DNA of 64,000 nt from Chitinophaga cymbidii (lineage in GTDB: Bacteria; Bacteroidota; Bacteroidia; Chitinophagales; Chitinophagaceae): contig NZ_BKAU01000001.1 of the NCBI RefSeq assembly GCF_007992715.1, forward strand, positions 930,001-994,000, given 5' to 3'. Below the pieces are notes generated by a model. That model worked only from the letters and a program-made list of their open reading frames with translations. It did no database searches and was not told where the DNA came from. Below are positions 1-64,000 of the stretch, piece after piece. A program made the position numbers and the translations under genes. How positions within the stretch are numbered: the first letter of the stretch is position 1; each line of letters opens with the position of its first letter.

Positions 1-1186
1 ACAGCTTGTCGATCCAGTCCACGATCTGCGGCATATGATCTTCCTTCATTCCGCGGGTGGTCACTGCTGGCACGCCTATACGGATACCGGAGGTGATGAA
101 GGGGGATTTATCATCGAACGGCACCATGTTCTTGTTCACGGTAACGTCTGCTTTTACGAGTACCTGTTCCGCTTTCTTGCCGCTGATGTTTTTATTGCGC
201 AGGTCGATCAGCATCAGGTGGTTATCGGTACCGCCGGAAACGATCTGGTAGCCTTTCTCCACGAAAGCGCGGGCCATGGCCTGTGCGTTGCGGATGACCT
301 GGCGGGCGTACACGTCATAATCGTCGGACAATACTTCAAAGAAGGATACAGCCTTTGCAGCGATCACATGTTCGAGGGGGCCGCCCTGGATGCCGGGGAA
401 TACCGCCATATCCAGCAGGGAGCTCATCATGCGCACTTCGCCTTTCGGGGTTTTGAGGCCGAAAGGATTTTCAAAGTCTTTCCCCATGAGGATCAGACCT
501 CCGCGGGGACCACGCAATGTTTTATGGGTAGTAGTGGTAACGAAATGACAGTGTTCAAAAGGAGAGTTCAGCAGCCCCTTTGCAATGAGGCCCGCCGGAT
601 GCGCGATGTCCGCCATTACGAAAGCGCCTACTTTATCAGCGATCTCGCGGATGCGCTTGTAATCCCAGTCACGGCTGTAAGCAGAAGCCCCGCAGATGAT
701 CACCTTGGGTTTTTCCGCCAATGCCCTTTCTTCCATTACATCGTATTCAACCAGACCGGTTTCTTTATTCACGCCGTAAAAGAAAGGCTGGTACAGCTTC
801 CCGGAGAAATTCACGGCGGAGCCGTGGGTAAGGTGCCCGCCCATGCTGAGGTCCAGCCCCAGGATCTTGTCACCAGGCTGCAGAATGGCCAGCAATACGG
901 CGGCATTGGCCTGTGCGCCGGAGTGCGGCTGCACGTTGGCGTATTCAGCGCCGAACATCTCCTTGGCGCGGTCAATCGCCAGCTGTTCGCTAAGGTCTAC
1001 CACCTCGCAACCGCCGTAGTAGCGGCGTCCGGGATAACCTTCCGCGTATTTATTGGTCATAACGTTACCCATGGCCTGCATTACCTGCAAGCTGGTAAAG
1101 TTCTCCGAAGCTATCAGCTCAATGCCATGGCGCTGTCTTTCCAGTTCCTGGCCGATAATATCGAATATCTGCTGGTCTCTTTGCAT
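1..1186 (-). CDS. glyA: Serine hydroxymethyltransferase, 3' part missing
   Basis: Interconverts serine and glycine with tetrahydrofolate in the cytoplasm, using pyridoxal phosphate. The minus-strand frame opens at the ATG at 1186 ([19 protein letters not shown]) and runs about 395 codons to the window edge without a stop, so the last roughly 25-30 residues are outside. The PLP-lysine segment [14 protein letters not shown], the [13 protein letters not shown] substrate segment and the SGAQANAAV segment are all intact. A possible -7 element (TAATTTTG on the minus strand, 1208-1215) lies just upstream. It is a single gene, divergent from the dehydrogenase at 1369. Recognition is firm from conserved motifs over nearly the whole length. 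Confidence 0.96.
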
Positions 1187-1368
1187 GGTGAAGGAAAATT
1201 TAAGACGCAAAATTAATCATCTTCTGATTAATTAAGAATTTGGAATTGATGAAAAGAGCAATTTGGAAAAATGATGATAATTTATATATGTAATGCTGGT
1301 ATTGCTTTAAGGGATGGCTTTTATCAAATCTTGTTATAAATTGTGTATCACTTTTAAAGGATGATACG

Positions 1369-2220
1369 ATGAAAGCATTTTTGGGAACAGGGCTGCTGGG
1401 CGCCAATTTCACAAAAGCCCTGCTGAAAAAAGGTGAACAGGTACAGGTTTGGAACCGTACCGCATTAAAAGCAAAAGCCCTCGAAGCAGAAGGCGCCATT
1501 GTGTACGAGCAAATAGCCGATGCCGTAAAAGGCGCCGCGATCGTGCATGTTGCGCTGAAGGACGATGCCTCCGTAGACGAAGTGCTGACTGCTGCCGTCG
1601 CCGGCCTGCAGCCCGGCGCCATGATCATAGACCACACCACCACCTCCGCAGAAGGCGCTGTGCGCCGGACAAAAGCGTGGAAAGAACGCGGCTATACCTA
1701 CCTGCATGCGCCCGTATTCATGGGCCCTCAAAATGCCCTGGAAGGCACCGGTTTTATGATGGTATCCGGCGACCAGGAAGTGATCCGGAAAGCAGAACCC
1801 ATCCTTTCCCCGATGACCGGCAAACTCATCAACTTCGGACCGGAAGAAGGCAAAGCCGCAGGCATGAAGCTGATCGGCAACCTCTTCCTTGTGACTTTCA
1901 CCGCCGGCCTCGCCGATACGCTCGCCCTTGCGAAAGCCTTGCATGTTTCCATAGATGATGTGTCCGCACTGTTCGAATCCTGGAACCCAGCCATGGCTTT
2001 GCAGGCCCGCCTGAAGAAGATCGGCGGCGGCAACTACGACCAGCCTTCATGGGAACTGGACATGGCGCGTAAAGACACCGGCTTATTCCTGCAAACGGCT
2101 GAACAGGCTGGCGTTAAGCTGGCTGTGATCCCCGCGATAGCGGAGGAAATGGACCGGTGGATTGAGATGGGCTTTGGCAAGAAAGACTGGACGGTGATCG
2201 GGAAGGGTTCGACGCGTTGA
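1369..2220 (+). CDS. NAD(P)-binding beta-hydroxyacid dehydrogenase-like protein
   Basis: 283 residues of the 3-hydroxyisobutyrate/6-phosphogluconate dehydrogenase-like family. The N-terminal Rossmann motif is FLGTGLLGANF (residues 4-14), and NRT shortly after beta-2 suggests NADP preference. The helical C-terminal half starts with GKAAGMKLIGN, which supplies the family's catalytic Lys and the following Asn. DHTTTSAE matches the substrate-binding loop, where the family usually has D-x-ST-x-S. Family members reduce or oxidise small beta-hydroxyacids or imines; the true substrate cannot be read from sequence. The gene stands alone with a 180-bp leader. Length is normal for the family. Confidence 0.85.
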   Translation: MKAFLGTGLLGANFTKALLKKGEQVQVWNRTALKAKALEAEGAIVYEQIADAVKGAAIVHVALKDDASVDEVLTAAVAGLQPGAMIIDHTTTSAEGAVRRTKAWKERGYTYLHAPVFMGPQNALEGTGFMMVSGDQEVIRKAEPILSPMTGKLINFGPEEGKAAGMKLIGNLFLVTFTAGLADTLALAKALHVSIDDVSALFESWNPAMALQARLKKIGGGNYDQPSWELDMARKDTGLFLQTAEQAGVKLAVIPAIAEEMDRWIEMGFGKKDWTVIGKGSTR

Positions 2221-2325
2221 TGAAACTCTTATTCCTGGTCCAGAGGAATATTTGTGCAATGGAATGACTCACACATAACTAGAATCAGACACTAGCACAA
2301 CTATCTATTATTATTGGTAACAGAA

Positions 2326-2355
2326 TTGAATCTTTAACAATCTGACATACTTTTG
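2326..2355 (+). promoter_or_regulatory. Bacteroidota-type promoter, perfect TTG-N19-TACTTTTG
   Basis: TTG at 2326-2328, exactly 19 bp, then TACTTTTG at 2348-2355, matching the -33/-7 consensus TTG-N19-TAnnTTTG. It points into 2356-2547, where no intact gene exists, so it may be the surviving promoter of a decayed gene or may drive a short RNA. Confidence 0.5.
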
Positions 2356-2485
2356 TAATACTGCCTTGTACTGGGTCAGGCCACCCTTAAAAGACTGGAA
2401 GATATAAACGCCAACCCGCCAGAAGCAAAAAAATATGCCTCGGCCACATCGATATAGTGATCCGGGATTTCAAAAACAAAAAAGC
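2356..2485 (+). pseudogene. Decayed coding fragment, family unknown
   Basis: Two overlapping frames each give protein-like stretches. One reads LKRLEDINANPPEAKKYAS and stops; the neighbouring frame carries on as GHIDIVIRDFKNKKAYAK before a stop at about 2497. Together they look like the C-terminus of one protein with a frameshift near 2450. No start codon or family could be identified. The remainder of 2221-2547 shows nothing else apart from the promoter at 2326. This is an inference from reading frames only. Confidence 0.3.
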
Positions 2486-2547
2486 TTACGCCAAATAAAA
2501 AATGCAGCTCAAACTGCGCTTGATATTTCTTCCCATAAAGAGCTTAT

Positions 2548-2994
2548 TTAAAATTCTTCGGTAAAGGTGATGTTTGGCAATAATACCCCGCTTTCATAAA
2601 TTACATATTCAAGAGGATTAACAGAAAAAGGGAACTCCTTAGCCTCAAGGTAAATTGAAAAGCCTCCTTCAAAAACATTACTACTGTACCATTTCCAACC
2701 TCTATTTTTCATAGCATCAAGCCATGATCCATAATCCCATAAAACCGAAGAATTACTTAATATTTCATTTATATCATACGATTTTATTCTTTCTATAAAC
2801 CAACCAGGTAATATATCTTCCCATTTCTCATCAGAAGGCCAACTATCACGGTCATATCTCGCAATTTCAGTAACAACTTCTTTAACCCTTAGAAGGTGAT
2901 AAGAAGGATTATTTGCATTAACCTTAAAATGCAAAACTGAACCTTTAAACAATTCCCCTGCATTATTAAATGCAATCCTTTCTATTTCATCCAT
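2548..2994 (-). CDS. Putative immunity protein to the RHS-linked toxin
   Basis: 148 residues, acidic, no signal peptide or membrane segment. It starts 11 bp after the stop of the RHS gene, on the same strand, which is the standard place of the immunity gene in polymorphic toxin loci. Base composition is markedly A+T-rich compared with glyA or dnaA and like that of the toxin tip upstream. Aromatic-rich stretches (WPSDEKWEDILPGWF, NRGWKWYSS) resemble small immunity proteins in general, but I do not recognise a specific family. The role is inferred from position and size. Confidence 0.55.
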   Translation of the reverse strand: MDEIERIAFNNAGELFKGSVLHFKVNANNPSYHLLRVKEVVTEIARYDRDSWPSDEKWEDILPGWFIERIKSYDINEILSNSSVLWDYGSWLDAMKNRGWKWYSSNVFEGGFSIYLEAKEFPFSVNPLEYVIYESGVLLPNITFTEEF

Positions 2995-3005
2995 AAATCA
3001 GTTCA

Positions 3006-5234
3006 TTAGTTTGTGGGCTTGGTAATTATCTCAATTGATTTCTTATCGATGTTTTTTAATAAATCATCAAAATACTCTTTGGGTAGCCCATACTGGTCTA
3101 CTGCTTTGGTCGGATCAACAATTTGTGGCTTCCCCGGATTTAATCTACCTACATTCTGAGGAACGGCATCTTGCCTTATTTTATCGGCAAATGATTTAGT
3201 AATCTTCATTCTCAAAATGACTGCTTCTTCTCCTCTCTTAGCTGCAAACTCTAACGCCCGGCCTTCTTGTCCAATATTAATAAACAACATATCATCACCA
3301 GCTATCCCAATATTCTGCCTTGCCTCGTCAACAACGAACCGAGGTTTACTTATTCCCCCCTGTACTCTATACATGTACTCAAACGCTTCTTCTGTGGGAG
3401 CTTTAAACACCTTAAATCCAGCACTGAGAATCCTTCCCACTCCCCAAGTAATAGCAAGATCTGCTGCCCCGTCCTTAAACCTTTCTTCCTGTAACTTCTT
3501 CCCTTCCGGGCTTTTCGCCGTATTATGCTCAAAAAGGCCTCCTACTTGCGTTAATAGCAACGTTCTTGTAGCCCACCCTTTTGTAAACACTGCATCAAGA
3601 GCTATCGCCATCGTTAATGTCACCACAGCGCCTGCTCTTGCTGAATTTACAACCCTCGGAGTTCTTTTCCCTGCCATCAGGTCATCCACCAAGCTTTTAT
3701 TCATAGCATAAGCTTGACTAGGTGGAGGACCCGGCTCTAGACCATCCAGATCAACAAACTGGATTGGCATGTTACCAGCGAACTGGTACGGTGTATAGAA
3801 TGGATAGTCATCCCTAAGCGGATCTACTGATAGGAACCGCCCTAAACGTGGGTCATACACCCTAAACCCATAGTCCTGCTGGTTCCCCACCCCCTTCACC
3901 TCATTATCATTCTCCTTCCCATTGAACCCATATCGATAACTACTCCCCTCCACCCGCTTATATGTCCTCCCCGGCTGCATCATCCCAAACGGGTAATAAT
4001 CCTGCGCATTTTCCACTATCGGGTAGAAATCCACCTTTGCCGCATCGCTGATCGTAGACAGTACGTTACCGAGATGATTTGCCAGCTCATAACGGCGATT
4101 ACCGGGCGAATTCCATGGCGTACTGCTTGTACCTCCAACGATGTTAATATCGGGCATCCACATACCCAGGCGGCTGCTTCCGTAAAGATGCTGCTCCTTC
4201 CAGTAAGTCACCGCATCACCGTTCTTATTCCCATAAACTCCCAGCACGTTGCCTTGGGCATCCCGTACGTACCATGTTTTATTTACCGTACTGCCAACTG
4301 TTTCCTGCTTGTAAACTCTGTTACCGGCCGGATCATAAGCATATTCCAAAGAACTTCCTGTCTTCGTGATCTTCCTGATCTTCCCATAGACTGTCCATTC
4401 AATCTTGGTAATAGACTCTTTAGAATCCCTGATCAGGTTACCGATATTATCATAAAGATAGTTATCATCCACCTGAGTTTCAATATCTGAAGTAATAGCA
4501 GGCGTGGAAACATAATCCTTTACATGCCGTAATCTATTGTTAACCAATCTACTGGCTGCATTCCGCGGGTAAAAATAACTCAATGTATCCATCAGCGCAC
4601 CGTCGGCACTGCTCCGGACATATTTCAGGATATTGCCATTTCCATCGTAGTCGATATTCTCCTTATAATCATTTGTGTATTGTGCCAGGCCCCAACTGGT
4701 AGTTGCGGCTGTAAGCGCATGCTGACGCTGTTTGACGAGGCGGTTTAACTGATCATACCGGTAAGTATATCCAACCGGCGTAGTACCCGGTAACTGATAT
4801 AGCGCAACTGTTGTATGACTGATGTTCCCGTTGTAAAGCGCATGGCCTGTGATATCTTCTGTTTCAGCACCATATTTCAATTGGAATGCCTCGGCTGCGG
4901 CATTGACTGGTTTATAGTCGTCACTGAAATAACCTAATGAATAAGCCATTACGTCTTTTCCTACACCATTCGCTCCATCTTGCCCGATTTCGACCGCAGG
5001 GTTCAGATGGCTGCCATTGATTCCTTTCAGCCAGCCTTGCAGTGTATAAGCATAATCAATGCCCTGCAGCTTCTCATGTCCTAATTCCACACGCGCCAAC
5101 GGCCCGTGCAGGTAGTAACGATAGATCGCATCCGTCTTGCCGTTCACGACGGTACTAATATTCCGCCAGTCGGAACTGGCGGTGATACCGGTTCTTGCTT
5201 CCACCAGGCGGTTCTCTGCATCATATTTATACTT
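3006..5234 (-). pseudogene. 5'-truncated RHS-repeat protein with C-terminal toxin domain
   Basis: The frame carries YD-repeats, then the RHS core signature (DYGFRVYDPRLGRFLSVDPL, YQFAGNMPIQFVDLDG near residues 450-490), then a variable tip of about 240 residues. The N-terminal secretion part and most of the shell are missing. The frame opens mid-repeat (KYKYDAENRLVEARTG) directly after a TAG at 5235-5237, and only a GTG at 5204 could serve as start. The tip contains a hydrophobic stretch followed by a soluble domain (YRVQGG, GDDMLFINIG, ending IEIITKPTN) of unknown class. The tip is A+T-rich relative to the core. Either a decayed gene or an orphan tip cassette kept with its immunity gene. Confidence 0.75.
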
Positions 5235-5376
5235 CTATGTGATTAGGACAAGCCCGGCTCTGGATGAGCAAGACCCTGCTAATGCTTCTTTTTTCAGTAT
5301 CCACCCCATATTAATCCCCTCCCAAATTCATAATTCGCAACTGATTACGTAATTTGCCCGCAATCTACACCACACC

Positions 5377-6369
5377 ATGAAAGCAATCATACCAGTAGCA
5401 GGTGCCGGCACCAAACTACGACCACATACATATACGCAACCGAAGGCGCTGATCCCCCTGGCCGGAAGGACCATCCTGAGCATCATCGTAGACCAGCTGG
5501 TGGAAGCCGGCATCCGCGAATTTGTGTTCGTGGTGGGCTACCTCGGCGAAAAGATCCAGCATTATGTACAAAAGAAATACCCGGACCTGACCACGCACTT
5601 CGTGCAGCAGAACGCCCGCGAGGGCACCGGGCACGCCATCCTGCTGACCCGGGACGTTGTGCAGAATGACGAAATACTCATCGTGCTCGGCGACACCATC
5701 GTGGAGTGTGATTTCAAAGAGGTGATCAGCTCGCCCCACTCCCTGCTCGGGGTAAAGAAAGTGGATGATCCCCGCAACTTCGGCGTGGCGGAGATGAACG
5801 ACGGCGGCACGATCACCCGCGTTGTGGAAAAACCGCAGATACCGAAATCCAACATGGCGCTGGTAGGCATGTACAAGATCCGCGAAACGGAGCAGCTTTA
5901 TAAATGCCTCGAAGATAACGTGCAGCAGCAGGTGCGCTCACACGACGAGTTTCAGCTGACCGACGCGCTGGAATGCATGATCGGGCATGGCGTACAGCTC
6001 AACGCCTTCAAGGTGAGCAACTGGTTCGACTGCGGCCGGAAAGACACGCTGCTGGAAACCAACGCCACCCTGCTTAAAAAATACAAGCTGGCTACCAACC
6101 CGGTGCTGCCTTACGAGAATACCATCATCATTCCGCCCGTGAGTATCGGCGAAGGGTGTAACATCAAGAACAGCATCATCGGGCCGAATGTAGCGATCGG
6201 TGATAATACCGTTATCAGCTATTCCATCGTAAAAGATTCCATTATCGGGTCGTTCAGCAACCTGTATGAAGTGGTGCTGAAATCTTCGCTCATCGGCAGT
6301 GACGCCAACATCCGGGGGCTGAGCCAGAGCCTCAACATCGGGGACAATACGGAGATCGACCTGGGCTAA
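5377..6369 (+). CDS. Sugar-phosphate nucleotidyltransferase with left-handed beta-helix tail
   Basis: 330 residues. The N-terminal GT-A-like domain has the nucleotide-binding loop PVAGAGTKLRPHTYTQPKALIPLAG (a variant of GGxGTRLxPxTxxxPK) and a metal aspartate in VLGDTIVE. The C-terminus (about residues 250-330) shows hexapeptide-like repeats typical of a left-handed beta-helix. Such enzymes activate a sugar-1-phosphate with NTP for cell-envelope glycan synthesis. The substrate (glucose, mannose or N-acetylglucosamine phosphate) cannot be decided. It starts 12 bp before the flavoprotein gene at 6382 and the two may be cotranscribed. Confidence 0.85.
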   Translation: MKAIIPVAGAGTKLRPHTYTQPKALIPLAGRTILSIIVDQLVEAGIREFVFVVGYLGEKIQHYVQKKYPDLTTHFVQQNAREGTGHAILLTRDVVQNDEILIVLGDTIVECDFKEVISSPHSLLGVKKVDDPRNFGVAEMNDGGTITRVVEKPQIPKSNMALVGMYKIRETEQLYKCLEDNVQQQVRSHDEFQLTDALECMIGHGVQLNAFKVSNWFDCGRKDTLLETNATLLKKYKLATNPVLPYENTIIIPPVSIGEGCNIKNSIIGPNVAIGDNTVISYSIVKDSIIGSFSNLYEVVLKSSLIGSDANIRGLSQSLNIGDNTEIDLG

Positions 6370-6381
6370 CCAACAAAGATT

Positions 6382-7332
6382 ATGGCTGCATTCAGCAACA
6401 GTATCACCCGTCTATTCAATATTCAATACCCGCTTGTACAGGCCGGCATGGTGTGGGCCAGCGGATGGCGGCTGGCCAGCGCGGTCAGCAATGCGGGCGG
6501 GCTGGGACTTATCGGTTCCGGCAGCATGTACCCAGATGTGCTCCGCGAGCATATCCGTGCGTGCAAACAGGCTACCAGTGAGCCTTTTGGGGTAAATGTA
6601 CCTTTGTTGTACCCGGATATCGATAAACATATACAGATCATTATCGAGGAAGGTGTGCGCATTGTGTTCACTTCCGCGGGCAACCCCAAAACATGGACGC
6701 CTTTGCTGAAAGAGAAAGGCATCACCGTGGTGCACGTAGTGTCCAGCGCGAAGTTTGCGCGCAAGAGCCAGGAAGCGGGCGTGGACGCGGTGGTGGCCGA
6801 AGGCTTTGAGGCCGGGGGGCACAATGGCCGGGAGGAAACGACTTCTATGGTGCTCATTCCCATGGTAGCGGACGCGGTGGAGATACCGGTGATCGCTGCG
6901 GGCGGCATCGGGTCGGGCAGAGCGATGGCCGCGGCTTTTGCATTGGGGGCCGATGGCGTGCAGGTAGGCAGCCGTTTTGTGGCTACGCCGGAAGCATCTT
7001 CACATATGAATTTCAAGGAAGCGGTGGTAAGCGCCGGAGAAGGCGATACCATGCTATCACTCAAAAAACTGACGCCGGTGCGCCTGCTGAAGAATGCGTT
7101 CTATGACGCGGTGCGGGCGGCGGAACTGCAGGGCGCTTCGCCGGAAGAGCTGGCATTATTGCTGGGGCGTGGCAGGGCGAAGCTGGGCATGTTCGAAGGA
7201 AGGCTGGAGGAAGGAGAACTGGAGATCGGACAGGTGAGCGCCATGATAAAGGATATCCAACCGGCTGCTGACATCGTGCAGGAGATATGGGAGGAGTTTA
7301 ACGAAGTGCGCAGGCAACTGCACAATTTATGA
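6382..7332 (+). CDS. Nitronate monooxygenase / FabK-like flavoprotein
   Basis: 316-residue TIM-barrel FMN protein of the 2-nitropropane dioxygenase family. Visible motifs are QAGMVWASGWRLASAVSNAGGLG at the N-terminus, EGFEAGGHNG (residues about 139-148), and the phosphate-binding AAGGIGSGRAMAAAFALGADGVQVGSRF. The catalytic-region His is present in AGGHNG. Family members oxidise alkyl nitronates or, as FabK, reduce enoyl-ACP; sequence alone does not separate these. It follows the nucleotidyltransferase gene by 12 bp and converges on the ABC transporter genes. Confidence 0.85.
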   Translation: MAAFSNSITRLFNIQYPLVQAGMVWASGWRLASAVSNAGGLGLIGSGSMYPDVLREHIRACKQATSEPFGVNVPLLYPDIDKHIQIIIEEGVRIVFTSAGNPKTWTPLLKEKGITVVHVVSSAKFARKSQEAGVDAVVAEGFEAGGHNGREETTSMVLIPMVADAVEIPVIAAGGIGSGRAMAAAFALGADGVQVGSRFVATPEASSHMNFKEAVVSAGEGDTMLSLKKLTPVRLLKNAFYDAVRAAELQGASPEELALLLGRGRAKLGMFEGRLEEGELEIGQVSAMIKDIQPAADIVQEIWEEFNEVRRQLHNL

Positions 7333-7396
7333 TCCTGCCGCTGCAGTGAGTGACACAACGGCGGCACCATCGCTGATCCCGCCGCCGGCCCACCTA

Positions 7397-8692
7397 TCAA
7401 TTCTTTCTTGACAACCATTTCCCCACTTCCTTCAACGTCACTTTCTTTCCGTACAACAATATCCCCGTCCGGTAGATCTTCGCGGCCAGCCAGGTGGTGC
7501 CCATGAAACCGGCCACCAGGAAGATGACTGACAATGCCAGCTGCCAGTAAGGCACCGTGCCCGGCACACCGTAAGGAATGCGCGCCATCATCACCACAGG
7601 CGAAGAGAAAGGAATGATGCTGCCCCATACCGCGAGTTGTCCGTTCGGGTTGCGCACCGCGGCGAACATGATAAAAATGGATATGATCACCGGCAGCGTG
7701 ATGGGGAAGGTGAGGGACTGCGCTTCGTTCGGATCTTCATTCACCAGGCTGCCCACAGCGGCGAACAGCGCGGCATAGAAAAGATATCCGCCGAGAAAAT
7801 AGAACAGGAAACAGGTGATGATCAGCGGCCAGTTCACGCCTTCCACCACGAAGTTGATCTTGCTCATCGCCTCCGCCATGGCCGCGTTGTTACCTGCACC
7901 CTGCGCCGCGGCGGCATTCATGGTATCGGCGCCGACAAACAGCGGCAACAGCATTTGCAGGCCCACGATCAGCACGATCCAGATCAGGAACTGCGTGAGC
8001 CCCACGCCCGCGATGCCTACAATTTTTCCCATCATCAGCTGGAACGGCTTTACGCTGGACACCATCACTTCCGCCACGCGGTTCATCTTTTCTTCCATCA
8101 CGCCGCGCATCACGGTGGTGCCGAACACCAATAGAATAATATATACCAGGAAGGCGGCGCCATATCCCACGGCGTAGGCCAGTCCCGCACTGCCTTTCTT
8201 CTCGTCTTTCCCCGCGAGGTTCACGATGTCGATGTCCGCGCGGATGCTTTCGACTTTTGCCTTGTCGATCCCCGCCACTTCCATGCGCTTGTCTTCCAGC
8301 ACGCCTTCCAGCCGCCGTTCCATATTGGATTTCAGCATCACGTTCATCTGGCCTTTGCTGTAATACACGATGGTACCGGGGCGGTCAATGTCCATCGCCG
8401 GGATGTGCAGCAGGCCGGTATAGCCTTGTTCCAGGTAAGTATTTTTGAAGGTATCTATTTTGGCGTCCACAAACTTGTAATGCACGCCGCCGTCATCCGC
8501 CAGCTTTCCCTGGAATACCTTGCTGTCGTCTACCACGGCGATCTTCTCATTGTCGCCGGACTGCATCATCAGGATGGGGATGAGGATCATGGCCACGAAT
8601 AACACGGGCACCAGCAGCGTGACGATCAAAAAGGATTTTTTGCGTACCCTGGTGAGATATTCCCTTTTAATAATGATCCATATTTTGTTCAT
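7397..8692 (-). CDS. ABC-2 family transporter permease (NatB-like)
   Basis: 431 residues. The first membrane segment lies at residues about 21-42 (FLIVTLLVPVLFVAMILIPILMM). A large extracytoplasmic domain of about 140 residues follows, then five further hydrophobic segments between about 180 and 410. This is the NatB/ABC-2 permease layout. It overlaps the stop of its ATPase gene by 4 bp (ATGA), so the two are translationally coupled and form one exporter. The substrate is unknown; NatAB homologues are linked to sodium efflux, but many members have other cargo. Confidence 0.88.
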   Translation of the reverse strand: MNKIWIIIKREYLTRVRKKSFLIVTLLVPVLFVAMILIPILMMQSGDNEKIAVVDDSKVFQGKLADDGGVHYKFVDAKIDTFKNTYLEQGYTGLLHIPAMDIDRPGTIVYYSKGQMNVMLKSNMERRLEGVLEDKRMEVAGIDKAKVESIRADIDIVNLAGKDEKKGSAGLAYAVGYGAAFLVYIILLVFGTTVMRGVMEEKMNRVAEVMVSSVKPFQLMMGKIVGIAGVGLTQFLIWIVLIVGLQMLLPLFVGADTMNAAAAQGAGNNAAMAEAMSKINFVVEGVNWPLIITCFLFYFLGGYLFYAALFAAVGSLVNEDPNEAQSLTFPITLPVIISIFIMFAAVRNPNGQLAVWGSIIPFSSPVVMMARIPYGVPGTVPYWQLALSVIFLVAGFMGTTWLAAKIYRTGILLYGKKVTLKEVGKWLSRKN

Positions 8693-9600
8693 GCTTCAGC
8701 GTTTTTCACCTGCGAAATAAATACCTCGTTGATCGTAGGCAGGATTTCCTCGAAATAGTTCACCTGTATGCCGTGGTGAATGAAATGCGACAGGATGTCG
8801 TTCGTTTTGCTGGCTTCGTTCAGCTTCACGGTATAGGCTTTCTCATGCTGCTGCACGATAGTGAAATGCCAGGTGGCCATTTGCGCGGGATTCGGCTGTT
8901 CGTCCAGCGCAATGCGGAACAGGTGCTGCTTGAAGTTCTGCTTGATCTCCTTCACCGACCCGTCCAGCACCTTGCGGCCTTTGTTCACCAGCACAATGTG
9001 GTCGCAGATCTCTTCCACCTGTTCCATGCGGTGGGTGGAAAAGATGATGGTAGTACCGTTTCGCGCCATTTCGAATATCTCGTCCTGTATCAGTTGCGAG
9101 TTGATGGGGTCGAGGCCGGAGAAAGGCTCGTCGAGGATGAGCAGCTTGGGCTGATGCATGATCGTGGAGATGAATTGCACCTTTTGTTGCATGCCTTTGC
9201 TCAGCTCTTCCACTTTCTTGTTCACCCAGGAGGCGATTTCGAACTTCGCGAACCAGTGATCGATCTTCGTCTGCGCATCCTGCTTGCCGAGGCCCTTCAA
9301 CTGCGCCAGGTACATCACCTGCTCCCCTACTTTCATTTTCTTGTAGAGGCCGCGCTCTTCGGGCATGTAACCGATGTGGTGAATGTCTTTATGGGGGTCG
9401 AACTTTTTGCCGTCGAAGATGATCTCGCCATCGTCGGGATAAAAGATGCCGGTGATCATTCGCAGCAGGGTGGTCTTTCCTGCGCCGTTGGGGCCTAGCA
9501 GTCCGAATATGCTGCCTTTGGGGATGGTGAAGCTGATATCGTCTACCGCCTTATGCGTGGCATAGTGCTTCTTTAGATGTTGCAGTTCCAGTACGTTCAT
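8689..9600 (-). CDS. ABC transporter ATP-binding protein (NatA-like)
   Basis: 303 residues. Walker A is GPNGAGKTT (residues about 37-45), the signature-motif region is ELSKGMQQKVQF with LSKGM in place of LSGGQ, Walker B is KLLILDEP, and the switch His is in STHRMEQ. The long C-terminal extension (from about 215) is usual in the NatA/DUF4162 group. It powers the permease encoded immediately downstream with a 4-bp overlap, and lies 18 bp after the flavoprotein gene's stop, so all three could share a transcript. Confidence 0.92.
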   Translation of the reverse strand: MNVLELQHLKKHYATHKAVDDISFTIPKGSIFGLLGPNGAGKTTLLRMITGIFYPDDGEIIFDGKKFDPHKDIHHIGYMPEERGLYKKMKVGEQVMYLAQLKGLGKQDAQTKIDHWFAKFEIASWVNKKVEELSKGMQQKVQFISTIMHQPKLLILDEPFSGLDPINSQLIQDEIFEMARNGTTIIFSTHRMEQVEEICDHIVLVNKGRKVLDGSVKEIKQNFKQHLFRIALDEQPNPAQMATWHFTIVQQHEKAYTVKLNEASKTNDILSHFIHHGIQVNYFEEILPTINEVFISQVKNAEA

Positions 9601-9618
9601 ACTGTTAAATTTAATGGA

Positions 9619-11187
9619 TTAGGCGATGGGTGCCAAGGAATATTTGATGGCTTCTGCTACGCGCTCTCCGTCCATGGCCGCGGATACAATACCGCCGGCG
9701 TAGCCTGCGCCTTCACCGCAGGGATACAGGCCGGAGACCTGCGGATGCATGAATGTTGCAGTATCTCGCGGAATGCGCACGGGGGACGAGGTGCGGGATT
9801 CAGTGGCGACCAGTATCGCCTCGTCCGTATAATATCCCCGGATCTTTTTGCCGAATGCCTTGAAAGCTTCCCGCAGCCTGCTGTGCACGGCTGCCGGCAA
9901 TACTTCGCGGAGGTCTGTGCTGCGCACGCCGGGGATGTAGGAGCATTCCGGCAGGGTGGCGGACACCTTGCCTTTGACAAAATCCGTCATGCGCTGCGCG
10001 GGCGCTACAAATTTGCCGCCACCGGCTGCGAAGGCGTCGCGCTCCACGGTCTGCTGATAGATCATGGCGGCGAGGGCGCCGTGTTGCGCGAAGGGCGCGA
10101 AGTCCGTTTCATCTACGGTGACCACCATGCCTGAATTGGCGAAGGGGTTGTTGCGTTTGGACGGCGACCAGCCGTTCACCACCAGCTCGCCGGGCGAAGT
10201 GGCGGCCGGCGCAATGATGCCGCCGGGGCACATGCAGAAGGAGAACACACCGCGGCCTTCTACCTGCTCCACAAGGCTGTAGCTCGCCGGCGGCAGGAAG
10301 TCGCCACGCAGCGGGCAGTGGTATTGCGCGCTGTCGATCAGTGTTTGCGGATGTTCCACGCGGACGCCGAGTGCAAAAGGTTTTGCTTCTATGAGGATGT
10401 GCTGGTCATGCAGCAGTTGAAAGATGTCACGCGCGGAGTGGCCGGTTGCCAGTATGACATGAGAAGCCTCCCATGTTCCGCCACCGGCTGTCTTTATGCC
10501 GCGGACATGGCCGTCCTGCAATAGCAGTCCCGTCATCTTCTGCTCAAAGTGCACTTCACCGCCGCTGGCGATGATCTGCTCGCGCATGGCGGTGATGATA
10601 TGCGGCAGCTTGTTGGTGCCGATGTGGGGATGGGCGTCTGTGAGGATGTTCTCGTCCGCCCCGAATTGCTGAAAGATGTGAAGGATGCGGTTGATGCTGC
10701 CCCGTTTGTTGGAGCGGGTGTACAGCTTGCCGTCGGAATACGTGCCGGCGCCGCCTTCACCGAAGCAGTAGTTGGATTCGGGGTTGACGATGCCGGTTTT
10801 GTTCAGTGCGGCAAGATCTCTCCGTCTTGCGCGCACGTCCTTCCCGCGTTCCAGCACAATGGGCCGGAGGCCCAGCTCGATCAGCCGCAATGCCGCAAAA
10901 AGCCCTGCCGGCCCGGCGCCGATGATGATGACCCGTTGGGCGTTGCTGCTGAGCGGATCATAGCGGAACACCGGGCGTTCCCTTTGGTGGTAAGGCTCGT
11001 TGATGAAGACTTCCAGGGTGAGCATATAGTATACCTGCCTGGAGCGCGCGTCTATGGAACGTTTGAGAAGATGGAAGCCGGTGATGGCCGCGGGCTTTAC
11101 GCCCAGCGCGGCGGCAGCCTGCTTTATAATGGTGCGTTGATGGGCTGCGTCCTGCGGGAGCAGCTTGAGGGAGAGCTGTTGAATCAT
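9619..11187 (-). CDS. FAD-dependent oxidoreductase (COG2509 family)
   Basis: 522 residues. The dinucleotide fold VIIIGAGPAGLFAALRL starts near residue 87 after an N-terminal domain. The family hallmark NYCFGEGGAGTYSDGKLYTR follows near 135-155, and the C-terminal FAD motif is GLYPCGEGAGYAGGIVSAAMDG (near 490-511). This is a widespread bacterial flavoprotein family of unknown substrate. No signal peptide, so cytosolic. It precedes the ABC exporter genes on the same strand with an 18-bp gap. Confidence 0.88.
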   Translation of the reverse strand: MIQQLSLKLLPQDAAHQRTIIKQAAAALGVKPAAITGFHLLKRSIDARSRQVYYMLTLEVFINEPYHQRERPVFRYDPLSSNAQRVIIIGAGPAGLFAALRLIELGLRPIVLERGKDVRARRRDLAALNKTGIVNPESNYCFGEGGAGTYSDGKLYTRSNKRGSINRILHIFQQFGADENILTDAHPHIGTNKLPHIITAMREQIIASGGEVHFEQKMTGLLLQDGHVRGIKTAGGGTWEASHVILATGHSARDIFQLLHDQHILIEAKPFALGVRVEHPQTLIDSAQYHCPLRGDFLPPASYSLVEQVEGRGVFSFCMCPGGIIAPAATSPGELVVNGWSPSKRNNPFANSGMVVTVDETDFAPFAQHGALAAMIYQQTVERDAFAAGGGKFVAPAQRMTDFVKGKVSATLPECSYIPGVRSTDLREVLPAAVHSRLREAFKAFGKKIRGYYTDEAILVATESRTSSPVRIPRDTATFMHPQVSGLYPCGEGAGYAGGIVSAAMDGERVAEAIKYSLAPIA

Positions 11188-11280
11188 GTGCGGTTAGGTA
11201 TTTATCCTAAAACTGGCACAAAGATAAGATATCTGAATGAACAAGGGCCGGCCGTTGCCGGTCAGCGCCGGCTGCAATAA

Positions 11281-11309
11281 CAAAGGGCTCCGTAACACGG
11301 AACCCTTTG
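11281..11309 (-). terminator. Hairpin downstream of the DUF3127 gene
   Basis: CAAAGGG-c-TCCGT / ACGGA-a-CCCTTTG with a 3-nt loop and one internal mismatch. It lies between the DUF3127 stop (11335) and the next minus-strand start (11187). The T-run is weak (TTATTG), so termination strength is uncertain. Confidence 0.55.
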
Positions 11310-11334
11310 TGCGTAATATAATAACAGGAAAGGA

Positions 11335-11727
11335 TTAAAACGGCAGGTCGTCTCCGCTGTTTCCTCCACCGGCGTTAAAAGGCGCTTCCTGTGAAGTGTT
11401 GTAGTCAGGCTGACGGTCCGCTCCCGGCTGCGCCTGCATCATGCTCTCCATGCGCCATGCGTCCAGGTTGGTGATGTAGTTCACCTTGCCGTCTTTCTCC
11501 CAGCGGGTACCTTTTATATTAAAATAAACTTTAACCATTTCACCTTCGTTATGGCGGTCTACGATAGCGGTACGGTCCTGCACGCACTGAAACTTCACGT
11601 AATTCGTAATCACCCGTCCATTGATGTCATCGGTTTTCTCTATCACGAATTCCCGGGTCTTGAATGATTCACTGCGTTGAACCGTATTATACTTCACTAT
11701 CAGCTTTCCGGTAATTTCAAAACTCAT
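11335..11727 (-). CDS. DUF3127 protein, SSB-like with acidic DDLPF tip
   Basis: 130 residues. Residues about 1-90 form a beta-rich domain (FEITGKLIVKYNTVQRSESFKTREFVIEK) assigned to DUF3127, a family restricted largely to Bacteroidota. The last 35 residues are low complexity (Gln/Asn/Gly/Pro-rich) and end in GDDLPF. This layout, an OB-like domain with a disordered linker and an acidic tip ending DDxPF, copies that of single-stranded DNA-binding protein. The chromosomal position next to dnaA fits a replication-linked role, which is an inference. A -7 element (TATCTTTG, 11756-11763 on the minus strand) lies 29 bp upstream. Confidence 0.85.
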   Translation of the reverse strand: MSFEITGKLIVKYNTVQRSESFKTREFVIEKTDDINGRVITNYVKFQCVQDRTAIVDRHNEGEMVKVYFNIKGTRWEKDGKVNYITNLDAWRMESMMQAQPGADRQPDYNTSQEAPFNAGGGNSGDDLPF

Positions 11728-12270
11728 AAAAACAAATTTAAAATTTCAATTGCGCCAAAGATAAGTTTTTCAATATAGGATCGCTGAATTACTTTTGCAC
11801 AAGTTATTCTACATTTTTGCAAACAACACCATACATTTGCACGAAATTTGAGAATAGCGAACGCAGTTTTCCAAAAAAGTGAGATACACCGAAGCCTCTG
11901 AAAAGCTCCCACCGGGACCATCATTTTTAGCGCTGGACATGGGCAATGTTATTTTACCTGTTATGTTGGTGATTTCGTGCAAATCAGCAAACAGACAGAC
12001 AAATGACCTGTGAATCATGCCCGTACGGTTTAACACTTTTCATTGTGGCGAATTGCAGGCTAAACGGGTGTTTTAGCCGAAAAAATCTTGAATAAACAGG
12101 AGCCGGTATTCTGTAATTGTTCTAAATAAAACAAGGGCAGATTTATTTTTTTTTTCAACATTTTAATCAGATATTCGTCGTCCTGTCAAAAAATTCTTCA
12201 ACTGCCCATATTGAAGAATTTGTATTCGAGAACACCCAAATTATAAACACGATTAATTTTTTTTAGTTAA
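11728..12270. other. 543-bp A+T-rich intergenic region upstream of dnaA
   Basis: The longest gene-free stretch of the backbone part. It holds the promoter of the minus-strand DUF3127 gene (TATCTTTG, 11756-11763), a + strand TACATTTG at about 11832, a GGCTAAA/TTTAGCC dyad (12058-12078), a perfect 11-bp dyad (12191-12221) and a single near-DnaA-box TTATAAACA about 30 bp before dnaA. No cluster of DnaA boxes was found, so there is no support for calling it oriC. Confidence 0.5.
12191..12221 (+). promoter_or_regulatory. Perfect 11-bp dyad in the dnaA leader
   Basis: AAATTCTTCAA and TTGAAGAATTT, separated by 9 nt, end 50 bp before the dnaA ATG. It could be an operator or a leader hairpin. Confidence 0.5.
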
Positions 12271-13704
12271 ATGAGTAAAACTTGCGAACAAGTTTGGGAA
12301 AAGTGTCTGAATATAATCAGGGATATTGTGGAATGGCAACCATTCAAAACATGGTTTGAACCGATTAAACCCGTAAAGCTTGAAAACAATGTTTTAACGA
12401 TCCAGGTCCCCAGTCAGTTTTTTTATGAATACCTGGAAGAGCACTATGTTGGACTGTTAGGCAAAACGATCAAGCGCGAGTTAGGCAAAGAAGCAAGGCT
12501 GGAATATCGGATAGTGGTAGAGAATGGCACTCCCCATCAACATCCTAAAACGGTGAATATGCCCACGCAATTTACCAAGCCTCAGAAGGACAGCGAAGTA
12601 GATTTCCCGTTAACGATACAAAATCCGGTGAAAAACCCGTTTGTGATCCCGGGTATCAAACGTGTGCAGATAGATTCCCAGCTGAACCACAACTACACTT
12701 TTGAATCCTTTATTGAGGGTGATTGCAACCGTGTGGCCAGGAGAGCCGGCAAAACAGTGTCGGACAAACCGGGCGGCACCTCTTTCAATCCGCTGGTGAT
12801 CTACGGCGGCGTGGGGCTTGGCAAAACGCACCTTGCCCAGGCCATCGGCAATGAAGTGAAAAGGCAGAACCCGAACAAGGCCGTTCTTTATGTAAGCGCG
12901 GAAAAATTCATCAACCAGTTCATCGACCACTCCAAGAATAATATCATCAATGACTTCATCCACTTCTATCAGCTGATAGATGTGCTGATCGTAGATGATA
13001 TACAGTTCTTCGCCCGCGCGGAAAAATCGCAGGACGCCTTCTTCGCCATCTTCAACCACATTCACCAGAGCGGCAAACAGCTGATCCTTACGTCCGACAA
13101 ACCGCCGAAGGACCTGGACGGCCTGCAGGAACGCCTGCTTAGCCGGTTCCGCTGGGGCCTCAGCGCGGACATGCAGATCCCTGACTTCGAGACGCGCATG
13201 GAAATTCTGGAAATGAAGATGCGGAACGACGGCCTCGAAATGCCGAAAGAAGTAGTGAAATACGTTGCCTACAACATCCAGAGCAACGTGCGGGAGCTGG
13301 AAGGCGCACTGATCTCCCTGCTCGCGCAATCTTCCCTGAACCGGAAAGAAATAGACCTGGAACTGGCCAAGCGCGTGCTGAAATCCTTCGTGAAAACATC
13401 CTCCAAGGAAATCACCATCGAAAGCATCCAGAAAATGGTCTGCGAATATTTTGATGTGCCGTACGACAAGCTGCTGCAGAAAACCCGCAAGCGCGAGATC
13501 GTGCAGGCCCGCCAGATCACCATGTACCTGGCCAAAAGTTTTACCAAGAACTCTTTAAAGACCATCGGCGAACACTTCGGAGGACGCGACCACACCACCG
13601 TGATCCACTCCTGCCAGACCGTGAAAGACCTGATGGATACCGACAACAGTTTCCGCGACAGCGTGATCGAGCTGCAACAAAAAGTGCAACTCGCCGCTAT
13701 GTAA
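12271..13704 (+). CDS. dnaA: Chromosomal replication initiator DnaA
   Basis: 477 residues with all four domains. Domain I is at the N-terminus (CEQVWEKCLNIIRDIVEWQPFKTWF), then a variable linker (about 88-130). AAA+ domain III follows, with Walker A GGVGLGKT (about 179-186), Walker B VLIVDDIQFF (about 235) and the arginine-finger region LLSRFRWGL. DNA-binding domain IV has the DnaA signature GGRDHTTVIHSCQTV (about 436-450). It binds DnaA boxes and opens the origin. Length is usual. The neighbours are not dnaN or recF, as often in Bacteroidota. A strong terminator follows. Confidence 0.98.
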   Translation: MSKTCEQVWEKCLNIIRDIVEWQPFKTWFEPIKPVKLENNVLTIQVPSQFFYEYLEEHYVGLLGKTIKRELGKEARLEYRIVVENGTPHQHPKTVNMPTQFTKPQKDSEVDFPLTIQNPVKNPFVIPGIKRVQIDSQLNHNYTFESFIEGDCNRVARRAGKTVSDKPGGTSFNPLVIYGGVGLGKTHLAQAIGNEVKRQNPNKAVLYVSAEKFINQFIDHSKNNIINDFIHFYQLIDVLIVDDIQFFARAEKSQDAFFAIFNHIHQSGKQLILTSDKPPKDLDGLQERLLSRFRWGLSADMQIPDFETRMEILEMKMRNDGLEMPKEVVKYVAYNIQSNVRELEGALISLLAQSSLNRKEIDLELAKRVLKSFVKTSSKEITIESIQKMVCEYFDVPYDKLLQKTRKREIVQARQITMYLAKSFTKNSLKTIGEHFGGRDHTTVIHSCQTVKDLMDTDNSFRDSVIELQQKVQLAAM

Positions 13705-13749
13705 TACCTATGTAACCCTATCGCAACTATCCTTGCAAAAAAATATTTG

Positions 13750-13780
13750 ATACCGGGCCAGAGCGCCCGGTATTCTTTTT
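13750..13780 (+). terminator. Rho-independent terminator of dnaA
   Basis: ATACCGGGC (13750-13758), a 6-nt loop, GCCCGGTAT (13765-13773), then TCTTTTT. The stem is perfect, 46 bp past the dnaA stop. Confidence 0.9.
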
Positions 13781-13807
13781 CCCGCAATAGCTGCTTATTT
13801 TTAGTAT

Positions 13808-14560
13808 ATGATAAGACTGATCACCGCCCTGTTTTGCCTCTCCACCTGGTGCATGCCCGCCGCTGCGCAACAATACACCACCGCCAACGCGCATTCGCAT
13901 AACGACTATGAGCATGCCGCTCCTTTCCGGAATGCCTTCGCCCGTTCTTTCGGCTCCATAGAGGCCGATGTATACGAACGGAACGGAGAGCTGTTCGTAG
14001 CGCATGATTCATTCAGGATAACGCCGGAGCGTACATTGCGCGCCTTGTACCTCACGCCATTGCAACAAGCCATCCGGGAGAAAGGCGATTCCCTGCGCCC
14101 CCTGCAACTGCTCATCGACCTGAAATCAGCCGGTGAACGAACGCTGCAAACGCTCGTTCACCAGCTGAAACAGTTCCCGGAGATCACCGGCAACCCGAAG
14201 ATCAGGCTGGTCATCAGCGGCAGCATGCCCGCCCCCGAAAAGTGGGCGCAATATCCTTCCTTCATCTGGTTCGACGGCCGCCCAACGCTTACGTACACAG
14301 ACGATCAGCTGGCGCGTGTTGCGCTGATCAGCGACAGTTTCAGCCGCTATGCCAAATGGGATGGTAAAGGAACGCCGGGGAACGAGGAGGAGCTGCGCAT
14401 CCGCACGGTGATCGGGAAAGTGCATGGTATGAACAAGCCTTTCCGCTTCTGGGGCACGCCGGATAATATCACTACATGGGACGTTATGATGAAGCTGGGT
14501 GTTGATTACCTGAACACGGACAAGATCGATGCGCTGGCGGATTATTTAGAGAAACGCTAG
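13808..14560 (+). CDS. Secreted PI-PLC/GDPD-like phosphodiesterase
   Basis: 250 residues with a signal peptide (MIRLITALFCLSTWCMPAAAQQ, cleavage probably after AAA). The mature part begins ANAHSHNDYEHAAPF, then has IEADVY and LFVAHDS, which match the catalytic His-Asn, Glu-x-Asp and His positions of the glycerophosphodiester phosphodiesterase/PI-PLC-like TIM barrel. LLIDLKSAG supplies another barrel strand, and the protein ends with VDYLNTDK. Probably periplasmic or surface-exposed hydrolysis of a phosphodiester; substrate unknown. Single gene between the dnaA terminator and a convergent gene. Confidence 0.8.
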   Translation: MIRLITALFCLSTWCMPAAAQQYTTANAHSHNDYEHAAPFRNAFARSFGSIEADVYERNGELFVAHDSFRITPERTLRALYLTPLQQAIREKGDSLRPLQLLIDLKSAGERTLQTLVHQLKQFPEITGNPKIRLVISGSMPAPEKWAQYPSFIWFDGRPTLTYTDDQLARVALISDSFSRYAKWDGKGTPGNEEELRIRTVIGKVHGMNKPFRFWGTPDNITTWDVMMKLGVDYLNTDKIDALADYLEKR

Positions 14561-14683
14561 CTTGTGGCGGGCATCAGCGTAGAACACTCCGGCAGGCTGC
14601 GGACTGATGCCGCTACATACCGGACGTTCGCCATAACATTCAAGGCTGAGGCCAGCCATATTAGTGCAGGTGCCGCCAGCCGG

Positions 14684-15478
14684 TCAGATCAACGCATCCA
14701 GCTGCGCCTGCCACTTCTTTTCAATCTCCCTGATCTGCTCCGCCGGCACATCGTAGGCGCCGATCCAGGCCCACACGACAATATCCGCGTCAGGGGCATA
14801 CCGGTCCAGCATCAAACGGAACATCGCATTGTTCAGCGCGGGAATGGTACCGCACAAGTCCTGCGGGGGATTGAGATACACCAGCGAGCCCGCGTATTCC
14901 TCCCCTAACGGCGTGGTGTATACGTAATTTTCTTCGCCGGCAGACAACCGGCCATTCACCAGGATGTTCCATATCTCTTCATGGGATTTTTTGGATTTGC
15001 GGCGTGCAAGCGCCACCAGCCTGTCTTTGCCCGCATGGTGCTCCAGGTAGTGCTTGAGGCTGAGCGATTCGGTATCCCATCCCCGGCGCACACCATCGTA
15101 CATATCGTCCCAGTTACGACCGCCGCCGAACCCCGCATGCACAATGCGCAGCATCGTCTTCCCCTGTTTTGCTTCCAGGAAAAATTCCACCGCCAGCCGG
15201 CGCGGCTCCGGCGATACAATGGAATGATGCTCCTGTCCATATCCGAGCCGCAGGTAACTAAGGTCCCTTTCTTCTTCGATCTCCATGCGCCAGTCCACTT
15301 TATCTCCCCAGGAAAGCTCCACCGCTTCGCCGGGCTGCACACTTGCATGCAGCGGGAACCAGCGTTCCAGCTCTTTCGCGTCTGTGAGGGCTTTCCACAC
15401 TGCTTCCACCGGCGCGTTGATCTCGCGCGTAACGTCTACTATCCTGCCGGCCTCTTTAGTTTGATGATCGTTTTTCAT
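14684..15478 (-). CDS. SRPBCC / AHSA1-like domain protein
   Basis: 264 residues from the ATG at 15478. An upstream in-frame start at 15547 exists but would lie wholly inside the regulator gene. The START-like fold opens with VDVTREINAPVEAVWKALTDAKELERWFP, the typical first strand and helix of the AHSA1/SRPBCC group. The C-terminal 100 residues form a second, less recognisable domain. The start overlaps the ArsR-type regulator's stop by 23 bp, so the pair is cotranscribed; this ArsR-SRPBCC arrangement is common and usually autoregulated. The ligand is unknown. Confidence 0.82.
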   Translation of the reverse strand: MKNDHQTKEAGRIVDVTREINAPVEAVWKALTDAKELERWFPLHASVQPGEAVELSWGDKVDWRMEIEEERDLSYLRLGYGQEHHSIVSPEPRRLAVEFFLEAKQGKTMLRIVHAGFGGGRNWDDMYDGVRRGWDTESLSLKHYLEHHAGKDRLVALARRKSKKSHEEIWNILVNGRLSAGEENYVYTTPLGEEYAGSLVYLNPPQDLCGTIPALNNAMFRLMLDRYAPDADIVVWAWIGAYDVPAEQIREIEKKWQAQLDALI

Positions 15479-16052
15479 GTTGCTGTTTTTTAAGTGTTGG
15501 ATGAGAGAATAGATGAAACTGGTACGGCCTTGCATGCGGATCGTCATCCGTGTGATATTTGGCGGCCAGCTTCATGATCGTTCTGGACAATTCTTCCGTG
15601 AAAGCATTCAATTTTTCAGGGTCGGCAAAGCGCACTTCCGTTTGCAAGGTAAAAGTGGCCAGCTTTTTCTTTGCTTTATGCGCGCCGGTCTGCAGCTCCG
15701 CCACTTCCTGTATCAGCTTTGAAGCCGCCGACACGAGATAGGAAGAAGAATATTTGTCCTGCACCTCTTCCGGGTCTGCCTGCGCGGTGTTCAATACAAC
15801 GAGGTAAGACTTCGCGCTCGCCCGCATCACTCTTTCCGTGCAGTTGCCTTTCTTTCTTTCTTCCACCAATTCTATCAGCTCGTTCTTCTCCAGCTCCCGC
15901 AGATGGTAATTCAGCTGCTGCCGCGGCATTTCCAGGATGCGCGCCAGTCCCGCCGCGGAGTTGGGTTCCTTGAGATGTTCCAGGATGCTTAGCCGCAACG
16001 GATGCATCATCGACGCGGCTACCTGTGTGTCCCTGATAAATTGTGCTTTCAT
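15456..16052 (-). CDS. ArsR-type winged-helix transcriptional regulator
   Basis: 198 residues. The HTH is at residues about 12-75 (MHPLRLSILEHLKEPNSAAGLARILEMPRQQLNYHLRELEKNELIELVEERKKGN). No metal-binding Cys pair is seen, so it probably senses something other than arsenic-type metals. The C-terminal part (80-198) is helical and resembles effector or dimerisation extensions of ArsR-like proteins encoded beside SRPBCC genes. It overlaps the downstream SRPBCC start by 23 bp. Confidence 0.82.
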   Translation of the reverse strand: MKAQFIRDTQVAASMMHPLRLSILEHLKEPNSAAGLARILEMPRQQLNYHLRELEKNELIELVEERKKGNCTERVMRASAKSYLVVLNTAQADPEEVQDKYSSSYLVSAASKLIQEVAELQTGAHKAKKKLATFTLQTEVRFADPEKLNAFTEELSRTIMKLAAKYHTDDDPHARPYQFHLFSHPTLKKQQHEKRSSN

Positions 16053-16250
16053 ATCCCGAAAGTAACACCGAAAAATTAATTTTTCAAGGAAATATTTGTT
16101 TTCAGTAAAACAAACTATAAGTTATTGATATACACATGATGAAATTTAAATTATTAAAGAACGTACGAAGGTGGTATCCGTAATTGCGGTTAATTCATTA
16201 AATTGATAGAGTCACCAGACATCAACCAAAATCTAAATCTTCTTTCCCTC

Positions 16251-16745
16251 ATGGTAACTTCTTCCACGGACGGCGTACAGCGGCGGGAAAGCCCTGTACT
16301 GGCCGTTATTACAATTGGTCTTGCTGTTGGGATACTGGATGGCCTTGCGGCCATATTGCATGCATTTCTCCGCTCGGGGGTATTACCCGGGCAAATATTC
16401 CGTTTCATTGCCAGTGCGTTGCTGGGTGAAGCGGCGTACGATGGTGGTAATGGAATCATCGCCCTGGGTGTTCTTCTTCATTTTGGGATAGCTGTTATCT
16501 GGGCGGCTGTGTTTTTCATAGCTTATCCCCGCTGGCGGTTATTGCGGCGGAACAAATGGCTGACGGGCCCGGCGTACGGGATCTTTGTGTGGCTGATGAT
16601 GAACTTTGCGGTGCTGCCGCTGACGGCGTTGCCGGGCATGGCCATTAACTGGCCTTCCGCCGCCATCGGCATATTGATACATATGTTCGTGGTAGGTCTG
16701 CCGATCGTGGTAATGACGCGGCGGTGGTACGACGCGGCGCCTTAG
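16251..16745 (+). CDS. Four-helix membrane protein, YagU/DUF1440-like
   Basis: 164 residues from the ATG at 16251; a TTG at 16203 would add 16. Four hydrophobic segments are visible (VLAVITIGLAVGILDGLAAILHAF, IIALGVLLHFGIAVIWAAVFFIAY, GIFVWLMMNFAVLPL, IGILIHMFVVGLPIVVM). The layout resembles small inner-membrane proteins of the YagU/DUF1440 type, but this link is weak. Function unknown. Its stop overlaps the stop of the convergent dienelactone hydrolase gene by 4 bp. Confidence 0.65.
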   Translation: MVTSSTDGVQRRESPVLAVITIGLAVGILDGLAAILHAFLRSGVLPGQIFRFIASALLGEAAYDGGNGIIALGVLLHFGIAVIWAAVFFIAYPRWRLLRRNKWLTGPAYGIFVWLMMNFAVLPLTALPGMAINWPSAAIGILIHMFVVGLPIVVMTRRWYDAAP

Positions 16746-17599
16746 CTCAGGGTTTCTTTAAAAAGCCGCAGCGTCCTTTCCCAGGCGAGCTTTGCGGCGG
16801 CTTCGTTATATCTTGCCGGCGATGTGTCGTTATGAAATGCGTGCTGCGTGCCCTCGTAAATGTACAGCTCATATTTGATGCCCGCGGCTTTCAGCGCCGC
16901 TTCATAAGCAGGAATGCCCGCATTCACGCGATCGTCCTTTTCCCCGTAATGCAGTTGCAGCGCTGCTTTGATCTTCGGTACATCGGCAGCATCGGGCTGT
17001 GTGCCATAAAAAGGAACGGCGGCTTTCAGGTCAGCGTTATGCACCGCCAGCTGGTTCGCCAGCGCACCGCCCCAGCAGAACCCTACGCAGCCGGCCTTCC
17101 CGTTGTATTCAGACCGTGCTTTCAGGTAATCGAAAGCATTGAGAAAATTATGCAGGTTCTTCGCTTTGTCCAGCTGCCCGAACAATCCTCTTGCTTCATC
17201 TTCATTCACGGGCGTTCCGCCGAAAGGGGACAACGCATCCGGCGCCAGCGCGAGGTAACCGGCTTTCGCCACCCTGCGCGTAACATCCTTGATGTGCGGC
17301 GTCAGGCCACGGTTTTCATGTATGACCACCACAGCACCCCGCTTCCCCGCGGCTTGCGGCCGCACCAGGTAACCTTTCATGGTAGTGCCGTCACCGGGAT
17401 AGGTGATATTCTCTTCCGTCAGCCCTTCCTGCAAAGGCTGCACCGTGGCCGCATTGGCGTAGCTCGATTCGAGCAGCGGCAGCACGGTCATGGCGGCGGC
17501 CATGCTTCCGGTCAGGCGGACGAGTTGTTTCAGGAAGTCTTCCCGCTTCAGGGGTTTATGGGTGTACTCATCGAAGAGGTTGATGATGCGCTGGTCCAT
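16742..17599 (-). CDS. Dienelactone hydrolase family protein
   Basis: 285 residues. An N-terminal extension (1-50) contains a hydrophobic stretch (LTGSMAAAMTVLPLLESSYANA) that looks like an export signal or anchor. The alpha/beta-hydrolase core follows: the nucleophile elbow is GFCWGGAL, a cysteine in place of serine as in true dienelactone hydrolases. The Asp lies in YGEKDDRVN and the His in GTQHAFHND. It likely acts on lactones or esters outside the cytosol. Downstream of the AhpD-like gene at 17678 on the same strand. Confidence 0.88.
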   Translation of the reverse strand: MDQRIINLFDEYTHKPLKREDFLKQLVRLTGSMAAAMTVLPLLESSYANAATVQPLQEGLTEENITYPGDGTTMKGYLVRPQAAGKRGAVVVIHENRGLTPHIKDVTRRVAKAGYLALAPDALSPFGGTPVNEDEARGLFGQLDKAKNLHNFLNAFDYLKARSEYNGKAGCVGFCWGGALANQLAVHNADLKAAVPFYGTQPDAADVPKIKAALQLHYGEKDDRVNAGIPAYEAALKAAGIKYELYIYEGTQHAFHNDTSPARYNEAAAKLAWERTLRLFKETLS

Positions 17600-17677
17600 A
17601 GGAAAAAATTTATAGTAAATTAAGCATTTTTCCTGTGATGACGGGCGTTTCTGGTGGCAATACGGGGTAATTGCAGC

Positions 17678-18127
17678 CTAATCCTTCCCCGGCACCATCC
17701 GTGTAGATACACCAATGCGCGTCCACACATTGATCGTGATGATGGCCATGATGAGCTGGGACAAATATTGCCCATCGAACAATTTCGCGGCCTGCCCGTA
17801 GGTTTCGTCAGACACGCCGCCTGAGATCAGCGTCACTTCTTCCGTCAACGCGAGGATGGCCCTTTCTTCTCCGGAAAAGAACGGCGTTTCCCGCCATGCG
17901 CTCAGAGCATAGAGCCGCTGCTCCGTTTCGCCTTTCGCGCGGGCATCCCTCGTATGTATGTCGATACAAAAAGCACAGCCGTTCAGCTGCGAGGCCCTGA
18001 TCTTTATCAGCTCCAGGTGAAGCGGGTTGATGCGGGAGCGGGAGATGTAGGCTTCCAGGGCGAGAATGGCCTTGTAAGCATCAGGATCTTCTTTTTTAAT
18101 GCGGATTCTTTCAGACATTGTGATCAT
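17678..18127 (-). CDS. Carboxymuconolactone decarboxylase/AhpD-like peroxidase
   Basis: 149 residues; MSERIRIKKE three codons in (18118) is an alternative start. It has the AhpD-like redox motif NGCAFCIDIHTRDAR (CxxCxxxH) in the CMD helical fold. Such proteins reduce alkyl hydroperoxides with the vicinal thiols. It lies just downstream of the Crp-family gene, an arrangement often seen in Bacteroidota, where the regulator may control it. Confidence 0.85.
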   Translation of the reverse strand: MITMSERIRIKKEDPDAYKAILALEAYISRSRINPLHLELIKIRASQLNGCAFCIDIHTRDARAKGETEQRLYALSAWRETPFFSGEERAILALTEEVTLISGGVSDETYGQAAKLFDGQYLSQLIMAIITINVWTRIGVSTRMVPGKD

Positions 18128-18182
18128 TTTTTATTACATCACAAAGTTGATACAACTCCGGCATCCAAAAAATTGAACTGGT

Positions 18183-18761
18183 TCAAGAAATGCGTTTCGC
18201 CCTGATCTTGCTGAGGAATTCGGGCGTAAAGCCGAGATAGGAAGCGAGCATGTATTGCGGGATGCGCTGGATGAACTCGGGGAAGCCGCCGGCAAAGTGA
18301 TCATATCTTTCCTGCCCGCTTAACGAGAAGATGTATTTCACACGCAGTTGCGCGGCGTTGAGGGCCTTTTCGAGAATGATGCGGAAATATCTTTCCAGCT
18401 GCGGCACCGCCGCGAAAAGCGCATCCTGCCTGTCGCGCGGAAGACAGGCCACCGTGGTGCTTTCCACCGCCTGGATATTGAACCCTGAAGGCTGCCGCAG
18501 CTCAAGGCTCTGGTAGTCCGTCATCCACCAGTTCTCAATGGCGAACTGGCATATCTGCTCCGCATCTTTTTCCGTGGTGAACCAGGAGCGCAGCAATCCT
18601 TTCATGATGAAGTAATTCGCGGTGCAGACCCCGCCTTCTTTCAGCAGGAATTCCTTTTTCTTCAGCTCGCGTATTTCCACCGATCCTTCCAACAAAACAG
18701 CTTCTTCATTGTTTAAGGAAATATACTGGCGGATGTGTGTGATCAGCGCGTTGCAATTCAT
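18183..18761 (-). CDS. Crp/Fnr-family transcriptional regulator
   Basis: 192 residues. The cyclic-nucleotide-binding-like beta-roll (about 20-110, ELKKKEFLLKEGGVCTANYFIMKGLLRSW) is followed by a helical hinge and a short C-terminal HTH (RIPQYMLASYLGFTPEFLSKIRAKR). It lacks the Arg-Ser phosphate cassette of a true cAMP binder, as is usual in this Bacteroidota subgroup. It probably regulates the downstream CMD and hydrolase genes. Confidence 0.85.
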   Translation of the reverse strand: MNCNALITHIRQYISLNNEEAVLLEGSVEIRELKKKEFLLKEGGVCTANYFIMKGLLRSWFTTEKDAEQICQFAIENWWMTDYQSLELRQPSGFNIQAVESTTVACLPRDRQDALFAAVPQLERYFRIILEKALNAAQLRVKYIFSLSGQERYDHFAGGFPEFIQRIPQYMLASYLGFTPEFLSKIRAKRIS

Positions 18762-19159
18762 GCTGTCAAAGTTAGATCATCCGCCAAAATATTTAAATTG
18801 ATTAAAACATCCACATATGCTGCTACGTGACAGGCTGTCGCTTGTCCAGGTATTTCCGCTGGGCAGCATATCCCGCGCTATAGAGATCAACCTGCCTGAA
18901 ATGCCCGGCCACCAGCCGCTCCCTTCTCCCGTTGAGCCAGGAGGCGGGCAATACATGCTGTGAAACCAGCCGTAAGCATATGTAAACAGATCCCTCCTTT
19001 GGCACAATGCCACCCTCCGGAGCACAATGCGTCAAAGCCCTGCTGCGCGCATCCCGCATCCGTCTTTCTGATAATTTTCAGTAAATTTGAACGCTAATTG
19101 AAAAGAAAGTGCGTCCCAAAATCTTTTCCCGTACCTATATCTATTTATAACGTATTTCG
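18762..19159. other. 398-bp intergenic region
   Basis: It separates the divergent crp-like and AraC genes. Minus-strand frames between 18820 and 19060 give two overlapping peptides of about 80 residues without family resemblance; I treat them as chance or decayed sequence. No clear promoter, repeat or RNA seen. Confidence 0.4.
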
Positions 19160-20167
19160 ATGTCTGAAAGATCAAGCAAACATGCAGAGGAACACCCCCC
19201 GCTGATGAAATTCCAGGTAGCTCCGGAACTGAAAGCTCACACCAGCATATCTGATCAACTCCCAAAGGACTATGAACGGTACCGCGTTCCCGGAACGATC
19301 GCCGAATTTATCAGCGGCCCCTTTGGTTGCTATTTCACCCAGGAAATCCGGCAAAAGGACTGGGTGATCGGCTGGCTGAACTTCGATATTAAAGAGAAAG
19401 TCTTCCTGCATCCCGTTACCGCGGCGCCTTTCATTGGTCTTTACTGCGGACTGAAAGGCAACATCCCCTGCGAGCTGCATGGCAGCGAAGCCATGCTGAT
19501 ATTGCCGGGAGACAGCTTCGGGTTTTATTATGTGCCGCAGGCCGTGATGAACAAAGCATACTTTGAGCCCTTCCACTATACCGGCGTCTACATGTCCTTC
19601 ACCAGCGAATTTTTACAGAAGTTCGGCGCCAACAATCCCAGGTTCACTTCGCTGATCGAGAAACAGGTGAAACGGGTGATGGAAGGCGAGCAGGTGGATG
19701 TGATCTCCCTGAGCCCGGAAGCCCACTCCATCATCAAGAACATGCGGTTCCGCGCGGAAGATGATCCGCATTTCCTGATCTTCCAGGACATTAAGGTGAA
19801 CGAGTTGCTGCTCCTGTATTTCGAGCTGCTGAGGGCATCGCAGCATGTGCCGCCGCATATTCAGAAATCACTCGGCTTCATTGCGGAATACTACGATACC
19901 CAGCTGACCATACCTGAACTGGCGGAGCAGGCCGGTCTTTCCGAAGAGGTCTTCCGGAAAGAGTTCAAGGCGGCGACCGGCATGGCGCCGGACCGCTATC
20001 TGAAGAAATTCAGAACGGAAAAGGCGGAACACCTGCTGCGTACTACGGACCTGAAGATCGGCGAGATCGTTGCCAAGACCGGGTTTACGGACAATGCGCA
20101 CCTGAGCAGGACCTTCATGGAAAAGCATAAAATGACGCCCACGGCTTTCCGGGCGCAAAACCGGTAA
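19160..20167 (+). CDS. AraC-family transcriptional regulator
   Basis: 335 residues. The sensor domain of about 230 residues is unrecognised. The double-HTH AraC domain (about 235-335) has LTIPELAEQAGLSEEVFRKEFKAATG in the first helix-turn-helix and LKIGEIVAKTGFTDNAHLSRTFMEKHKMTP in the second. Cytosolic activator or repressor with unknown effector. Starts at the ATG at 19160. Single gene. Confidence 0.88.
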   Translation: MSERSSKHAEEHPPLMKFQVAPELKAHTSISDQLPKDYERYRVPGTIAEFISGPFGCYFTQEIRQKDWVIGWLNFDIKEKVFLHPVTAAPFIGLYCGLKGNIPCELHGSEAMLILPGDSFGFYYVPQAVMNKAYFEPFHYTGVYMSFTSEFLQKFGANNPRFTSLIEKQVKRVMEGEQVDVISLSPEAHSIIKNMRFRAEDDPHFLIFQDIKVNELLLLYFELLRASQHVPPHIQKSLGFIAEYYDTQLTIPELAEQAGLSEEVFRKEFKAATGMAPDRYLKKFRTEKAEHLLRTTDLKIGEIVAKTGFTDNAHLSRTFMEKHKMTPTAFRAQNR

Positions 20168-20360
20168 TCCCCGCAAAGCATACAATTTTTCGCCTGCAAC
20201 CATACAAATCATTTTGAGAAATTCTCTCTTACTTTGTCATCAAAGGCCGGGAAGCCTCTGCAATGTGCTCCTATTAGCCCGGTACTTTGCTCTTTACAGA
20301 TTAACTAGTTTTTTTCTTCAATTAGCTTAAAACACAAACTGTTTGTTTCTCCAACTTAGC

Positions 20361-21299
20361 TCAATACCGCTTCAAAAAGCGGGCAACTGATCCTCTCCAA
20401 GCCTTTCTGTAAGCCACCAGGTAATTCACATGGCCGGCTTGCGGAAAGGTTATTAGTTGCTTCGGCCCCTGCAGGCCGCTGTATATTTCATCAATTTCTT
20501 TTCTTGTGACCCTTTCGTCCTGCTCACCGTAAAACAGCAAGGTGGGGATGTTCACCGTTTTGGCATAGTCAACAGGCCGGTGCCCGAATCCCCAGAAGCC
20601 ATGCTGCACGCCGCCCCAGAACACCAGGAATCCCGCCAGTGGAAATCCCGGCACCCCCACCGCCCGGAAACGCGCGCTGGCCGCTTTGTACAAAGAACCG
20701 AACGGGCATTCCAGCACCAGCGCCGCCGGTTGTATCCGGTAATCCTTCACTGCCTTCAGCACGGCCACAGCGCCCATGGAAGTACCGAACAAATAAATGT
20801 TCTTTTCTCCCGCATGCGTCAGATAATCGTATACCGCCTTCACATCTTCCGCTTCCTTAAAACCGATGGTAGTGGCATTTCCGCCGGAGTTGCCGGAGCC
20901 CATGAAATCCGCCAGCAGCACATTGTACCCCAGCCTCCGGAATTCCTCCGCTTTATCCAGCATGGAAGATCTCATTCCCCCGTACCCGTGAAAGACAGCT
21001 ACCGTGCCTTTTGCGCCTGGCGTTTCTATGAGCCAGCATTCGATCCGCTCATGGCTTTGCAGCATGATGGTGCGGTAGGGGCCGGACGGCTTGCCGCGGT
21101 TGACCGGCCGCGGATTGTCCACTCCCAGGCAGATCGTTTTCAGCTTGCCGGCGAAGGACAAGGTATGCGGATCGGTTTTCGGCGCGCGCGTATCGCTGAA
21201 ATGCGTAAACTTCCAGGCATGAAAAAATGCAAATAGATTGACCAGGATGAACAGGCTGAAGATGCTCCATCCTGCGCGTTTTAAAAACCGTTTGCCCAT
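20361..21299 (-). CDS. Membrane-anchored alpha/beta hydrolase
   Basis: 312 residues. The N-terminal membrane anchor is at residues 11-32 (GWSIFSLFILVNLFAFFHAW). The hydrolase core has an oxyanion strand VAVFHGYGGMRSS, nucleophile elbow GTSMGA, Asp in YGEQDERVT and His in FPQAGHVNYL. This resembles the BAAT/DUF1100-like "lysophospholipase" hydrolases. The active site probably faces the periplasm; substrate unknown. It starts 11 bp after the GNAT gene's stop. Confidence 0.85.
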   Translation of the reverse strand: MGKRFLKRAGWSIFSLFILVNLFAFFHAWKFTHFSDTRAPKTDPHTLSFAGKLKTICLGVDNPRPVNRGKPSGPYRTIMLQSHERIECWLIETPGAKGTVAVFHGYGGMRSSMLDKAEEFRRLGYNVLLADFMGSGNSGGNATTIGFKEAEDVKAVYDYLTHAGEKNIYLFGTSMGAVAVLKAVKDYRIQPAALVLECPFGSLYKAASARFRAVGVPGFPLAGFLVFWGGVQHGFWGFGHRPVDYAKTVNIPTLLFYGEQDERVTRKEIDEIYSGLQGPKQLITFPQAGHVNYLVAYRKAWRGSVARFLKRY

Positions 21300-21309
21300 A
21301 ATTTAAAAT

Positions 21310-21831
21310 TCAGACACGCTCAAAAGCTTCGGGATATACCACCGTTCCGGAAGCGTCATCCAGCGCGCCGGGCTTCAGCTCCATGGCCATGAACACCTCT
21401 TCCGGCACGTCGTACAATGTTGTAATGCCCCATTTTGCCGCGGGCGCAAAACCAAACTTCGGGTAATAGTCCGCATGCCCCAGCACGATCACAGCCGTAA
21501 ACCCCGCTTCCCCGGCGCGCCGCAGCCCTTCCGTGATCAGCCGCCCGCCGATGCCCCGGCGCTGGAAATCCGGGTGCACCGCCATGGGCGCCAGCGCCAG
21601 GCTTTCTATCCGTGCGCCGTTCTCCCGTGCAATGAATATCCGGGTAAAAAGAATATGCCCCACGGCCATGCCGTCCACTTCCGCCAGCAGCGAAAGCGCC
21701 GGAACAAAGCTGCCCCCTTCCCTTAAAAACCCGATCAGCCGGCTTTCATCCTCCCGTCCGAATGCCAGCCTGTTCACTTCATAAATATGACCGGCGTCGG
21801 ATGTTTCTTCCGGGCGTATGCGGATGTTCAT
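21310..21831 (-). CDS. GNAT N-acetyltransferase (YhbS-like)
   Basis: 173 residues from the ATG at 21831 ([25 protein letters not shown]). An in-frame start at 21963 adds 44 non-conserved residues. The acetyl-CoA loop is [14 protein letters not shown], and [13 protein letters not shown] is the hallmark of the YhbS-type group. It transfers acetyl to an unknown small substrate. Upstream of, and probably cotranscribed with, the hydrolase at 20361. Confidence 0.9.
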
Positions 21832-21994
21832 GATGCGATCATTTTGCCTCAATTTACGACACTGCCCTGTAGTAAAAAAAGGACTGCCTGCCGGGTTGAT
21901 ATCCAATTCAGGTATTTTAAATATATTTACTGCTGTATTGTACCCAGTTAACCTTTTATGCATAACAATCTATCTTATCACTAAAACAACGCAA

Positions 21995-22678
21995 ATGAAA
22001 AAACTGATCGCTGAATTCATCGGAACATTCTGGCTGGTCCTTGGTGGATGTGGCAGCGCCGTACTGGCCGCAGCTTTTCCGGACGTGGGGATCGGACTGG
22101 CGGGCGTGGCGCTGGCTTTCGGCCTCACGGTGCTGACGATCGCTTATTCGCTGGGGCACATCTCCGGCGCGCATCTCAATCCCGCCGTATCCATAGGGTT
22201 GTGGATAGGCGGGCGTTTCTCCAGCAAGGAGCTGATTCCGTACATCGTTGCACAGGTACTTGGGGCGGTGGCCGCGGCGGGCGTCCTGTACATCATTGCC
22301 ACCGGCAATGGCAGTGAAGTGGGTACTTTTGCCGCAAACGGGTATGACGAGCTGTCGCCCGGCAAATACAGCATGACGGCCGCGCTGGTAACGGAAGTAG
22401 TGATGACTGCCATGTTCCTGCTGATCATTCTCGGCGCAACGGACGACCGGGCGCCCAAAGGTTTTGCCGGCATCGCCATTGGCCTTGCGCTGACGCTCAT
22501 TCACCTGATCAGCATCCCGGTTACAAATACGTCCGTTAATCCGGCCCGGAGTACCAGCCAGGCGATCTTCGCCGGTGGAGCTGCGTTGGGACAGCTGTGG
22601 CTTTTCTGGGTAGCCCCCATCATCGGCGCGGTCATCGCCGGTTTGATCTATAAAGGAGTGTTCGCTGAGAAGAAATAA
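21995..22678 (+). CDS. aqpZ: Aquaporin Z
   Basis: 227 residues from the ATG at 21995; the frame is open further upstream but not conserved. Six membrane helices, with both NPA half-helices ([12 protein letters not shown] near 64 and TSVNPARST near 185). The selectivity filter fits a water channel: His in LIHLISIP and Arg after the second NPA. Moves water across the inner membrane. Single gene with its own terminator at 22696. Confidence 0.94.
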
Positions 22679-22695
22679 TTTTTGACTAAAGAAAG

Positions 22696-22736
22696 GAGGC
22701 CGTCAATGCACGTTAGTGATATTGACGGCCTCTTTT
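22696..22736 (+). terminator. Terminator between aqpZ and the DUF3037 gene
   Basis: GAGGCCGTCAAT (22696-22707) and ATTGACGGCCTC (22721-22732), then TTTT. A perfect 12-bp stem with a 13-nt loop. The A-rich left flank allows termination on both strands, serving both convergent units. Confidence 0.9.
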
Positions 22737-22781
22737 ATTTTATGCCGATGACAGACGGGCTGATCTTTTTATGCCCGCCTG

Positions 22782-23165
22782 TTACAACACCAGCTGCTCA
22801 TACAGGCGCGTCAGCGCCGCCTGCGGATCTCCATTCAACCCCGGATGTACCCTGGACGTTTGCACTACGGTACTGCGCATGGCCGTCAGCCAGCGGAACC
22901 GCGAAGCGATATCGAGCCTTGCGATAGGCCCGCCATCTTTTTCGCCATTGCATATTTTTTCAAAAGCAGCGAGGTAGGATTGCAGCTCGGGAACGTCCAG
23001 GCTGGCGCAAAATGCGTGTAGGCGCACTTCATCCAGCGAATACATCATCCGCAGAAATTTCATTTGCCTGCAATAGAGCACTACGCCTACATTGAGGAAT
23101 TCCTCCCGTTCCACCCGGGGCACCACGCGGATAACGGCGTACTCAAATAAGTGATTTCCTTGCAT
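22782..23165 (-). CDS. DUF3037 protein
   Basis: 127 residues. The opening EYAVIRVVPRVEREEFLNVGVVLYC fits DUF3037, whose members are regularly found next to HipA-like kinase genes. Its start overlaps the kinase stop by 23 bp, so the two are coupled. Biochemical role unknown; it may be a partner or a phosphorylation target, by inference. Confidence 0.8.
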   Translation of the reverse strand: MQGNHLFEYAVIRVVPRVEREEFLNVGVVLYCRQMKFLRMMYSLDEVRLHAFCASLDVPELQSYLAAFEKICNGEKDGGPIARLDIASRFRWLTAMRSTVVQTSRVHPGLNGDPQAALTRLYEQLVL

Positions 23166-23949
23166 GCTGCGCTTCTTTTACAAAAATTTCAGATGATGCG
23201 ATCCTTGCCGTCAAAAACCGGGCGTATACTTCCCGGCGGTCCGCTGCTATAGCGTCTGACGCGGATGCGGTGAGCCATTCGTCCGGTATAAGCTCTACAA
23301 TGGAGCGGACCTTTTCTTCGGTGAGCATCGCGCGGTATGCGGCGTCCACTTCATCCAGCTCCGCCGCCTGCGGCAGCAGCACATGATCCTTTACCTGTAC
23401 GAAAGGGCGCAACGACTGTTCGGCCCAGTTATCCCAGGAATGATGGAAGTAAAGCGACGCGCCATGATCGATCAGCCACAGTTCTTTATTCCATACGAGC
23501 ATATTGGTATTGCGCGCCGTGCGGTCCACATTCGTCAGCAGGCAATCCAGCCATACGATCTGTGAAGCCAGTTTCGGTTCAATGACCGTAACGGCGGGAT
23601 CGTATGTGATGGAGCCGGAAAGGTAATGCAGCGCAAGGTTCTGGCCTACGCTGGCTTTCAGCAGGTCCTGTATTTCTTCATCCGGTTCCGTCCGGCCGAA
23701 GGCCGTATCCAGGTTAGCGAATACGATCTCCGGCACCTTCAGGCCCAGCGCCCTTGCCAGCTCACCACCCAGAAGATCGGCGATCAGCGCTTTCACGCCC
23801 TGACCCGCTCCGCGGAACTTGAGCACATATAAAAAACCATCATCGGCCTCCGCGATCGCCGGCAAAGAGCCGCCTTCGCGCAGCGGCGTCACGTAACGGG
23901 TCACATTCACGGTCCTGACGGGTGATGAATCTATTTGCATATCTGCCAT
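23143..23949 (-). CDS. HipA-like kinase
   Basis: 268 residues, shorter than HipA (about 440) and without its N-terminal subdomain. Kinase motifs include FLYVLKFRGAG (nucleotide-loop/Lys region), QIVWLDCLLTNVDRTARNTNML (catalytic loop, Asp-Arg...Asn) and LWLIDHGASL (metal Asp). It probably phosphorylates a protein with ATP. No HipB-like HTH gene is adjacent; its partner is the DUF3037 gene, so this is unlikely to be a standard HipBA toxin-antitoxin pair. Confidence 0.8.
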   Translation of the reverse strand: MADMQIDSSPVRTVNVTRYVTPLREGGSLPAIAEADDGFLYVLKFRGAGQGVKALIADLLGGELARALGLKVPEIVFANLDTAFGRTEPDEEIQDLLKASVGQNLALHYLSGSITYDPAVTVIEPKLASQIVWLDCLLTNVDRTARNTNMLVWNKELWLIDHGASLYFHHSWDNWAEQSLRPFVQVKDHVLLPQAAELDEVDAAYRAMLTEEKVRSIVELIPDEWLTASASDAIAADRREVYARFLTARIASSEIFVKEAQHARKSLI

Positions 23950-23977
23950 TCAATAAATATAGCGCAAGATATTAAAT

Positions 23978-24463
23978 CTATCTTTCCCAGAAAGGCGGCG
24001 GCTCAATACCCAGCGCCCGGAGATATACATACCCCTGCCCGCGGTGATGGATCTCGTTATCGATCCAGTAGAGGATGAACCAGTACACCTGGCCTTCATA
24101 CATCTCAAAGGCAACGTCCGTTTCCTGGAAGCGTTGCGCCGGTATTTGCGGCCACAGGGCGTCCATCTCCGCCGTTGCTTCGTCCCAACGCTGCAGCAGC
24201 GCGTCCTTTGTGCGGGGCGGTTCCTTTTTCTGCGTCTGATTGTCTTCCACCAGTTGTTTCCATTTGCCGGTCAAAACGCCCTTAATGCCCGGCACTCCCA
24301 TCAACAGCATTTCTACCGCAAGCTCGGCGAAGGGCCGCATGCCACCAACGGAAAAGGTAAATAACTGATCTTCCGGGAAAGCCTCGATCACGCGGCGCGT
24401 TAAACGGCGGTGTCCCTGCCAGTGTTCCAGCAATTGCTGCGAAGAAAGAATGTTGTGTTCCAT
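23978..24463 (-). CDS. DinB-family protein
   Basis: 161 residues from the ATG at 24463 (MEHNILSSQQLLEHWQGH). The frame is open to 24874, but that part runs across the divergent AraC promoter. It is a four-helix DinB-like bundle; the metal site is suggested by HWQGH at the N-terminus and NEIHHRGQGYVYLR near the C-terminus. Members are metal-dependent thiol transferases or of unknown function. Divergent from the AraC gene at 24576, which may regulate it. Confidence 0.8.
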   Translation of the reverse strand: MEHNILSSQQLLEHWQGHRRLTRRVIEAFPEDQLFTFSVGGMRPFAELAVEMLLMGVPGIKGVLTGKWKQLVEDNQTQKKEPPRTKDALLQRWDEATAEMDALWPQIPAQRFQETDVAFEMYEGQVYWFILYWIDNEIHHRGQGYVYLRALGIEPPPFWER

Positions 24464-24575
24464 GGTTATATGTTTTTTGTTTTGTCTGACAAAGAAAAAA
24501 GCGGGCTGCGACAACCTTATGTCAGTATGCTTTCCGGTACAATAAAAAAACTTTTCATTCGCCTCCAATAACGGT

Positions 24576-25478
24576 ATGCCAGTTAAACTATACGATACAA
24601 GGGCCTTTACAGAGAAATTCATGCCTTCTTCAGCGCTGCGGCTTCTGTTCAAAGGCGATCTGACCCGGTTCTTCATTGTGCGGGTGGAGGATATATACCG
24701 GCATGTGAAGCACGCGGTGCCCGCCTCCCGCTCGGCCACCCACTGCTGCCTGTACCTCACCGAAGGAACCGCCAGCATGAAGATCGGCAGTGCAGCATAC
24801 ACGATCCGGCAGGGAGAAATGCTGTTCGTACCCGCGGGACAAATATTCTCGTTCCGGGAAGGCGAGGTGAACAAAGGTTATCTCTGCCATTTTCACCCCG
24901 ACGTGCTGATCGGCAAATTCGGGCAAAGCGGTTTGTTGCAGGAATTCGGGTTCCTGCAGGTCTGGGGCTATCCTCATATCATACCCGACAGGCAAACGGC
25001 GGCGTTCATCTCACAGCTTTTCGGGCGCATCCTTTTCTATTATGAGGAGCGTGGACTCAAGAACCTCAACATTATTCAATCCTGCCTCATCACCCTGCTT
25101 TGCGAGGCGAACCGCGCGTATCAGCCCGCACCGGGAGCCGGCAGCGGTTCCGCTGTCAGTATCACCAACAGGTTCAGAGCGCTTGTCTTTTCCCATATCA
25201 AAACCAGGCATCGCGTAGCGGACTATGCGGCGATGCTGAACATTACACCCAATCATCTGAACAAGACTGTCCGCTCCGTTACCGGGAAAACACCTTCGCG
25301 GTGGATCGATGAAAGTATTGTGATGGAAGCGAAGGTGCTGCTGTACCAGACGGAGCTTTCTATCGGGGAGATCGCCGCGGAAACGGGACTGGAAGATCCT
25401 TCCTATTTCAGCCGGCTGTTCAGGAAGTATGAAGGCATGACGCCGGTGCAGTTCCGGAAAATGATTGAAAAATCCTGA
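24576..25478 (+). CDS. AraC-family regulator with cupin sensor
   Basis: 300 residues. The N-terminal cupin part (about 50-110: YLTEGTASMKIGSAAYTIRQGEMLFVPAGQIFSF) is followed by the AraC double HTH (about 205-298: RHRVADYAAMLNITPNHLNKTVRSVTGKTP and SIGEIAAETGLEDPSYFSRLFRKYEGMTP). Effector unknown. Divergent from a DinB gene and followed at 60 bp by a membrane protein gene. Confidence 0.9.
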   Translation: MPVKLYDTRAFTEKFMPSSALRLLFKGDLTRFFIVRVEDIYRHVKHAVPASRSATHCCLYLTEGTASMKIGSAAYTIRQGEMLFVPAGQIFSFREGEVNKGYLCHFHPDVLIGKFGQSGLLQEFGFLQVWGYPHIIPDRQTAAFISQLFGRILFYYEERGLKNLNIIQSCLITLLCEANRAYQPAPGAGSGSAVSITNRFRALVFSHIKTRHRVADYAAMLNITPNHLNKTVRSVTGKTPSRWIDESIVMEAKVLLYQTELSIGEIAAETGLEDPSYFSRLFRKYEGMTPVQFRKMIEKS

Positions 25479-25537
25479 AGATGGCATCATCCATCCTGAT
25501 ACGATCATCATTCTGACCCCATCTTTACAAATAAAAA

Positions 25538-26002
25538 ATGTACGGTCCGTTATTATTCTTTCATTCCATTTTCCGTTGGCTGGTGCTGCTCAGCCTTTTG
25601 TATGGTGTGTTCCGGGGCTTTTCCGGATGGATGGGCCGGCGGCCTTTTACGCGGACGGATGATACCGTGCGGCATCTCACCGCCACCTTCGCGCATATTC
25701 AACTTACGATCGGCCTTGTGCTTTATTTTTCCAGTCCATTGATGGCATATTTCAGGTCGAATTTCAGCGAAGCCGTGCGCGAGTTCGATCTGTTGTTCTT
25801 CGGACTGATCCATATTATATTGATGACCTTGTCGGTCGTGCTGATCACGATCGGCTCCGCGGCCGCGAAGCGCCTGGACACCGACGCCCGGAAATTCCGC
25901 ACAATGGCGCTTTGGTTCACAGTGGCATTGATCATTATTTTTATCGCTATCCCCTGGCCGTTCTCTCCGCTGGCAAACAGACCTTATATAAGATCATTCT
26001 GA
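25538..26002 (+). CDS. Four-helix membrane protein
   Basis: 154 residues with four hydrophobic segments (SIFRWLVLLSLLYGVF, THLTATFAH-to-LVLYF region, FGLIHIILMTLSVVLITIGSA, FTVALIIIFIAIPWPF). Conserved-looking histidines (HSIFRW, RHLTATFAHIQ, GLIHI) sit in or near helices, recalling small cytochrome b561-like proteins, but no firm assignment. Probably cotranscribed with the AraC gene upstream. Confidence 0.65.
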   Translation: MYGPLLFFHSIFRWLVLLSLLYGVFRGFSGWMGRRPFTRTDDTVRHLTATFAHIQLTIGLVLYFSSPLMAYFRSNFSEAVREFDLLFFGLIHIILMTLSVVLITIGSAAAKRLDTDARKFRTMALWFTVALIIIFIAIPWPFSPLANRPYIRSF

Positions 26003-26129
26003 CCGGACAATCGGTTTAAATTGAATTGATTATCAATAAGTTGAAAAATTTTTCGGCGGGTAAAAACCTGCTGACATACTGCTGTCACTCCTGTGCATTC
26101 TCTTTGTATTGTACTTAAAAACACACACC

Positions 26130-26663
26130 ATGATACAGGAAAAAACCGCACCCGCCTCCACGCAAACCTCCATCGCCACCCTGATGCAGAATTATGTGAA
26201 CTACAACCTCTGGGCGAACACCACGCTGGTGAACTGGCTTCGCAGCAAACCGGCGGAAATGCTGGAACAGGAAGTAGCTTCCAGCTTTCCAAGCATCAAA
26301 CTGACGCTCATCCACACCTGGCAAACGCAGCGTTACTGGCTTTCCCTGATCCGGAGAGATGAGCCGGATACTTTCAGCGGGTTTGAAGGAAGTGTGGAAG
26401 ACATACTGGATATTATTGTGGAGCATTCGCAGGAGCTGGCGGATTTTGTGCAGCACGCGGGAGAGCGCGGCGTAACAAGCCGTACGCTGGTGGTGAGCCC
26501 CTGGTTCCAGAGCGATTTCCAGAATTTTGAATATATCATGCATGTGGTGAACCATACCACGTATCACCGCGGGCAGATCATCACGATCGGGCGGCAGCTG
26601 GGGTTCACGGACGCGCCGATGACCGATTATAACTACTATAATGTCTTCCGTCATGAAAAATAA
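26130..26663 (+). CDS. DinB-family protein
   Basis: 177 residues from the ATG at 26130; a start at 26109 would add seven. DinB-like helical bundle with three histidines for a divalent metal: LIHTWQTQRYW at residue about 60, and HVVNHTTYHRGQI (H-x3-H region) near 143-155. It is a family distinct from the DinB protein at 23978 and closer to the YfiT/DinB type. Single gene, convergent with gluQ. Confidence 0.85.
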   Translation: MIQEKTAPASTQTSIATLMQNYVNYNLWANTTLVNWLRSKPAEMLEQEVASSFPSIKLTLIHTWQTQRYWLSLIRRDEPDTFSGFEGSVEDILDIIVEHSQELADFVQHAGERGVTSRTLVVSPWFQSDFQNFEYIMHVVNHTTYHRGQIITIGRQLGFTDAPMTDYNYYNVFRHEK

Positions 26664-26704
26664 ATTTGCGTAAACGAAGCCGGTAAAGAAGAAGTAAGGG
26701 TTGA

Positions 26705-27622
26705 CTAGATGCCGCTCTCCGGATGCTCTTTTATCAGCGCTTCCCACAAGGAAATGTAGTCGCTGACCGGCGCCTTTATCTGCATCATCTGCGCGATCAT
26801 GCCGTAAATATCTTCCCGCGTTTTCCCTTCCTTGCGAAGGAACTGGATAGACGTGGCGCCGGCAGATTTGGAGAGCTTCCTGTCCCCGGCCTCCAGCAAT
26901 AGCGGATGATGATAAAAGATGCTTTCCCTGAATTTTTCGTACTGCAATACATCCGCAAGATACAGTTGCGCCAGCGTAGACGGCCAGAGGTCTTCTCCCC
27001 GGACGATGAGATCGACGTTAAAAAAGCGGTCGTCCACCAAAGACGCGAGCTGATACGCGGGGAAGCCGTCTTTTTTCCTTACTACAAAATCCCGCATTTC
27101 CGCGGGCAATGTGCTGGCCAGGCTTTTTCCGCCGGGGATGCGGACGGTCAGTGTTTTTTCTTCGTTGGTGCGTAGCCGCCAGTTGAGATTTTTGCCGTCA
27201 AGGGGCAAATTTTTGTTGCGGCAGGTGCCGGGGTAGATGCCGTTTGAAATTTGTGCGCGGGAGCATTCACAGGCGAAGAGCATTCCGCTGTTTTTTAGTT
27301 GTTGCAGGGCTTCGTTGTAAAGCGGCAGGCGGTGGAGTTGGGAGTAGATGGACTGGTATTCGTGGTGATCACGGGGGCCTTCGTGCCAGGGTATCCCGAG
27401 AAAATGCAGCGTATCAAAAATATCCTGTACGTATTTTTCTTCCACCCTTTCCCTGTCCAGATCGTCTATGCGCAGCAGAATTTTTGCGCTCGCCTGTTGC
27501 GCGAGCGCGGCTGTCAACGCAAAAGAAAAAGCGTTCCCGAGATGCAAAAAGCCGCTGGGAGTGGGCGCCAGCCTGGTTTTGGTGATATGTTGCGGAGCGG
27601 TCATTTCCGCTGTAAAATACAT
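26705..27622 (-). CDS. gluQ: Glutamyl-queuosine tRNA(Asp) synthetase
   Basis: 305 residues from the ATG at 27622; the open frame further upstream runs into the tRNA promoter. A class I aminoacyl-tRNA-synthetase catalytic domain without the anticodon-binding half. HIGH-like HLGN is at residues about 27-30, KMSKS-like KLSKS near 250. The zinc site is C-E-C with Y-P-G-T-C about 11 residues on, diagnostic for GluQ against GluRS. It attaches glutamate to queuosine at position 34 of tRNA-Asp. The gene is divergent from the tRNA-Asp gene 62 bp away. Confidence 0.92.
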   Translation of the reverse strand: MYFTAEMTAPQHITKTRLAPTPSGFLHLGNAFSFALTAALAQQASAKILLRIDDLDRERVEEKYVQDIFDTLHFLGIPWHEGPRDHHEYQSIYSQLHRLPLYNEALQQLKNSGMLFACECSRAQISNGIYPGTCRNKNLPLDGKNLNWRLRTNEEKTLTVRIPGGKSLASTLPAEMRDFVVRKKDGFPAYQLASLVDDRFFNVDLIVRGEDLWPSTLAQLYLADVLQYEKFRESIFYHHPLLLEAGDRKLSKSAGATSIQFLRKEGKTREDIYGMIAQMMQIKAPVSDYISLWEALIKEHPESGI

Positions 27623-27636
27623 TTTTGTGGGAGGAT

Positions 27637-27668
27637 TTGGATAATTGGGATATTTGTTCATATTTTTG
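27637..27668 (+). promoter_or_regulatory. Promoter of tRNA-Asp
   Basis: TTG (27637-27639), 21 bp, TATTTTTG (27661-27668). This matches the Bacteroidota -33/-7 consensus and places transcription start about 8 bp before the mature tRNA. Confidence 0.6.
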
Positions 27669-27683
27669 CAGCCCACTACGGAA

Positions 27684-27757
27684 GGATCGGTAGTTCAGTC
27701 GGTTAGAATGCCGCCCTGTCACGGCGGAGGTCGCGGGTTCGAGTCCCGTCCGGTCCG
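27684..27757 (+). tRNA. tRNA-Asp (anticodon GTC)
   Basis: 74 nt that folds into a full cloverleaf. The acceptor GGATCGG pairs with CCGGTCC with one G-U. The anticodon arm is CCGCC-CTGTCAC-GGCGG, and the T-arm GCGGG-TTCGAGT-CCCGT contains TTCGA with one wobble. Discriminator G; the CCA tail is not encoded. G34 is the queuosine position, the target of the neighbouring gluQ product. Its 3' end is the probable attachment site of the conjugative element. Confidence 0.96.
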
Positions 27758-27800
27758 CAAAAGATCGAAAAAGAGATGGTTATCTGATCTCTTTGGAACG

Positions 27801-27838
27801 AAAAAGCCTGTAAATATTGAATTTACAGGCTTTTTTTA
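27801..27838 (+). terminator. Terminator downstream of tRNA-Asp
   Basis: AAAAAGCCTGTAAAT (27801-27815), loop ATTGA, ATTTACAGGCTTTTT (27821-27835) and more T. A perfect 15-bp stem. Confidence 0.92.
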
Positions 27839-27892
27839 TTTGCCCGCCTGAAATTTTCATATCAAATCACACTAACGGAATTTAACGTGAAA

Positions 27893-27939
27893 GGGTACCA
27901 TTTCGGGTACCTATTCTGCTGTCGTAAATTAGGTACCCG
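27893..27939. repeat. GGGTACC repeats, direct and inverted, before int
   Basis: GGGTACC at 27893-27899, CGGGTACCT at 27904-27912 and its exact inverse AGGTACCCG at 27931-27939. The set lies between the tRNA terminator and int, where excisionase or integrase arm sites or an int operator would be expected. Confidence 0.6.
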
Positions 27940-27963
27940 AGCTGATAGAAGCTGTTTGGAAAA

Positions 27964-27986
27964 GTTTTAAAAAATTCTTTTAAAAC
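27964..27986 (+). promoter_or_regulatory. Perfect dyad directly before the int start
   Basis: GTTTTAAAA, 5-nt loop, TTTTAAAAC, ending 9 nt before the int ATG. It could be an operator or a leader hairpin limiting integrase translation. Confidence 0.5.
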
Positions 27987-27995
27987 CTGTGAGGT

Positions 27996-29381
27996 ATGAA
28001 AATCAACGACAAACTTTCGGTGCTTTTTCTCCCGGAAAAGCCCAAAATGGACAAACAAGGGCGTGCGCCTATTTATGTTCGGATTACTGTAGAAGGTTCT
28101 CCAAGAGCAGAAATGTCCCTCGGGAAGAAAATTTATCCCGAGGACTGGAATCCGGAAGATGAATGTATAAACTTACACGCGAAGAACAAGGAACTGGCTT
28201 TGGTTAATACGATCATTAAGCAGTATCGGGCCAAACTGGAAACGGACTATTTCGTATTAAGTTCTCAAAGGGAGGTGGTGACATCTCAGATGTTAAAACA
28301 TTACTTTAAGGGGGAGCAGGAGAAAAAAGAAGAAAAAAAAGAAGAAATTCTGCCAGAGGTTTATGAGCAGATTGATGAATATATTAAGGTAAAAAAGGGA
28401 AAGGTAAGCCCGAATACAATTTCCGTGTATGAAAATGTAAAAATCCACCTAAAAGCATTTGAAGCGTTCTCCAGCAAGCAAATCACGTTTAATTCTTTCG
28501 ATTTTAATTTCTACGATAGTTATGTAGATTTTCTCACATACCACTATGTTCAAGCGCGGTTTAAGAAACCCGTGATTGGGCTTAAGCTAAATACCATAGG
28601 CAAAACAATCAAGCATCTAAAGGGGTTTATCAAGGATCGTGTTCGCCGCAAAATTATTGCTCCAATAGATCTGACTGATTTTAAGGTCCCAGATGAAGAA
28701 TCAGACGCCATTTACCTCACGTTTAGCGAAATAGCCGCCATTTACTATACTGATCTTAGCATGTATCCAGACCTGATACAAGACAGGAACCGGTTCGTTG
28801 TTGCTTGTTTAACGGGTCTTCGTTTTTCCGATTTTTCAACGTTAGAAAAGCATAATCTAAGGAATGGTCTATTGTACAAGAAGCAAAATAAATCAGATCA
28901 TTGGGTAGTAATTCCGGTTCGTGAAGAAGCATTGAAAATTCTGGAAGAAATTTTCAAAGATGATATTCCTGTTTCAAGCAATCCGGAGTTTAACAGGAAT
29001 ATTAAGATTATAGGGAAACTGGCTGGCATAAATCAACTCATAACGTTCAGATATAAAAAGGGGAATCAGGATATTGAGGTAACAAAAGCTAAATGTGATT
29101 GGATTACTTCGCATACTGGTCGCAGATCCTTCTGTACTAATGAGTTCTTGGCCGAAACGCCCGTGAAACTAATTATGATGATTAGCGGCCATAAAAAAGA
29201 GAAAGACTTTTATCGGTACATACGTATTAAACCAGAAGAGGCTGCAGAAATCCTTAAAAAGATATGGATGGCCAGAAATAGGATGCGGGCTTTTGCAGGT
29301 GACAATAACGTTGTGGGACAATTAGATTCGGGAAAGACGAATGAAGGTGAAATGGAGCCAATAAGAGAATTTGAATGTTAA
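27996..29381 (+). CDS. Tyrosine recombinase, element integrase
   Basis: 461 residues. Arm-binding domain at about 1-85 (GRAPIYVRITVEG...LGKKIYPEDWNPE), SAM-like core-binding domain at about 115-220, catalytic domain from about 235. The catalytic residues are Arg in ACLTGLRFSD (about 274), His-x-x-Arg in SHTGRRSF (about 375), His in ISGHKKEKDF (about 396) and the Tyr nucleophile in FYRYIRI. Charged low-complexity linker (EKKEEKKEEI) between the first two domains. It catalyses integration and excision at the tRNA-Asp end. Only gene besides ORF6N on the + strand at this end. Confidence 0.95.
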   Translation: MKINDKLSVLFLPEKPKMDKQGRAPIYVRITVEGSPRAEMSLGKKIYPEDWNPEDECINLHAKNKELALVNTIIKQYRAKLETDYFVLSSQREVVTSQMLKHYFKGEQEKKEEKKEEILPEVYEQIDEYIKVKKGKVSPNTISVYENVKIHLKAFEAFSSKQITFNSFDFNFYDSYVDFLTYHYVQARFKKPVIGLKLNTIGKTIKHLKGFIKDRVRRKIIAPIDLTDFKVPDEESDAIYLTFSEIAAIYYTDLSMYPDLIQDRNRFVVACLTGLRFSDFSTLEKHNLRNGLLYKKQNKSDHWVVIPVREEALKILEEIFKDDIPVSSNPEFNRNIKIIGKLAGINQLITFRYKKGNQDIEVTKAKCDWITSHTGRRSFCTNEFLAETPVKLIMMISGHKKEKDFYRYIRIKPEEAAEILKKIWMARNRMRAFAGDNNVVGQLDSGKTNEGEMEPIREFEC

Positions 29382-29492
29382 ATTGAATCAAAACGAATCA
29401 ACAGGAACGAGTAAGGCTCTTGCAGTTGGGTTTCGCTCCTATCTTAGGGTTTTATATAAAAATCGGCTTTTAACACAAATAAATATTACATT

Positions 29493-30032
29493 ATGAATAT
29501 AAGCAATGTTGCCCCGACGGATGAAATAATTATGTCAAAGATTTATATAATAAGGGGGGAGAAAGTAATGCTGGATCGGGACCTGGCTCAATTATACGGT
29601 GTTGAAACCAAGCAACTGAAACGCCAGGTTAAAAGGAATATAGAGCGCTTTCCTAAAGATTTTATGTTTGAACTTTCGGACCAGGAACTTCGCGATTGGA
29701 GGAGCCAATTTGGCACCTCCAATGACGGTGACAAAATGGGGTTGCGTTATACCCCTATGGCGTTTACTGAACAAGGCGTGGCGCAGTTATCGAGTGTCCT
29801 CAATAGTCCACTTGCCATTAAGGTAAATATTCAGATCATCCGCATTTTTACTAAGATGCGCGAAATGTGGCTAACGCATAAAGACATACTCCTGAAACTG
29901 GAGGAACTGGAAAATAAAGTAGCAGGGCATGATCGGGAAATACAGGTAATATTTGATTACCTGAAAGAATTATTAAATCCACCGCAACCTCCACGTAGGC
30001 GGATAGGATTTAATGTAAAAGATGAGGATTGA
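29493..30032 (+). CDS. ORF6N-domain protein
   Basis: 179 residues. The ORF6N domain (about 13-100: IYIIRGEKVMLDRDLAQLYGVETKQLKRQVKRNIERFP, then TPMAFTEQGVAQLSSVL) is followed by a coiled-coil tail (HKDILLKLEELENKVAGHDREIQVIFDYLKELL) and a proline-rich end. ORF6N is a phage-type DNA-binding domain found widely in Bacteroidota mobile elements; precise role unknown. An alternative start MSKIYI lies 13 codons in. It follows int by 111 bp on the same strand. Confidence 0.9.
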   Translation: MNISNVAPTDEIIMSKIYIIRGEKVMLDRDLAQLYGVETKQLKRQVKRNIERFPKDFMFELSDQELRDWRSQFGTSNDGDKMGLRYTPMAFTEQGVAQLSSVLNSPLAIKVNIQIIRIFTKMREMWLTHKDILLKLEELENKVAGHDREIQVIFDYLKELLNPPQPPRRRIGFNVKDED

Positions 30033-30321
30033 TTCAAATCCCGAGGTCATAACACAGACAAATAATGAATATCAAATGTTTGCCACTATTTAAATATTTT
30101 GGTAAATATTTGATTTTTAAATTTTACCATTCTTGAAGAAAATGACAAATATAAGTCAGTGATTAGGACTGGTAGTAGAACCGCTGGCGTGATGTGTAAG
30201 CAAAAATCATTGAGAGTACCCCCCACTGGCGACCTTGCGAGAGCAAAAAAAGGGGGCGATCACAATTCCCCTTGTAAAATTAATACCGTTACCAGATCAA
30301 TATATTATTATTACAATTCCA
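30033..30321. other. Gene-free stretch with a candidate mobilisation hairpin
   Basis: Very A+T-rich up to about 30150, then a G+C-rich patch. CCCCCC (30219-30224) and GGGGG (30252-30256) flank a hairpin TTGC-GAGA-GCAA (30235-30246). Such a structured, GC-contrasting non-coding patch is what one might expect of an oriT, but no relaxase gene is adjacent, so this is only a suggestion. Nothing else is seen. Confidence 0.35.
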
Positions 30322-30549
30322 CTATGGCCAGGCGTGTATACTTAACTCTCGCTCCGTAGGGAATCGTAGATACTTTTCATGCGGCCCCATCCAGGAGGAA
30401 TTATTGCCGGTATTTACTTTTACCCACTTTTTGTTATGGTGTCGTTCTGTAATAGTTGCCGGGTATATTATCCGGCTTTCTTCGCTTCCGGAAGGAGCAA
30501 CCCACATAAGCCGAGTACCAATTGGAAGGTGGTTGATTTTCATGATCAT
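30322..30549 (-). CDS. Small unknown protein
   Basis: 75 residues (73 from the second Met). It reads like a compact beta-barrel (IGTRLMWVAPSGSEESRIIYPATITERHH, KKWVKVNTGNNSSWMGPHEKYL) but no family was recognised. Same strand as the maintenance block that follows; last gene of that block before int. Coding nature is supported by composition and an uninterrupted frame only. Confidence 0.5.
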   Translation of the reverse strand: MIMKINHLPIGTRLMWVAPSGSEESRIIYPATITERHHNKKWVKVNTGNNSSWMGPHEKYLRFPTERELSIHAWP

Positions 30550-30607
30550 TGAAATTATTATAGGGGTAATGAAACCAGATAATTAAAAGGACTTGGCGCT
30601 TACAATA

Positions 30608-31171
30608 TTATTGGGGCGGCGCTGGCAATCTTCTAATGGTTGTAAATGGCTGCGGCGGCTGAAGAATCGTTATTTCTTTTTGACGCATTAATCCTTGTAA
30701 TTCTGCCTGTCCATCCATTCCGATCAAAGAAAGTGCTTCTGCATAGGGTAATACAGATAGTAAATGATAATGAAAAAGAATCTTAGTGATAGCCGGCGTA
30801 TAATCAATTACATAACCATATGTTCCCAATTGAGCCGGCAGATCCATAATTTCATGTCCGAATCCATCCACACGAGCGAAATGTTCGGCTACTGCTCTAT
30901 CTGTCGTGAAAGAAAGAAACTGTAGTTGCTCGTGTGGCGGAACAGCAGTAACTGGATACTTCAAAAGCACCCCTCGGTAGATTTTCTCCGGGATGTACTC
31001 CATTTCATGTAACAGCTTCTGTGCTACGCTAATGATAGTAGTCATGTTGTTTTGTAAATAATTGTCTGCTGCGCCGGGGTTGAACGGCACTAAAGCATTG
31101 ATCGACCAGTTGAAATAAATTGTAAGATCGCCCTTTATTTCACCGAGGGTTAATTTTGCTATTTGTCGCAT
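30608..31171 (-). CDS. Putative ADP-ribosyltransferase-fold protein
   Basis: 187 residues. The order of motifs follows R-S-E ADP-ribosyltransferases: KIYRGVLL (Arg66), FLSFTTDRAVAEHFA (the S-T-S strand position, residues 86-99) and RQKEITIL (Glu166). Between them GYVIDYTPAITKILF forms the usual core strands. No signal peptide or toxin-delivery domain, so it would act in the cytosol, perhaps modifying a phage or host protein, as inference. Its start overlaps the stop of the preceding gene by 13 bp. It could be a catalytically dead relative; not confirmed by family match. Confidence 0.55.
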   Translation of the reverse strand: MRQIAKLTLGEIKGDLTIYFNWSINALVPFNPGAADNYLQNNMTTIISVAQKLLHEMEYIPEKIYRGVLLKYPVTAVPPHEQLQFLSFTTDRAVAEHFARVDGFGHEIMDLPAQLGTYGYVIDYTPAITKILFHYHLLSVLPYAEALSLIGMDGQAELQGLMRQKEITILQPPQPFTTIRRLPAPPQ

Positions 31172-31488
31172 AATATTTTGGATAGATATGAAATGATGCT
31201 CTGTATATGTAAGTGGAAGCGTGATCTGAAGGATATGGTATAGGTACCTTCAGGGTCTATTCTGACACGCGAGTTATTCTGTTCAATAAGAGCGGTTTGT
31301 TTGGCAATTTCAAAGGCGATTTTTGCTAAAGCGTGCTGACTAAGTAGTGCCGCGGCATTGCTATTAATAGGCATTCTACCTGTTTGTTCGAGTGCGGCAT
31401 TGATGGCCGACAATAAATAAATCCTGTCTGTATTCAGACAGGCATTGTAAACTTTTTTCCAATTCTTAGGAGATAATTGCTTTTTCAT
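31159..31488 (-). CDS. Unknown protein upstream of the ART-like gene
   Basis: 109 residues from the ATG at 31488 (MKKQLSPKNWKKVYNA); the frame is open to 31581, but that stretch contains a cysteine-rich, unlikely N-terminus. Mostly helical, basic. It overlaps the ART-like gene by 13 bp, so the pair is probably translated together, and the two may form a functional unit, for instance effector with regulator or inhibitor (inference). No family recognised. Confidence 0.55.
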   Translation of the reverse strand: MKKQLSPKNWKKVYNACLNTDRIYLLSAINAALEQTGRMPINSNAAALLSQHALAKIAFEIAKQTALIEQNNSRVRIDPEGTYTISFRSRFHLHIQSIISYLSKILCDK

Positions 31489-31659
31489 GATAGTATGGCA
31501 CGCTCTTTTGACCGGCGGCGTATGTCCGGTTAGATGAATGTAGCATTGCGCATCAGTTTGACACTGATGGCTGAAACTCAAACTGGAATTAGAATCGAAG
31601 GGAAAGACCCGGTTGGTCAGTATGTGGAGGTCTATAAATGTCGGAATGAGAAAGCTATC

Positions 31660-32229
31660 TTATTTGTTACTATTCAGGTATTTTCTGCCATAAGCGACAA
31701 CGAAATCTTCGAAACAAGTGAACCGGCTGTTTGATTCGGAACTAATAAATGTATCCCATTCAATGATATGACCATATTCTATGCAGAATCTTATGGCGGC
31801 AGCAGGAATTAAATCCATCAGCGCGTGAAGCGAATTAATTTTATGATGTTTGATCTCCTCCGTCAGATTATAAGCCATGATGGAAGCTATTAAGGCTACT
31901 TCATTCGGATCGTCAGCAGGCACAGAAGGTGGCCCATCATGAGGTAAGACTTGTATGCCTGGCATTTGAAAGACGGCGGCATGAAGTTGTGGTGTGGTAT
32001 AATAAACACCTAGCCACCCTTGCATATCCATGAGTCCTTGTTGATATGCATCAGCTTCTTTCTGTGTATCAAATGTTGCAAACATTTCCGGAAGCATCAG
32101 TCTTTTGAGCCGTCGGGCAATTTTTTTCGCTGATGTGGTGCAGATAAATACATTCTCTGCATTTTCTCCAAATACGCCGTGGACAGCGAATTTAATGCTG
32201 CCATCAGGAAGTTTCATTTTTGTACTCAT
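31660..32229 (-). CDS. Unknown element protein
   Basis: 189 residues, acidic, soluble. The N-terminal part (LPDGSIKFAVHGVFGENAENVFICTTSAKKIARRLKR) looks like a small alpha/beta domain; the C-terminal part is helical. No family recognised. Second gene of a run of minus-strand accessory genes between Prim-Pol and int. It could belong to the DUF3085-like set with its neighbour, but nothing in the sequence proves it. Confidence 0.6.
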   Translation of the reverse strand: MSTKMKLPDGSIKFAVHGVFGENAENVFICTTSAKKIARRLKRLMLPEMFATFDTQKEADAYQQGLMDMQGWLGVYYTTPQLHAAVFQMPGIQVLPHDGPPSVPADDPNEVALIASIMAYNLTEEIKHHKINSLHALMDLIPAAAIRFCIEYGHIIEWDTFISSESNSRFTCFEDFVVAYGRKYLNSNK

Positions 32230-32294
32230 AAGTAAATGTTTAAGAAAGTGAGTAAAATTGTAGTTGTAAATTCTCCGAGGAAGGGGAAAGCATA

Positions 32295-32768
32295 TTATTC
32301 GTCTTCTAGCGAGTATACCGCTATTATTTCTATGATTTCGGGAGTAATATCAAAGTGGATATCGGCGCCCTCTTCGATCGCTTGCTGTAGTTCTTTATTA
32401 ACCGGGATGGATTGAATGAAATAATCTTCCCCAAAGGTCGCCCTACATTTTTCCCAGCTATCCGGGTCATAGGGTATGAAACCATCAGCGAAACATATCA
32501 GGTGATGATGCGGCGGTGTCCTGCCTATCAGGGCGGAAGTCATGAGGTAAATGTTGTTTTCTTTGACCAGCCAGATAGTAGGACAGCTATGCTCGGCGTA
32601 TCGTTTGATGTCCACATTTGGATAATTCAAATTGTAGCTTTTGCCTGTATCTCTTTCATAAGCGGCAACCATTTCTGCGAACGTTGCTCTGAAAGTCGTT
32701 GCCTTCGATGTACGCTTGAATAACCCTTTCAGACGCACGTTTCTAAAGATGAGTCTTGCCATATGCAA
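32295..32768 (-). CDS. DUF3085-like protein
   Basis: 157 residues; MARLIF two codons in is the likelier start. The middle segment HSCPTIWLVKENNIYLMTSAL resembles the W-L-V-x-D/E-x-G-x-Y-L-M-S signature of DUF3085, a family found on plasmids and integrative elements. Downstream CFADGFIPYDPDSWEKCRATFGED supports the same reading. Function unknown; such genes usually lie in the maintenance part of conjugative elements, as here. Confidence 0.5.
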   Translation of the reverse strand: MHMARLIFRNVRLKGLFKRTSKATTFRATFAEMVAAYERDTGKSYNLNYPNVDIKRYAEHSCPTIWLVKENNIYLMTSALIGRTPPHHHLICFADGFIPYDPDSWEKCRATFGEDYFIQSIPVNKELQQAIEEGADIHFDITPEIIEIIAVYSLEDE

Positions 32769-32857
32769 ATGTTTTATTGTGTTAAAAATGAGAAGAAAGT
32801 TCTTCTTGGAAGTGGAGATGTGGTTTTACAGTGCAGGCTGATAAAGGAAAATAATGC

Positions 32858-33814
32858 TCAACGCTGCTTTTTATAGGGGATGCCGTATCCCAGCTGGATT
32901 AATTTTTTTGCGGCTAATGTAAAATCACCGTTACATTCAAGTATTGCAAATACTGCGGATGGCTTATACCCCTTCCATCTCTCAAAAGCAGTACTGGTGG
33001 TTAATACCGTAAACAGACCTAATTCATGGTGAAAATCTCCGGACGTGTCGTGTTTTGTATCTCCCGGGCGCCTGAAAATGGTTTTTACGTTCGTCGATGC
33101 AGTGATCTGCCAGTTATGTCGTAGGAGTAGCGCAATCACGTCACCACGTTGGTTATAGTCTTCAAAGGGGCTTCCCGCCGGCGGACAGGGATGGGTTTTA
33201 TGCTTTTCGGTACGTAGCCCAGGGGCTATTTGATGAAAACGCCTGGCTATCGAAAAAAGCCTGTCCTGTTGTTCCATTGTGATAAGCGGCAGAGAGCATA
33301 GATCCTGCTGTAAATAAGTATAGCCCGGTGTTGGAGGAACGACAATAATACTGCCTTCTGCGCAAGATTCAATAAGCACTTTGACTGTTTCATTTGGTTG
33401 TATCAATCTTTCTGCTTTCGCTGTGGGCCTTTGTGCCAAATGCTGGCTCCTTGTTGGTTCTTCACATCTGTAGTACCAGTGAAATCCCCCGGAGCGCGTT
33501 GTTGCTTTTGCAAATTTTCTTGATTTTAGGCCGAAGACTTCATTCATAGCGTTTTGAAAACCATCATGTAACGTTCCCGTCAGATCATTTTTTATATCCA
33601 TATCGATTCCTACAAAGTTCCCACTGACTTCCCCACATACAATGCCAATGCCACAACTGTCAGATCGTGAGAACATCATTTCCAGCTCATATATGGTCGG
33701 CGGACGTTTGCGATATTGATTCCATCTCCAAACCGGCTTTTTCACCGCGTTGACGGCCACAACCGAAAAACCCAATGCGTTGTATTGAAGCGCAGCGGTC
33801 AATAGATCGTTCAT
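32858..33814 (-). CDS. Prim-Pol (bifunctional primase-polymerase domain) protein
   Basis: 318 residues. The archaeo-eukaryotic primase-like N-terminal domain (1-200) opens ALQYNALGFSVVAVNAVKKPVWRW. The metal-binding D-x-D is in NFVGIDMDIK (D71, D73) and the following His in TTRSGGFHWYY (H112). A helical C-terminal PriCT-like segment begins EDYNQRGDVIALLLRHNW. It likely primes replication or second-strand synthesis of the element after transfer. No helicase is fused, so it is shorter than plasmid RepB'/D5-type primases. Located in a block with ligase, HNH-like and ParB genes. Confidence 0.85.
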   Translation of the reverse strand: MNDLLTAALQYNALGFSVVAVNAVKKPVWRWNQYRKRPPTIYELEMMFSRSDSCGIGIVCGEVSGNFVGIDMDIKNDLTGTLHDGFQNAMNEVFGLKSRKFAKATTRSGGFHWYYRCEEPTRSQHLAQRPTAKAERLIQPNETVKVLIESCAEGSIIVVPPTPGYTYLQQDLCSLPLITMEQQDRLFSIARRFHQIAPGLRTEKHKTHPCPPAGSPFEDYNQRGDVIALLLRHNWQITASTNVKTIFRRPGDTKHDTSGDFHHELGLFTVLTTSTAFERWKGYKPSAVFAILECNGDFTLAAKKLIQLGYGIPYKKQR

Positions 33815-33962
33815 TATGGTTGTTTAATCGGCGACTGTACAGATTCTCATTCCAGAGTTGACCGTATTATTCGTTTTTGAGCTATTATCACCTTTGTTGA
33901 ACAATAGGTTGTCTGGAATCAATGGTAGATATAAATTCGACGGCAGATGTATGAAAGCATTT

Positions 33963-34193
33963 CTATATTTCATACGCATTTTTCCTGATGAAGTTGAATT
34001 TTTTGCTATTATGGGCTATTAGTTTTTCGATTGATCTTTTTTTGAATTGATAGACGCGGGCGATCATTCGTATGTCATCTGCAGAAAGATGATGATAATC
34101 CAGCTTCCATTCCTTGTCGCGCCTTGAATTTGGGAACGTGCAGGAATAGAGGCTGTAGGTAATCGTCGAGCTTTGTGTTGCCATTTGTTGCAC
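33963..34193 (-). CDS. Small unknown protein
   Basis: 76 residues, basic C-terminal half (RMIARVYQFKKRSIEKLIAHNSKKFNFIRK) that could be a nucleic-acid-binding helix. No family recognised. It sits alone between the Prim-Pol gene and the next unknown gene, in the same orientation as both. The 148-bp gap to Prim-Pol shows nothing. Confidence 0.45.
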   Translation of the reverse strand: MQQMATQSSTITYSLYSCTFPNSRRDKEWKLDYHHLSADDIRMIARVYQFKKRSIEKLIAHNSKKFNFIRKNAYEI

Positions 34194-34227
34194 AATTAAG
34201 TTGGGAAATGATGCAAAGTGCCGCCTG

Positions 34228-34668
34228 TCAGCGGTGAGAACTGCCTTTCATTTGTTTCCATAAGCCCAACCGCAGCTTTACAATATTCACCATCGTGTTT
34301 ACATTGTTGTTGATAGCCTGCGCCTGTGGAATATAGCTTTTGTCCTTCCGCACTTTCTCAATGCTCTCGTTCAGCACTTGCATCAGTTGATCGCCCACAC
34401 TTAACTGACTTTCCATGATCCGTTGCAATTCGGTGGGCGGATGCTGTGAGTGCTCCATTCTGTTTACTCTGTCGAAAGGTTCCCAGTAAGATAAAAATGC
34501 CGTTACTGCTTCTATTTTTCGCTCGAAAAGATTCAGATTGGTTTGGATGGTACACTTATCCTGCTCTTCATCTAGCACGCAGCGCTGTATGAAATGGATC
34601 TGTCCGGCGTACAGAAAAGTCTTTCCTTCCAATTGTTTTAATTGTGCGCTAATTTTCTTGTTGTCCAT
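34228..34668 (-). CDS. Unknown helical protein
   Basis: 146 residues, nearly all helical with coiled-coil-like stretches (MDNKKISAQLKQLEGKTFLYAG, VGDQLMQVLNESIEKVRKD). Its start overlaps the stop of the HNH-like gene by 20 bp, indicating translational coupling. No family recognised. Cytosolic. Confidence 0.6.
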   Translation of the reverse strand: MDNKKISAQLKQLEGKTFLYAGQIHFIQRCVLDEEQDKCTIQTNLNLFERKIEAVTAFLSYWEPFDRVNRMEHSQHPPTELQRIMESQLSVGDQLMQVLNESIEKVRKDKSYIPQAQAINNNVNTMVNIVKLRLGLWKQMKGSSHR

Positions 34669-35491
34669 AAATGGTTCTTTTTAAAGTGATTTGTTTTCTT
34701 TTAATTTCAAGCAATGTCTTATTTGATTGTAGCAAAGTCCTAAGAGCCGTATTTTTAGGGGAAAGGATTCCCGCTATATAGTTGTCAGATAGCGTCTGGA
34801 TGGACGCTGATGCATTTCGCTTTGCCAACGCCGCGTCAGATAACAGTTCCAGGTTGTCAATGGTGAGATTATTAGGGTTGCCATCTTTAAAGACAACATT
34901 TGTTCTCGGCGGAATTTTGCCATAGGCTTGTTCCCATGCCCAACGGTTCCAATGCACAAAAGTGCCGTTGTATTTAATGACGGGGAATTTTCTGCCAGTA
35001 TTTCTGTGATTCCAATATCGTATCTCGCCTTCAGGCGTACGTCCCCTTTTGTTCCATGCTTTAAGTGGGCATATAGCAAATCTTCCGGCCAGTACGTTCC
35101 TAGCGTGGATATTCCTTTGTTCCTTCAAGGTTCGCTTTAATCCCAGGTAATTCCGCTTTTTCTCTATGTGTTTTTTCGTCCAGGGTTTCACTTTAGGCCA
35201 TTTTTTTTGAAAAATTTCCGCTAATTCACAATCTCCTATCATTCGGTAATGATCGACGAGGTACCGCACTTGCAGTTTCGTGAAATATTCGAGCTGAAGC
35301 CGCTTTAGTCCTAATTCATAGCAAATCCTGCGAACAGTCCCTATGTTAATACAAAGAAAGTCGGCCAGCTGTTGGTTATTCGAAAACCGGTGATAATGTG
35401 TTGTTATAGCTTTTGGGATACTGCTGCGAACTGTCGGCGGTGATTTTTGAATATCATTTGCCCTACGGCAACTGTTAGAACGTTTCTTCAT
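34649..35491 (-). CDS. HNH-like endonuclease, catalytic His apparently replaced
   Basis: 280 residues from MKKRSNSC at 35491. An N-terminal HTH-like part (NNQQLADFLCINIGTVRRICYELGLKRL) may bind DNA. The C-terminal HNH_3-like fold reads FVHWNRWAWEQAYGKIPPRTNVVFKDGNPNNLTIDNLELLS. In active members the V-x-H-[HIK]-D-G-N segment carries the catalytic His; here it is VVFKDGN, so the His is absent. Either a nuclease-dead DNA-binding protein or one using another residue. Overlaps the next gene by 20 bp. Confidence 0.7.
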   Translation of the reverse strand: MKKRSNSCRRANDIQKSPPTVRSSIPKAITTHYHRFSNNQQLADFLCINIGTVRRICYELGLKRLQLEYFTKLQVRYLVDHYRMIGDCELAEIFQKKWPKVKPWTKKHIEKKRNYLGLKRTLKEQRNIHARNVLAGRFAICPLKAWNKRGRTPEGEIRYWNHRNTGRKFPVIKYNGTFVHWNRWAWEQAYGKIPPRTNVVFKDGNPNNLTIDNLELLSDAALAKRNASASIQTLSDNYIAGILSPKNTALRTLLQSNKTLLEIKRKQITLKRTIYGQQEN

Positions 35492-35570
35492 TGATATAAA
35501 TAATCTGGGTGATAAATAATAAGTGAGGGATAGATGCAATAAGAAAGATGTGCAGGATGGAACGCGCGTG

Positions 35571-36236
35571 TTAGAAATTGTAATTCAGGGTAGGCTTCCG
35601 GGCCTTTATCTGCCAGGATTGATTGTTTCTTTCCCGGAATCCGGGCTCTAACTTTGCATTCGCCTTTTTTAAAATAAGCCCTTCATACAGATCAGTTTGG
35701 ATGATTTCATTATAAAGTTCAGAATAGTTATCAAGGTATGCCGGCGCCATGAATACATTTTCTACCTGTGTAGCTATAAGATGGTTAAAAATGATCATGT
35801 CGTTTTCAGACACAAAACCTCTGCTGGTGCCAAACAGCTCGTATAATAAAGTCAGGCGACTTTCAAAAGTTACGCCGATCAGGTAACGTCCTCTCCAGAC
35901 AAGGATATCCCAAATGATAAACTTATGATTAAAAGGTTTCCCATTTTCGCCATATTTATTTTTGTTGAGATACTCGCCACACAGGACCATATATTTATCG
36001 CTGTCATTGAGAGCTGTATACTGGATGGGATTTTGTAGTGATAACTCTTCGTTTTTCCTGTTAAAGAGTTTGTATTCACTTTGGCCGTTAATGAATAGAA
36101 CCGCGCAACTGCCATTATACTTAGGTTGAGCGATCCATTCCTTCCCCAATCCACTTAGCAACCCGGGGGCAATGGCCACTTCCGCCCGGGGTGGATAGAT
36201 ATACTTAAAGTCCGAATATTGTTCAAAGATGTTCAT
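35571..36236 (-). CDS. Minimal ATP-dependent ligase-like nucleotidyltransferase
   Basis: 221 residues carrying the ordered motifs of the DNA/RNA ligase superfamily. Motif I is QPKYNGS (K39, G42), Arg60 follows, motif III is CGEYL (E88), IIIa is KFIIWD, motif IV is EGLILK (185-190) and motif V is WQIKARK (K211/K214). The protein ends right after motif V, so there is no OB-fold, unlike most DNA ligases and more like small RNA-repair or stand-alone adenylation domains. It may seal nicks or repair tRNA for the element (inference). Starts 11 bp after the stop of the 196-aa unknown gene. Confidence 0.78.
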   Translation of the reverse strand: MNIFEQYSDFKYIYPPRAEVAIAPGLLSGLGKEWIAQPKYNGSCAVLFINGQSEYKLFNRKNEELSLQNPIQYTALNDSDKYMVLCGEYLNKNKYGENGKPFNHKFIIWDILVWRGRYLIGVTFESRLTLLYELFGTSRGFVSENDMIIFNHLIATQVENVFMAPAYLDNYSELYNEIIQTDLYEGLILKKANAKLEPGFRERNNQSWQIKARKPTLNYNF

Positions 36237-36247
36237 GATAGTAATTT

Positions 36248-36838
36248 TTAACGCATGGAAACGATAGGAGCAATAGCGTAGAACAGATCAGTCATTTGCT
36301 CCCCGTATTGTGCCAGGGTGTCGATCGTACCTTTTTTTACGTTGACAGTTTCTTTCGCTTCGATCAATACAGCCAGATCAGCCTCCGGTATTCCTTCCGC
36401 ATTTTGCAGGGCATCAGAGATCACCTCAATATGTTTTTTTAGAATTTCCTGGTTGAACAGATATTCCGTATCACTTTCAATGACACCCGGAAAATTTTCA
36501 GCAATGATTGTCGCGACATCGTCTGTCATTTTAGGATAGCGATCCTGTATACTGACTGTCACATCACCCAATTTAAAAGAGCCAATATTTCTGCCCTGTT
36601 TTTTGTATTCCTCTAAATAGAGATCACGGGCTTTGTCCTTAATAAAGCCTTCTTCAATACTCAATTTTGCATCCCAGTTTTTACATTGTGATTTTGCTTC
36701 TACATAAGCTTTCACGTGCTTCTCCAACTCCGGGGTAATTGTCAGTGATATGACTTTACTTTTGGTTTCTTTGACTGGAGTAGTTTTTTTTGCGGATGTA
36801 AAAAGATTGGCTTTTACGGTAGTTTTACTTTTTTGCAT
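36248..36838 (-). CDS. Unknown element protein
   Basis: 196 residues. A basic, Lys/Thr-rich N-terminal tail (1-28) precedes a mainly helical domain with a central beta segment (IGSFKLGDVTVSIQDRYPKM). No enzyme motif is visible. It lies directly upstream of the ligase-like gene, 11 bp apart, so it may be its partner. Not recognised. Confidence 0.6.
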   Translation of the reverse strand: MQKSKTTVKANLFTSAKKTTPVKETKSKVISLTITPELEKHVKAYVEAKSQCKNWDAKLSIEEGFIKDKARDLYLEEYKKQGRNIGSFKLGDVTVSIQDRYPKMTDDVATIIAENFPGVIESDTEYLFNQEILKKHIEVISDALQNAEGIPEADLAVLIEAKETVNVKKGTIDTLAQYGEQMTDLFYAIAPIVSMR

Positions 36839-36865
36839 GACAAAATTTTTAAAGTTTGAAAAAAG

Positions 36866-36980
36866 CTACCCGCTACTTATGGCTCAGGGCATAAAGTCCT
36901 AGTCCTCTATTGAGAAAAGCGCGCATTGCTCGTGAATGTAATGATGTGACTAGGCGAGTAAGCCGGGAGGTAGCGGGTAG
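36866..36980. repeat. Nested inverted repeat between parB and the ligase unit
   Basis: Outer arms CTACCCGCTAC (36866-36876) and GTAGCGGGTAG (36970-36980) are perfect. Inner arms CCTAGTC (36898-36904) and GACTAGG (36948-36954) are also perfect. Likely a structured RNA leader, attenuator or terminator-like element between two minus-strand units. Confidence 0.6.
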
Positions 36981-37011
36981 ATATAAAAAGGGGGAAGTGT
37001 ATAGAATGCGA

Positions 37012-38808
37012 TCAGGAAGCCATTTTCTTGACAGGTGTGTCTATCTTTTTGCGGGTTTTGTTTTCTTTTTTGGCAAGATCAGCTTTCATTTCTTTCAGTA
37101 TGGCTGTTTCCTGGCTCCTGCGCAGTTGCCGTTTTTTCGCGATTTCTGCTTGTTCCTGTTCAAAATCAGCGATGGGGATTACCCCTAAGCTTTCAGCCAT
37201 CTGGCGGAACATATACCCGCCTTTTGTATTAGGAAGGTTAAAGCTGTACTTATGAATCATTATTTGCCGAATAAGATAAGTGATCTGCGGTTTCGTTAAG
37301 GTCAGCAGTGCATGGCCGAATTTTTCAGGACTGGCGATATCTTCTAAACCCGCTTTACGAAGTGCTTTCCTGACTTGTCGCTGCCCTTCATAGTTGAGGC
37401 TTTCAAACAGCAGGAATAAAGTAAGCAGATTGTCTGATTTCCCAGCTCTTGTGGGAATGGCCTGAAGCGATTTATCTTCTTTCACCTGCTGAACGATCTT
37501 TTTATGAATTTTTTCCTGATCGAGTTCCACGGCTCTAATTTCTCGCTGTTGGATCTCCTTTATACGTGCTGCTACGTCTTCCACGGTAGGATTCCCTTGC
37601 TCAATAGCCTTTTTGGTGACTTTTTTTGTTTTTTCCTTAGACGTCAATTCGACATAAATATACCTGCCGGTATCCCGGTCATTATGGGAGTATAGTACCA
37701 ACGCTTTTTTGAATTTTCCTATAGCGATATTATCCTCGAAGGTTTTCATTTCTTTTTCGAAATTCGCTTCGGCATCTTTGAACATTTTCTTTATTACGGT
37801 AACTTTTTCTCCTTTCATGTTATTTTGGAAGGACTTCCAATCCGGCGCTTTCGGTGGTGTTATTTTTCGGCAATCATCGCCATATCCCAATTTCAGTAGC
37901 TCCACCCCCTCTTCTTTCATGTGGTTTACCATTTCCGGCACGCCGTAGCCATCGTAAACCAGTACGGTGGTGGGGTCGTTTAACACTTTTTCTGTTTCCC
38001 CTTTCAGGTAAAGCGATGTCTTATTCTTTAAACAAGCGACATGATTACAGTGTGGGTATTTTTGATCTTCAGGAAAAAGGGAAGCGGTGGCGGAATTAAA
38101 AGGACATCCCATGCACGATCCTGCCTTTTTATCCAGTTCCGCGTCGTTGAGGTCAAAAACCACCCTAGTGAGGTCTCCCTTGTATTTATTGATCGTATGA
38201 TGGGTGATAGAGATCTGCGGATTTGCTTTTCTGGCCTCATCTTTATCTACCTGGTTCTTGTAAAGCTCTTTCTGTGCCTCTGCTGGCAGAGTGCAGATAA
38301 GCAGGGCAGTACTAATAAATATTCCGTTTTTCAGAAAGAGCGTTTGCCATTGCTCTGTAAGATCATTGAGTTTTAGCTGCTGGCGGACAAAATGCGGCGT
38401 TTTACCAATGGAGTGGGCGATGTCCTCCGTTTTCATTTGTCGTTCATCAATGAGAAATCGAAAGCCTAGAGCTTGTTGCATGGGATGTATATCCTGGCGC
38501 TGGATGTTCTCGATAAGCTGAATGACCTTTACTTCTTCATCGGTGATGTCCGCATTTTTGATGATAGAACGGATCTCTTTGAATTCAAGTTGCAGTGCTG
38601 CTCTGTAACGCCTTTCACCAAAGATGATCCTGTAACCGTTTTCAAATGGTTTTAGCATGATAGGTTGCAGCATACCAATTGTTTTGATGGATGCTGCCAA
38701 CTCATTAATTTCTTCAAAAGTCCGTCGCGGTTGGTTGGGATCTGAAGAAATTTTGTCAACCGGTACCAGCACACCATTCCCAGTTGCTGGTTGCATTGTT
38801 ACTTCCAT
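37012..38808 (-). CDS. parB: ParB-family protein with Cys cluster
   Basis: 598 residues, about twice a chromosomal ParB. The N-terminal ParB/CTPase domain has GERRYRAAL (64-72) and ENIQRQDIHPM (100-110). An HTH follows (KTEDIAHSIGKTPHFVRQQLKL, 126-147). A four-cysteine cluster C232, C235, C254, C259 then suggests a zinc-binding insert. The long C-terminus is Lys-rich and helical. Such proteins spread on DNA from a parS-like site and aid partition or element regulation. No ParA gene is seen in the window. Function in the element is inferred. Confidence 0.85.
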   Translation of the reverse strand: MEVTMQPATGNGVLVPVDKISSDPNQPRRTFEEINELAASIKTIGMLQPIMLKPFENGYRIIFGERRYRAALQLEFKEIRSIIKNADITDEEVKVIQLIENIQRQDIHPMQQALGFRFLIDERQMKTEDIAHSIGKTPHFVRQQLKLNDLTEQWQTLFLKNGIFISTALLICTLPAEAQKELYKNQVDKDEARKANPQISITHHTINKYKGDLTRVVFDLNDAELDKKAGSCMGCPFNSATASLFPEDQKYPHCNHVACLKNKTSLYLKGETEKVLNDPTTVLVYDGYGVPEMVNHMKEEGVELLKLGYGDDCRKITPPKAPDWKSFQNNMKGEKVTVIKKMFKDAEANFEKEMKTFEDNIAIGKFKKALVLYSHNDRDTGRYIYVELTSKEKTKKVTKKAIEQGNPTVEDVAARIKEIQQREIRAVELDQEKIHKKIVQQVKEDKSLQAIPTRAGKSDNLLTLFLLFESLNYEGQRQVRKALRKAGLEDIASPEKFGHALLTLTKPQITYLIRQIMIHKYSFNLPNTKGGYMFRQMAESLGVIPIADFEQEQAEIAKKRQLRRSQETAILKEMKADLAKKENKTRKKIDTPVKKMAS

Positions 38809-38837
38809 TTTTGTCGTGTTTAATTGTTAAGAAATAT

Positions 38838-39398
38838 TCAAAAATCAAATGAGGCTTGTTGTGTGGGGGATGTGGAGCTACGCCCCACTTTAGGAGTTTC
38901 TTTGATTTCTTTTGTTGTTATGCTCATTTTTTGTTTAAGCAACTCCCGTCTTTTTTTGTAGATGAATTGTCGCAGCCGGTTAAGTGCGTGCTGTAGCCAT
39001 TCTGTAAGCTCTCGGGGTGCTTTTACTTCATTCCAGTGATCTTCCATAAAAAGGTTCTCCAGTGTCCGGCAACTCAAATGCGTATAGATATCCACCCAAT
39101 CGCTATTCATCGGGGCTTCAAGGGTTCTTGTATAGAGATAAATCACGCACTCTACATCGGTGGCTGATTGTTGTTTTTTCATGAGTGCAATCATTCTTGC
39201 CATGGAAACCTGCGCCAGTAGCCTTTGTGGTATTGTATCAGCCCATAGCTGGCTAAATGTGAGAACCGGCGCGGTAAGGGCGTCCATTATATCAAAGATG
39301 TAATTACCTTCCTGTTTCCGTTTCTCATTTTTTACTACAGGAGCCTGATCCGTTCCAAATAGCTTGGGTTGACCAGTTTTGCTGTTCGTCCTTTTCAT
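38838..39398 (-). CDS. Unknown helical protein
   Basis: 186 residues. Basic N-terminal tail, helical centre (LTFSQLWADTIPQRLLAQVSMARMIALMKKQQ), Lys-rich helix and a Ser/Thr-rich end finishing ASFDF. The last residues FDF recall short terminal binding tips, but this is not proof. It starts 29 bp upstream of parB's start side, in the same orientation and probably the same transcript. No family recognised. Confidence 0.55.
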   Translation of the reverse strand: MKRTNSKTGQPKLFGTDQAPVVKNEKRKQEGNYIFDIMDALTAPVLTFSQLWADTIPQRLLAQVSMARMIALMKKQQSATDVECVIYLYTRTLEAPMNSDWVDIYTHLSCRTLENLFMEDHWNEVKAPRELTEWLQHALNRLRQFIYKKRRELLKQKMSITTKEIKETPKVGRSSTSPTQQASFDF

Positions 39399-39515
39399 AA
39401 TAAGCTAGCTTTATCATTATTAAGTTGACAAGAGTGATTCTTGTAGCCGGAATTCGCATTAGAAAGAGTAGATAGGTTAACTATATAAAATGTCAGGAAC
39501 TAGGAATATGATTTT

Positions 39516-39893
39516 TTAGATATAGTATGGGTGTTTTATTTTTTTCAATTCAAGAATTGATTGTTCATCCCAGTTTTTCATTCCTCTTTCAAGTTTGTCC
39601 AGGTATTTATATATAATGTCCTTGTCTTCAGGAAAGAGCATACCTGTTTGTATATCGGTTACAAATGTCAACTCTCTTTTAACAATTATTAATTCAACTG
39701 AAGGGGGCAGAGTGCCATATTTACGGATCAACTGTTCTAAATATATTCTAGCTTCCTGAAGGCCCAATTTGGAAAACTGATTAGTATAAGAAGTCATTAT
39801 ACCGTACGGCTTTGCCGGTAACGGAAAGTATTTTCTTTCTTTACTAGCGTACACTTCATATAGATTATACGTACGGAATTTCATTTCATACAA
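39516..39893 (-). CDS. Unknown protein
   Basis: 125 residues; an alternative start MKFRTYN lies three codons in. Mixed alpha/beta, no membrane segment or enzyme motif visible. Same strand as its neighbours, 117 bp before the next gene. Not recognised. Confidence 0.5.
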   Translation of the reverse strand: MYEMKFRTYNLYEVYASKERKYFPLPAKPYGIMTSYTNQFSKLGLQEARIYLEQLIRKYGTLPPSVELIIVKRELTFVTDIQTGMLFPEDKDIIYKYLDKLERGMKNWDEQSILELKKIKHPYYI

Positions 39894-39942
39894 TTTGATG
39901 AGTTAAACAATTGGGTTTCTCGTTATATGATTCAGGGTTATG

Positions 39943-40782
39943 TCAGGCGAAGAACTCATTAACCTTATCCAATATCTGTTTTGCTTCCAGGGCTTTTTTG
40001 CTACGCAACAGATCGTCATTCCGGAGCAGTTCAGGATCGATTAGCAGATGCTTCATGCTTTCGATGGTTTCCATTACATTTTCATCCTGTGTAAAATTCA
40101 GACGGGGCAGGATGTCTATGAGTTCACTTATGTTGGCTACCAGGCTGTCCCGGAAGATCGCTTTCTGTTCTGACAGTTTCTCGACCATATGCCCAACCGC
40201 TTCCCTGATCCTTACCCAGATGTTTCTGGTAGCCTGTGAGATTCTGGTATTGAGCTCTGTTTCAATCTGGTGTTTAAGTACAGAGATCTCCTTCTGGTCT
40301 ATTTCCAGTCTGAAATCCGTCGTGTCGGAAATGGTCATAAAACTGATCTGGATAGCAAACTTGGTTCTGACATCGGAGATGGGGGGATAGTCGCTTTCCT
40401 GGAACATGCCATTCAGCCGCTGCCGGGCATCTTCCTTTAAGTGAGGATACTGTGTAATAAAGCTGTCTACCGCACTATGGAACTGATATTTGAAGTCGTT
40501 GTACTTAGCGATAAACTCGAAATAGTTTGTTGCCGGAAGCAGTCGATCGCCGTTGTCCCCCCATGGCAGGGTGTTCTCGTATAGAAAGCTACGGGCGGCG
40601 CCGGCAATCTTTTGGATTTCCTTTAATTCATTTTCTGCTATCAGGATCTTATTGAAGCGGCCGGCGTTGCGGGTATTGTGCGCTTCCTCTATTTTCTGTG
40701 ACACCTTGCGGTCATACTTACGCGCACACCATTGGCTTATGGTCAGGTTGACCAGCAAGGCTTTTTCTGGTAAACTTTTCAT
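39943..40782 (-). CDS. DUF3150-like protein of a MoxR/VWA module
   Basis: 279 residues, almost fully helical. It lies just after the VWA gene (27-bp gap), which follows the MoxR ATPase gene. In proteobacterial integrative elements a DUF3150 gene accompanies CobS-like (MoxR) and CobT-like (VWA) genes; order, size and helical nature agree, but the sequence match itself is not certain. ISQWCARKYDRKVSQKIEEAHNTRNAGRFNK near the N-terminus is the most conserved-looking part. Function unknown. Confidence 0.5.
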   Translation of the reverse strand: MKSLPEKALLVNLTISQWCARKYDRKVSQKIEEAHNTRNAGRFNKILIAENELKEIQKIAGAARSFLYENTLPWGDNGDRLLPATNYFEFIAKYNDFKYQFHSAVDSFITQYPHLKEDARQRLNGMFQESDYPPISDVRTKFAIQISFMTISDTTDFRLEIDQKEISVLKHQIETELNTRISQATRNIWVRIREAVGHMVEKLSEQKAIFRDSLVANISELIDILPRLNFTQDENVMETIESMKHLLIDPELLRNDDLLRSKKALEAKQILDKVNEFFA

Positions 40783-40809
40783 GATGAAGGATGTTGGTGA
40801 TAAAATATG

Positions 40810-41913
40810 TTAGGTGATCTGTATGGTTTCCCCAAAGGGAGGAATAAAGGTGGCTTTTCCGAACTGGGCCCAAAGCACGGGATATTCCGGTTCGGAAGGA
40901 AAACGGCGACATTCACCGTCTGTCAGGTACACTGCTACTTTGGGTTGCAGGTCGTTTTCTTCGATATAGGTGAAGCCGGGACGGAAATCTGTCCCCCCGC
41001 CGCCATAAGGGTTTAACTGAATGGGGGTGTCGGGTTCTATTTCCTGTACTCCCTGTACAATGGTGTCTACATAAATGATCTGTAAAGAAAGGTTAAACGT
41101 TGTAGCGATATCCTGCGCTTCAGCTGCGAATTGATTCAGTAAAGTGCGATTAATACTGCCGGAAGTATCTACCAGCAATATGACCTTACCCGTCTCCAGT
41201 GCTTCCAGCGCTGGAAGGTATAAATCACAATGGATATGACGGGGAGAAGGCTTTTTCCATGTATAGTCATTACGATTCGTTTCACTTAAAAATCTTGACA
41301 GCACTTCCTGCCATGCTATACGTGGACGTAGCAGATCTTCAATAAGCCTTTGAACAAAGGCGGGCAATTTTCCCTGTCGTTTCGCTATCATGGCTGATTG
41401 CACAAGAGCCTGTTTGACCTCGGATTCAGTTTCCTGCATAGTCGTACCTGTAAGCAGGGTGTCTTCTACATCGCCGGTGCCTCCATTATTGTTACCTGAA
41501 GCATCCATTTGTTCCTCCGGCACTGGTAGCAGGTTATATACTTGTTCGGCGCTCATATTCCTGTATATGGCATTCGTTAAATATCCCTTTGGTAATTGAA
41601 AACCTGCGTCGATCAGTAAAGGATTGATAGCGTAATCGCAAGCGTGATTCCACTTTACTTTGTCCCTGTGTCCCCTGCGTGTATGGTGCAACATGGCGGT
41701 ATGCATGACTTCATGCGCGATCATACCCTTTAGTTCTTCCAAAGTCAGCTGCTCAATATAAGCGGGGTTGTATTTGATATACTTGCCATTGGTGGTAGCG
41801 GTAGATTGCGTGGTATCAGGCAGGAATTGCATTCTTTGCGCAAGTGAAGCAAAGAAGGGCTGCACCAGGATGAGCTGTACCTTCGCTTTGATTATTTTTT
41901 CAGAAGCATTCAT
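40810..41913 (-). CDS. DUF2201-type metallopeptidase-VWA protein
   Basis: 367 residues from MNASEKII at 41913; an upstream start at 41946 would overlap the MoxR gene. The N-terminal half has a zinc-peptidase motif HEVMHTAMLHH (HExxH at 67-71). The C-terminal half is a von Willebrand A-like domain with MIDAS DTSGS in VILLVDTSGSINRT and a second metal-site loop LTDGECR. The MoxR-VWA pairing is known for assembling or remodelling metal-dependent complexes. Here the peptidase motif is intact, so it may be active. Confidence 0.85.
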   Translation of the reverse strand: MNASEKIIKAKVQLILVQPFFASLAQRMQFLPDTTQSTATTNGKYIKYNPAYIEQLTLEELKGMIAHEVMHTAMLHHTRRGHRDKVKWNHACDYAINPLLIDAGFQLPKGYLTNAIYRNMSAEQVYNLLPVPEEQMDASGNNNGGTGDVEDTLLTGTTMQETESEVKQALVQSAMIAKRQGKLPAFVQRLIEDLLRPRIAWQEVLSRFLSETNRNDYTWKKPSPRHIHCDLYLPALEALETGKVILLVDTSGSINRTLLNQFAAEAQDIATTFNLSLQIIYVDTIVQGVQEIEPDTPIQLNPYGGGGTDFRPGFTYIEENDLQPKVAVYLTDGECRRFPSEPEYPVLWAQFGKATFIPPFGETIQIT

Positions 41914-41923
41914 AACATGGCGT

Positions 41924-42925
41924 TTAGATAAGTATACCCGCTGCACTGCTGGCTTCCCATTCGATGAATGCCCGGTTATTACAGATGCTGCTGTTTCTGG
42001 TAACCGCGTCTTTCATGCAGGATACGGAATTCTCAACCGGAAGGCGATCCAGGTACATACAGATGGCGTCTATATTCTGGTCTGTCATTTTGTGGGCGAG
42101 TGCGCTGGAAATAGCGAATAATGCTCCCGGTTCTGTCGGTACGGGGGCGCCGGTAGGGTTCAGGACGATCTCCTCCAGTGAGGGTAGTTGCCGGTATAAC
42201 TTCAGAAATGCCCGATACTCAATGGCGAAAGCTTCTCCGGCGGCCCCTTTAAAGGCTTCAAACTCGAATTTTTCCGGAAGCCCTGCGGTTATTTGCTTTC
42301 CGACGAACGCTATTGTTCGTGGTGTGGGTGAGTTCCGGATTTCTTTAGTGGGTTCAAAATTGTCCAGCAATTCCGGCCGGAAGCGGACAAAGGCGATCAG
42401 CTCAGTCGGCATATGGTGTGCCAGGGCCCATTTTACCCAATCGTCCGTGTCCACTTCCAATTCCACGATTGCAGCGAAGCGGGATTTCACGGGTTCCAAT
42501 AGGCCACTGACGGCGGCTTTGTCCTCCCTGCGGTTGGTAGCGGCGATAAAGGTCACCTGGTCGCTGATCTGGTGTCCATTGATCTGGCGGGCCAGTAATA
42601 ATTGCATGCAGGCGGCCTGTACACTGGCAGGGGCTTGACCCAGGTCATCGAGAAAAAATACTGTCTTCTTTTGAGCAGTGATGATCTGATGGAGCTCGCC
42701 GTAGGGAAGAAAATCAGCTGTGCCGTTCTTTGTAGGAAAGGGCAGTCCCTTGTAGTCGGTAGGATCACTAACGACCGGGTGTGAAATGATCAATTCCGCC
42801 TCTGCTGCGATAGCCGCTTGCGTTGCGATATCGGATTTACCGATACCAGGTTTTCCGGTGATCAGTACCGGGAAATTGTTTCTGATAGCGAATTGGAGAT
42901 ATTCGCTTAAATCCTTTGGTTTCAT
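41924..42925 (-). CDS. MoxR-type AAA+ ATPase
   Basis: 333 residues. Walker A GKPGIGKS (24-31), Walker B TVFFLDDLGQAP (88-99), sensor-1 TFIAATNRRED and the GLLEPVKSRF arginine region. MoxR/CobS-like AAA+ proteins form rings that act on VWA proteins, here the one encoded 10 bp downstream. Short compared with McrB-type GTPases. First gene of the MoxR-VWA-DUF3150-like trio. Confidence 0.9.
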   Translation of the reverse strand: MKPKDLSEYLQFAIRNNFPVLITGKPGIGKSDIATQAAIAAEAELIISHPVVSDPTDYKGLPFPTKNGTADFLPYGELHQIITAQKKTVFFLDDLGQAPASVQAACMQLLLARQINGHQISDQVTFIAATNRREDKAAVSGLLEPVKSRFAAIVELEVDTDDWVKWALAHHMPTELIAFVRFRPELLDNFEPTKEIRNSPTPRTIAFVGKQITAGLPEKFEFEAFKGAAGEAFAIEYRAFLKLYRQLPSLEEIVLNPTGAPVPTEPGALFAISSALAHKMTDQNIDAICMYLDRLPVENSVSCMKDAVTRNSSICNNRAFIEWEASSAAGILI

Positions 42926-42991
42926 ATATTTGTTTTTTAGGTGACTTTTTTTTTAAAGTAGGATCAGTTTAGTTACAGCGTCAAACTGGGT

Positions 42992-43492
42992 TTACTTCCT
43001 GACGAGTTTCTTCAACCGGGTTCTAATAGTGCCACTATCCGGAATAAGCCCCATATCTTTCATAGACACATATTCTTGACCACAGACAATGATGTGCTCG
43101 ATCAAGTTTATATTTAGAAGGCCACAACCGTAGGATAAACCTTTTGTTAGTTCTATATCTTCTTTGCTGGGAGTAGGTGCGCAGCTTGGATGATTATGAG
43201 AAATAATAATATTGCAGGCCATACATTTTGCACAAAGTGAAAACAGGATTCTTTTATCTACTAATACCTGGTTCATACTTCCTATTGATAGGCTATGATA
43301 TCCTATCAGTCGTAGTTGGCTATCTAAAAAAAGAACCTTAAAGTCTTCTTTGATATATTTTTCATCTCCCCAAATTTTGAACAGAACTTCAGCTACAACA
43401 TCAGCGGATTTGAGTTGTACACGTTTATTGGGAGATACTTTGGGCTGATAGGATAGCTTTATTTCAGCTATTGCACGATGAATACTTTTCAT
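42992..43492 (-). CDS. RadC-family JAMM domain protein
   Basis: 166 residues, lacking the N-terminal HhH part of long RadC proteins. JAB1/MPN metal site: Glu in KEDFKVLFLD (49), SHNHPSCAPTPSKED with H99, H101 and D112. Such short RadC-like proteins are frequent in Bacteroidota mobile elements; enzymatic role unproven. The frame is open upstream of the ATG at 43492 for about 55 codons with no start codon, so the ATG is taken as start. Confidence 0.88.
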   Translation of the reverse strand: MKSIHRAIAEIKLSYQPKVSPNKRVQLKSADVVAEVLFKIWGDEKYIKEDFKVLFLDSQLRLIGYHSLSIGSMNQVLVDKRILFSLCAKCMACNIIISHNHPSCAPTPSKEDIELTKGLSYGCGLLNINLIEHIIVCGQEYVSMKDMGLIPDSGTIRTRLKKLVRK

Positions 43493-43685
43493 GATTGTTG
43501 ATTTATGTTGTGCGTTCGTGTATTTATAATATCCGTAAAGGTGGTCGTTCAGACTAATGTTATCACCGTAAGTGAGCGTGTTGATATAGGGATATTTATT
43601 AAAATAAGTGTCAGGTGTTCGATGAACGCTATGGAGGAGGAGGAATAGGCGATCATATTATTCTCCTTTTAGATAAAGAATGATT
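43493..43685. other. Gap upstream of radC, no supported gene
   Basis: A minus-strand ATG in AGGAG-preceded context near 43655 opens a 35-codon frame of poor composition; not accepted. Nothing else seen. Confidence 0.35.
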
Positions 43686-43847
43686 TTATTGCGAGGTGAT
43701 GATGGAGTACAGGATGTCATCTTCCCATTCAATGGGTGAGATGCCAGGTTCTATTAATTCTTCCTGCATGCTGTCGATAATACTTTTCAGAGAAGCTATT
43801 ATTTCATTAGCAGTCCCTTCGCCTGAGATGGAGATTTTTAATGTCAT
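43686..43847 (-). CDS. Small acidic protein
   Basis: 53 residues: MTLKISISGEGTANEIIASL then a helix and an acidic end (IEWEDDILYSIITSQ). The beta-strand plus helix layout and codon use look genuine. It lies between the compound palindrome and radC, on the same strand. Family unknown. Confidence 0.6.
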   Translation of the reverse strand: MTLKISISGEGTANEIIASLKSIIDSMQEELIEPGISPIEWEDDILYSIITSQ

Positions 43848-43942
43848 GATGAAATTGTTTGAGGTAAATAAATATTGATATGTTCAGGTGCTATGTCCTC
43901 GTTACATCTCGTTCTGTAATCTTTTTCCCATCGCTACATGGC

Positions 43943-44187
43943 GGGTACGCATGTAAAAGGAAAGGCCCCAAAAACAGCGGCGCACAGCCCGATATATCCA
44001 AACACTAATGATGGCCTTTGTGAGCGACAAAAAAAATAGCACACATCGTTGTTGTGCGCTATTTTTTTTGTCGCGTGTGGGAAAATGAAAAGAGGCGCAT
44101 CGTTCATGCGCCTCTTTTCATTTCGTGTTAGTGTTTGGATATTTCGGGCAGCCGCTACTTTCGCCCTTTCCTTTTACATGCGTACCC
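43943..44187. repeat. 245-bp compound palindrome with two inner hairpins
   Basis: The outer arms 43943-43965 and 44165-44187 are 23 bp and perfect. Next come AGCGGC (43976-43981) with GCCGCT (44151-44156), then 22-bp arms 43987-44008 and 44128-44149 with one mismatch. These enclose two hairpins: 44024-44045 with 44053-44074 (22 bp, one mismatch, includes A8/T8) and 44085-44100 with 44106-44121 (16 bp perfect, 5-nt loop). The inner hairpins with T-rich flanks read as bidirectional terminators. The whole separates the transfer operon from the maintenance block. Confidence 0.85.
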
Positions 44188-44215
44188 ACCATTTAGGGAA
44201 TTTTTTTTAATCGTT

Positions 44216-45307
44216 TTAGCTTTTAATTCCTCCCTTTCTTTTGATATCCACTATAACCGTTTTCCCTTGGGATTTTTGAATCAATTGTGCTGCTCTTTCA
44301 ATTTGCTTTTTTGATTGCGCTTGCAGAGCTGAAAGCGCTACCAGCTGGTTGTTCTGGGACAGAACACGAATGTCCTTTTCTTTTGGCACCGCAACGATCT
44401 TATGTGTTTCGGGCTGACCGTTTATAAGCAGCTTTACTTCTTTTGCAGCGCCGGAAAGCAATGTATTATACAGATTCTTATACTCTACATCCCTCATTTT
44501 TTGGGGTAAGGGCATTGCTTTTAAGGCAGCGTCCATGTCGAAAGCCACGGATTTAAATGGTGAGTTGGGATCAGTTTTATCCAGGATGGTCCAATCGGTT
44601 CCGTTCTTGCTCACCCCTCTTCCATTAAGCAATTGAGCAGCCTCGGCTGCGGAAAAACGTGATCCCGTTGTTAGGGAAAATTGCTGCCAATAGTGCTTTT
44701 CAGCTGTCCTTTCTACTATGTTAGTGATTCTTTTTGCCGCGTCGAATCGTTCAAACTGGTAGCAGCCTGTTTGTGGGATCAGGTTGAAGTGTAGTATATA
44801 GTCTGTTTGAGGTTGCCGGATATCGGCATAGCGGATATGGAACCTGGGTAATCCTTGGGCAATAGATTTCTCCAGTATCTGTGAAACATCCTGTGTAAAA
44901 CCGGCTACATGCATGTTTCGACTGAGTACCTTAAAGTTTTCTTGTATGCCAATTTGGTTTTGGAATGAATGTAACATCGCCTCGTTACGTTGCACTCCTA
45001 CCAGGCGACCTAGAAGGAAATTATGCAACCAGCGGCGGATGCGCCCATATTGCAGGCTATTTCTAAAAGAAGGCCGCGCCAGCACCGTTAACCGCCTGAT
45101 CTCATGGAGTAAAAACTTTCGTGTTGATTTTTCCGCTCTGTTAAGCCGGCGGTTATTTTGCTGAAGAAGGTCCTGATAAAATTGCTTTTTTAAATGAATC
45201 GCTTGTATATCGTCCCGGCTGCCGAATGGATTATTGATCCGGTACTGGATTTCTTGTTCCGCATAGAGGTAAATGGCCTCCTGAAGTCGGTTATTTGCCG
45301 GTTGCAT
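44216..45307 (-). CDS. Unknown protein at the end of the transfer operon
   Basis: 363 residues, basic, no membrane segment. The middle part (FSLTTGSRFSAAEAAQLLNGRGVSKN, VAFDMDAALKAMPLPQKMRDVEYKNLYNTLLSGAAKEV) resembles the repeated units of DUF3945/DUF4099-type Bacteroidota mobile proteins. That match is tentative. Last gene of the operon; starts 5 bp after traN's stop and is followed by the compound palindrome. Confidence 0.55.
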   Translation of the reverse strand: MQPANNRLQEAIYLYAEQEIQYRINNPFGSRDDIQAIHLKKQFYQDLLQQNNRRLNRAEKSTRKFLLHEIRRLTVLARPSFRNSLQYGRIRRWLHNFLLGRLVGVQRNEAMLHSFQNQIGIQENFKVLSRNMHVAGFTQDVSQILEKSIAQGLPRFHIRYADIRQPQTDYILHFNLIPQTGCYQFERFDAAKRITNIVERTAEKHYWQQFSLTTGSRFSAAEAAQLLNGRGVSKNGTDWTILDKTDPNSPFKSVAFDMDAALKAMPLPQKMRDVEYKNLYNTLLSGAAKEVKLLINGQPETHKIVAVPKEKDIRVLSQNNQLVALSALQAQSKKQIERAAQLIQKSQGKTVIVDIKRKGGIKS

Positions 45308-45312
45308 AAATA

Positions 45313-46143
45313 TCAGAGCGGTGTTGCCTTAAAAAGATCTTTATTTCGGATAGTAACAGCGATGCGGCGCCCTCCGTTTTCTTCCTGAAGTTCAAACGTT
45401 AGCTTTTTTTTATCCGGAACGGCTACCTGGGAAATAATGATATAATAGTCCAGTGAGGCTCTTCCCTCTATTTTTGGTAATTGATCCCAGTATATCGGTT
45501 GAACGGGAATCTGTTGTATGGAGGAACGACGGGTAATTTTTTTATCATGAATGCATAGGTTAGTCCAGTTCGCCCGGTAAGGAAGGGATGAATGGTTCCT
45601 GATATGAAACCGCAGTAACATCAGTTCATTTCGTATGTAAACACCTTGTAATGCTACCTGCATTTTAAACCTGGTGCTTTGCCGTGATTTTCTAGCTTTT
45701 TCTCCGGAGGCATCGGATATGAATTGTTGTAATTGCTGCTCGTTGATCCCGTCGCTGAAAACGGTGGGAACCAGCACGTCAGTGCGGTTACCGGGAAGAA
45801 GATAATAGGTTTGTGTTGCCGGCGCGGTGCTAAAGAAGACGTTAAAGGTATGTATTTTACCATCTTTCGTGAAAATATGTAGGCTGGTAGGCGGCATATG
45901 AATAGAATGCGCTTTTAGCTTAATAATATTTTCAGCTTCCGGAATCTTTTCCATCAGCAGCTCTGCGGATCCACAGTCTCCATCCCGAACTGGGAAAGGG
46001 AAAGCGATAACGGTAGTCGCGAGGTTTGTCACTTCAATTTTGTGAGCAGAGCCGGCAATCAATTTGGCGGGTAGCTCATGGGACTGCGCATAGGAGTAGC
46101 AGGTCCAGCAACATACAAGTAAACTTAACAGCACTGTTCTCAT
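45313..46143 (-). CDS. traN: TraN-type conjugation protein (DUF4138)
   Basis: 276 residues with a signal peptide (MRTVLLSLLVCCWTCYSYAQS). The mature part is beta-rich (KIEVTNLATTVIAFPFPVRDGD, LLRFHIRNHSSLPYRANWTNLCIHDKK), matching TraN/DUF4138, a VirB9-like outer-membrane component of Bacteroidota type IV transfer systems. It follows traM by 17 bp, the usual order. Confidence 0.85.
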   Translation of the reverse strand: MRTVLLSLLVCCWTCYSYAQSHELPAKLIAGSAHKIEVTNLATTVIAFPFPVRDGDCGSAELLMEKIPEAENIIKLKAHSIHMPPTSLHIFTKDGKIHTFNVFFSTAPATQTYYLLPGNRTDVLVPTVFSDGINEQQLQQFISDASGEKARKSRQSTRFKMQVALQGVYIRNELMLLRFHIRNHSSLPYRANWTNLCIHDKKITRRSSIQQIPVQPIYWDQLPKIEGRASLDYYIIISQVAVPDKKKLTFELQEENGGRRIAVTIRNKDLFKATPL

Positions 46144-46160
46144 AAAACGATATTTTAATA

Positions 46161-47309
46161 TTATTGAAGGAATACTTTGTGGCCGGCCTTGACCGTCACT
46201 TTCATTTGTTTGACTTTCTTACTGAGGAGGGATTTAAGGCTTTGGATACCCGCGGAGGTTGCCTGTGCAGCCACGGAGGGGTCGATGGTGGTCATGGAAA
46301 GTGACTGTACGGCTCTGCTCAAACCCTCTTTAGCAGCATCTCTGGTGATGGCGCCCGGCACATAAATGCCGGCGATACCATCGGTATCATAGGCCATCAG
46401 TTGAATGGAGAGCAGGGAATTGTTATGAATGATCTTATCCAGGTCAATCAGTAATCTCTCATTGGAGATAGCGCAGGTGCCGTATATAAAACTGCCCGCG
46501 GGGATTTCCTGTTGCCCGACATAGATGGTTTCCGCCAGCCGGAGCTTGATCGTTGATCCGTTATAAATAGTCTGGTCCTCATGTACTACAGCCTGGATAG
46601 CTGTTTTATACCTGGTGAGGGCTACTGGCGGCCGTTTCAATCCATAAAAGCCCGAAATGGAAGGATGGAAATCAGCGTGGCCCTGGACAGGTAAAGAGGC
46701 GGTGGTATCCGTGGCCTTTCTGTTGGGGGTGGCAGGGTGGTTGATCATGATAATCTTATCCAGCATGGATTCCAGGCGTTTCATTTCCTTGTCTTCGGTG
46801 GTATCCGATTGCAGCGTTGCCATCAGTTGCTCTAACCTGACGATTTCAGGGGATGTTTCTTGTAATGGTGATCTGTATTCACTTTCCGGCAGTTGATCTT
46901 TGCCGGTATCATTCAGCTCCTCCAGAATCTTGCTGAGCTGTTCATTTACTCTTTTCTCCTGCACATCCAGTTGCCTGGTCCGGGAAGTGCGGGAAGGTAC
47001 GTCATCGGGGAAGTCAGGTGGATTGGACGCGGGATCAATGAGCTGATGGTCGTTTTGTCCTTTGAGTCTGCCCAATTTATGGATAGAGTCCGCCTGAAAA
47101 TCCATGTAGGCTTCCAGTTTGGTTTTCTTCTCTTCTTTTAAATGCGGATTCGGCAACGTTGTATTCAGGCGGCTTACACTGTCTGTCGCGGCTGCATCTC
47201 CTCCGCCACTACGCTGCCATTTGGAGATCAGCAGGTAAAGTACAAGAAGGCTTATGGCAAATAATGGCCACAATACCAGTGATCGCTGGCGTATCAAATT
47301 CATTTTCAT
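46161..47309 (-). CDS. traM: TraM-type conjugation protein
   Basis: 382 residues. A short cytosolic tail, one membrane helix (LVLWPLFAISLLVLYLLISKW, 11-32), a long charged periplasmic linker and a C-terminal beta domain (IYNGSTIKLRLAETIYVGQQEIPAGSFIYGTC). This VirB10-like layout is that of CTnDOT TraM. It overlaps traL by 101 bp in another frame. Traces of an energy-linked channel part lie in the C-terminal domain. Confidence 0.88.
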   Translation of the reverse strand: MKMNLIRQRSLVLWPLFAISLLVLYLLISKWQRSGGGDAAATDSVSRLNTTLPNPHLKEEKKTKLEAYMDFQADSIHKLGRLKGQNDHQLIDPASNPPDFPDDVPSRTSRTRQLDVQEKRVNEQLSKILEELNDTGKDQLPESEYRSPLQETSPEIVRLEQLMATLQSDTTEDKEMKRLESMLDKIIMINHPATPNRKATDTTASLPVQGHADFHPSISGFYGLKRPPVALTRYKTAIQAVVHEDQTIYNGSTIKLRLAETIYVGQQEIPAGSFIYGTCAISNERLLIDLDKIIHNNSLLSIQLMAYDTDGIAGIYVPGAITRDAAKEGLSRAVQSLSMTTIDPSVAAQATSAGIQSLKSLLSKKVKQMKVTVKAGHKVFLQ

Positions 47310-47613
47310 ATCTATATGATTTATTTATTTTAATTATATCACCTGAAATACTATCCTGTTTATGTTTCCACTGGCGGTATTTGCGGATCATGAGAATATC
47401 CAGGCTATCGGGTAATGTGATATTCTGGGGGATGATGAGTGGTTGATGAGGATGTAGTTGCCGGCGTTGATGGGAAGACCGGGTCGTTAAGTGATAGAGG
47501 TTGAAAACTTGTAGCACAGTGATCAGGATACAAATCGTGCATAAGAGCCATACTTGCTGCCGGCGGGCACGTAGTTTTCCCCCCTTTTTTTTGGGCATCC
47601 CGTTCATGATCAT
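47209..47613 (-). CDS. Small TraL-position membrane protein
   Basis: 134 residues; MNGMPKKKGGKLRARRQQ two codons in is also possible. Basic tail, then one membrane helix (VWLLCTICILITVLQVFNLY), then a periplasmic part. Position between traK and traM and topology fit TraL, though the sequence is divergent. The last 34 codons overlap traM in another frame; an earlier stop could have been lost by a frameshift. Start overlaps traK's stop by 4 bp. Confidence 0.6.
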   Translation of the reverse strand: MIMNGMPKKKGGKLRARRQQVWLLCTICILITVLQVFNLYHLTTRSSHQRRQLHPHQPLIIPQNITLPDSLDILMIRKYRQWKHKQDSISGDIIKINKSYRYENEFDTPAITGIVAIICHKPSCTLPADLQMAA

Positions 47614-48227
47614 CTTTTTGAAGTGCTGATATCAGTATTTTCCAGTACCCGCCATCGTTCAATCATCAATCCATGCGGGTTATTGTCGCTGGGTTGCGTC
47701 ATCCGGATATAGCCTTCTGTAACCAATGTCCTAATGGTGATAGTGGTTGCTCTGACAATGCGCTGCTTGCCAGTATACCGGAAATACCAGGGTGTTTTAT
47801 CAAGGTTGACCTCAATATGTTCACATTCAATTTCCTGGCTGATATTGGCTGATATGAGGGAAGAGTAATAGCCGCTTTCCCGCAGGTTTTTGTATTCATT
47901 AGTAGCTGAATGATCGGCCAGGTACAATGCTTTATTGATATTCTTTTTAATAACGGCATCGTCAGGATGAAGGGTGAAAAAATAGTGGTGAAAGGTTTTT
48001 ACGTGATCTTTCGTTTCAATGGGCCAGTATTTACCTCTTTCCTCTGCAAAGGCTTCAAACAATTTTCCATTAGCAATGATGAATACGCTGTTATCCTTTT
48101 CCCTGATAATTTCCTGGTAAAACCAGACGGTAAATACGGAAAACAGCACGCTGCAAATGATAGCGACAATGGCAACTATGCGTGAAAGTTTAAAAGCGGA
48201 TTCAATATTTCTGAATTGTTGGAACAT
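47610..48227 (-). CDS. traK: TraK-type conjugation protein
   Basis: 205 residues. One membrane helix near the N-terminus (IVAIVAIICSVLFSVFTVWFYQ, 17-38) and a VirB8-like periplasmic domain with FHHYFFTLHPDD and the TTITIRTLVTEGYIRMTQPSDNNPHGLMIERW C-terminus typical of Bacteroidota TraK. It overlaps traL by 4 bp and follows traJ by 11 bp. Confidence 0.92.
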   Translation of the reverse strand: MFQQFRNIESAFKLSRIVAIVAIICSVLFSVFTVWFYQEIIREKDNSVFIIANGKLFEAFAEERGKYWPIETKDHVKTFHHYFFTLHPDDAVIKKNINKALYLADHSATNEYKNLRESGYYSSLISANISQEIECEHIEVNLDKTPWYFRYTGKQRIVRATTITIRTLVTEGYIRMTQPSDNNPHGLMIERWRVLENTDISTSKR

Positions 48228-48238
48228 ACATGGAGCAT

Positions 48239-49462
48239 TTAAGACTTGCCAGAAAGTTTATTGTAATTGTAGCCCCCTTCTGCATGATAGGGCTCTGAAC
48301 TCGCAGCATCTGCCATGGAACTGGAATACATATCATTCCCGTAGGTAGAATGGCTCATACTTCCTGCGCCGGCACTGGAAGCGCCTGTTGAACCACCGGC
48401 GGCTCCCGCTGCTGCTATATTGACGCTGGTAAGTGCCAGGCTATTGACTTTTGCTACGATCGCATTGCCGCCAGCGGCATGTACTATATAATTGGCGATA
48501 CTGGGGATGCAGAAGTAACTTACGACGCCAACTACCAGGAAGACCAGGTAAATGACATCTGTCTGTCCAAAGCTGGATACATGCCCCTGCTGAAGATCTG
48601 CCAGGTCTAATTGCAGCATTCCTTCCTGGATTTTATTAAGCATGGCGCCGAGTAGGTTGGCGATGGGTAACCATAGATAAATGTTTATATAACGGGCAAT
48701 CCAAATAGGCAGGATGTGATGAAATCCGTCGTAGATGGACAGGCACAGCACAAAGGGGCCCAGAATGGATAATAACAGCAGAATAAATGTCCGTATGGCA
48801 TCTATACAGATTGCCGCGGCGAAGTAGAGCAGCTGCAGGAGAAATGAGAAAATCAGTTTGGTAAGGACGTTCAGGCTGTTGGTAACAATAGATAGAGAGA
48901 AGGATAAAGCGCGACCAAGGGTTAAGCCTTCTGGCTTATCCTCTTCCTGTTCATATTTTCGCCAGTCTTCCTGGTTCCCGTGAAGTCCTACTAAATCTTG
49001 CCATTCTTCACTGTTGGTAATAGCCTCCTCTCTGTCTTTTAGTAGCATCTGAACAGGGTTACCTGATCTCATTACCATTGCTTCCGTGGCCATTACAGTG
49101 GGCGATAGAATGCCGTTCATAATACCCAACACATAGGGATAGAGCGTAATGATGGTAGCGATGACCAGCGGCCTGAGCAGAGAAAAAAAATCAATAGGTT
49201 CTGCTGCCGCCAGTGATTTCCAAACCCTGTACCCGATGTACCACAATGCGCCGAATGCCCCGATCGCCTGCGCGATGGTCAAAAGATCCTTTGATAGCGG
49301 CAGCATGTCCCTATACAGTGCATCCAGGAGATACTGAAACTTCTTCATTTCTCCGGAAAATATCTGGCACTTTGCTGTCAGAGGCGCCCCGACCAGCATG
49401 ATGCATAACTGAAAGACGATAAACTTTGCTCTATTCATCACTATTTCATTTTTCCATTTCAA
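48239..49462 (-). CDS. traJ: TraJ-type conjugation membrane protein
   Basis: 407 residues; MNRAKF eight codons in (49438) is an alternative start. A signal-like N-terminus is followed by at least six membrane helices between about 50 and 340, a conserved central acidic part (LTNSEEWQDLVGLHG region) and a low-complexity Gly/Ala/Ser tail. VirB6-like channel component, as in CTnDOT TraJ. It overlaps the previous gene's stop by 17 bp if the upstream start is used. Confidence 0.88.
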   Translation of the reverse strand: MKWKNEIVMNRAKFIVFQLCIMLVGAPLTAKCQIFSGEMKKFQYLLDALYRDMLPLSKDLLTIAQAIGAFGALWYIGYRVWKSLAAAEPIDFFSLLRPLVIATIITLYPYVLGIMNGILSPTVMATEAMVMRSGNPVQMLLKDREEAITNSEEWQDLVGLHGNQEDWRKYEQEEDKPEGLTLGRALSFSLSIVTNSLNVLTKLIFSFLLQLLYFAAAICIDAIRTFILLLLSILGPFVLCLSIYDGFHHILPIWIARYINIYLWLPIANLLGAMLNKIQEGMLQLDLADLQQGHVSSFGQTDVIYLVFLVVGVVSYFCIPSIANYIVHAAGGNAIVAKVNSLALTSVNIAAAGAAGGSTGASSAGAGSMSHSTYGNDMYSSSMADAASSEPYHAEGGYNYNKLSGKS

Positions 49463-50102
49463 AATATTCCTGAAGCGATTGATACTGACTTTTCGCTTTG
49501 TTGCGCTGCGCAGCCAACAGCGTTATCTTTTGCTGGAAATAATTGGAGAAGTCAACTTTACGTTTCATATCGTCATATATCCGGTCAATGGCGGAAAGTC
49601 GTTCTGCATCATTCATCCGTAGCTGGTTAGCGGTGATCACCATCAGCAGGGCATCCAGGTTGTTTAAAGAACCCTCGATCAGCCTAGCGTATACTTCTTC
49701 CAAATACCGCAGTTCACCTTCCTTAAAGAGTTGATCGATCGTGTAACGCCTAAGTGCTTCTTTGGAATGCCGCAATAGCTGCTGTTGCAGGGAAACAATG
49801 TCCACCACCCGTTTGTATTTCTTTACCGTAGGGCTGACGCTTAATAGCCCATCCAGGAACGTCTTGTGTAGCGAAAAATTCCCCTCTGAAAGGTCTTTGA
49901 TCGTGTTGTAGCCCGTTGATAATATGGTATACCCTTTGTACATCTGTTCCAGCAGGCTCTTTAGCTGGTTCAGCTTTTGGATATTCAGCATCAACTGCTG
50001 GATTTCAGCAGACTGGGCTTTTGCTGTTTTGAACCCGACAAGAAAAACGAAGGCGACGGTAATTCCTACCAGGGAAGGCACTTTGAGCATAACACACTTC
50101 AT
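49446..50102 (-). CDS. Exported TerB-annotated-type transfer protein, copy 2
   Basis: 218 residues with an export signal (VPSLVGITVAFVFLVGFKTAKAQS). Coiled-coil-rich mature part. It shares the pattern KGYxIxxxGxxTIxxLxEGxFxLHxxFxDxxxxVxPxVxxY and LRMNDAERLSxIDxIYxxMxxK with the gene directly upstream, so the two are tandem paralogues. Similar genes stand at this place in many Bacteroidota transfer operons and are often labelled TerB family, without evidence of tellurite resistance. Periplasmic VirB5-like role is possible. Confidence 0.6.
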   Translation of the reverse strand: MKCVMLKVPSLVGITVAFVFLVGFKTAKAQSAEIQQLMLNIQKLNQLKSLLEQMYKGYTILSTGYNTIKDLSEGNFSLHKTFLDGLLSVSPTVKKYKRVVDIVSLQQQLLRHSKEALRRYTIDQLFKEGELRYLEEVYARLIEGSLNNLDALLMVITANQLRMNDAERLSAIDRIYDDMKRKVDFSNYFQQKITLLAAQRNKAKSQYQSLQEYFEMEK

Positions 50103-50746
50103 TAATCGTGAACAGTATGCAGTTGACGTAAGGATTCGAGGCTGGTGTAGACCCCGCGTTTTTGGTGGGACAAGAGGTGAGATTGGTTAACAATGCGAGA
50201 TAACCACTCCTTTTTGTTCATGATACCGGTATAGATGTGCTCAATCCTGCTTAGTCTTTCGGTATCGTTCATACGGAGTATGTTGTCAGTAAGTACGTCC
50301 GCTATTAGCGTCGCATCATCTTTTAGATACAAAAGCATATTATCCAGTTGTCCGGTAATAGCCATTCTGTCGGCGGAGGAAATAAAGGTTTGGCCGTAAA
50401 GGAATTCCCGGAACGTTTTCACCTTTTGCTGTATCAGCATAATTTCCGCTACACATTGTAGAGAAGGTGTATGTTTTCTGATAACTTGCTTTACGTAATA
50501 TTGATCTGAAAAGAATAAATGATGCAAGTTAAAATCCCCTTCCTTCAGCTTTCCGATAGTATACAGTCCTTTATTGACAATATCATAACCCTTCTTAGTA
50601 TATTCCAGCAATAGCTGAAGCTTTATGATCTGCCTGGTGAGATATTTTCTTTCTGTTTTATTTTGGTTAAATATGGACTGCGCATCGCAGGTAGCTACTA
50701 CTACCGTCAAGCTGATTGCGAGCCATATGTATGCAAATCGTTTCAT
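50102..50746 (-). CDS. Exported transfer protein, copy 1 of tandem pair
   Basis: 214 residues, export signal at the N-terminus (YIWLAISLTVVVATCDAQS). Helical mature part with GYDIVNKGLYTIGKLKEGDFNLHHLFFSDQYYV and ILRMNDTERLSRIEHIYTGIMNKK, matching the next gene's corresponding parts. One-base stop/start contact (50102) with the next gene. Likely periplasmic component of the transfer channel, by position. Confidence 0.6.
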   Translation of the reverse strand: MKRFAYIWLAISLTVVVATCDAQSIFNQNKTERKYLTRQIIKLQLLLEYTKKGYDIVNKGLYTIGKLKEGDFNLHHLFFSDQYYVKQVIRKHTPSLQCVAEIMLIQQKVKTFREFLYGQTFISSADRMAITGQLDNMLLYLKDDATLIADVLTDNILRMNDTERLSRIEHIYTGIMNKKEWLSRIVNQSHLLSHQKRGVYTSLESLRQLHTVHD

Positions 50747-51576
50747 AATTTTCTTTTATGATTCTTTGTCTGGCTGTTCTCCCGTTGCAACTGTGCTAGT
50801 ATCTTGACAGCGGGGCGTTTCTTAACTTCTTCTAAGAGGTATTTGTGGATGTCGTTGGCTGGAGGAATGGGATAACGGGGTGTTCCGATAAAAGTTTTGG
50901 ATATAGAATCAATTTCTGCATGAACAGACTTGATATGCAGATCTTCGGAAGAAGGATGATAGTAATAATGCAGCCGGTAGTGCATGGTTTCCGCAGGTAT
51001 ATCCGTTTGCAGTTTCCCTTTTACGATAAAGTCATGTTTTTTGCCGGTATCCTTTCCCGATTTTCCAATTTCTGCATAGAATTTTCTGGTAAGAGAAGCG
51101 TCATTATATCCACATTCTTTCAGGAGACTTAATTCCGCTTCAATCATGTCCCGCATTCTGTTCTCCGTATCTTCCCTGACCGTACTACGGATCGTATCGC
51201 TTAGTAGCTTCACTCGTTGATAAAGTTCTTTTGCATTCCATACGTCGCTTCCCTGTTCGATGGGTACGGACAGCGGGATGCCATTAAACAATGCTTCTAC
51301 TTCTTTCAGGGATAATTGGGATAAAAAGGCATCATACTGGTAGCGGAAGGTGAACAGCACAATATCCTTTTTCTGGTTAAAGAACCCGAATGTATGGAAG
51401 GTCACAGGTTCTGTATCAAGCAATGTCATGTCCTTATCCAGCAAGTTGTTGATTTCCGTTTTGAGGTATTCTTTATAAGCGCCATCCGGTTCTCCGTTCT
51501 GCAGGCCATTTTCATGATAGCCATTCCATTTCAGCAGCAAAGCCTGTTCTTCTATGATAGCATCCAATTCTTTCAT
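50743..51576 (-). CDS. Unknown protein within the transfer operon
   Basis: 277 residues from MKELDAII at 51576; the start at 51597 overlaps the previous gene more. Soluble, charged, no signal peptide. ALLLKWNGYHENGLQN and LSLLKECGYNDASLTRKFY look like two copies of one motif (K-x-x-G-Y-x-[DE]-x-x-L), suggesting an internal duplication. Stop overlaps the next start by 4 bp. No family recognised. Confidence 0.5.
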   Translation of the reverse strand: MKELDAIIEEQALLLKWNGYHENGLQNGEPDGAYKEYLKTEINNLLDKDMTLLDTEPVTFHTFGFFNQKKDIVLFTFRYQYDAFLSQLSLKEVEALFNGIPLSVPIEQGSDVWNAKELYQRVKLLSDTIRSTVREDTENRMRDMIEAELSLLKECGYNDASLTRKFYAEIGKSGKDTGKKHDFIVKGKLQTDIPAETMHYRLHYYYHPSSEDLHIKSVHAEIDSISKTFIGTPRYPIPPANDIHKYLLEEVKKRPAVKILAQLQRENSQTKNHKRKL

Positions 51577-52253
51577 ATTCCTGCTTTTTGATACCATTGC
51601 TGTAAAGTATCCAATTCCGCCTTTGACCGGGCGCGTTGCAAGCTCAACAAACGGTTTCGCTGGTTAAACTGCCGAAGTGACGCTAAGTGCGTGTCCAGCG
51701 CCTCACTGGTTTTCCGGATCATCTCCAATCGCTCCCCGTCAGACATTTGTACGCTGAATGATTTCATGACCGATACAATATCGTCTACACTACCAATGCT
51801 TGCTTCCAGGATGTTAGTGTAAACATTATAGATGTAGGTCATCTCCGCCTCTGAAAAGTTTTTGTCCTTACTTACTACTAGCCAGGCATGTTTATACTCC
51901 TCAAAAAGTTGCTTTTGTGTGTCAACAATGTCAGTAAACTGTTTATAGGAAATGATGGATTTTACACGCCACAATTCGTCGAAATATTCCTGGTAGATCT
52001 CCTTTTGTCTTTCCGTCCAATCAGAAATTTCCTGTAGTTTCAGTTTGGACAGCGCATTTTCGATTTGTCGTTGTGCATTCTGAAGATCAATGGTTTTACT
52101 CTGCGCTTTTTGTATGCCGAGATCGATAGCGCGAATCACTTTTTTAGTTAGTATTTTTATGGCCTCCAGCACCACCACTTGTGAGTGTGCTGTGCGCGCC
52201 GTAAAAAGCAGCACACCGGCGACCAGAATCGCTTTATATAATGGAGCACGCAT
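51573..52253 (-). CDS. traI: TraI-type conjugation protein (DUF4141-like)
   Basis: 226 residues with signal peptide (LYKAILVAGVLLFTARTAHSQ). Opening of the mature part (VVVLEAIKILTKKVIRAIDLGIQKAQSKTIDLQNAQRQIENALSKLKLQEI) matches the exported DUF4141/TraI family of Bacteroidota transfer operons, located right after traG as here. Helical, periplasmic; VirB5-like role suggested in the literature for its class only by position. Confidence 0.72.
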   Translation of the reverse strand: MRAPLYKAILVAGVLLFTARTAHSQVVVLEAIKILTKKVIRAIDLGIQKAQSKTIDLQNAQRQIENALSKLKLQEISDWTERQKEIYQEYFDELWRVKSIISYKQFTDIVDTQKQLFEEYKHAWLVVSKDKNFSEAEMTYIYNVYTNILEASIGSVDDIVSVMKSFSVQMSDGERLEMIRKTSEALDTHLASLRQFNQRNRLLSLQRARSKAELDTLQQWYQKAGI

Positions 52254-52278
52254 AGATTTAAATTTTGTGAGTTCACTG

Positions 52279-54780
52279 TTACGCCCTTACGGGGGAAGGT
52301 GTCGCATTTTGCCTCATTTCAGCAGCCAGCATGGAAATTCCCCTTTTAATACTGCCGTATCGTTTTGTGTATTCCTGTACCTGCATCTTCTCTCTTTCCT
52401 CCGTCGTATAAGTCAGGTACTCTTCCAGGCTCACTTCTGTTCTGTATACCTTACTGATCACGCCGCCCAGAGAAATAAAAACTTCCTTATACTTTTTGGT
52501 TGGGTCATTGGCCTTGTTCATAGAAAGAATCAGCGTTTTTTCTTTATCGGTCAGGCCGAGTAATTCCTGTATCCGGTCGAACTTATTGATGTATTTGGAC
52601 TGATCGAGCAGAATCTTGCAGTCACTATTGTTAATGATAGCATCCTTGACAATGGGGGAACTGATGATATCGTCTACTTCCTGTGTAACGACTACGGCTT
52701 CTCCAAAAAACTTTCTGACGGTCTTAAACAAATAGCGGATATACTCTGCCATGCCCTGCTTGGCAATCGCTTTCCATGCCTCTTCTATGAGGATGATCTT
52801 GCGAATACCTTTCAGCTTCCGCATTTTGGAAATGAAGAGCTGTGTAATAATGATCGTCGTAGTTGAAAATAAAATGGCGTTCTCCTTAATATTATCCAGT
52901 TCAAACACAATGAAGGGTTGTTCCAGCAGATTGAGGTTTTCTCTGGCATTTAACAGATAGTCGTATTCACCACCGCGGTAGTAGGGCTTTAAAACGTAAA
53001 GGAAGTTGTCAATATCAAAGTCTTTTTCCTTTATGCCCTCCTTGCGCAGCGCAACCATGAAGGTTTCCTGTAGAAATTCATAAAATGTATTAAAGCACGG
53101 AAAGACTGTCGGATTGGCCTTGAGATAATCTAAATACGCCTGGAGCGCGCTGGATAGCGAGATATATTCTGATCGTGTGAAAGATTCATCCTCTTTTTTC
53201 CAGAGCGCCAGCAAAAGGGTCTTAATACTTTCCTTTCTTTCGGTATCCAATCCTTCCTCACCGATAAAGAAGGGATTGAATTTTATGGGATCATTTTCCG
53301 AATAGGTAAAATAATAGCCATTTACCAGTTCGCAGAGCCCCCGGTAACTATGTCCCACGTCCACTACTACGCAATGGGCGCCACGTTCAAAGTAGCTTCT
53401 TAGGTAATGATTACAGAAGAAACTTTTTCCAGCACCACTCCCTGATAATAGAAATTTATTTCTTGAGCTAGTGATACCCCGCGCCAAAAATTCATCTGAT
53501 ATGTCGACGTGCTGTGGCAGGCCGCTGATGCGGTCCCCTAACCGCAACCCAATGGGTGATAAGGAAGTTCGGTAGTTGGTTTCCTGTATAAAAAAGCAAC
53601 TAGCCTGTTCTGCGAATATGTCGAAGGTTTCGCTTGCAGGAAGATAGGCTGCTCCTCCGGGCACGCCGGCGAAGAAGATTTGTGGTGCAGTCACGGATTC
53701 CTGCTTGGCCCGTGCATCCATTTGTGCCAGGGCTGCGGAAATATTGTTGCGGATTTCCTTTTCTTCACTTTTATTATCTGTCCAGGCAAGTATGTTATAG
53801 TGTGCCTTTATAGGCAGGCGCTGTTGTGAAATGGCTTCATTCAAAAACTGGTTGACCGCATCCCGGCTAAGACTGTTTTCCCGTGAGTAAGCAGACAGCG
53901 ATTGCAGGCGCAGACGTTTGCTCTCCAACTTTTTGATGGTTTGTTGCGCATCCTCTATCAACAAGTACTGATTATAGATATGGTTACAATTCAGCAGCAG
54001 ACCCAGTGGAGCGGCCAGTGAAACAGAGAACTTGGTTTTGTCGGTACTGTACTTATCGTAATTAGTACGGGGGCCACATAACGATGGCATATCTTCAATA
54101 TCAGCCAGCGTGAACAGTTGGGTATGAAGATCCCCGATTTTTAGTTCATCCAGCAGTTCTATGTCCCGGATCATTGGGGGCTGGTCCTTGTGGAGCAAGA
54201 AACAATACCGTTCTATCAGGCCAGGGCTATCTGTTGTCCCGATAAGGTCGGGGGTATTTAGCCTATGTGCCTGAAAGTAGGTGCTGTCTTCCAGGATTTT
54301 GAAGAACTGACCAGCTTTATCAATGAAAGTTTGCAGTTCCCTGGTGTCAATAGTTTGGTTAGGTACAATGCCAGACCGGATCAGGCTGGATGATAAGGGA
54401 GAAGCGGAATGTTGCCCACGTGCCCTTTTTGTCAGGAAGAGGTAGCACTGGTGATCCAGGTAAGGACGCTCGTTGAAATACCGCTCGCTACATTTAGATA
54501 AAAAGGAGCTGTCCGGGTCTGAGAAATCAGACTGGTATGTGGCTTGCATAAACCAGTCCTGTTTATGCAGTATGGTATGCACCGGCAATAAACGGATGGC
54601 CTTCAGCCAGGTCTGATGCAGTGCCTCATAATCTTTATCAGACAGCGTAAAGATCTCCGGTAATGTGAGCTGGTAGGCCAGTGTGATATCTCCCTGCCGG
54701 GAAAGCAAACAATCTTTTTCAATTTTGTATAGCGGCAGAACGTCTTCCAGTTTTTTTCTCTTCCTCATAATCTCTTTCAC
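52279..54780 (-). CDS. traG: TraG-type conjugation ATPase (VirB4-like)
   Basis: 833 residues; MRKRKKLED four codons in is an alternative start. Walker A SGSGAGKS near residue 445, Walker B KIILIEEAW near 660, and the N-terminal VirB4/TraG-specific domain (EDVLPLYKIEKDCLLSRQGDITLAYQL). It energises pilus or channel assembly on the cytosolic face of the inner membrane. It overlaps the DUF4133 gene by 62 bp. In Bacteroidota naming TraG is the VirB4 homologue, not the coupling protein. Confidence 0.94.
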   Translation of the reverse strand: MKEIMRKRKKLEDVLPLYKIEKDCLLSRQGDITLAYQLTLPEIFTLSDKDYEALHQTWLKAIRLLPVHTILHKQDWFMQATYQSDFSDPDSSFLSKCSERYFNERPYLDHQCYLFLTKRARGQHSASPLSSSLIRSGIVPNQTIDTRELQTFIDKAGQFFKILEDSTYFQAHRLNTPDLIGTTDSPGLIERYCFLLHKDQPPMIRDIELLDELKIGDLHTQLFTLADIEDMPSLCGPRTNYDKYSTDKTKFSVSLAAPLGLLLNCNHIYNQYLLIEDAQQTIKKLESKRLRLQSLSAYSRENSLSRDAVNQFLNEAISQQRLPIKAHYNILAWTDNKSEEKEIRNNISAALAQMDARAKQESVTAPQIFFAGVPGGAAYLPASETFDIFAEQASCFFIQETNYRTSLSPIGLRLGDRISGLPQHVDISDEFLARGITSSRNKFLLSGSGAGKSFFCNHYLRSYFERGAHCVVVDVGHSYRGLCELVNGYYFTYSENDPIKFNPFFIGEEGLDTERKESIKTLLLALWKKEDESFTRSEYISLSSALQAYLDYLKANPTVFPCFNTFYEFLQETFMVALRKEGIKEKDFDIDNFLYVLKPYYRGGEYDYLLNARENLNLLEQPFIVFELDNIKENAILFSTTTIIITQLFISKMRKLKGIRKIILIEEAWKAIAKQGMAEYIRYLFKTVRKFFGEAVVVTQEVDDIISSPIVKDAIINNSDCKILLDQSKYINKFDRIQELLGLTDKEKTLILSMNKANDPTKKYKEVFISLGGVISKVYRTEVSLEEYLTYTTEEREKMQVQEYTKRYGSIKRGISMLAAEMRQNATPSPVRA

Positions 54781-55090
54781 TTAAATGGGTAAAACATCGT
54801 GTGGTAGAAGCGCTGATATATGCTGGCAGCCGCTTCCTGGATGTATGTTTTATTAATCCATGCTCCCCGAACTTTTTACTGAACCGCTGAATGCCGGTAT
54901 ATAGTACGGCGCCAGTGGGAATCACTATTCCCATACAGAGATAAGTATGCAGGCCGGTAATATATAACACGGCAAACAGCAGCAGGAGCGCCACCAGCCC
55001 GATAGCCAGATAAATAATATACTGCGCTTTGATGCCTTTGAATTCTATGCTACGGCTAATGCCTTTGTTAATAGAATATACTGTAGACAT
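54719..55090 (-). CDS. traF: TraF-type conjugation protein (DUF4133)
   Basis: 123 residues: SINKGISRSIEFKGIKAQYI is the family opening, followed by two membrane helices (YIIYLAIGLVALLLLFAVLYI and YLCMGIVIPTGAVLYTGI). VirB3-like. It overlaps the start of traG by 62 bp; order DUF4134-DUF4133-traG is the standard one. Confidence 0.9.
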   Translation of the reverse strand: MSTVYSINKGISRSIEFKGIKAQYIIYLAIGLVALLLLFAVLYITGLHTYLCMGIVIPTGAVLYTGIQRFSKKFGEHGLIKHTSRKRLPAYISASTTRCFTHLSERDYEEEKKTGRRSAAIQN

Positions 55091-55100
55091 AGAACAACGA

Positions 55101-55442
55101 TTAACCTATACCAAAAAATGATCTTAAGGCCGTTGCCACGATGACCAGGAAAATGCAGGCCCCAAACCAGCTCGCAGCAGCTTTAGAGGTGTCCTGATCC
55201 CCACTTGACCACTTATTATAGACTTTAACGGCACCAATCAATCCTACGACTGCTCCAATTATATAGAGTAGTGTTACGCCGGCTTCGAAGTAATCATTTA
55301 ATAGATCGGTTGCAGATTCAATGCCGGCAACGCCATCTGCTTGTGCCAGGCAGTTAATGACCGCAAATAGTAGTACTGCGAATAGTAATAAGAAATTTCT
55401 GGCGACAATACGTTTCCTTCCGCGCAATTTTCTTTCACACAT
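55101..55442 (-). CDS. traE: TraE-type conjugation protein (DUF4134)
   Basis: 113 residues. Signal-like first helix (NFLLLFAVLLFAVINCLAQA), then two helices (GVTLLYIIGAVVGLIGAVKVY, FGACIFLVIVATALRSFFGIG) flanking KWSSGDQDTSKAAASWFG, the DUF4134 signature. VirB2/pilin-like small subunit. First gene of the transfer operon, downstream of a hairpin at 55476-55531. Confidence 0.92.
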   Translation of the reverse strand: MCERKLRGRKRIVARNFLLLFAVLLFAVINCLAQADGVAGIESATDLLNDYFEAGVTLLYIIGAVVGLIGAVKVYNKWSSGDQDTSKAAASWFGACIFLVIVATALRSFFGIG

Positions 55443-55475
55443 ACGTATTTTTATTTTTGAATTTGGAAAAATATA

Positions 55476-55531
55476 GAAAGCCCGCCTGCATTGTCACTCA
55501 GCACTTTCCGATTCACTAGCAGACGGGCTTC
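55476..55531 (-). terminator. Hairpin before the transfer operon
   Basis: GAAAGCCCGCCTGC (55476-55489) with GCAGACGGGCTTC (55519-55531), one mismatch and an offset at the base, 29-nt loop. In minus-strand reading it is followed by CTATATTTTT, so it could end the upstream unit or attenuate the operon. Confidence 0.6.
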
Positions 55532-55559
55532 ACCTCACCAACAACCAACCACCCTCCTG

Positions 55560-56114
55560 TTAGTTCCAAAGCGATTGTATTTCCTCAGTTGTTAGTTTAA
55601 TCCCGCAATCTCTTTCGACAGATAAAGCGATATAAGTATTGATGGAATCGAAATATTCTGTGTCCAGCAGTAACTGGTAAGGCTGCACGATTGATCTGAT
55701 CTTGGTGCTTACTTCTTCGGGATTGGGCGGCTGGGAAGCAATATGGTTGATAGTATCCTGGATCTTATCCACAATGTTTTCTGCTTCTTTTAAAAGTATC
55801 GTATCCTCATCTTCCAGTATTTCGAGCCCGGTTTCGTCTTCCGGTTCGGATATCAGGACATGGTCGGCGGCGGGAGGAAGTGACATAGGAGGAACCGTTT
55901 GCTGTGCTTGTTGCATCCGGGGAATAATATCTGTATGCAATGGTGTGCTTTCTGCAAGTACGGTTTTGATATTTTGTGGCTTCAGTATTCCTTTTCGGTA
56001 CAAAAACCAGTAATATATGACTAACAGGCCAATGACAATTACTAATGCCGCTTCCATCTGGCTACTTTGAATTAACATAAAATGCTTTTTCAGTGAAACA
56101 ATCAAATCATTCAT
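55560..56114 (-). CDS. Single-helix membrane protein upstream of traE
   Basis: 184 residues. One membrane helix at 21-38 (EAALVIVIGLLVIYYWFLY), then an acidic, Pro/Gln-rich linker and a helical C-terminal domain (EEVSTKIRSIVQPYQLLLDTEYFDSINTYIALSVERDCGIKLTTEEIQSLW). No family recognised. Between rteC and the transfer operon, same strand; may anchor a regulator or transfer part to the membrane (inference). Confidence 0.6.
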   Translation of the reverse strand: MNDLIVSLKKHFMLIQSSQMEAALVIVIGLLVIYYWFLYRKGILKPQNIKTVLAESTPLHTDIIPRMQQAQQTVPPMSLPPAADHVLISEPEDETGLEILEDEDTILLKEAENIVDKIQDTINHIASQPPNPEEVSTKIRSIVQPYQLLLDTEYFDSINTYIALSVERDCGIKLTTEEIQSLWN

Positions 56115-56180
56115 GTTTCAAAGATGGGGTGAAGAAGAAGCGATATTTCAGAGTATTATCCGAGGCTCGGAAAAATAATT

Positions 56181-57047
56181 TTACTTTGATGGTTTATACT
56201 GCTGGTGCATTTTATCCATTCTTTCTTTCAGTTTTACTACCAATTTGTCCATAAAAACGGCTTCCTCCTTTTTGCGGGAGAGGATTTCCTGAAAGGTGCG
56301 GGATGTGTTTTTGAGTTCGATAGAGAACATTACTTCAAAAACTTCGAATATTTCATGCAGGGATTCTTCCAGTATATTGGCTTCTTTACAGGCGTAACCG
56401 AATTCGATGAGTCCCACTTTGGGCCCTTTCCAGGTCAGCTGTCGCTTGTTCCCCGGAGGTTGAACTTTGGCGGCACCAGCAATGGGTGTCATGGCGTGCT
56501 GCAAATAGGCGCTGAGCATATCGTTGGCTATGATTCGGGAAAACAAGTAATCTTTGGCCGTAGAAAAGTCGGGATCTGCGTCGATATGCTTGTAAGAAGG
56601 AAGGAATATGCCCGTGGTGGGGTTTCTGGCAAAGTATTCCTTATCCAGATAGGTGGCGCCCATGCGGTAGTAGAGGTATATGTCCCGGTGGTAGTCGGAA
56701 AAATGCTGTATCCGTTTCAGATGCTTTTGGTAATATTTATCCAGTTGCGGGCGGTTTCCAGCTGGCTTTCTTAGCTCGATCTCCCAAATTTTACTGTAGT
56801 AGATCAGTTGACCGTGAAAACGGGGTTTAACAGACTTGAAGAAATGAATTTCCTGTTCCTCCGAGAGAAGCGGGTACTTACGGAGCTGCGTTCTCAGCGC
56901 TGTCAGGTGCCGGAGGCAAATGCCTATGCAAGGTTGGCAGTACTGAAGAGGAGATGAATCAGTTGTATTGACTACTCTCAGGGCTGCGAGTAATTGTTGA
57001 TAGGCTTGCTCCCAGTGGGTTGCAGAAGGCGTGTCTTTGGATTTCAT
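56181..57047 (-). CDS. rteC: RteC-domain regulator
   Basis: 288 residues. The conserved region EEQEIHFFKSVKPRFHGQLIYYSKIWEIE, then RDIYLYYRMGATYLDKEYFAR and VGLIEFGYACKEANI are those of RteC. In CTnDOT, RteC binds DNA and activates excision and transfer functions. It is preceded by a dense operator array at 57101-57135, suggesting that its own promoter is regulated. Upstream of the transfer operon on the same strand. Confidence 0.9.
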   Translation of the reverse strand: MKSKDTPSATHWEQAYQQLLAALRVVNTTDSSPLQYCQPCIGICLRHLTALRTQLRKYPLLSEEQEIHFFKSVKPRFHGQLIYYSKIWEIELRKPAGNRPQLDKYYQKHLKRIQHFSDYHRDIYLYYRMGATYLDKEYFARNPTTGIFLPSYKHIDADPDFSTAKDYLFSRIIANDMLSAYLQHAMTPIAGAAKVQPPGNKRQLTWKGPKVGLIEFGYACKEANILEESLHEIFEVFEVMFSIELKNTSRTFQEILSRKKEEAVFMDKLVVKLKERMDKMHQQYKPSK

Positions 57048-57100
57048 ACTACGCTGTTTAATTATTCTAACAGAATCACAAAAACAACACCTGATGCAGA

Positions 57101-57135
57101 TTACCGGGTAATTACCTGTAATTACCCGTAATTAC
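57101..57135. promoter_or_regulatory. Three GTAATTAC palindromes phased at 10 bp
   Basis: GTAATTAC occurs at 57108-57115, 57118-57125 and 57128-57135, each self-complementary and exactly one helical turn from the next. TTACCGGGTAA (57101-57111) overlaps the first, and a weaker GAAATTACC follows at about 57147. It lies 54 bp before the rteC start. Likely a cooperative operator. Confidence 0.75.
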
Positions 57136-57159
57136 TTTTGTGTAAGGAAATTACCTGGA

Positions 57160-58368
57160 TTACTGAAGTTCATTAAGATTAGTTTGTTTTACTCTCGTTT
57201 TCAGTACGGTGGTTAATTTCTCCAACCATTCAATAATTTCCAATATGGATTGAAGGACGGCAGCATTTTTAGAATAGAATTGCGTGTGAAAGGAATTTTC
57301 CGATATAGATCTTTGCCCGGCGGTGGAAAAATGAGCAGCAAAGAATCGAATAATATCCTTTGGTTTAGCTTCAGGAAAGAAGCGGATCGTATCGAGAGCG
57401 TTTGCCAGTTGTGCCAGCTGGAGAGAGGTAAGGGGAACCTGTAAGGTGGTAGCGTTGTGTGATTCGTCTGGAAAGGAGGACTGTGTCAGCAGTGTTTCTT
57501 TATCGATCAGGTACTGATACTCTTCCTCAATAACAGAAAGGACCTGGTGTACAATAGAAGGTTGTCCCGGCAGCAGATTCATATCGGGTTTTTGGTGTAG
57601 TCTTCGCAAGGTGCTTACATACCAGTTGACTTTCTCTACGCGGTCTGTCAGGGAGGGTAAGGCTTCTAGTTTATCGTGGAGTCGATCCGTACAGAAAATC
57701 CGGTATTCGACATTATTGAAATTGAGATAATACAGCTTATAATGGATTTGCCAGTTCAGATCATTTTTGTCCGACATATCCAGTAAGGGTAACCACTCAT
57801 TGATGAATTCCTGGAAATACAGCAATGTCCTGTAACTGTAGGGATTGTGATTCCTTTTCAGAAACTCGTTGAGCGGCCGGAAAGCCACGTCCAGTAAATC
57901 TTTTTCAAGATTCTCCCGGAAATACAATTGTTTGAGCTGTTGGAAATTGAAATCTATAATGGATTTGGCATTTTGGAGAAAGGAAGTCGGTAGCGGCAGA
58001 TCTTGGTCGATATACTGCGTATAATATTTTAGCAGATGCGAAAGGATTTTCTCCAGTGAAAACTGAAGGTTCTGATAAAGTTCAGCGAGTAGCGGATTGT
58101 TCTGAAGTACAGAATGGTGATTATATTCTTCTACCACATCCATAAACCGTAGCAGGTCCAGGTGGTTGGCCTGAATGTAACGCTCCGCGGGTTTGGGTTT
58201 CAACAGGTGTACCTGTGTTTGGAAGGCTTTAGTGACCTGGTGCGCCTCTTTTGCTATCCAATCGTTCCAGCCCTGGATATCTGTGACTGAAGGAGAAGCG
58301 CCATTAAGTGCGATGGGGTTGATACTTGCTATAAAGTGCTCTAATTCATGAATTTCAAATTTTATCAT
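57160..58368 (-). CDS. Unknown protein upstream of rteC
   Basis: 402 residues, helical and soluble. The C-terminal 110 residues (LTSLQLAQLANALDTIRFFPEAKPKDIIRFFAAHFSTAGQRSISENSFHTQFYS) match a domain often seen in Bacteroidota mobile elements, usually in proteins beside RteC, with the pattern I-S-x-x-S-F-x-x-x-F-Y. The N-terminal part is unrecognised. It may regulate the transfer operon together with RteC (inference). Confidence 0.6.
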   Translation of the reverse strand: MIKFEIHELEHFIASINPIALNGASPSVTDIQGWNDWIAKEAHQVTKAFQTQVHLLKPKPAERYIQANHLDLLRFMDVVEEYNHHSVLQNNPLLAELYQNLQFSLEKILSHLLKYYTQYIDQDLPLPTSFLQNAKSIIDFNFQQLKQLYFRENLEKDLLDVAFRPLNEFLKRNHNPYSYRTLLYFQEFINEWLPLLDMSDKNDLNWQIHYKLYYLNFNNVEYRIFCTDRLHDKLEALPSLTDRVEKVNWYVSTLRRLHQKPDMNLLPGQPSIVHQVLSVIEEEYQYLIDKETLLTQSSFPDESHNATTLQVPLTSLQLAQLANALDTIRFFPEAKPKDIIRFFAAHFSTAGQRSISENSFHTQFYSKNAAVLQSILEIIEWLEKLTTVLKTRVKQTNLNELQ

Positions 58369-58861
58369 GGAGTTGCCATTTATGGTTAAACAAACCAGAT
58401 AATTATCTGAACGGTATACAGGATAAATTAATCTGTTGGGTTATATAATACATATGTTATTCATACCAAATATTTAGTGATAAGTCTGAACCCACCCGCA
58501 AAAAAAGGATTGCGACTCATCCGTGGAAAAATGAGGCTTGGGGGGTAGGGAGGATCATTGTTTCGGTGACTATTTAGTTCGTCATTCAAGCTAAGATGTT
58601 GTAAGGTATTAAATTGTAGGCACTTATCAAAAAAAACGAACTTATCCGTGAGGGTTGATAGTTTACATTGTATTTGTAAAAATACTATACTTTTGCCTGT
58701 AGGATATTCATTATGTGATCATTAGATATTAGTACCATAGCGTGGTACTGATTTTAGCTATATTGGTTCTAATTTTATTTATTGAGTTGCAGGTGTTCCC
58801 TTTTTTAGTTGCCGGCTGAACTCAAATTAACACATCCCCAAAATTGGAGTAGAGTGGAAAT
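58369..58861. other. 493-bp intergenic region with + strand promoter
   Basis: The divergent spacer between the 402-aa unknown gene (minus) and abiH (plus). It holds the promoter at 58668-58695 and the AGTACCA/TGGTACT dyad at 58731-58749. No gene is supported in it; a short G-run patch near 58540 is unexplained. Confidence 0.5.
58668..58695 (+). promoter_or_regulatory. Promoter of abiH
   Basis: TTG (58668-58670), 17 bp, TACTTTTG (58688-58695), the Bacteroidota consensus. The predicted leader to the ATG at 58904 is about 200 nt and contains the perfect dyad AGTACCA-5 nt-TGGTACT (58731-58749), possibly an operator. Confidence 0.6.
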
Positions 58862-58903
58862 GTGACGCAAAACTTATATCTTATTGAATTATTTTGCAAA
58901 ATA

Positions 58904-60073
58904 ATGAATAGACTTATACTTATTGGAAATGGGTTTGACCTAGCACATGGAATACCTACACGTTATAATGATTTTTTGTTGGGATACCTCAAACGAGCAT
59001 TTGTCGAGGCGGGGAAAGGAAAGAATTATCAGGACAAGCTGATGATGATTGATGCGCATCTGTATAGCGAACAAATTGGAAATCGTGGCGGTTTACCGCA
59101 GACTACGGATGAATTGTTAGACTACTGCTACCAAAATGGGTTTCTGGAAGAGCTGTTATATAAACGTAAAGTTCCTTTCGGGTCACAAGATGTCTTTACA
59201 AATTTTACGGTAAATATTCATTCTGATTTTTTCAAATTCCTGTTGACAAAATGTAAAATTTCCAATTGGGTTGAAATTGAGAATGAATTTTATTTTCAGT
59301 TAAGTAAAATTGTGCAAATGCAAGATGAGCATTTAAAGGAAAAGGCTTTACGTGCATTAAACGAATCGATGGATGGCCTTATCAAGGCGCTTCAGAAGTA
59401 TTTAAGTACCATAGAATGCAAGGCCGAGAATAGTAAGTATGAAAATATTTTAAGGGATTTTATCTCACTTAAAGAAATACCGCTGGTGAAATTGGAGGGC
59501 TATACGCAACCCCAACAAACCATGATACTCAATTTCAATTATACTTCAACGATTAATCGGTATGTTGAACGCCTCGACAAAAGTTTACAGAATACGATAA
59601 AAATCAATAACATTCACGGAACTTTAAGTGATCCCGATAATCCAATGGTATTCGGTTTTGGGGATGAGTTAGATGAATATTATAGTTTAATGGAGAAGTC
59701 ACGTATCAAAGGTTTTTTTAAGTACATCAAATCATTCTGGTATTTCAGAACGGAAAACTATCACGACCTGATTCGTTTTATAGAATCGGACAGTTACGAA
59801 GTCGTCATATTAGGGCATTCCTGTGGCTTATCTGATAGGACTATGCTGAATATGGTATTTGAACATGAAAATTGTAGGAGCATCAGAATATATTATTATG
59901 AGAACGGAATACATAATAACTTTAATGAATTAACAGAAGAAATAGCCCGGCATTTTTCTAATAAAACTTCTTTGAGAGCGAAAGTGATTCCCAAGCCTAA
60001 ATGTGTTCCAATGCCACAAGCACCTGTTTCTGTACATCAAGAAGTCCTATCCGTGGGTAAACCCGTAAGCTGA
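58904..60073 (+). CDS. abiH: AbiH-family phage-defence protein
   Basis: 389 residues from the ATG at 58904; a GTG at 58862 would add 14. The AbiH opening RLILIGNGFDLAHGIPTRYNDFL is unmistakable, and ILNFNYTSTINRYVERLDK with INNIHGTLSDPDNPMVFGFGDE and VVILGHSCGLSDRTML follow in the family's order. AbiH members abort phage infection; the molecular target is not settled. Convergent with a lone umuD and in the place where umuC is expected. Confidence 0.92.
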   Translation: MNRLILIGNGFDLAHGIPTRYNDFLLGYLKRAFVEAGKGKNYQDKLMMIDAHLYSEQIGNRGGLPQTTDELLDYCYQNGFLEELLYKRKVPFGSQDVFTNFTVNIHSDFFKFLLTKCKISNWVEIENEFYFQLSKIVQMQDEHLKEKALRALNESMDGLIKALQKYLSTIECKAENSKYENILRDFISLKEIPLVKLEGYTQPQQTMILNFNYTSTINRYVERLDKSLQNTIKINNIHGTLSDPDNPMVFGFGDELDEYYSLMEKSRIKGFFKYIKSFWYFRTENYHDLIRFIESDSYEVVILGHSCGLSDRTMLNMVFEHENCRSIRIYYYENGIHNNFNELTEEIARHFSNKTSLRAKVIPKPKCVPMPQAPVSVHQEVLSVGKPVS

Positions 60074-60192
60074 AAAGCAAGGAGTTGGTGGATGATCTCT
60101 TGCATGAGGAAGGCCAGCGTCCCACCTTGATTCCAATTTTTTGCAATTGCGGTTGAAACAGCCTCACATGGTATCGAATTTATTGCGATCAT
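60037..60192 (-). pseudogene. Remnant of umuC start
   Basis: An ATG (60192) overlaps the umuD stop as ATGA, the usual umuDC junction. The frame reads MIAINSIPCEAVS, which loosely resembles the UmuC opening (M-x-A-[IL]-x-D-x-N-S-x-x-x-x-C-E) with small deletions, then loses any resemblance and ends inside abiH. Best read as what is left of umuC at a recombination joint. Confidence 0.4.
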
Positions 60193-60617
60193 AACTTGAT
60201 AACAATTGCTTTCACTACACCCCAAACTTCAAATTCATCATCCCCCTTTACCAGGTATGGCGTGTACGCGCTGTTCTCCGGATGTAATACCCATCCAGCG
60301 CGGGATTTCACCAGTCGTTTGATGGTAAATTCTTTGTTCAGCAGGCCCACTACTATATCACCATGATGCGCCTTTTTACCTCTATCTACGGCAACGACGC
60401 TACCATGTGGCATATGAGCTTCTTCCATGCTGTTGCCGTTTACACGAATAAGGAAAACAGAGGGTGTAAGGCTTAATAGTTCTTCTGGTGTAATTTCATT
60501 TTCGTGGTAGTCCTGGGCCGGACTTGGGAAGCCGGCGTTGATAGCGGTATCAAAGAAGGGGATTTTATGGACGTGTTTTCCCGACCGCCCTGTGGCAGTT
60601 TTCTCTACTGTTCTCAT
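60189..60617 (-). CDS. umuD: UmuD-like S24 peptidase
   Basis: 142 residues from MRTVEKTATG at 60617; an ATG at 60659 lies within the operator region. Self-cleavage site Ala28-Gly29 in INAGFPSPAQDY, catalytic Ser63 in RVNGNSM and Lys100 in FTIKRLV: all needed residues are present. In SOS mutagenesis, RecA-stimulated self-cleavage yields the subunit that pairs with UmuC, which is missing here. Two 13-bp dyads cover the upstream region. Confidence 0.9.
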   Translation of the reverse strand: MRTVEKTATGRSGKHVHKIPFFDTAINAGFPSPAQDYHENEITPEELLSLTPSVFLIRVNGNSMEEAHMPHGSVVAVDRGKKAHHGDIVVGLLNKEFTIKRLVKSRAGWVLHPENSAYTPYLVKGDDEFEVWGVVKAIVIKL

Positions 60618-60621
60618 GTCG

Positions 60622-60656
60622 CTAAATTTACTAGCAATATTAACTAAAATTTTTAG
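60622..60656. promoter_or_regulatory. Two related 13-bp dyads upstream of umuD
   Basis: CTAAATTTACTAG (60622-60634) and CTAAAATTTTTAG (60644-60656) share the pattern CTAAAwTTTwyTAG; centres are 22 bp apart, about two helical turns. Position just before the umuD start suggests paired repressor sites. Confidence 0.6.
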
Positions 60657-60790
60657 CATTCAAATTGTTTGTTCTCAAATCACAATTTTACCCTGGTTGG
60701 TCTGCCTTCAAAGAGAGAAAAATTGATCATTTTTGTTTGATTTTCACCTGAATATGGATAGCATTGGTTTGAGCTCTGTATGCTGCGACA

Positions 60791-61597
60791 TTATTGCCGG
60801 GTAATTTTTTTCCTATACCCATAGTGCCGAGGACCGACCCGGATTTTATTCTGTGTTATTTTCTTGACCAGCTTGCCGTTTATGTACACTGCCATGTCTG
60901 ATACGAGGAAATTAAACCCAAAACGATTGAGTGTTTTTAGATTCACAGAGGGGCAATCGTCAAAATAGTGGCGAATTTTAGTAATATAAACGTCCATGTT
61001 ACGGGATATGAGATAGTTATATTTTCCCCATACTTCGGTAGCGATTTGTTCTTTGCTCAGTGGTTCATTGGGATGTTCCATGAAGAATTTCATGAGATTT
61101 CTGGTGCGGTCCGTTAGATTTTTCCTTATAGGTCCCTGCATCAGCACATGTTCGTTATAATCAAATATGGTATTTTTTTCAAACCTGTATTGTGCCGTAA
61201 AGCCAGATCCTATTTTTTTGGAACGGCGCAACCATACGGCGATACGAAGCAAGAGCTCCTCTAAACAGAATGGCTCTGTCAGGCAGACATCAGCGCCAGC
61301 CTTGTAACAGTCTATCCTGTCAGTGTCGGCTTGCGTTTCCACCAGCAAAAATATGGGTATGGTGCTATTCATATTTCTGATTTTTGTTATTAAGGTGGAG
61401 CCGTTTGTCTGTGAAAATGTAGTTTTTATGAGGCACAGATCAAAGAGATATCTTTTAAAACAGGCAGCTGCTAGTTCCATATTGGTACAATGAATCACCT
61501 CGTATCCGTATTCCTCTAAATGATTTTTGGTAGTTTTTTCTCGGTAATAGTCGGGTTCAACTAAAAGGAGCTTTACTCGTATATCTTTTATCTCCAT
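60791..61597 (-). CDS. Atypical OmpR-type regulator with degenerate receiver
   Basis: 268 residues from MEIKDIRV at 61597; an ATG at 61615 adds six. Receiver domain (5-125) keeps the acidic pocket (LLLVEPDYY) but at the phospho-acceptor place has Lys (FDLCLIKTTF instead of L-x-D) and, at the conserved Lys place, Glu (GADVCLTEPF instead of TKPF). The winged-helix domain (about 165-240: LTDRTRNLMKFFMEHPNEPLSKEQIATEVWG) is intact. It cannot be phosphorylated in the standard manner. No sensor kinase nearby. A possible RteB counterpart (inference). Confidence 0.82.
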   Translation of the reverse strand: MEIKDIRVKLLLVEPDYYREKTTKNHLEEYGYEVIHCTNMELAAACFKRYLFDLCLIKTTFSQTNGSTLITKIRNMNSTIPIFLLVETQADTDRIDCYKAGADVCLTEPFCLEELLLRIAVWLRRSKKIGSGFTAQYRFEKNTIFDYNEHVLMQGPIRKNLTDRTRNLMKFFMEHPNEPLSKEQIATEVWGKYNYLISRNMDVYITKIRHYFDDCPSVNLKTLNRFGFNFLVSDMAVYINGKLVKKITQNKIRVGPRHYGYRKKITRQ

Positions 61598-61697
61598 TGG
61601 ATTTCGTTTTGGCACTAAACAATGATTGATCGTTTTTGGGCGGGCACCCTGAATACACTAAATCCCTTCCTTAGAAAAGGACGGGCTTCATATGATC

Positions 61698-62292
61698 TTA
61701 CTTTTCGATTATGAAATGTGCATCGTACCTCCGAAGTTTCGAAAGTATGCTGCGTATTCTTGTCTTTACCGTACGTACCTATAGGGATGTTTAATGCCGC
61801 GGCCAGGTCAGACCCGGTAAAGCCGTAATAATATTTTAATTGAATGATCTTCACTTCCTGTTTATTTAATGAGGCAAGCATGATGCTGATATCGGGATAT
61901 ACGGGAAAGTCCCTGTAGCAAGACATACAGGAAATGCGATTGGGGGGGTACGTCCTGCGTTCCTGCGATATCGTTTTGGCATATTTGCTTCGTAGAAAAC
62001 CAATTGTTGCATGTTGGGCAATATTTGCCATCCAGGTAAATGGCATCCCTTTAGCCGGATCGTAATTGTTCCTATATAGAAAGATTTTGTAGAATGTTTC
62101 CTGCAGCAGATCTTCTCCATAAATTTTATATCGATCTCCTAGCAGACGGCATATTTTTTTCTTTAAGGCGGGGTGATACTGTTGGTATAAGTCCGTAAAT
62201 GTTTGTCCAACATCTCGAAGGGAATGACTGATACCATTGGGCGCCGAGAATGAGCGCGATTGGATGGGTAGTATTGGGTTTATATATCTCAT
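61698..62292 (-). pseudogene. ECF sigma factor, frameshifted by a 4-bp duplication
   Basis: The frame starts at 62292. Region 2 (FTDLYQQYHPALKKKICRLLGDRYKIYGEDLLQETFYKIF) and the beginning of region 4 (LNKQEVKIIQLKYYYGFTGSDLAAALNIPIGT) are sound. At 61770-61778 TACG is duplicated (TACGTACG), sending the frame into unrelated sequence to 61615. Removing one TACG restores VKTRIRSILSKLRRYDAHFIIEK and a stop at 61698, the expected end of region 4. The DNA-recognition helix is thus lost. Overlaps the regulator start only in the shifted frame. Confidence 0.8.
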
Positions 62293-62478
62293 TTGTCTTA
62301 AATATTAACGGAGACAAAAACTACTTTACTACTATAAGACAATATATGGGGGAAATGGGGTGAAATTGATTACTGTATTTTAGGATAAGATTGATTAAAT
62401 AATTGATAATAATATATAAGAGTGTCCGATTTCTGCATGTACACGAATTCTCACCGTCCTCCTACTTCCATTTAGAAG

Positions 62479-62619
62479 ATGATCGATCAAAAAAGAGAAA
62501 ATTTGCTAGATTTGCTGGGCCACACTCATCAGCTGAAGGTGCTGGTAACAGTTGCCGGTATGACGGGTGTAACCAGAAGGAATGAGCCGGAAAATTGGAT
62601 TTATTGTAAGAATTCTTGA
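62479..62619 (+). CDS. Small unknown protein
   Basis: 46 residues: MIDQKRENLLDLLGHTHQLK, then VLVTVAGMTGVTRRNEPENW and a short end. It reads as one helix plus a strand, no family. It stands 16 bp ahead of the tiny membrane ORF. Supported only by composition and open frame. Confidence 0.4.
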   Translation: MIDQKRENLLDLLGHTHQLKVLVTVAGMTGVTRRNEPENWIYCKNS

Positions 62620-62635
62620 TAGAATGGTAGTAACA

Positions 62636-62722
62636 ATGAAAAAACGTTCATTCGTAACATTGCTTCCTTATGTCATTTTACTTGCCATCTTATGGTTGAC
62701 TATTCTGTATTATGGTTTTTAA
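62636..62722 (+). CDS. Tiny single-helix membrane peptide
   Basis: 28 residues (32 from an ATG at 62624). Two lysines and an arginine, then a hydrophobic helix (FVTLLPYVILLAILWLTILYYGF) to the end. The shape matches small membrane peptides (toxin, regulator or leader), none of which can be chosen from sequence. Confidence 0.4.
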   Translation: MKKRSFVTLLPYVILLAILWLTILYYGF

Positions 62723-62839
62723 AGGTACGGTATTTCAGAAGCTCTGGCAGGAATTTAAGTGTTAAAGGCGCCTCCGATGGAGCAGCAGGATAATCAACTC
62801 CCGATGTAAAAAGCGACAGCTGAAATAGAAATAGTCCAG

Positions 62840-63502
62840 ATGCATAACATCACGTTGATTGGTACAAGGCATGCAGAATGTGGCAAATGCAATTCAGATG
62901 AATTGTATCAGATTATTGGGAATATACAACCTGAAGTAATATTTGAAGAAATTCCTCCGTCCTTCTTTGATGCCTATTATATAAATAAAACTCGAAACAA
63001 TTTAGAGACAGACGCTATAAATAAGTATTCAGAAACCCATAAGGTAAAACAAATACCGGTAGACTGTGATAATGTACCTTCTGAATCTTTTTTTCAGGAT
63101 CATGGTTATATGCTTAAACGGATAGAGGGCCTTATAGATATAAACGGCTTTAATTATCGAAGTTTAGTCGATTCTAACTGGGCATATGTACAAAAGTACG
63201 GTTTCAAGTATCTCAATAGTGTTTGCTGTATTAACATGAACGATGAGATATACAATACGATAGAAAAAAGTTTGCAAATATTGAACAACGGTAAACTATT
63301 TCAAACCCATCAATTAATGAGCGAAATTAACGAGAAGCGGGAAACGGTTATGCTTCAAAATATTTACAAATATAGTGAAGGCCATAGCTATGATAAAGCT
63401 ATATTCATTTTAGGGGCCGGTCATAGAAAATCAATTATGCAAAAAATTCAGAAATATCAGAGGTCAGAAGAATTAAAGCTGAATTGGACGTTTTATATGT
63501 AA
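62840..63502 (+). CDS. TraB/GumN-like (EreA/ChaN-type) protein
   Basis: 220 residues, soluble, no signal. The opening NITLIGTRHAECGKCNSDELYQIIGNIQPEVIFEEIPPS has G-T-R-H (H11) and E-E (36-37). The end has KAIFILGAGHRKSIMQKI (H195). This H...E...G-x-x-H layout is that of the TraB/PrgY/GumN/TIKI hydrolase-like group. The assignment is tentative and the substrate unknown. Cargo gene at the + strand end of the cluster. Confidence 0.55.
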   Translation: MHNITLIGTRHAECGKCNSDELYQIIGNIQPEVIFEEIPPSFFDAYYINKTRNNLETDAINKYSETHKVKQIPVDCDNVPSESFFQDHGYMLKRIEGLIDINGFNYRSLVDSNWAYVQKYGFKYLNSVCCINMNDEIYNTIEKSLQILNNGKLFQTHQLMSEINEKRETVMLQNIYKYSEGHSYDKAIFILGAGHRKSIMQKIQKYQRSEELKLNWTFYM

Positions 63503-63564
63503 TAGTTAATGTTTCTGTATCCTCCTGGCCGTGGCATATACATATGTGGACTGTCACCGCAAGG

Positions 63565-64000
63565 CTATAGCTGCAAACGGATAAGTTTATCAGCAAACAA
63601 TCGTCGATCGGCGTTCATAAATGATTGTATGATGGGCATATGGCATTCTTCGTATTGATTTCCAGAACCACAATAACATCTGGATCGCTGGTCTTTACCT
63701 TCAAGCAGTAGTTCTACTAGCTGTTCTCCCACGGATTTGTATTTATACCAAAGAGGGGAGTTTACCTCTCTTCTACCTTCGGATGTTTCGGGTGTGTTGG
63801 CTAGAATCAGATTCCTTAATGAATCCACTGCTATGAAATCATCCACGATCTTATTATTTGTGATGTTCAGTTTAATGGTATCAATCACTCTTCCATCATA
63901 ATTTATCCTATCGTCTGGTATAAAGAGCGTATTGTCAAATGCTGGTGTAGATGGCGTTACGTCAATTAGATTACCCAAAGGATTCTCCCATACAGCATGG
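63565..64000 (-). CDS. SEC-C motif protein, 5' end outside window
   Basis: 145 residues visible; the frame runs on past 64000. The visible start HAVWENPLGNLIDVTPSTP lies inside a domain with a His/Trp and D-x-T-P pattern. The C-terminal part has the SEC-C zinc motif CYCGSGNQYEECH (C-x-C...C-H). SEC-C motifs are zinc-binding modules on many unrelated proteins. Function not determined. Confidence 0.65.
   Translation of the reverse strand, partial: HAVWENPLGNLIDVTPSTPAFDNTLFIPDDRINYDGRVIDTIKLNITNNKIVDDFIAVDSLRNLILANTPETSEGRREVNSPLWYKYKSVGEQLVELLLEGKDQRSRCYCGSGNQYEECHMPIIQSFMNADRRLFADKLIRLQL

Follow-up and report, generated by a model that had tools for sequence, protein, structure and literature searches.

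A compound palindrome ahead of the establishment genes of a Bacteroidota ICE as a probable single-stranded DNA promoter

Single-stranded promoters are already known from plasmid F and its relatives, and candidates have come from a few other groups. In Frpo, a hairpin on the incoming strand carries host promoter boxes in its stem; genes of the leading region are expressed early and are switched off once the second strand is made (PMC9849209; PMC11541004). For plasmid F, genes have been shown to be expressed from the single strand as it enters. A general description of Frpo also names plasmid F (PMC9024699). Samuel et al. (2024) predicted Frpo-like hairpin promoters upstream of leading-region anti-defence genes, including candidates outside the enterobacteria, from an insect metagenome and S. 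pneumoniae (PMC11541004). Another strongly folded regulatory sequence, EGeRS1 of the pLS20 plasmids, lies upstream of establishment genes; its authors argue against single-stranded DNA promoters there, as the transferred strand is not the template (PMC8708921). The sso of ICEBs1 is an ICE site that acts on the single strand and is described as an origin of replication (PMC4595007). No report of a single-stranded DNA promoter in Bacteroidota was found in the literature searched, which included few subscription papers and no preprints. Here we describe a compound palindrome in a Bacteroidota ICE that probably acts as a single-stranded DNA promoter and would drive the establishment (leading) block of that ICE.

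The window, the whole 64-kb stretch of Chitinophaga cymbidii DNA that was analysed, holds most of an ICE of about 74 kb (Table 1). A 15-bp repeat of the tRNA end is found at about window coordinate 101430, beyond the window, as are the coupling protein and the relaxase (Pfam family PF03432) of the same ICE. From left to right, on the - strand, the order is DUF3085, Prim-Pol, HNH, ligase-like, ParB, DUF3150, VWA, AAA, RadC, the palindrome and the tra operon. We take the AAA ATPase to be MoxR-like and the DUF4138, DUF4133 and DUF4134 genes to be TraN, TraF and TraE. The last tra gene encodes P363, a protein without a Pfam or NCBIfam match; at E ≤ 1e-20, 71 of the 394 family genomes searched have it. 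Two further ICEs with these genes occur in the same genome, on contigs C5 and C7. An AbiH-like abortive infection gene lies within the ICE (window 58862-60073), and the genes adjoining attR (L028:13077-17177) encode PRTase_III-A-like and CARF6-like proteins by PADLOC models, perhaps a defence system.

Table 1. Features of the ICE and of the putative single-stranded DNA promoter. Positions are window coordinates unless a locus is named.
Feature	Position	Strand	Details
ICE left end: tRNA-Asp attachment site and tyrosine integrase	27684..29381	+	tRNA-Asp at 27684, integrase at 27996
Remaining establishment-type block: AAA ATPase, VWA (DUF2201), DUF3150, ParB, ligase-like, HNH, Prim-Pol, DUF3085, unnamed genes	30608..42925	-	
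RadC-domain gene, first gene downstream of the putative promoter	42992..43492	-	PF04002
Whole element in transferred-strand orientation, putative single-stranded DNA promoter	43931..44199	+	arms, RNA and DNA folds
Outer 5' arm, belongs to putative template arm	43931..43965	+	pairs with 44165-44199
Template-arm stretch facing the -7 box, GCCCCAAAAACAG	43965..43977	+	complement carries mirror copy TGTTTTTG
Inner (second) stem, 5' side	43987..44008	+	22 nt, 95% complementary to 44128..44149
Junction motif AATGATGGCC	44007..44016	+	loose form in 7/8 elements known at that stage
Apical hairpin 1, bidirectional-terminator-like, A8/T8 tracts	44024..44074	.	44024-44045 / 44053-44074, 22 nt, 95%
Apical hairpin 2, bidirectional-terminator-like	44083..44123	.	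44083-44100 / 44106-44123, 18 nt, 100%
Junction motif GTGTT	44125..44129	+	26 nt ahead of -7 box
Inner (second) stem, 3' side	44128..44149	+	22 nt, 95% complementary to 43987..44008
-33-like TTTG	44134..44137	+	18-nt spacer to -7 box
-7-like box TACTTTCG, then C	44156..44163	+	
Outer 3' arm, downstream portion of putative non-template arm	44165..44199	+	pairs with 43931-43965
P363 (363 aa), last tra-operon gene, marker for homologue search	44216..45307	-	
tra genes: TraM, TraK, TraJ, TraG (NCBIfam); DUF4138, DUF4133, DUF4134 (Pfam)	45313..55442	-	
Putative oriT repeat and CATCTTG/C	L028:7965-7988, L029:8283-8306, L032:15456-15479	+ of each contig	same strand as promoter boxes

The original prediction, a 245-bp compound palindrome between a conjugation operon and a maintenance block, was borne out in both its structure and its placement. 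The tra operon occupies 44.2-57 kb and the RadC/AAA/VWA/ParB block lies on the other side, both on the - strand. The outer arms are 35 nt long and 91% complementary, with three mismatches, and contain a perfect 23-bp pair (43943-43965 / 44165-44187). The four-arm structure was far above chance on folding against shuffles. RNA fold energies were -143.6 kcal/mol for the + strand and -149.9 kcal/mol for the - strand, compared to shuffle means of about -64 (z = -19.7 and -19.3, respectively; 0/200 shuffles were equally good), and the DNA folds gave z = -15.1 (+) and -18.3 (-). The palindrome also ranked first by long-range pairs, with 51 compared to 36 for the runner-up, when the window was scanned for folds from 27.5 kb onward. 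The sequences that flank its outer ends differ from each other. A run of AATTTTTTT(G)TAATCG just beyond the outer 3' arm (window 44198-44214) is common to the window copy (C1) and to the C5 copy (L009). By eye, the apical loop words ATCGTT or ATCGTTCAT (window hairpins 44024-44123) recur in C1, C5, G060 and G841, and AAAGAAAGG or near forms recur in the template (5') arm past the mispaired box in most elements, in some folds with GAAA bulged out nearby.

A DNA search of the genome itself found one other copy, in C5, which is 77% alike and has the same gene setting; the other rows were palindrome self-matches or had E > 0.2. No copy was found in 58 other genomes at E ≤ 1e-4. The remaining homologues were found through P363, using 394 family genomes and 79 genus genomes, which are overlapping sets. 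This search gave 17 matches at E ≤ 1e-60, and further searches of 395, 10 and 2 genomes added none at that threshold. A compound palindrome of this kind, picked out by eye on the folds and not blind, was present in the folded flank of 15 of the 17 homologues: C1 (window), C5 and C7 of the present genome (G000), G220a, G220b, G060, G420, G142, G841, G027, G012, G868, G032, G848 and G850. G848 is nearly identical to C7 and G850 is identical to G848; dropping both leaves the 13 non-redundant elements counted below, each of which has one or two apical hairpins. Folding showed no such palindrome in the other two homologues, G243 (40 kb) and G172 (20 kb), and none was seen in the weaker P363 homologues G437, G123 and G339 (20 kb each). 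G243 has a strong multi-hairpin stretch downstream of its P363 gene (L101:9250-9720) without the box layout. G027 has a second, different compound palindrome with long outer arms about 2 kb downstream of the first (L207:15920-16300), with GACCTTAC at the possible box position by eye; this may be a degenerate second single-stranded DNA promoter.

The element lies within about 0.3 kb of P363 or the last tra gene in 11 of the 15 places, and at 0.9 kb from P363 in G868 and 1.7 kb in G032. In G420 and G142, it is 6 and 16 kb away from the tra operon and adjoins an ArdC gene. These positions, mainly the last two, suggest that the place of the element is tied to the block and not to where the tra operon ends. 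The genes downstream of it include leading-region or establishment types (RadC, ArdC, ParB, SSB, DUF932, methylase). Among ten neighbourhood proteins named with Pfam (from G420, G142, G032, G012, G027 and G868), ArdC occurs in three elements; G027 has DUF3560 and a helicase, G032 has DUF3560 and a C5 methylase, and SSB, DUF932 and ParB occur in G420, G012 and G868, respectively. The very first downstream gene is without a named family in several elements.

Other ways of searching for the element yielded little. A covariance model made from two sequences (R1) gave 23 rows in 18 of the 394 family genomes, and the six rows in G000, G060 and G220 were real; R1 is a poor detector, as C7, G220b, G420 and G142 were missed. 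The five other full-length R1 matches (L083, L084, L087, L090 and L091) were plain terminators on folding, and the remaining rows were partial matches. The pattern TAGCGGCTGCCC with one mismatch gave 23 to 67 matches per genome, in several genomes no higher than the reversed control. A ParB search of genome contigs kept 80 of 341 loci, 64 of which were fold-scanned over at most their first 13 kb. The known elements L110 and L111 were flagged by pair count and L109 by the energy list only, and the scan misses some known elements; within its range no new element was seen, with low-energy windows such as L132, L127 and L142 left out. A blastn search for distant matches against plasmids found only three Sinorhizobium records with a 30-bp match, and tblastn of P363 against plasmids found none. 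In viral contigs, work from a P363 alignment gave 141 pattern matches, none of which was confirmed. Three DNA-pattern scans of the viral contigs gave 0, 6 and 4 stretches, which are eight distinct loci; none folds into such a palindrome, and we take them to be chance matches.

The original prediction would have been refuted had the pairing not been conserved in homologues, and it is conserved. When the 3' arms of the 13 elements are lined up by their -7 boxes, identity between elements in the flanks (from -29 to -1 and from +12 to +35, with +8 to +11 and positions before -29 left out) is 41%, and pairing within elements is 94.6%. Out of 4134 pairwise comparisons, 431 were unpaired in at least one element. 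The 3703 that were paired in both comprised 2067 double changes, 85 single-sided changes and 1551 that were the same; the elements are related, and the comparisons are not independent.

The Bacteroidota promoter consensus is TTTG at -33 and TAnnTTTG at -7, although no -33 element could be made out in Flavobacterium johnsoniae (PMC7366714); the -7 form has also been published as TANNTTTGY (PMC8748976). A TAnnTTTG-like -7 box is found in the 3' arm of the block-antisense strand in 13/13 elements, a count that, like the fixed columns and the single site per arm, is partly by construction, since the box was chosen by eye with a loose pattern and not blind. The boxes are TACTTTCG in C1, TACCTTCG in C5 and G420, TATCTTAG in C7, TATTTTCG in G220a, GACATTCA in G220b, TACATTTG in G060, TATCTTCG in G142, GACCTTTG in G841, TACTTTTG in G027, TACTTTAG in G012, TATTTTTG in G868 and TAGCTTTG in G032. 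The strict form TAnnTTYG occurs in 9/13 arms compared to 0/13 mirror stretches, and the base after the box is C or T in 12/13, matching the published form. An exact TTTG lies 18-20 nt ahead of the box in 8/13 (C1, C7, G220a, G060, G841, G027, G012 and G868). The variants are TTAG in C5 and CTTG in G220b and G032, and G420 and G142 have no recognisable -33 element.

Summed over the 13 elements, the best match to TTTG-N18-20-TAnnTTTG was 112, compared to 96.5 +/- 2.5 in 500 shuffles (largest 105). The mirror stretches, though longer in places (77-179 nt compared to 85), summed to 95 and showed no promoter excess; those of C5 and G841 have one loose -7 site each. Only C7, G060, G027 and G868 reached p < 0.05 as single elements, and the best full score was no better than shuffles in G420 and G142 (7 of 10) and in G220b (6 of 10). 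In the window, the mirror arm carries TTTG-N22-TGTTTTTG, which agrees at 9/10 promoter positions and has A changed to G in the -7 box. By this match, a weak leftward promoter in the duplex is possible.

Mispairing at the -10 box is a feature of Frpo. In DNA folds of the transferred strand of the 13 elements, box positions 1-6 were 38.5% paired, compared to 94.6% for the flanks, with a mean unpaired probability of 0.43-0.85, and the sequence facing the box differs from the box in 13/13. A second dip, at -33 to -30 (29-64% paired), can be read as the junction at the top of the predicted stem. A test made on the folds only, which depends less on box picking than the motif counts do, counted 10 unpaired runs of at least 3 from -29 to +39. 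Nine of them, from nine elements, overlap the box. G060, G142, G841 and G868 lack any unpaired run of that length, and in the window copy the predicted bubble is split, with AC and CGC unpaired and the TTT between them paired.

A single-stranded promoter of this kind requires that the transferred strand be the template. A short inverted repeat followed by ACATCTTGC lies upstream of the relaxase genes and is common to C1, C5 and C7, that is, 3/3 ICEs of the genome; the probable oriT extents are L028:7963-7995, L029:8281-8313 and L032:15455-15480. In MOBP origins, (C/T)ATCCTG(C/T) directly follows an inverted repeat on its 5' side, and the relaxase stays on the 5' end of the cut (PMC3772185); a cut position after CCTG is also tabulated (PMC7755788). 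The putative nic, one base off the MOBP consensus, would lie between CATCTTG and C. By the MOBP rule and the orientation of this MOBP-like oriT, the + strand would therefore be the transferred strand, starting away from the relaxase gene; the + strand had been assumed from gene order and boxes before the oriT was looked for. In the circular form, the order of entry would thus be the attR-adjacent genes, integrase, block, element, tra operon and, last, the relaxase genes. The + strand would then be the template of the block, in these three ICEs, and the folded element would aim its promoter into the block. Reckoned from coordinates, about 27 kb of the strand would lie between the nick and the element, a greater distance than for Frpo2 in F.

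We propose the following mechanism. The + strand would be nicked at oriT and its 5' end would enter the recipient first. At the element, the incoming single strand would fold, with the 3' arm as the non-template strand and the 5' arm as the template. The 3' arm would supply TTTG at -33 and TACTTTCG at -7, and the -7 region, mispaired with the 5' arm, would be partly open. Host RNA polymerase carrying the primary sigma factor of Bacteroidota may bind the folded strand and start, leave the base of the stem and copy the incoming strand toward its 5' end through RadC, AAA, VWA and ParB. Transcription of the block would then precede second-strand synthesis, and the establishment genes would be on at once. 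RNA from the element may also prime the second strand. In the duplex state, the -7 box is altered in the leftward promoter copy and the apical hairpins are terminator-like in most members, and for these reasons the block would be little expressed from the element. A broader proposal, which we make tentatively and rate slightly below even, is that these elements are a class of single-strand switches in Bacteroidota. They would hold a sigma-ABfr promoter in one arm and an arm complementary to it except at the -7 box, and would be promoters only while single. In the single strand, the apical hairpins would serve as an A/T-rich upstream element; in the duplex they would be terminators, and the block would be on at entry and off after the second strand is made.

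An insulating role had been suggested for the palindrome, and it could separate the tra operon from the block as an insulator or bidirectional terminator in which the long arms do no more than stabilise the structure. This is unlikely as the main role. The two apical hairpins of the window copy have A8/T8 tracts, and the closeness to the last tra gene in 11/15 places is in line with termination. However, T and A runs of at least 6 occur in only 8/13 elements (in a fixed 130-nt apical stretch), and in G420 and G142 the element stays before ArdC, at 6 and 16 kb from tra. A terminator needs neither a promoter box at the mispaired place nor a 50-bp outer stem. Insulation may be a second role of the element.

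A structured RNA, either a riboregulator or an antiterminator, could be transcribed with the block or with the tra operon and have a role like that of EGeRS1 of pLS20. The conserved pairing, the unpaired junction motifs conserved in part of the members and the very stable RNA fold are consistent with this. However, G-U pairs are not enriched on the block-sense strand (66/1405 compared to 88/1446 on the other strand, 13 elements), which weakens the idea of an RNA; an early impression that they favoured the - strand did not hold over the 13 elements. Single-sided changes were few (85/3703), which is unusual for RNA helices. A structured RNA would also leave the promoter consensus in one arm unexplained. 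No Rfam match was above the gathering score, and the Rfam search of the 64-kb window returned only a tRNA. EGeRS1 resembles the element in being strongly folded and upstream of establishment genes; its transferred strand is the non-template strand and no promoter is seen in its fold (PMC8708921). Both are reversed in the ICE element, and the argument made from EGeRS1 against a single-stranded promoter would be turned around here by the putative oriT. We regard a structured RNA as quite unlikely.

The element could instead be a single-strand origin only, a landing site for second-strand synthesis with no role in gene expression. The same folded transferred strand would serve this purpose, and Frpo, too, is said to be a site of primer RNA synthesis, as in the title of Masai and Arai, 1997. 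A pure origin, which we consider very unlikely, leaves unexplained why the element always lies before the block in one orientation and why its sigma boxes point into the block. Among the earlier ideas, a transfer site comes closest to the preferred reading, in the form of a promoter on the transferred strand. An ordinary duplex promoter pointing right, with the palindrome incidental, is highly improbable: TTTG-N18-TACTTTCG on the + strand scores 9/10 and could fire antisense to tra, but the next gene to the right in the window runs the opposite way, and the compensatory arms and the mispaired box would be unexplained. The suggestion of a MITE-type non-autonomous element is rejected, since near-identical copies at unrelated sites were not found (the single other copy in the genome has the same gene setting, with none in the 58 others) and the arms of the homologues differ yet pair.

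The single-stranded promoter reading can be compared with plasmid F. Like Frpo1 and Frpo2 (ssi) of F and its relatives such as ColIb-P9, the element is non-coding, in the leading region and upstream of genes such as SSB. The annotation of the F leading region includes SSB, ParB, an antirestriction gene and DUF932, and similar gene types are near the ICE elements. Upstream of ssb in F, the strand opposite to the genes forms a long stem on folding, with an apical hairpin rich in A/T, as does the ICE element. Host promoter boxes are described as rebuilt in the stem of F Frpo (PMC9849209). In contrast to F Frpo, the boxes of the element are the Bacteroidota TTTG and TAnnTTTG, not TTGACA and TATAAT. 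The element is also ICE-borne, with one or two apical hairpins and, in part of the members, the junction motifs AATGANGGCC and GTGTT. The candidates of Samuel et al. (2024) likewise lie upstream of leading-region anti-defence genes as predicted hairpin promoters; unlike the present element, they were sought with the -35/-10 boxes of E. coli, and Bacteroidota go unmentioned in the main text (PMC11541004). The sso of ICEBs1 shares with the element that it is an ICE site acting on the single strand. When F was fold-scanned as a yardstick, neither the stretch upstream of ssb nor that near Frpo1 came first in the ranking by pair count. A blastn search against the F leading region gave only five matches of 14-21 bp (E 0.01-0.04). 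Since sequence similarity to F Frpo is lacking, the element would work like Frpo and not be its homologue.

If this is true, a version without similarity to F, with the Bacteroidota sigma consensus and carried by ICEs, would imply either repeated origins of the device or an age and spread greater than sequence searches reveal. It would also have a signature that can be searched for: a compound palindrome, placed before genes of the ArdC, ParB and SSB type, whose nicked strand carries a promoter box at a site of mispairing. The reading would also predict the first genes to be expressed when these ICEs reach a new host, a matter of relevance to how the ICEs overcome restriction.
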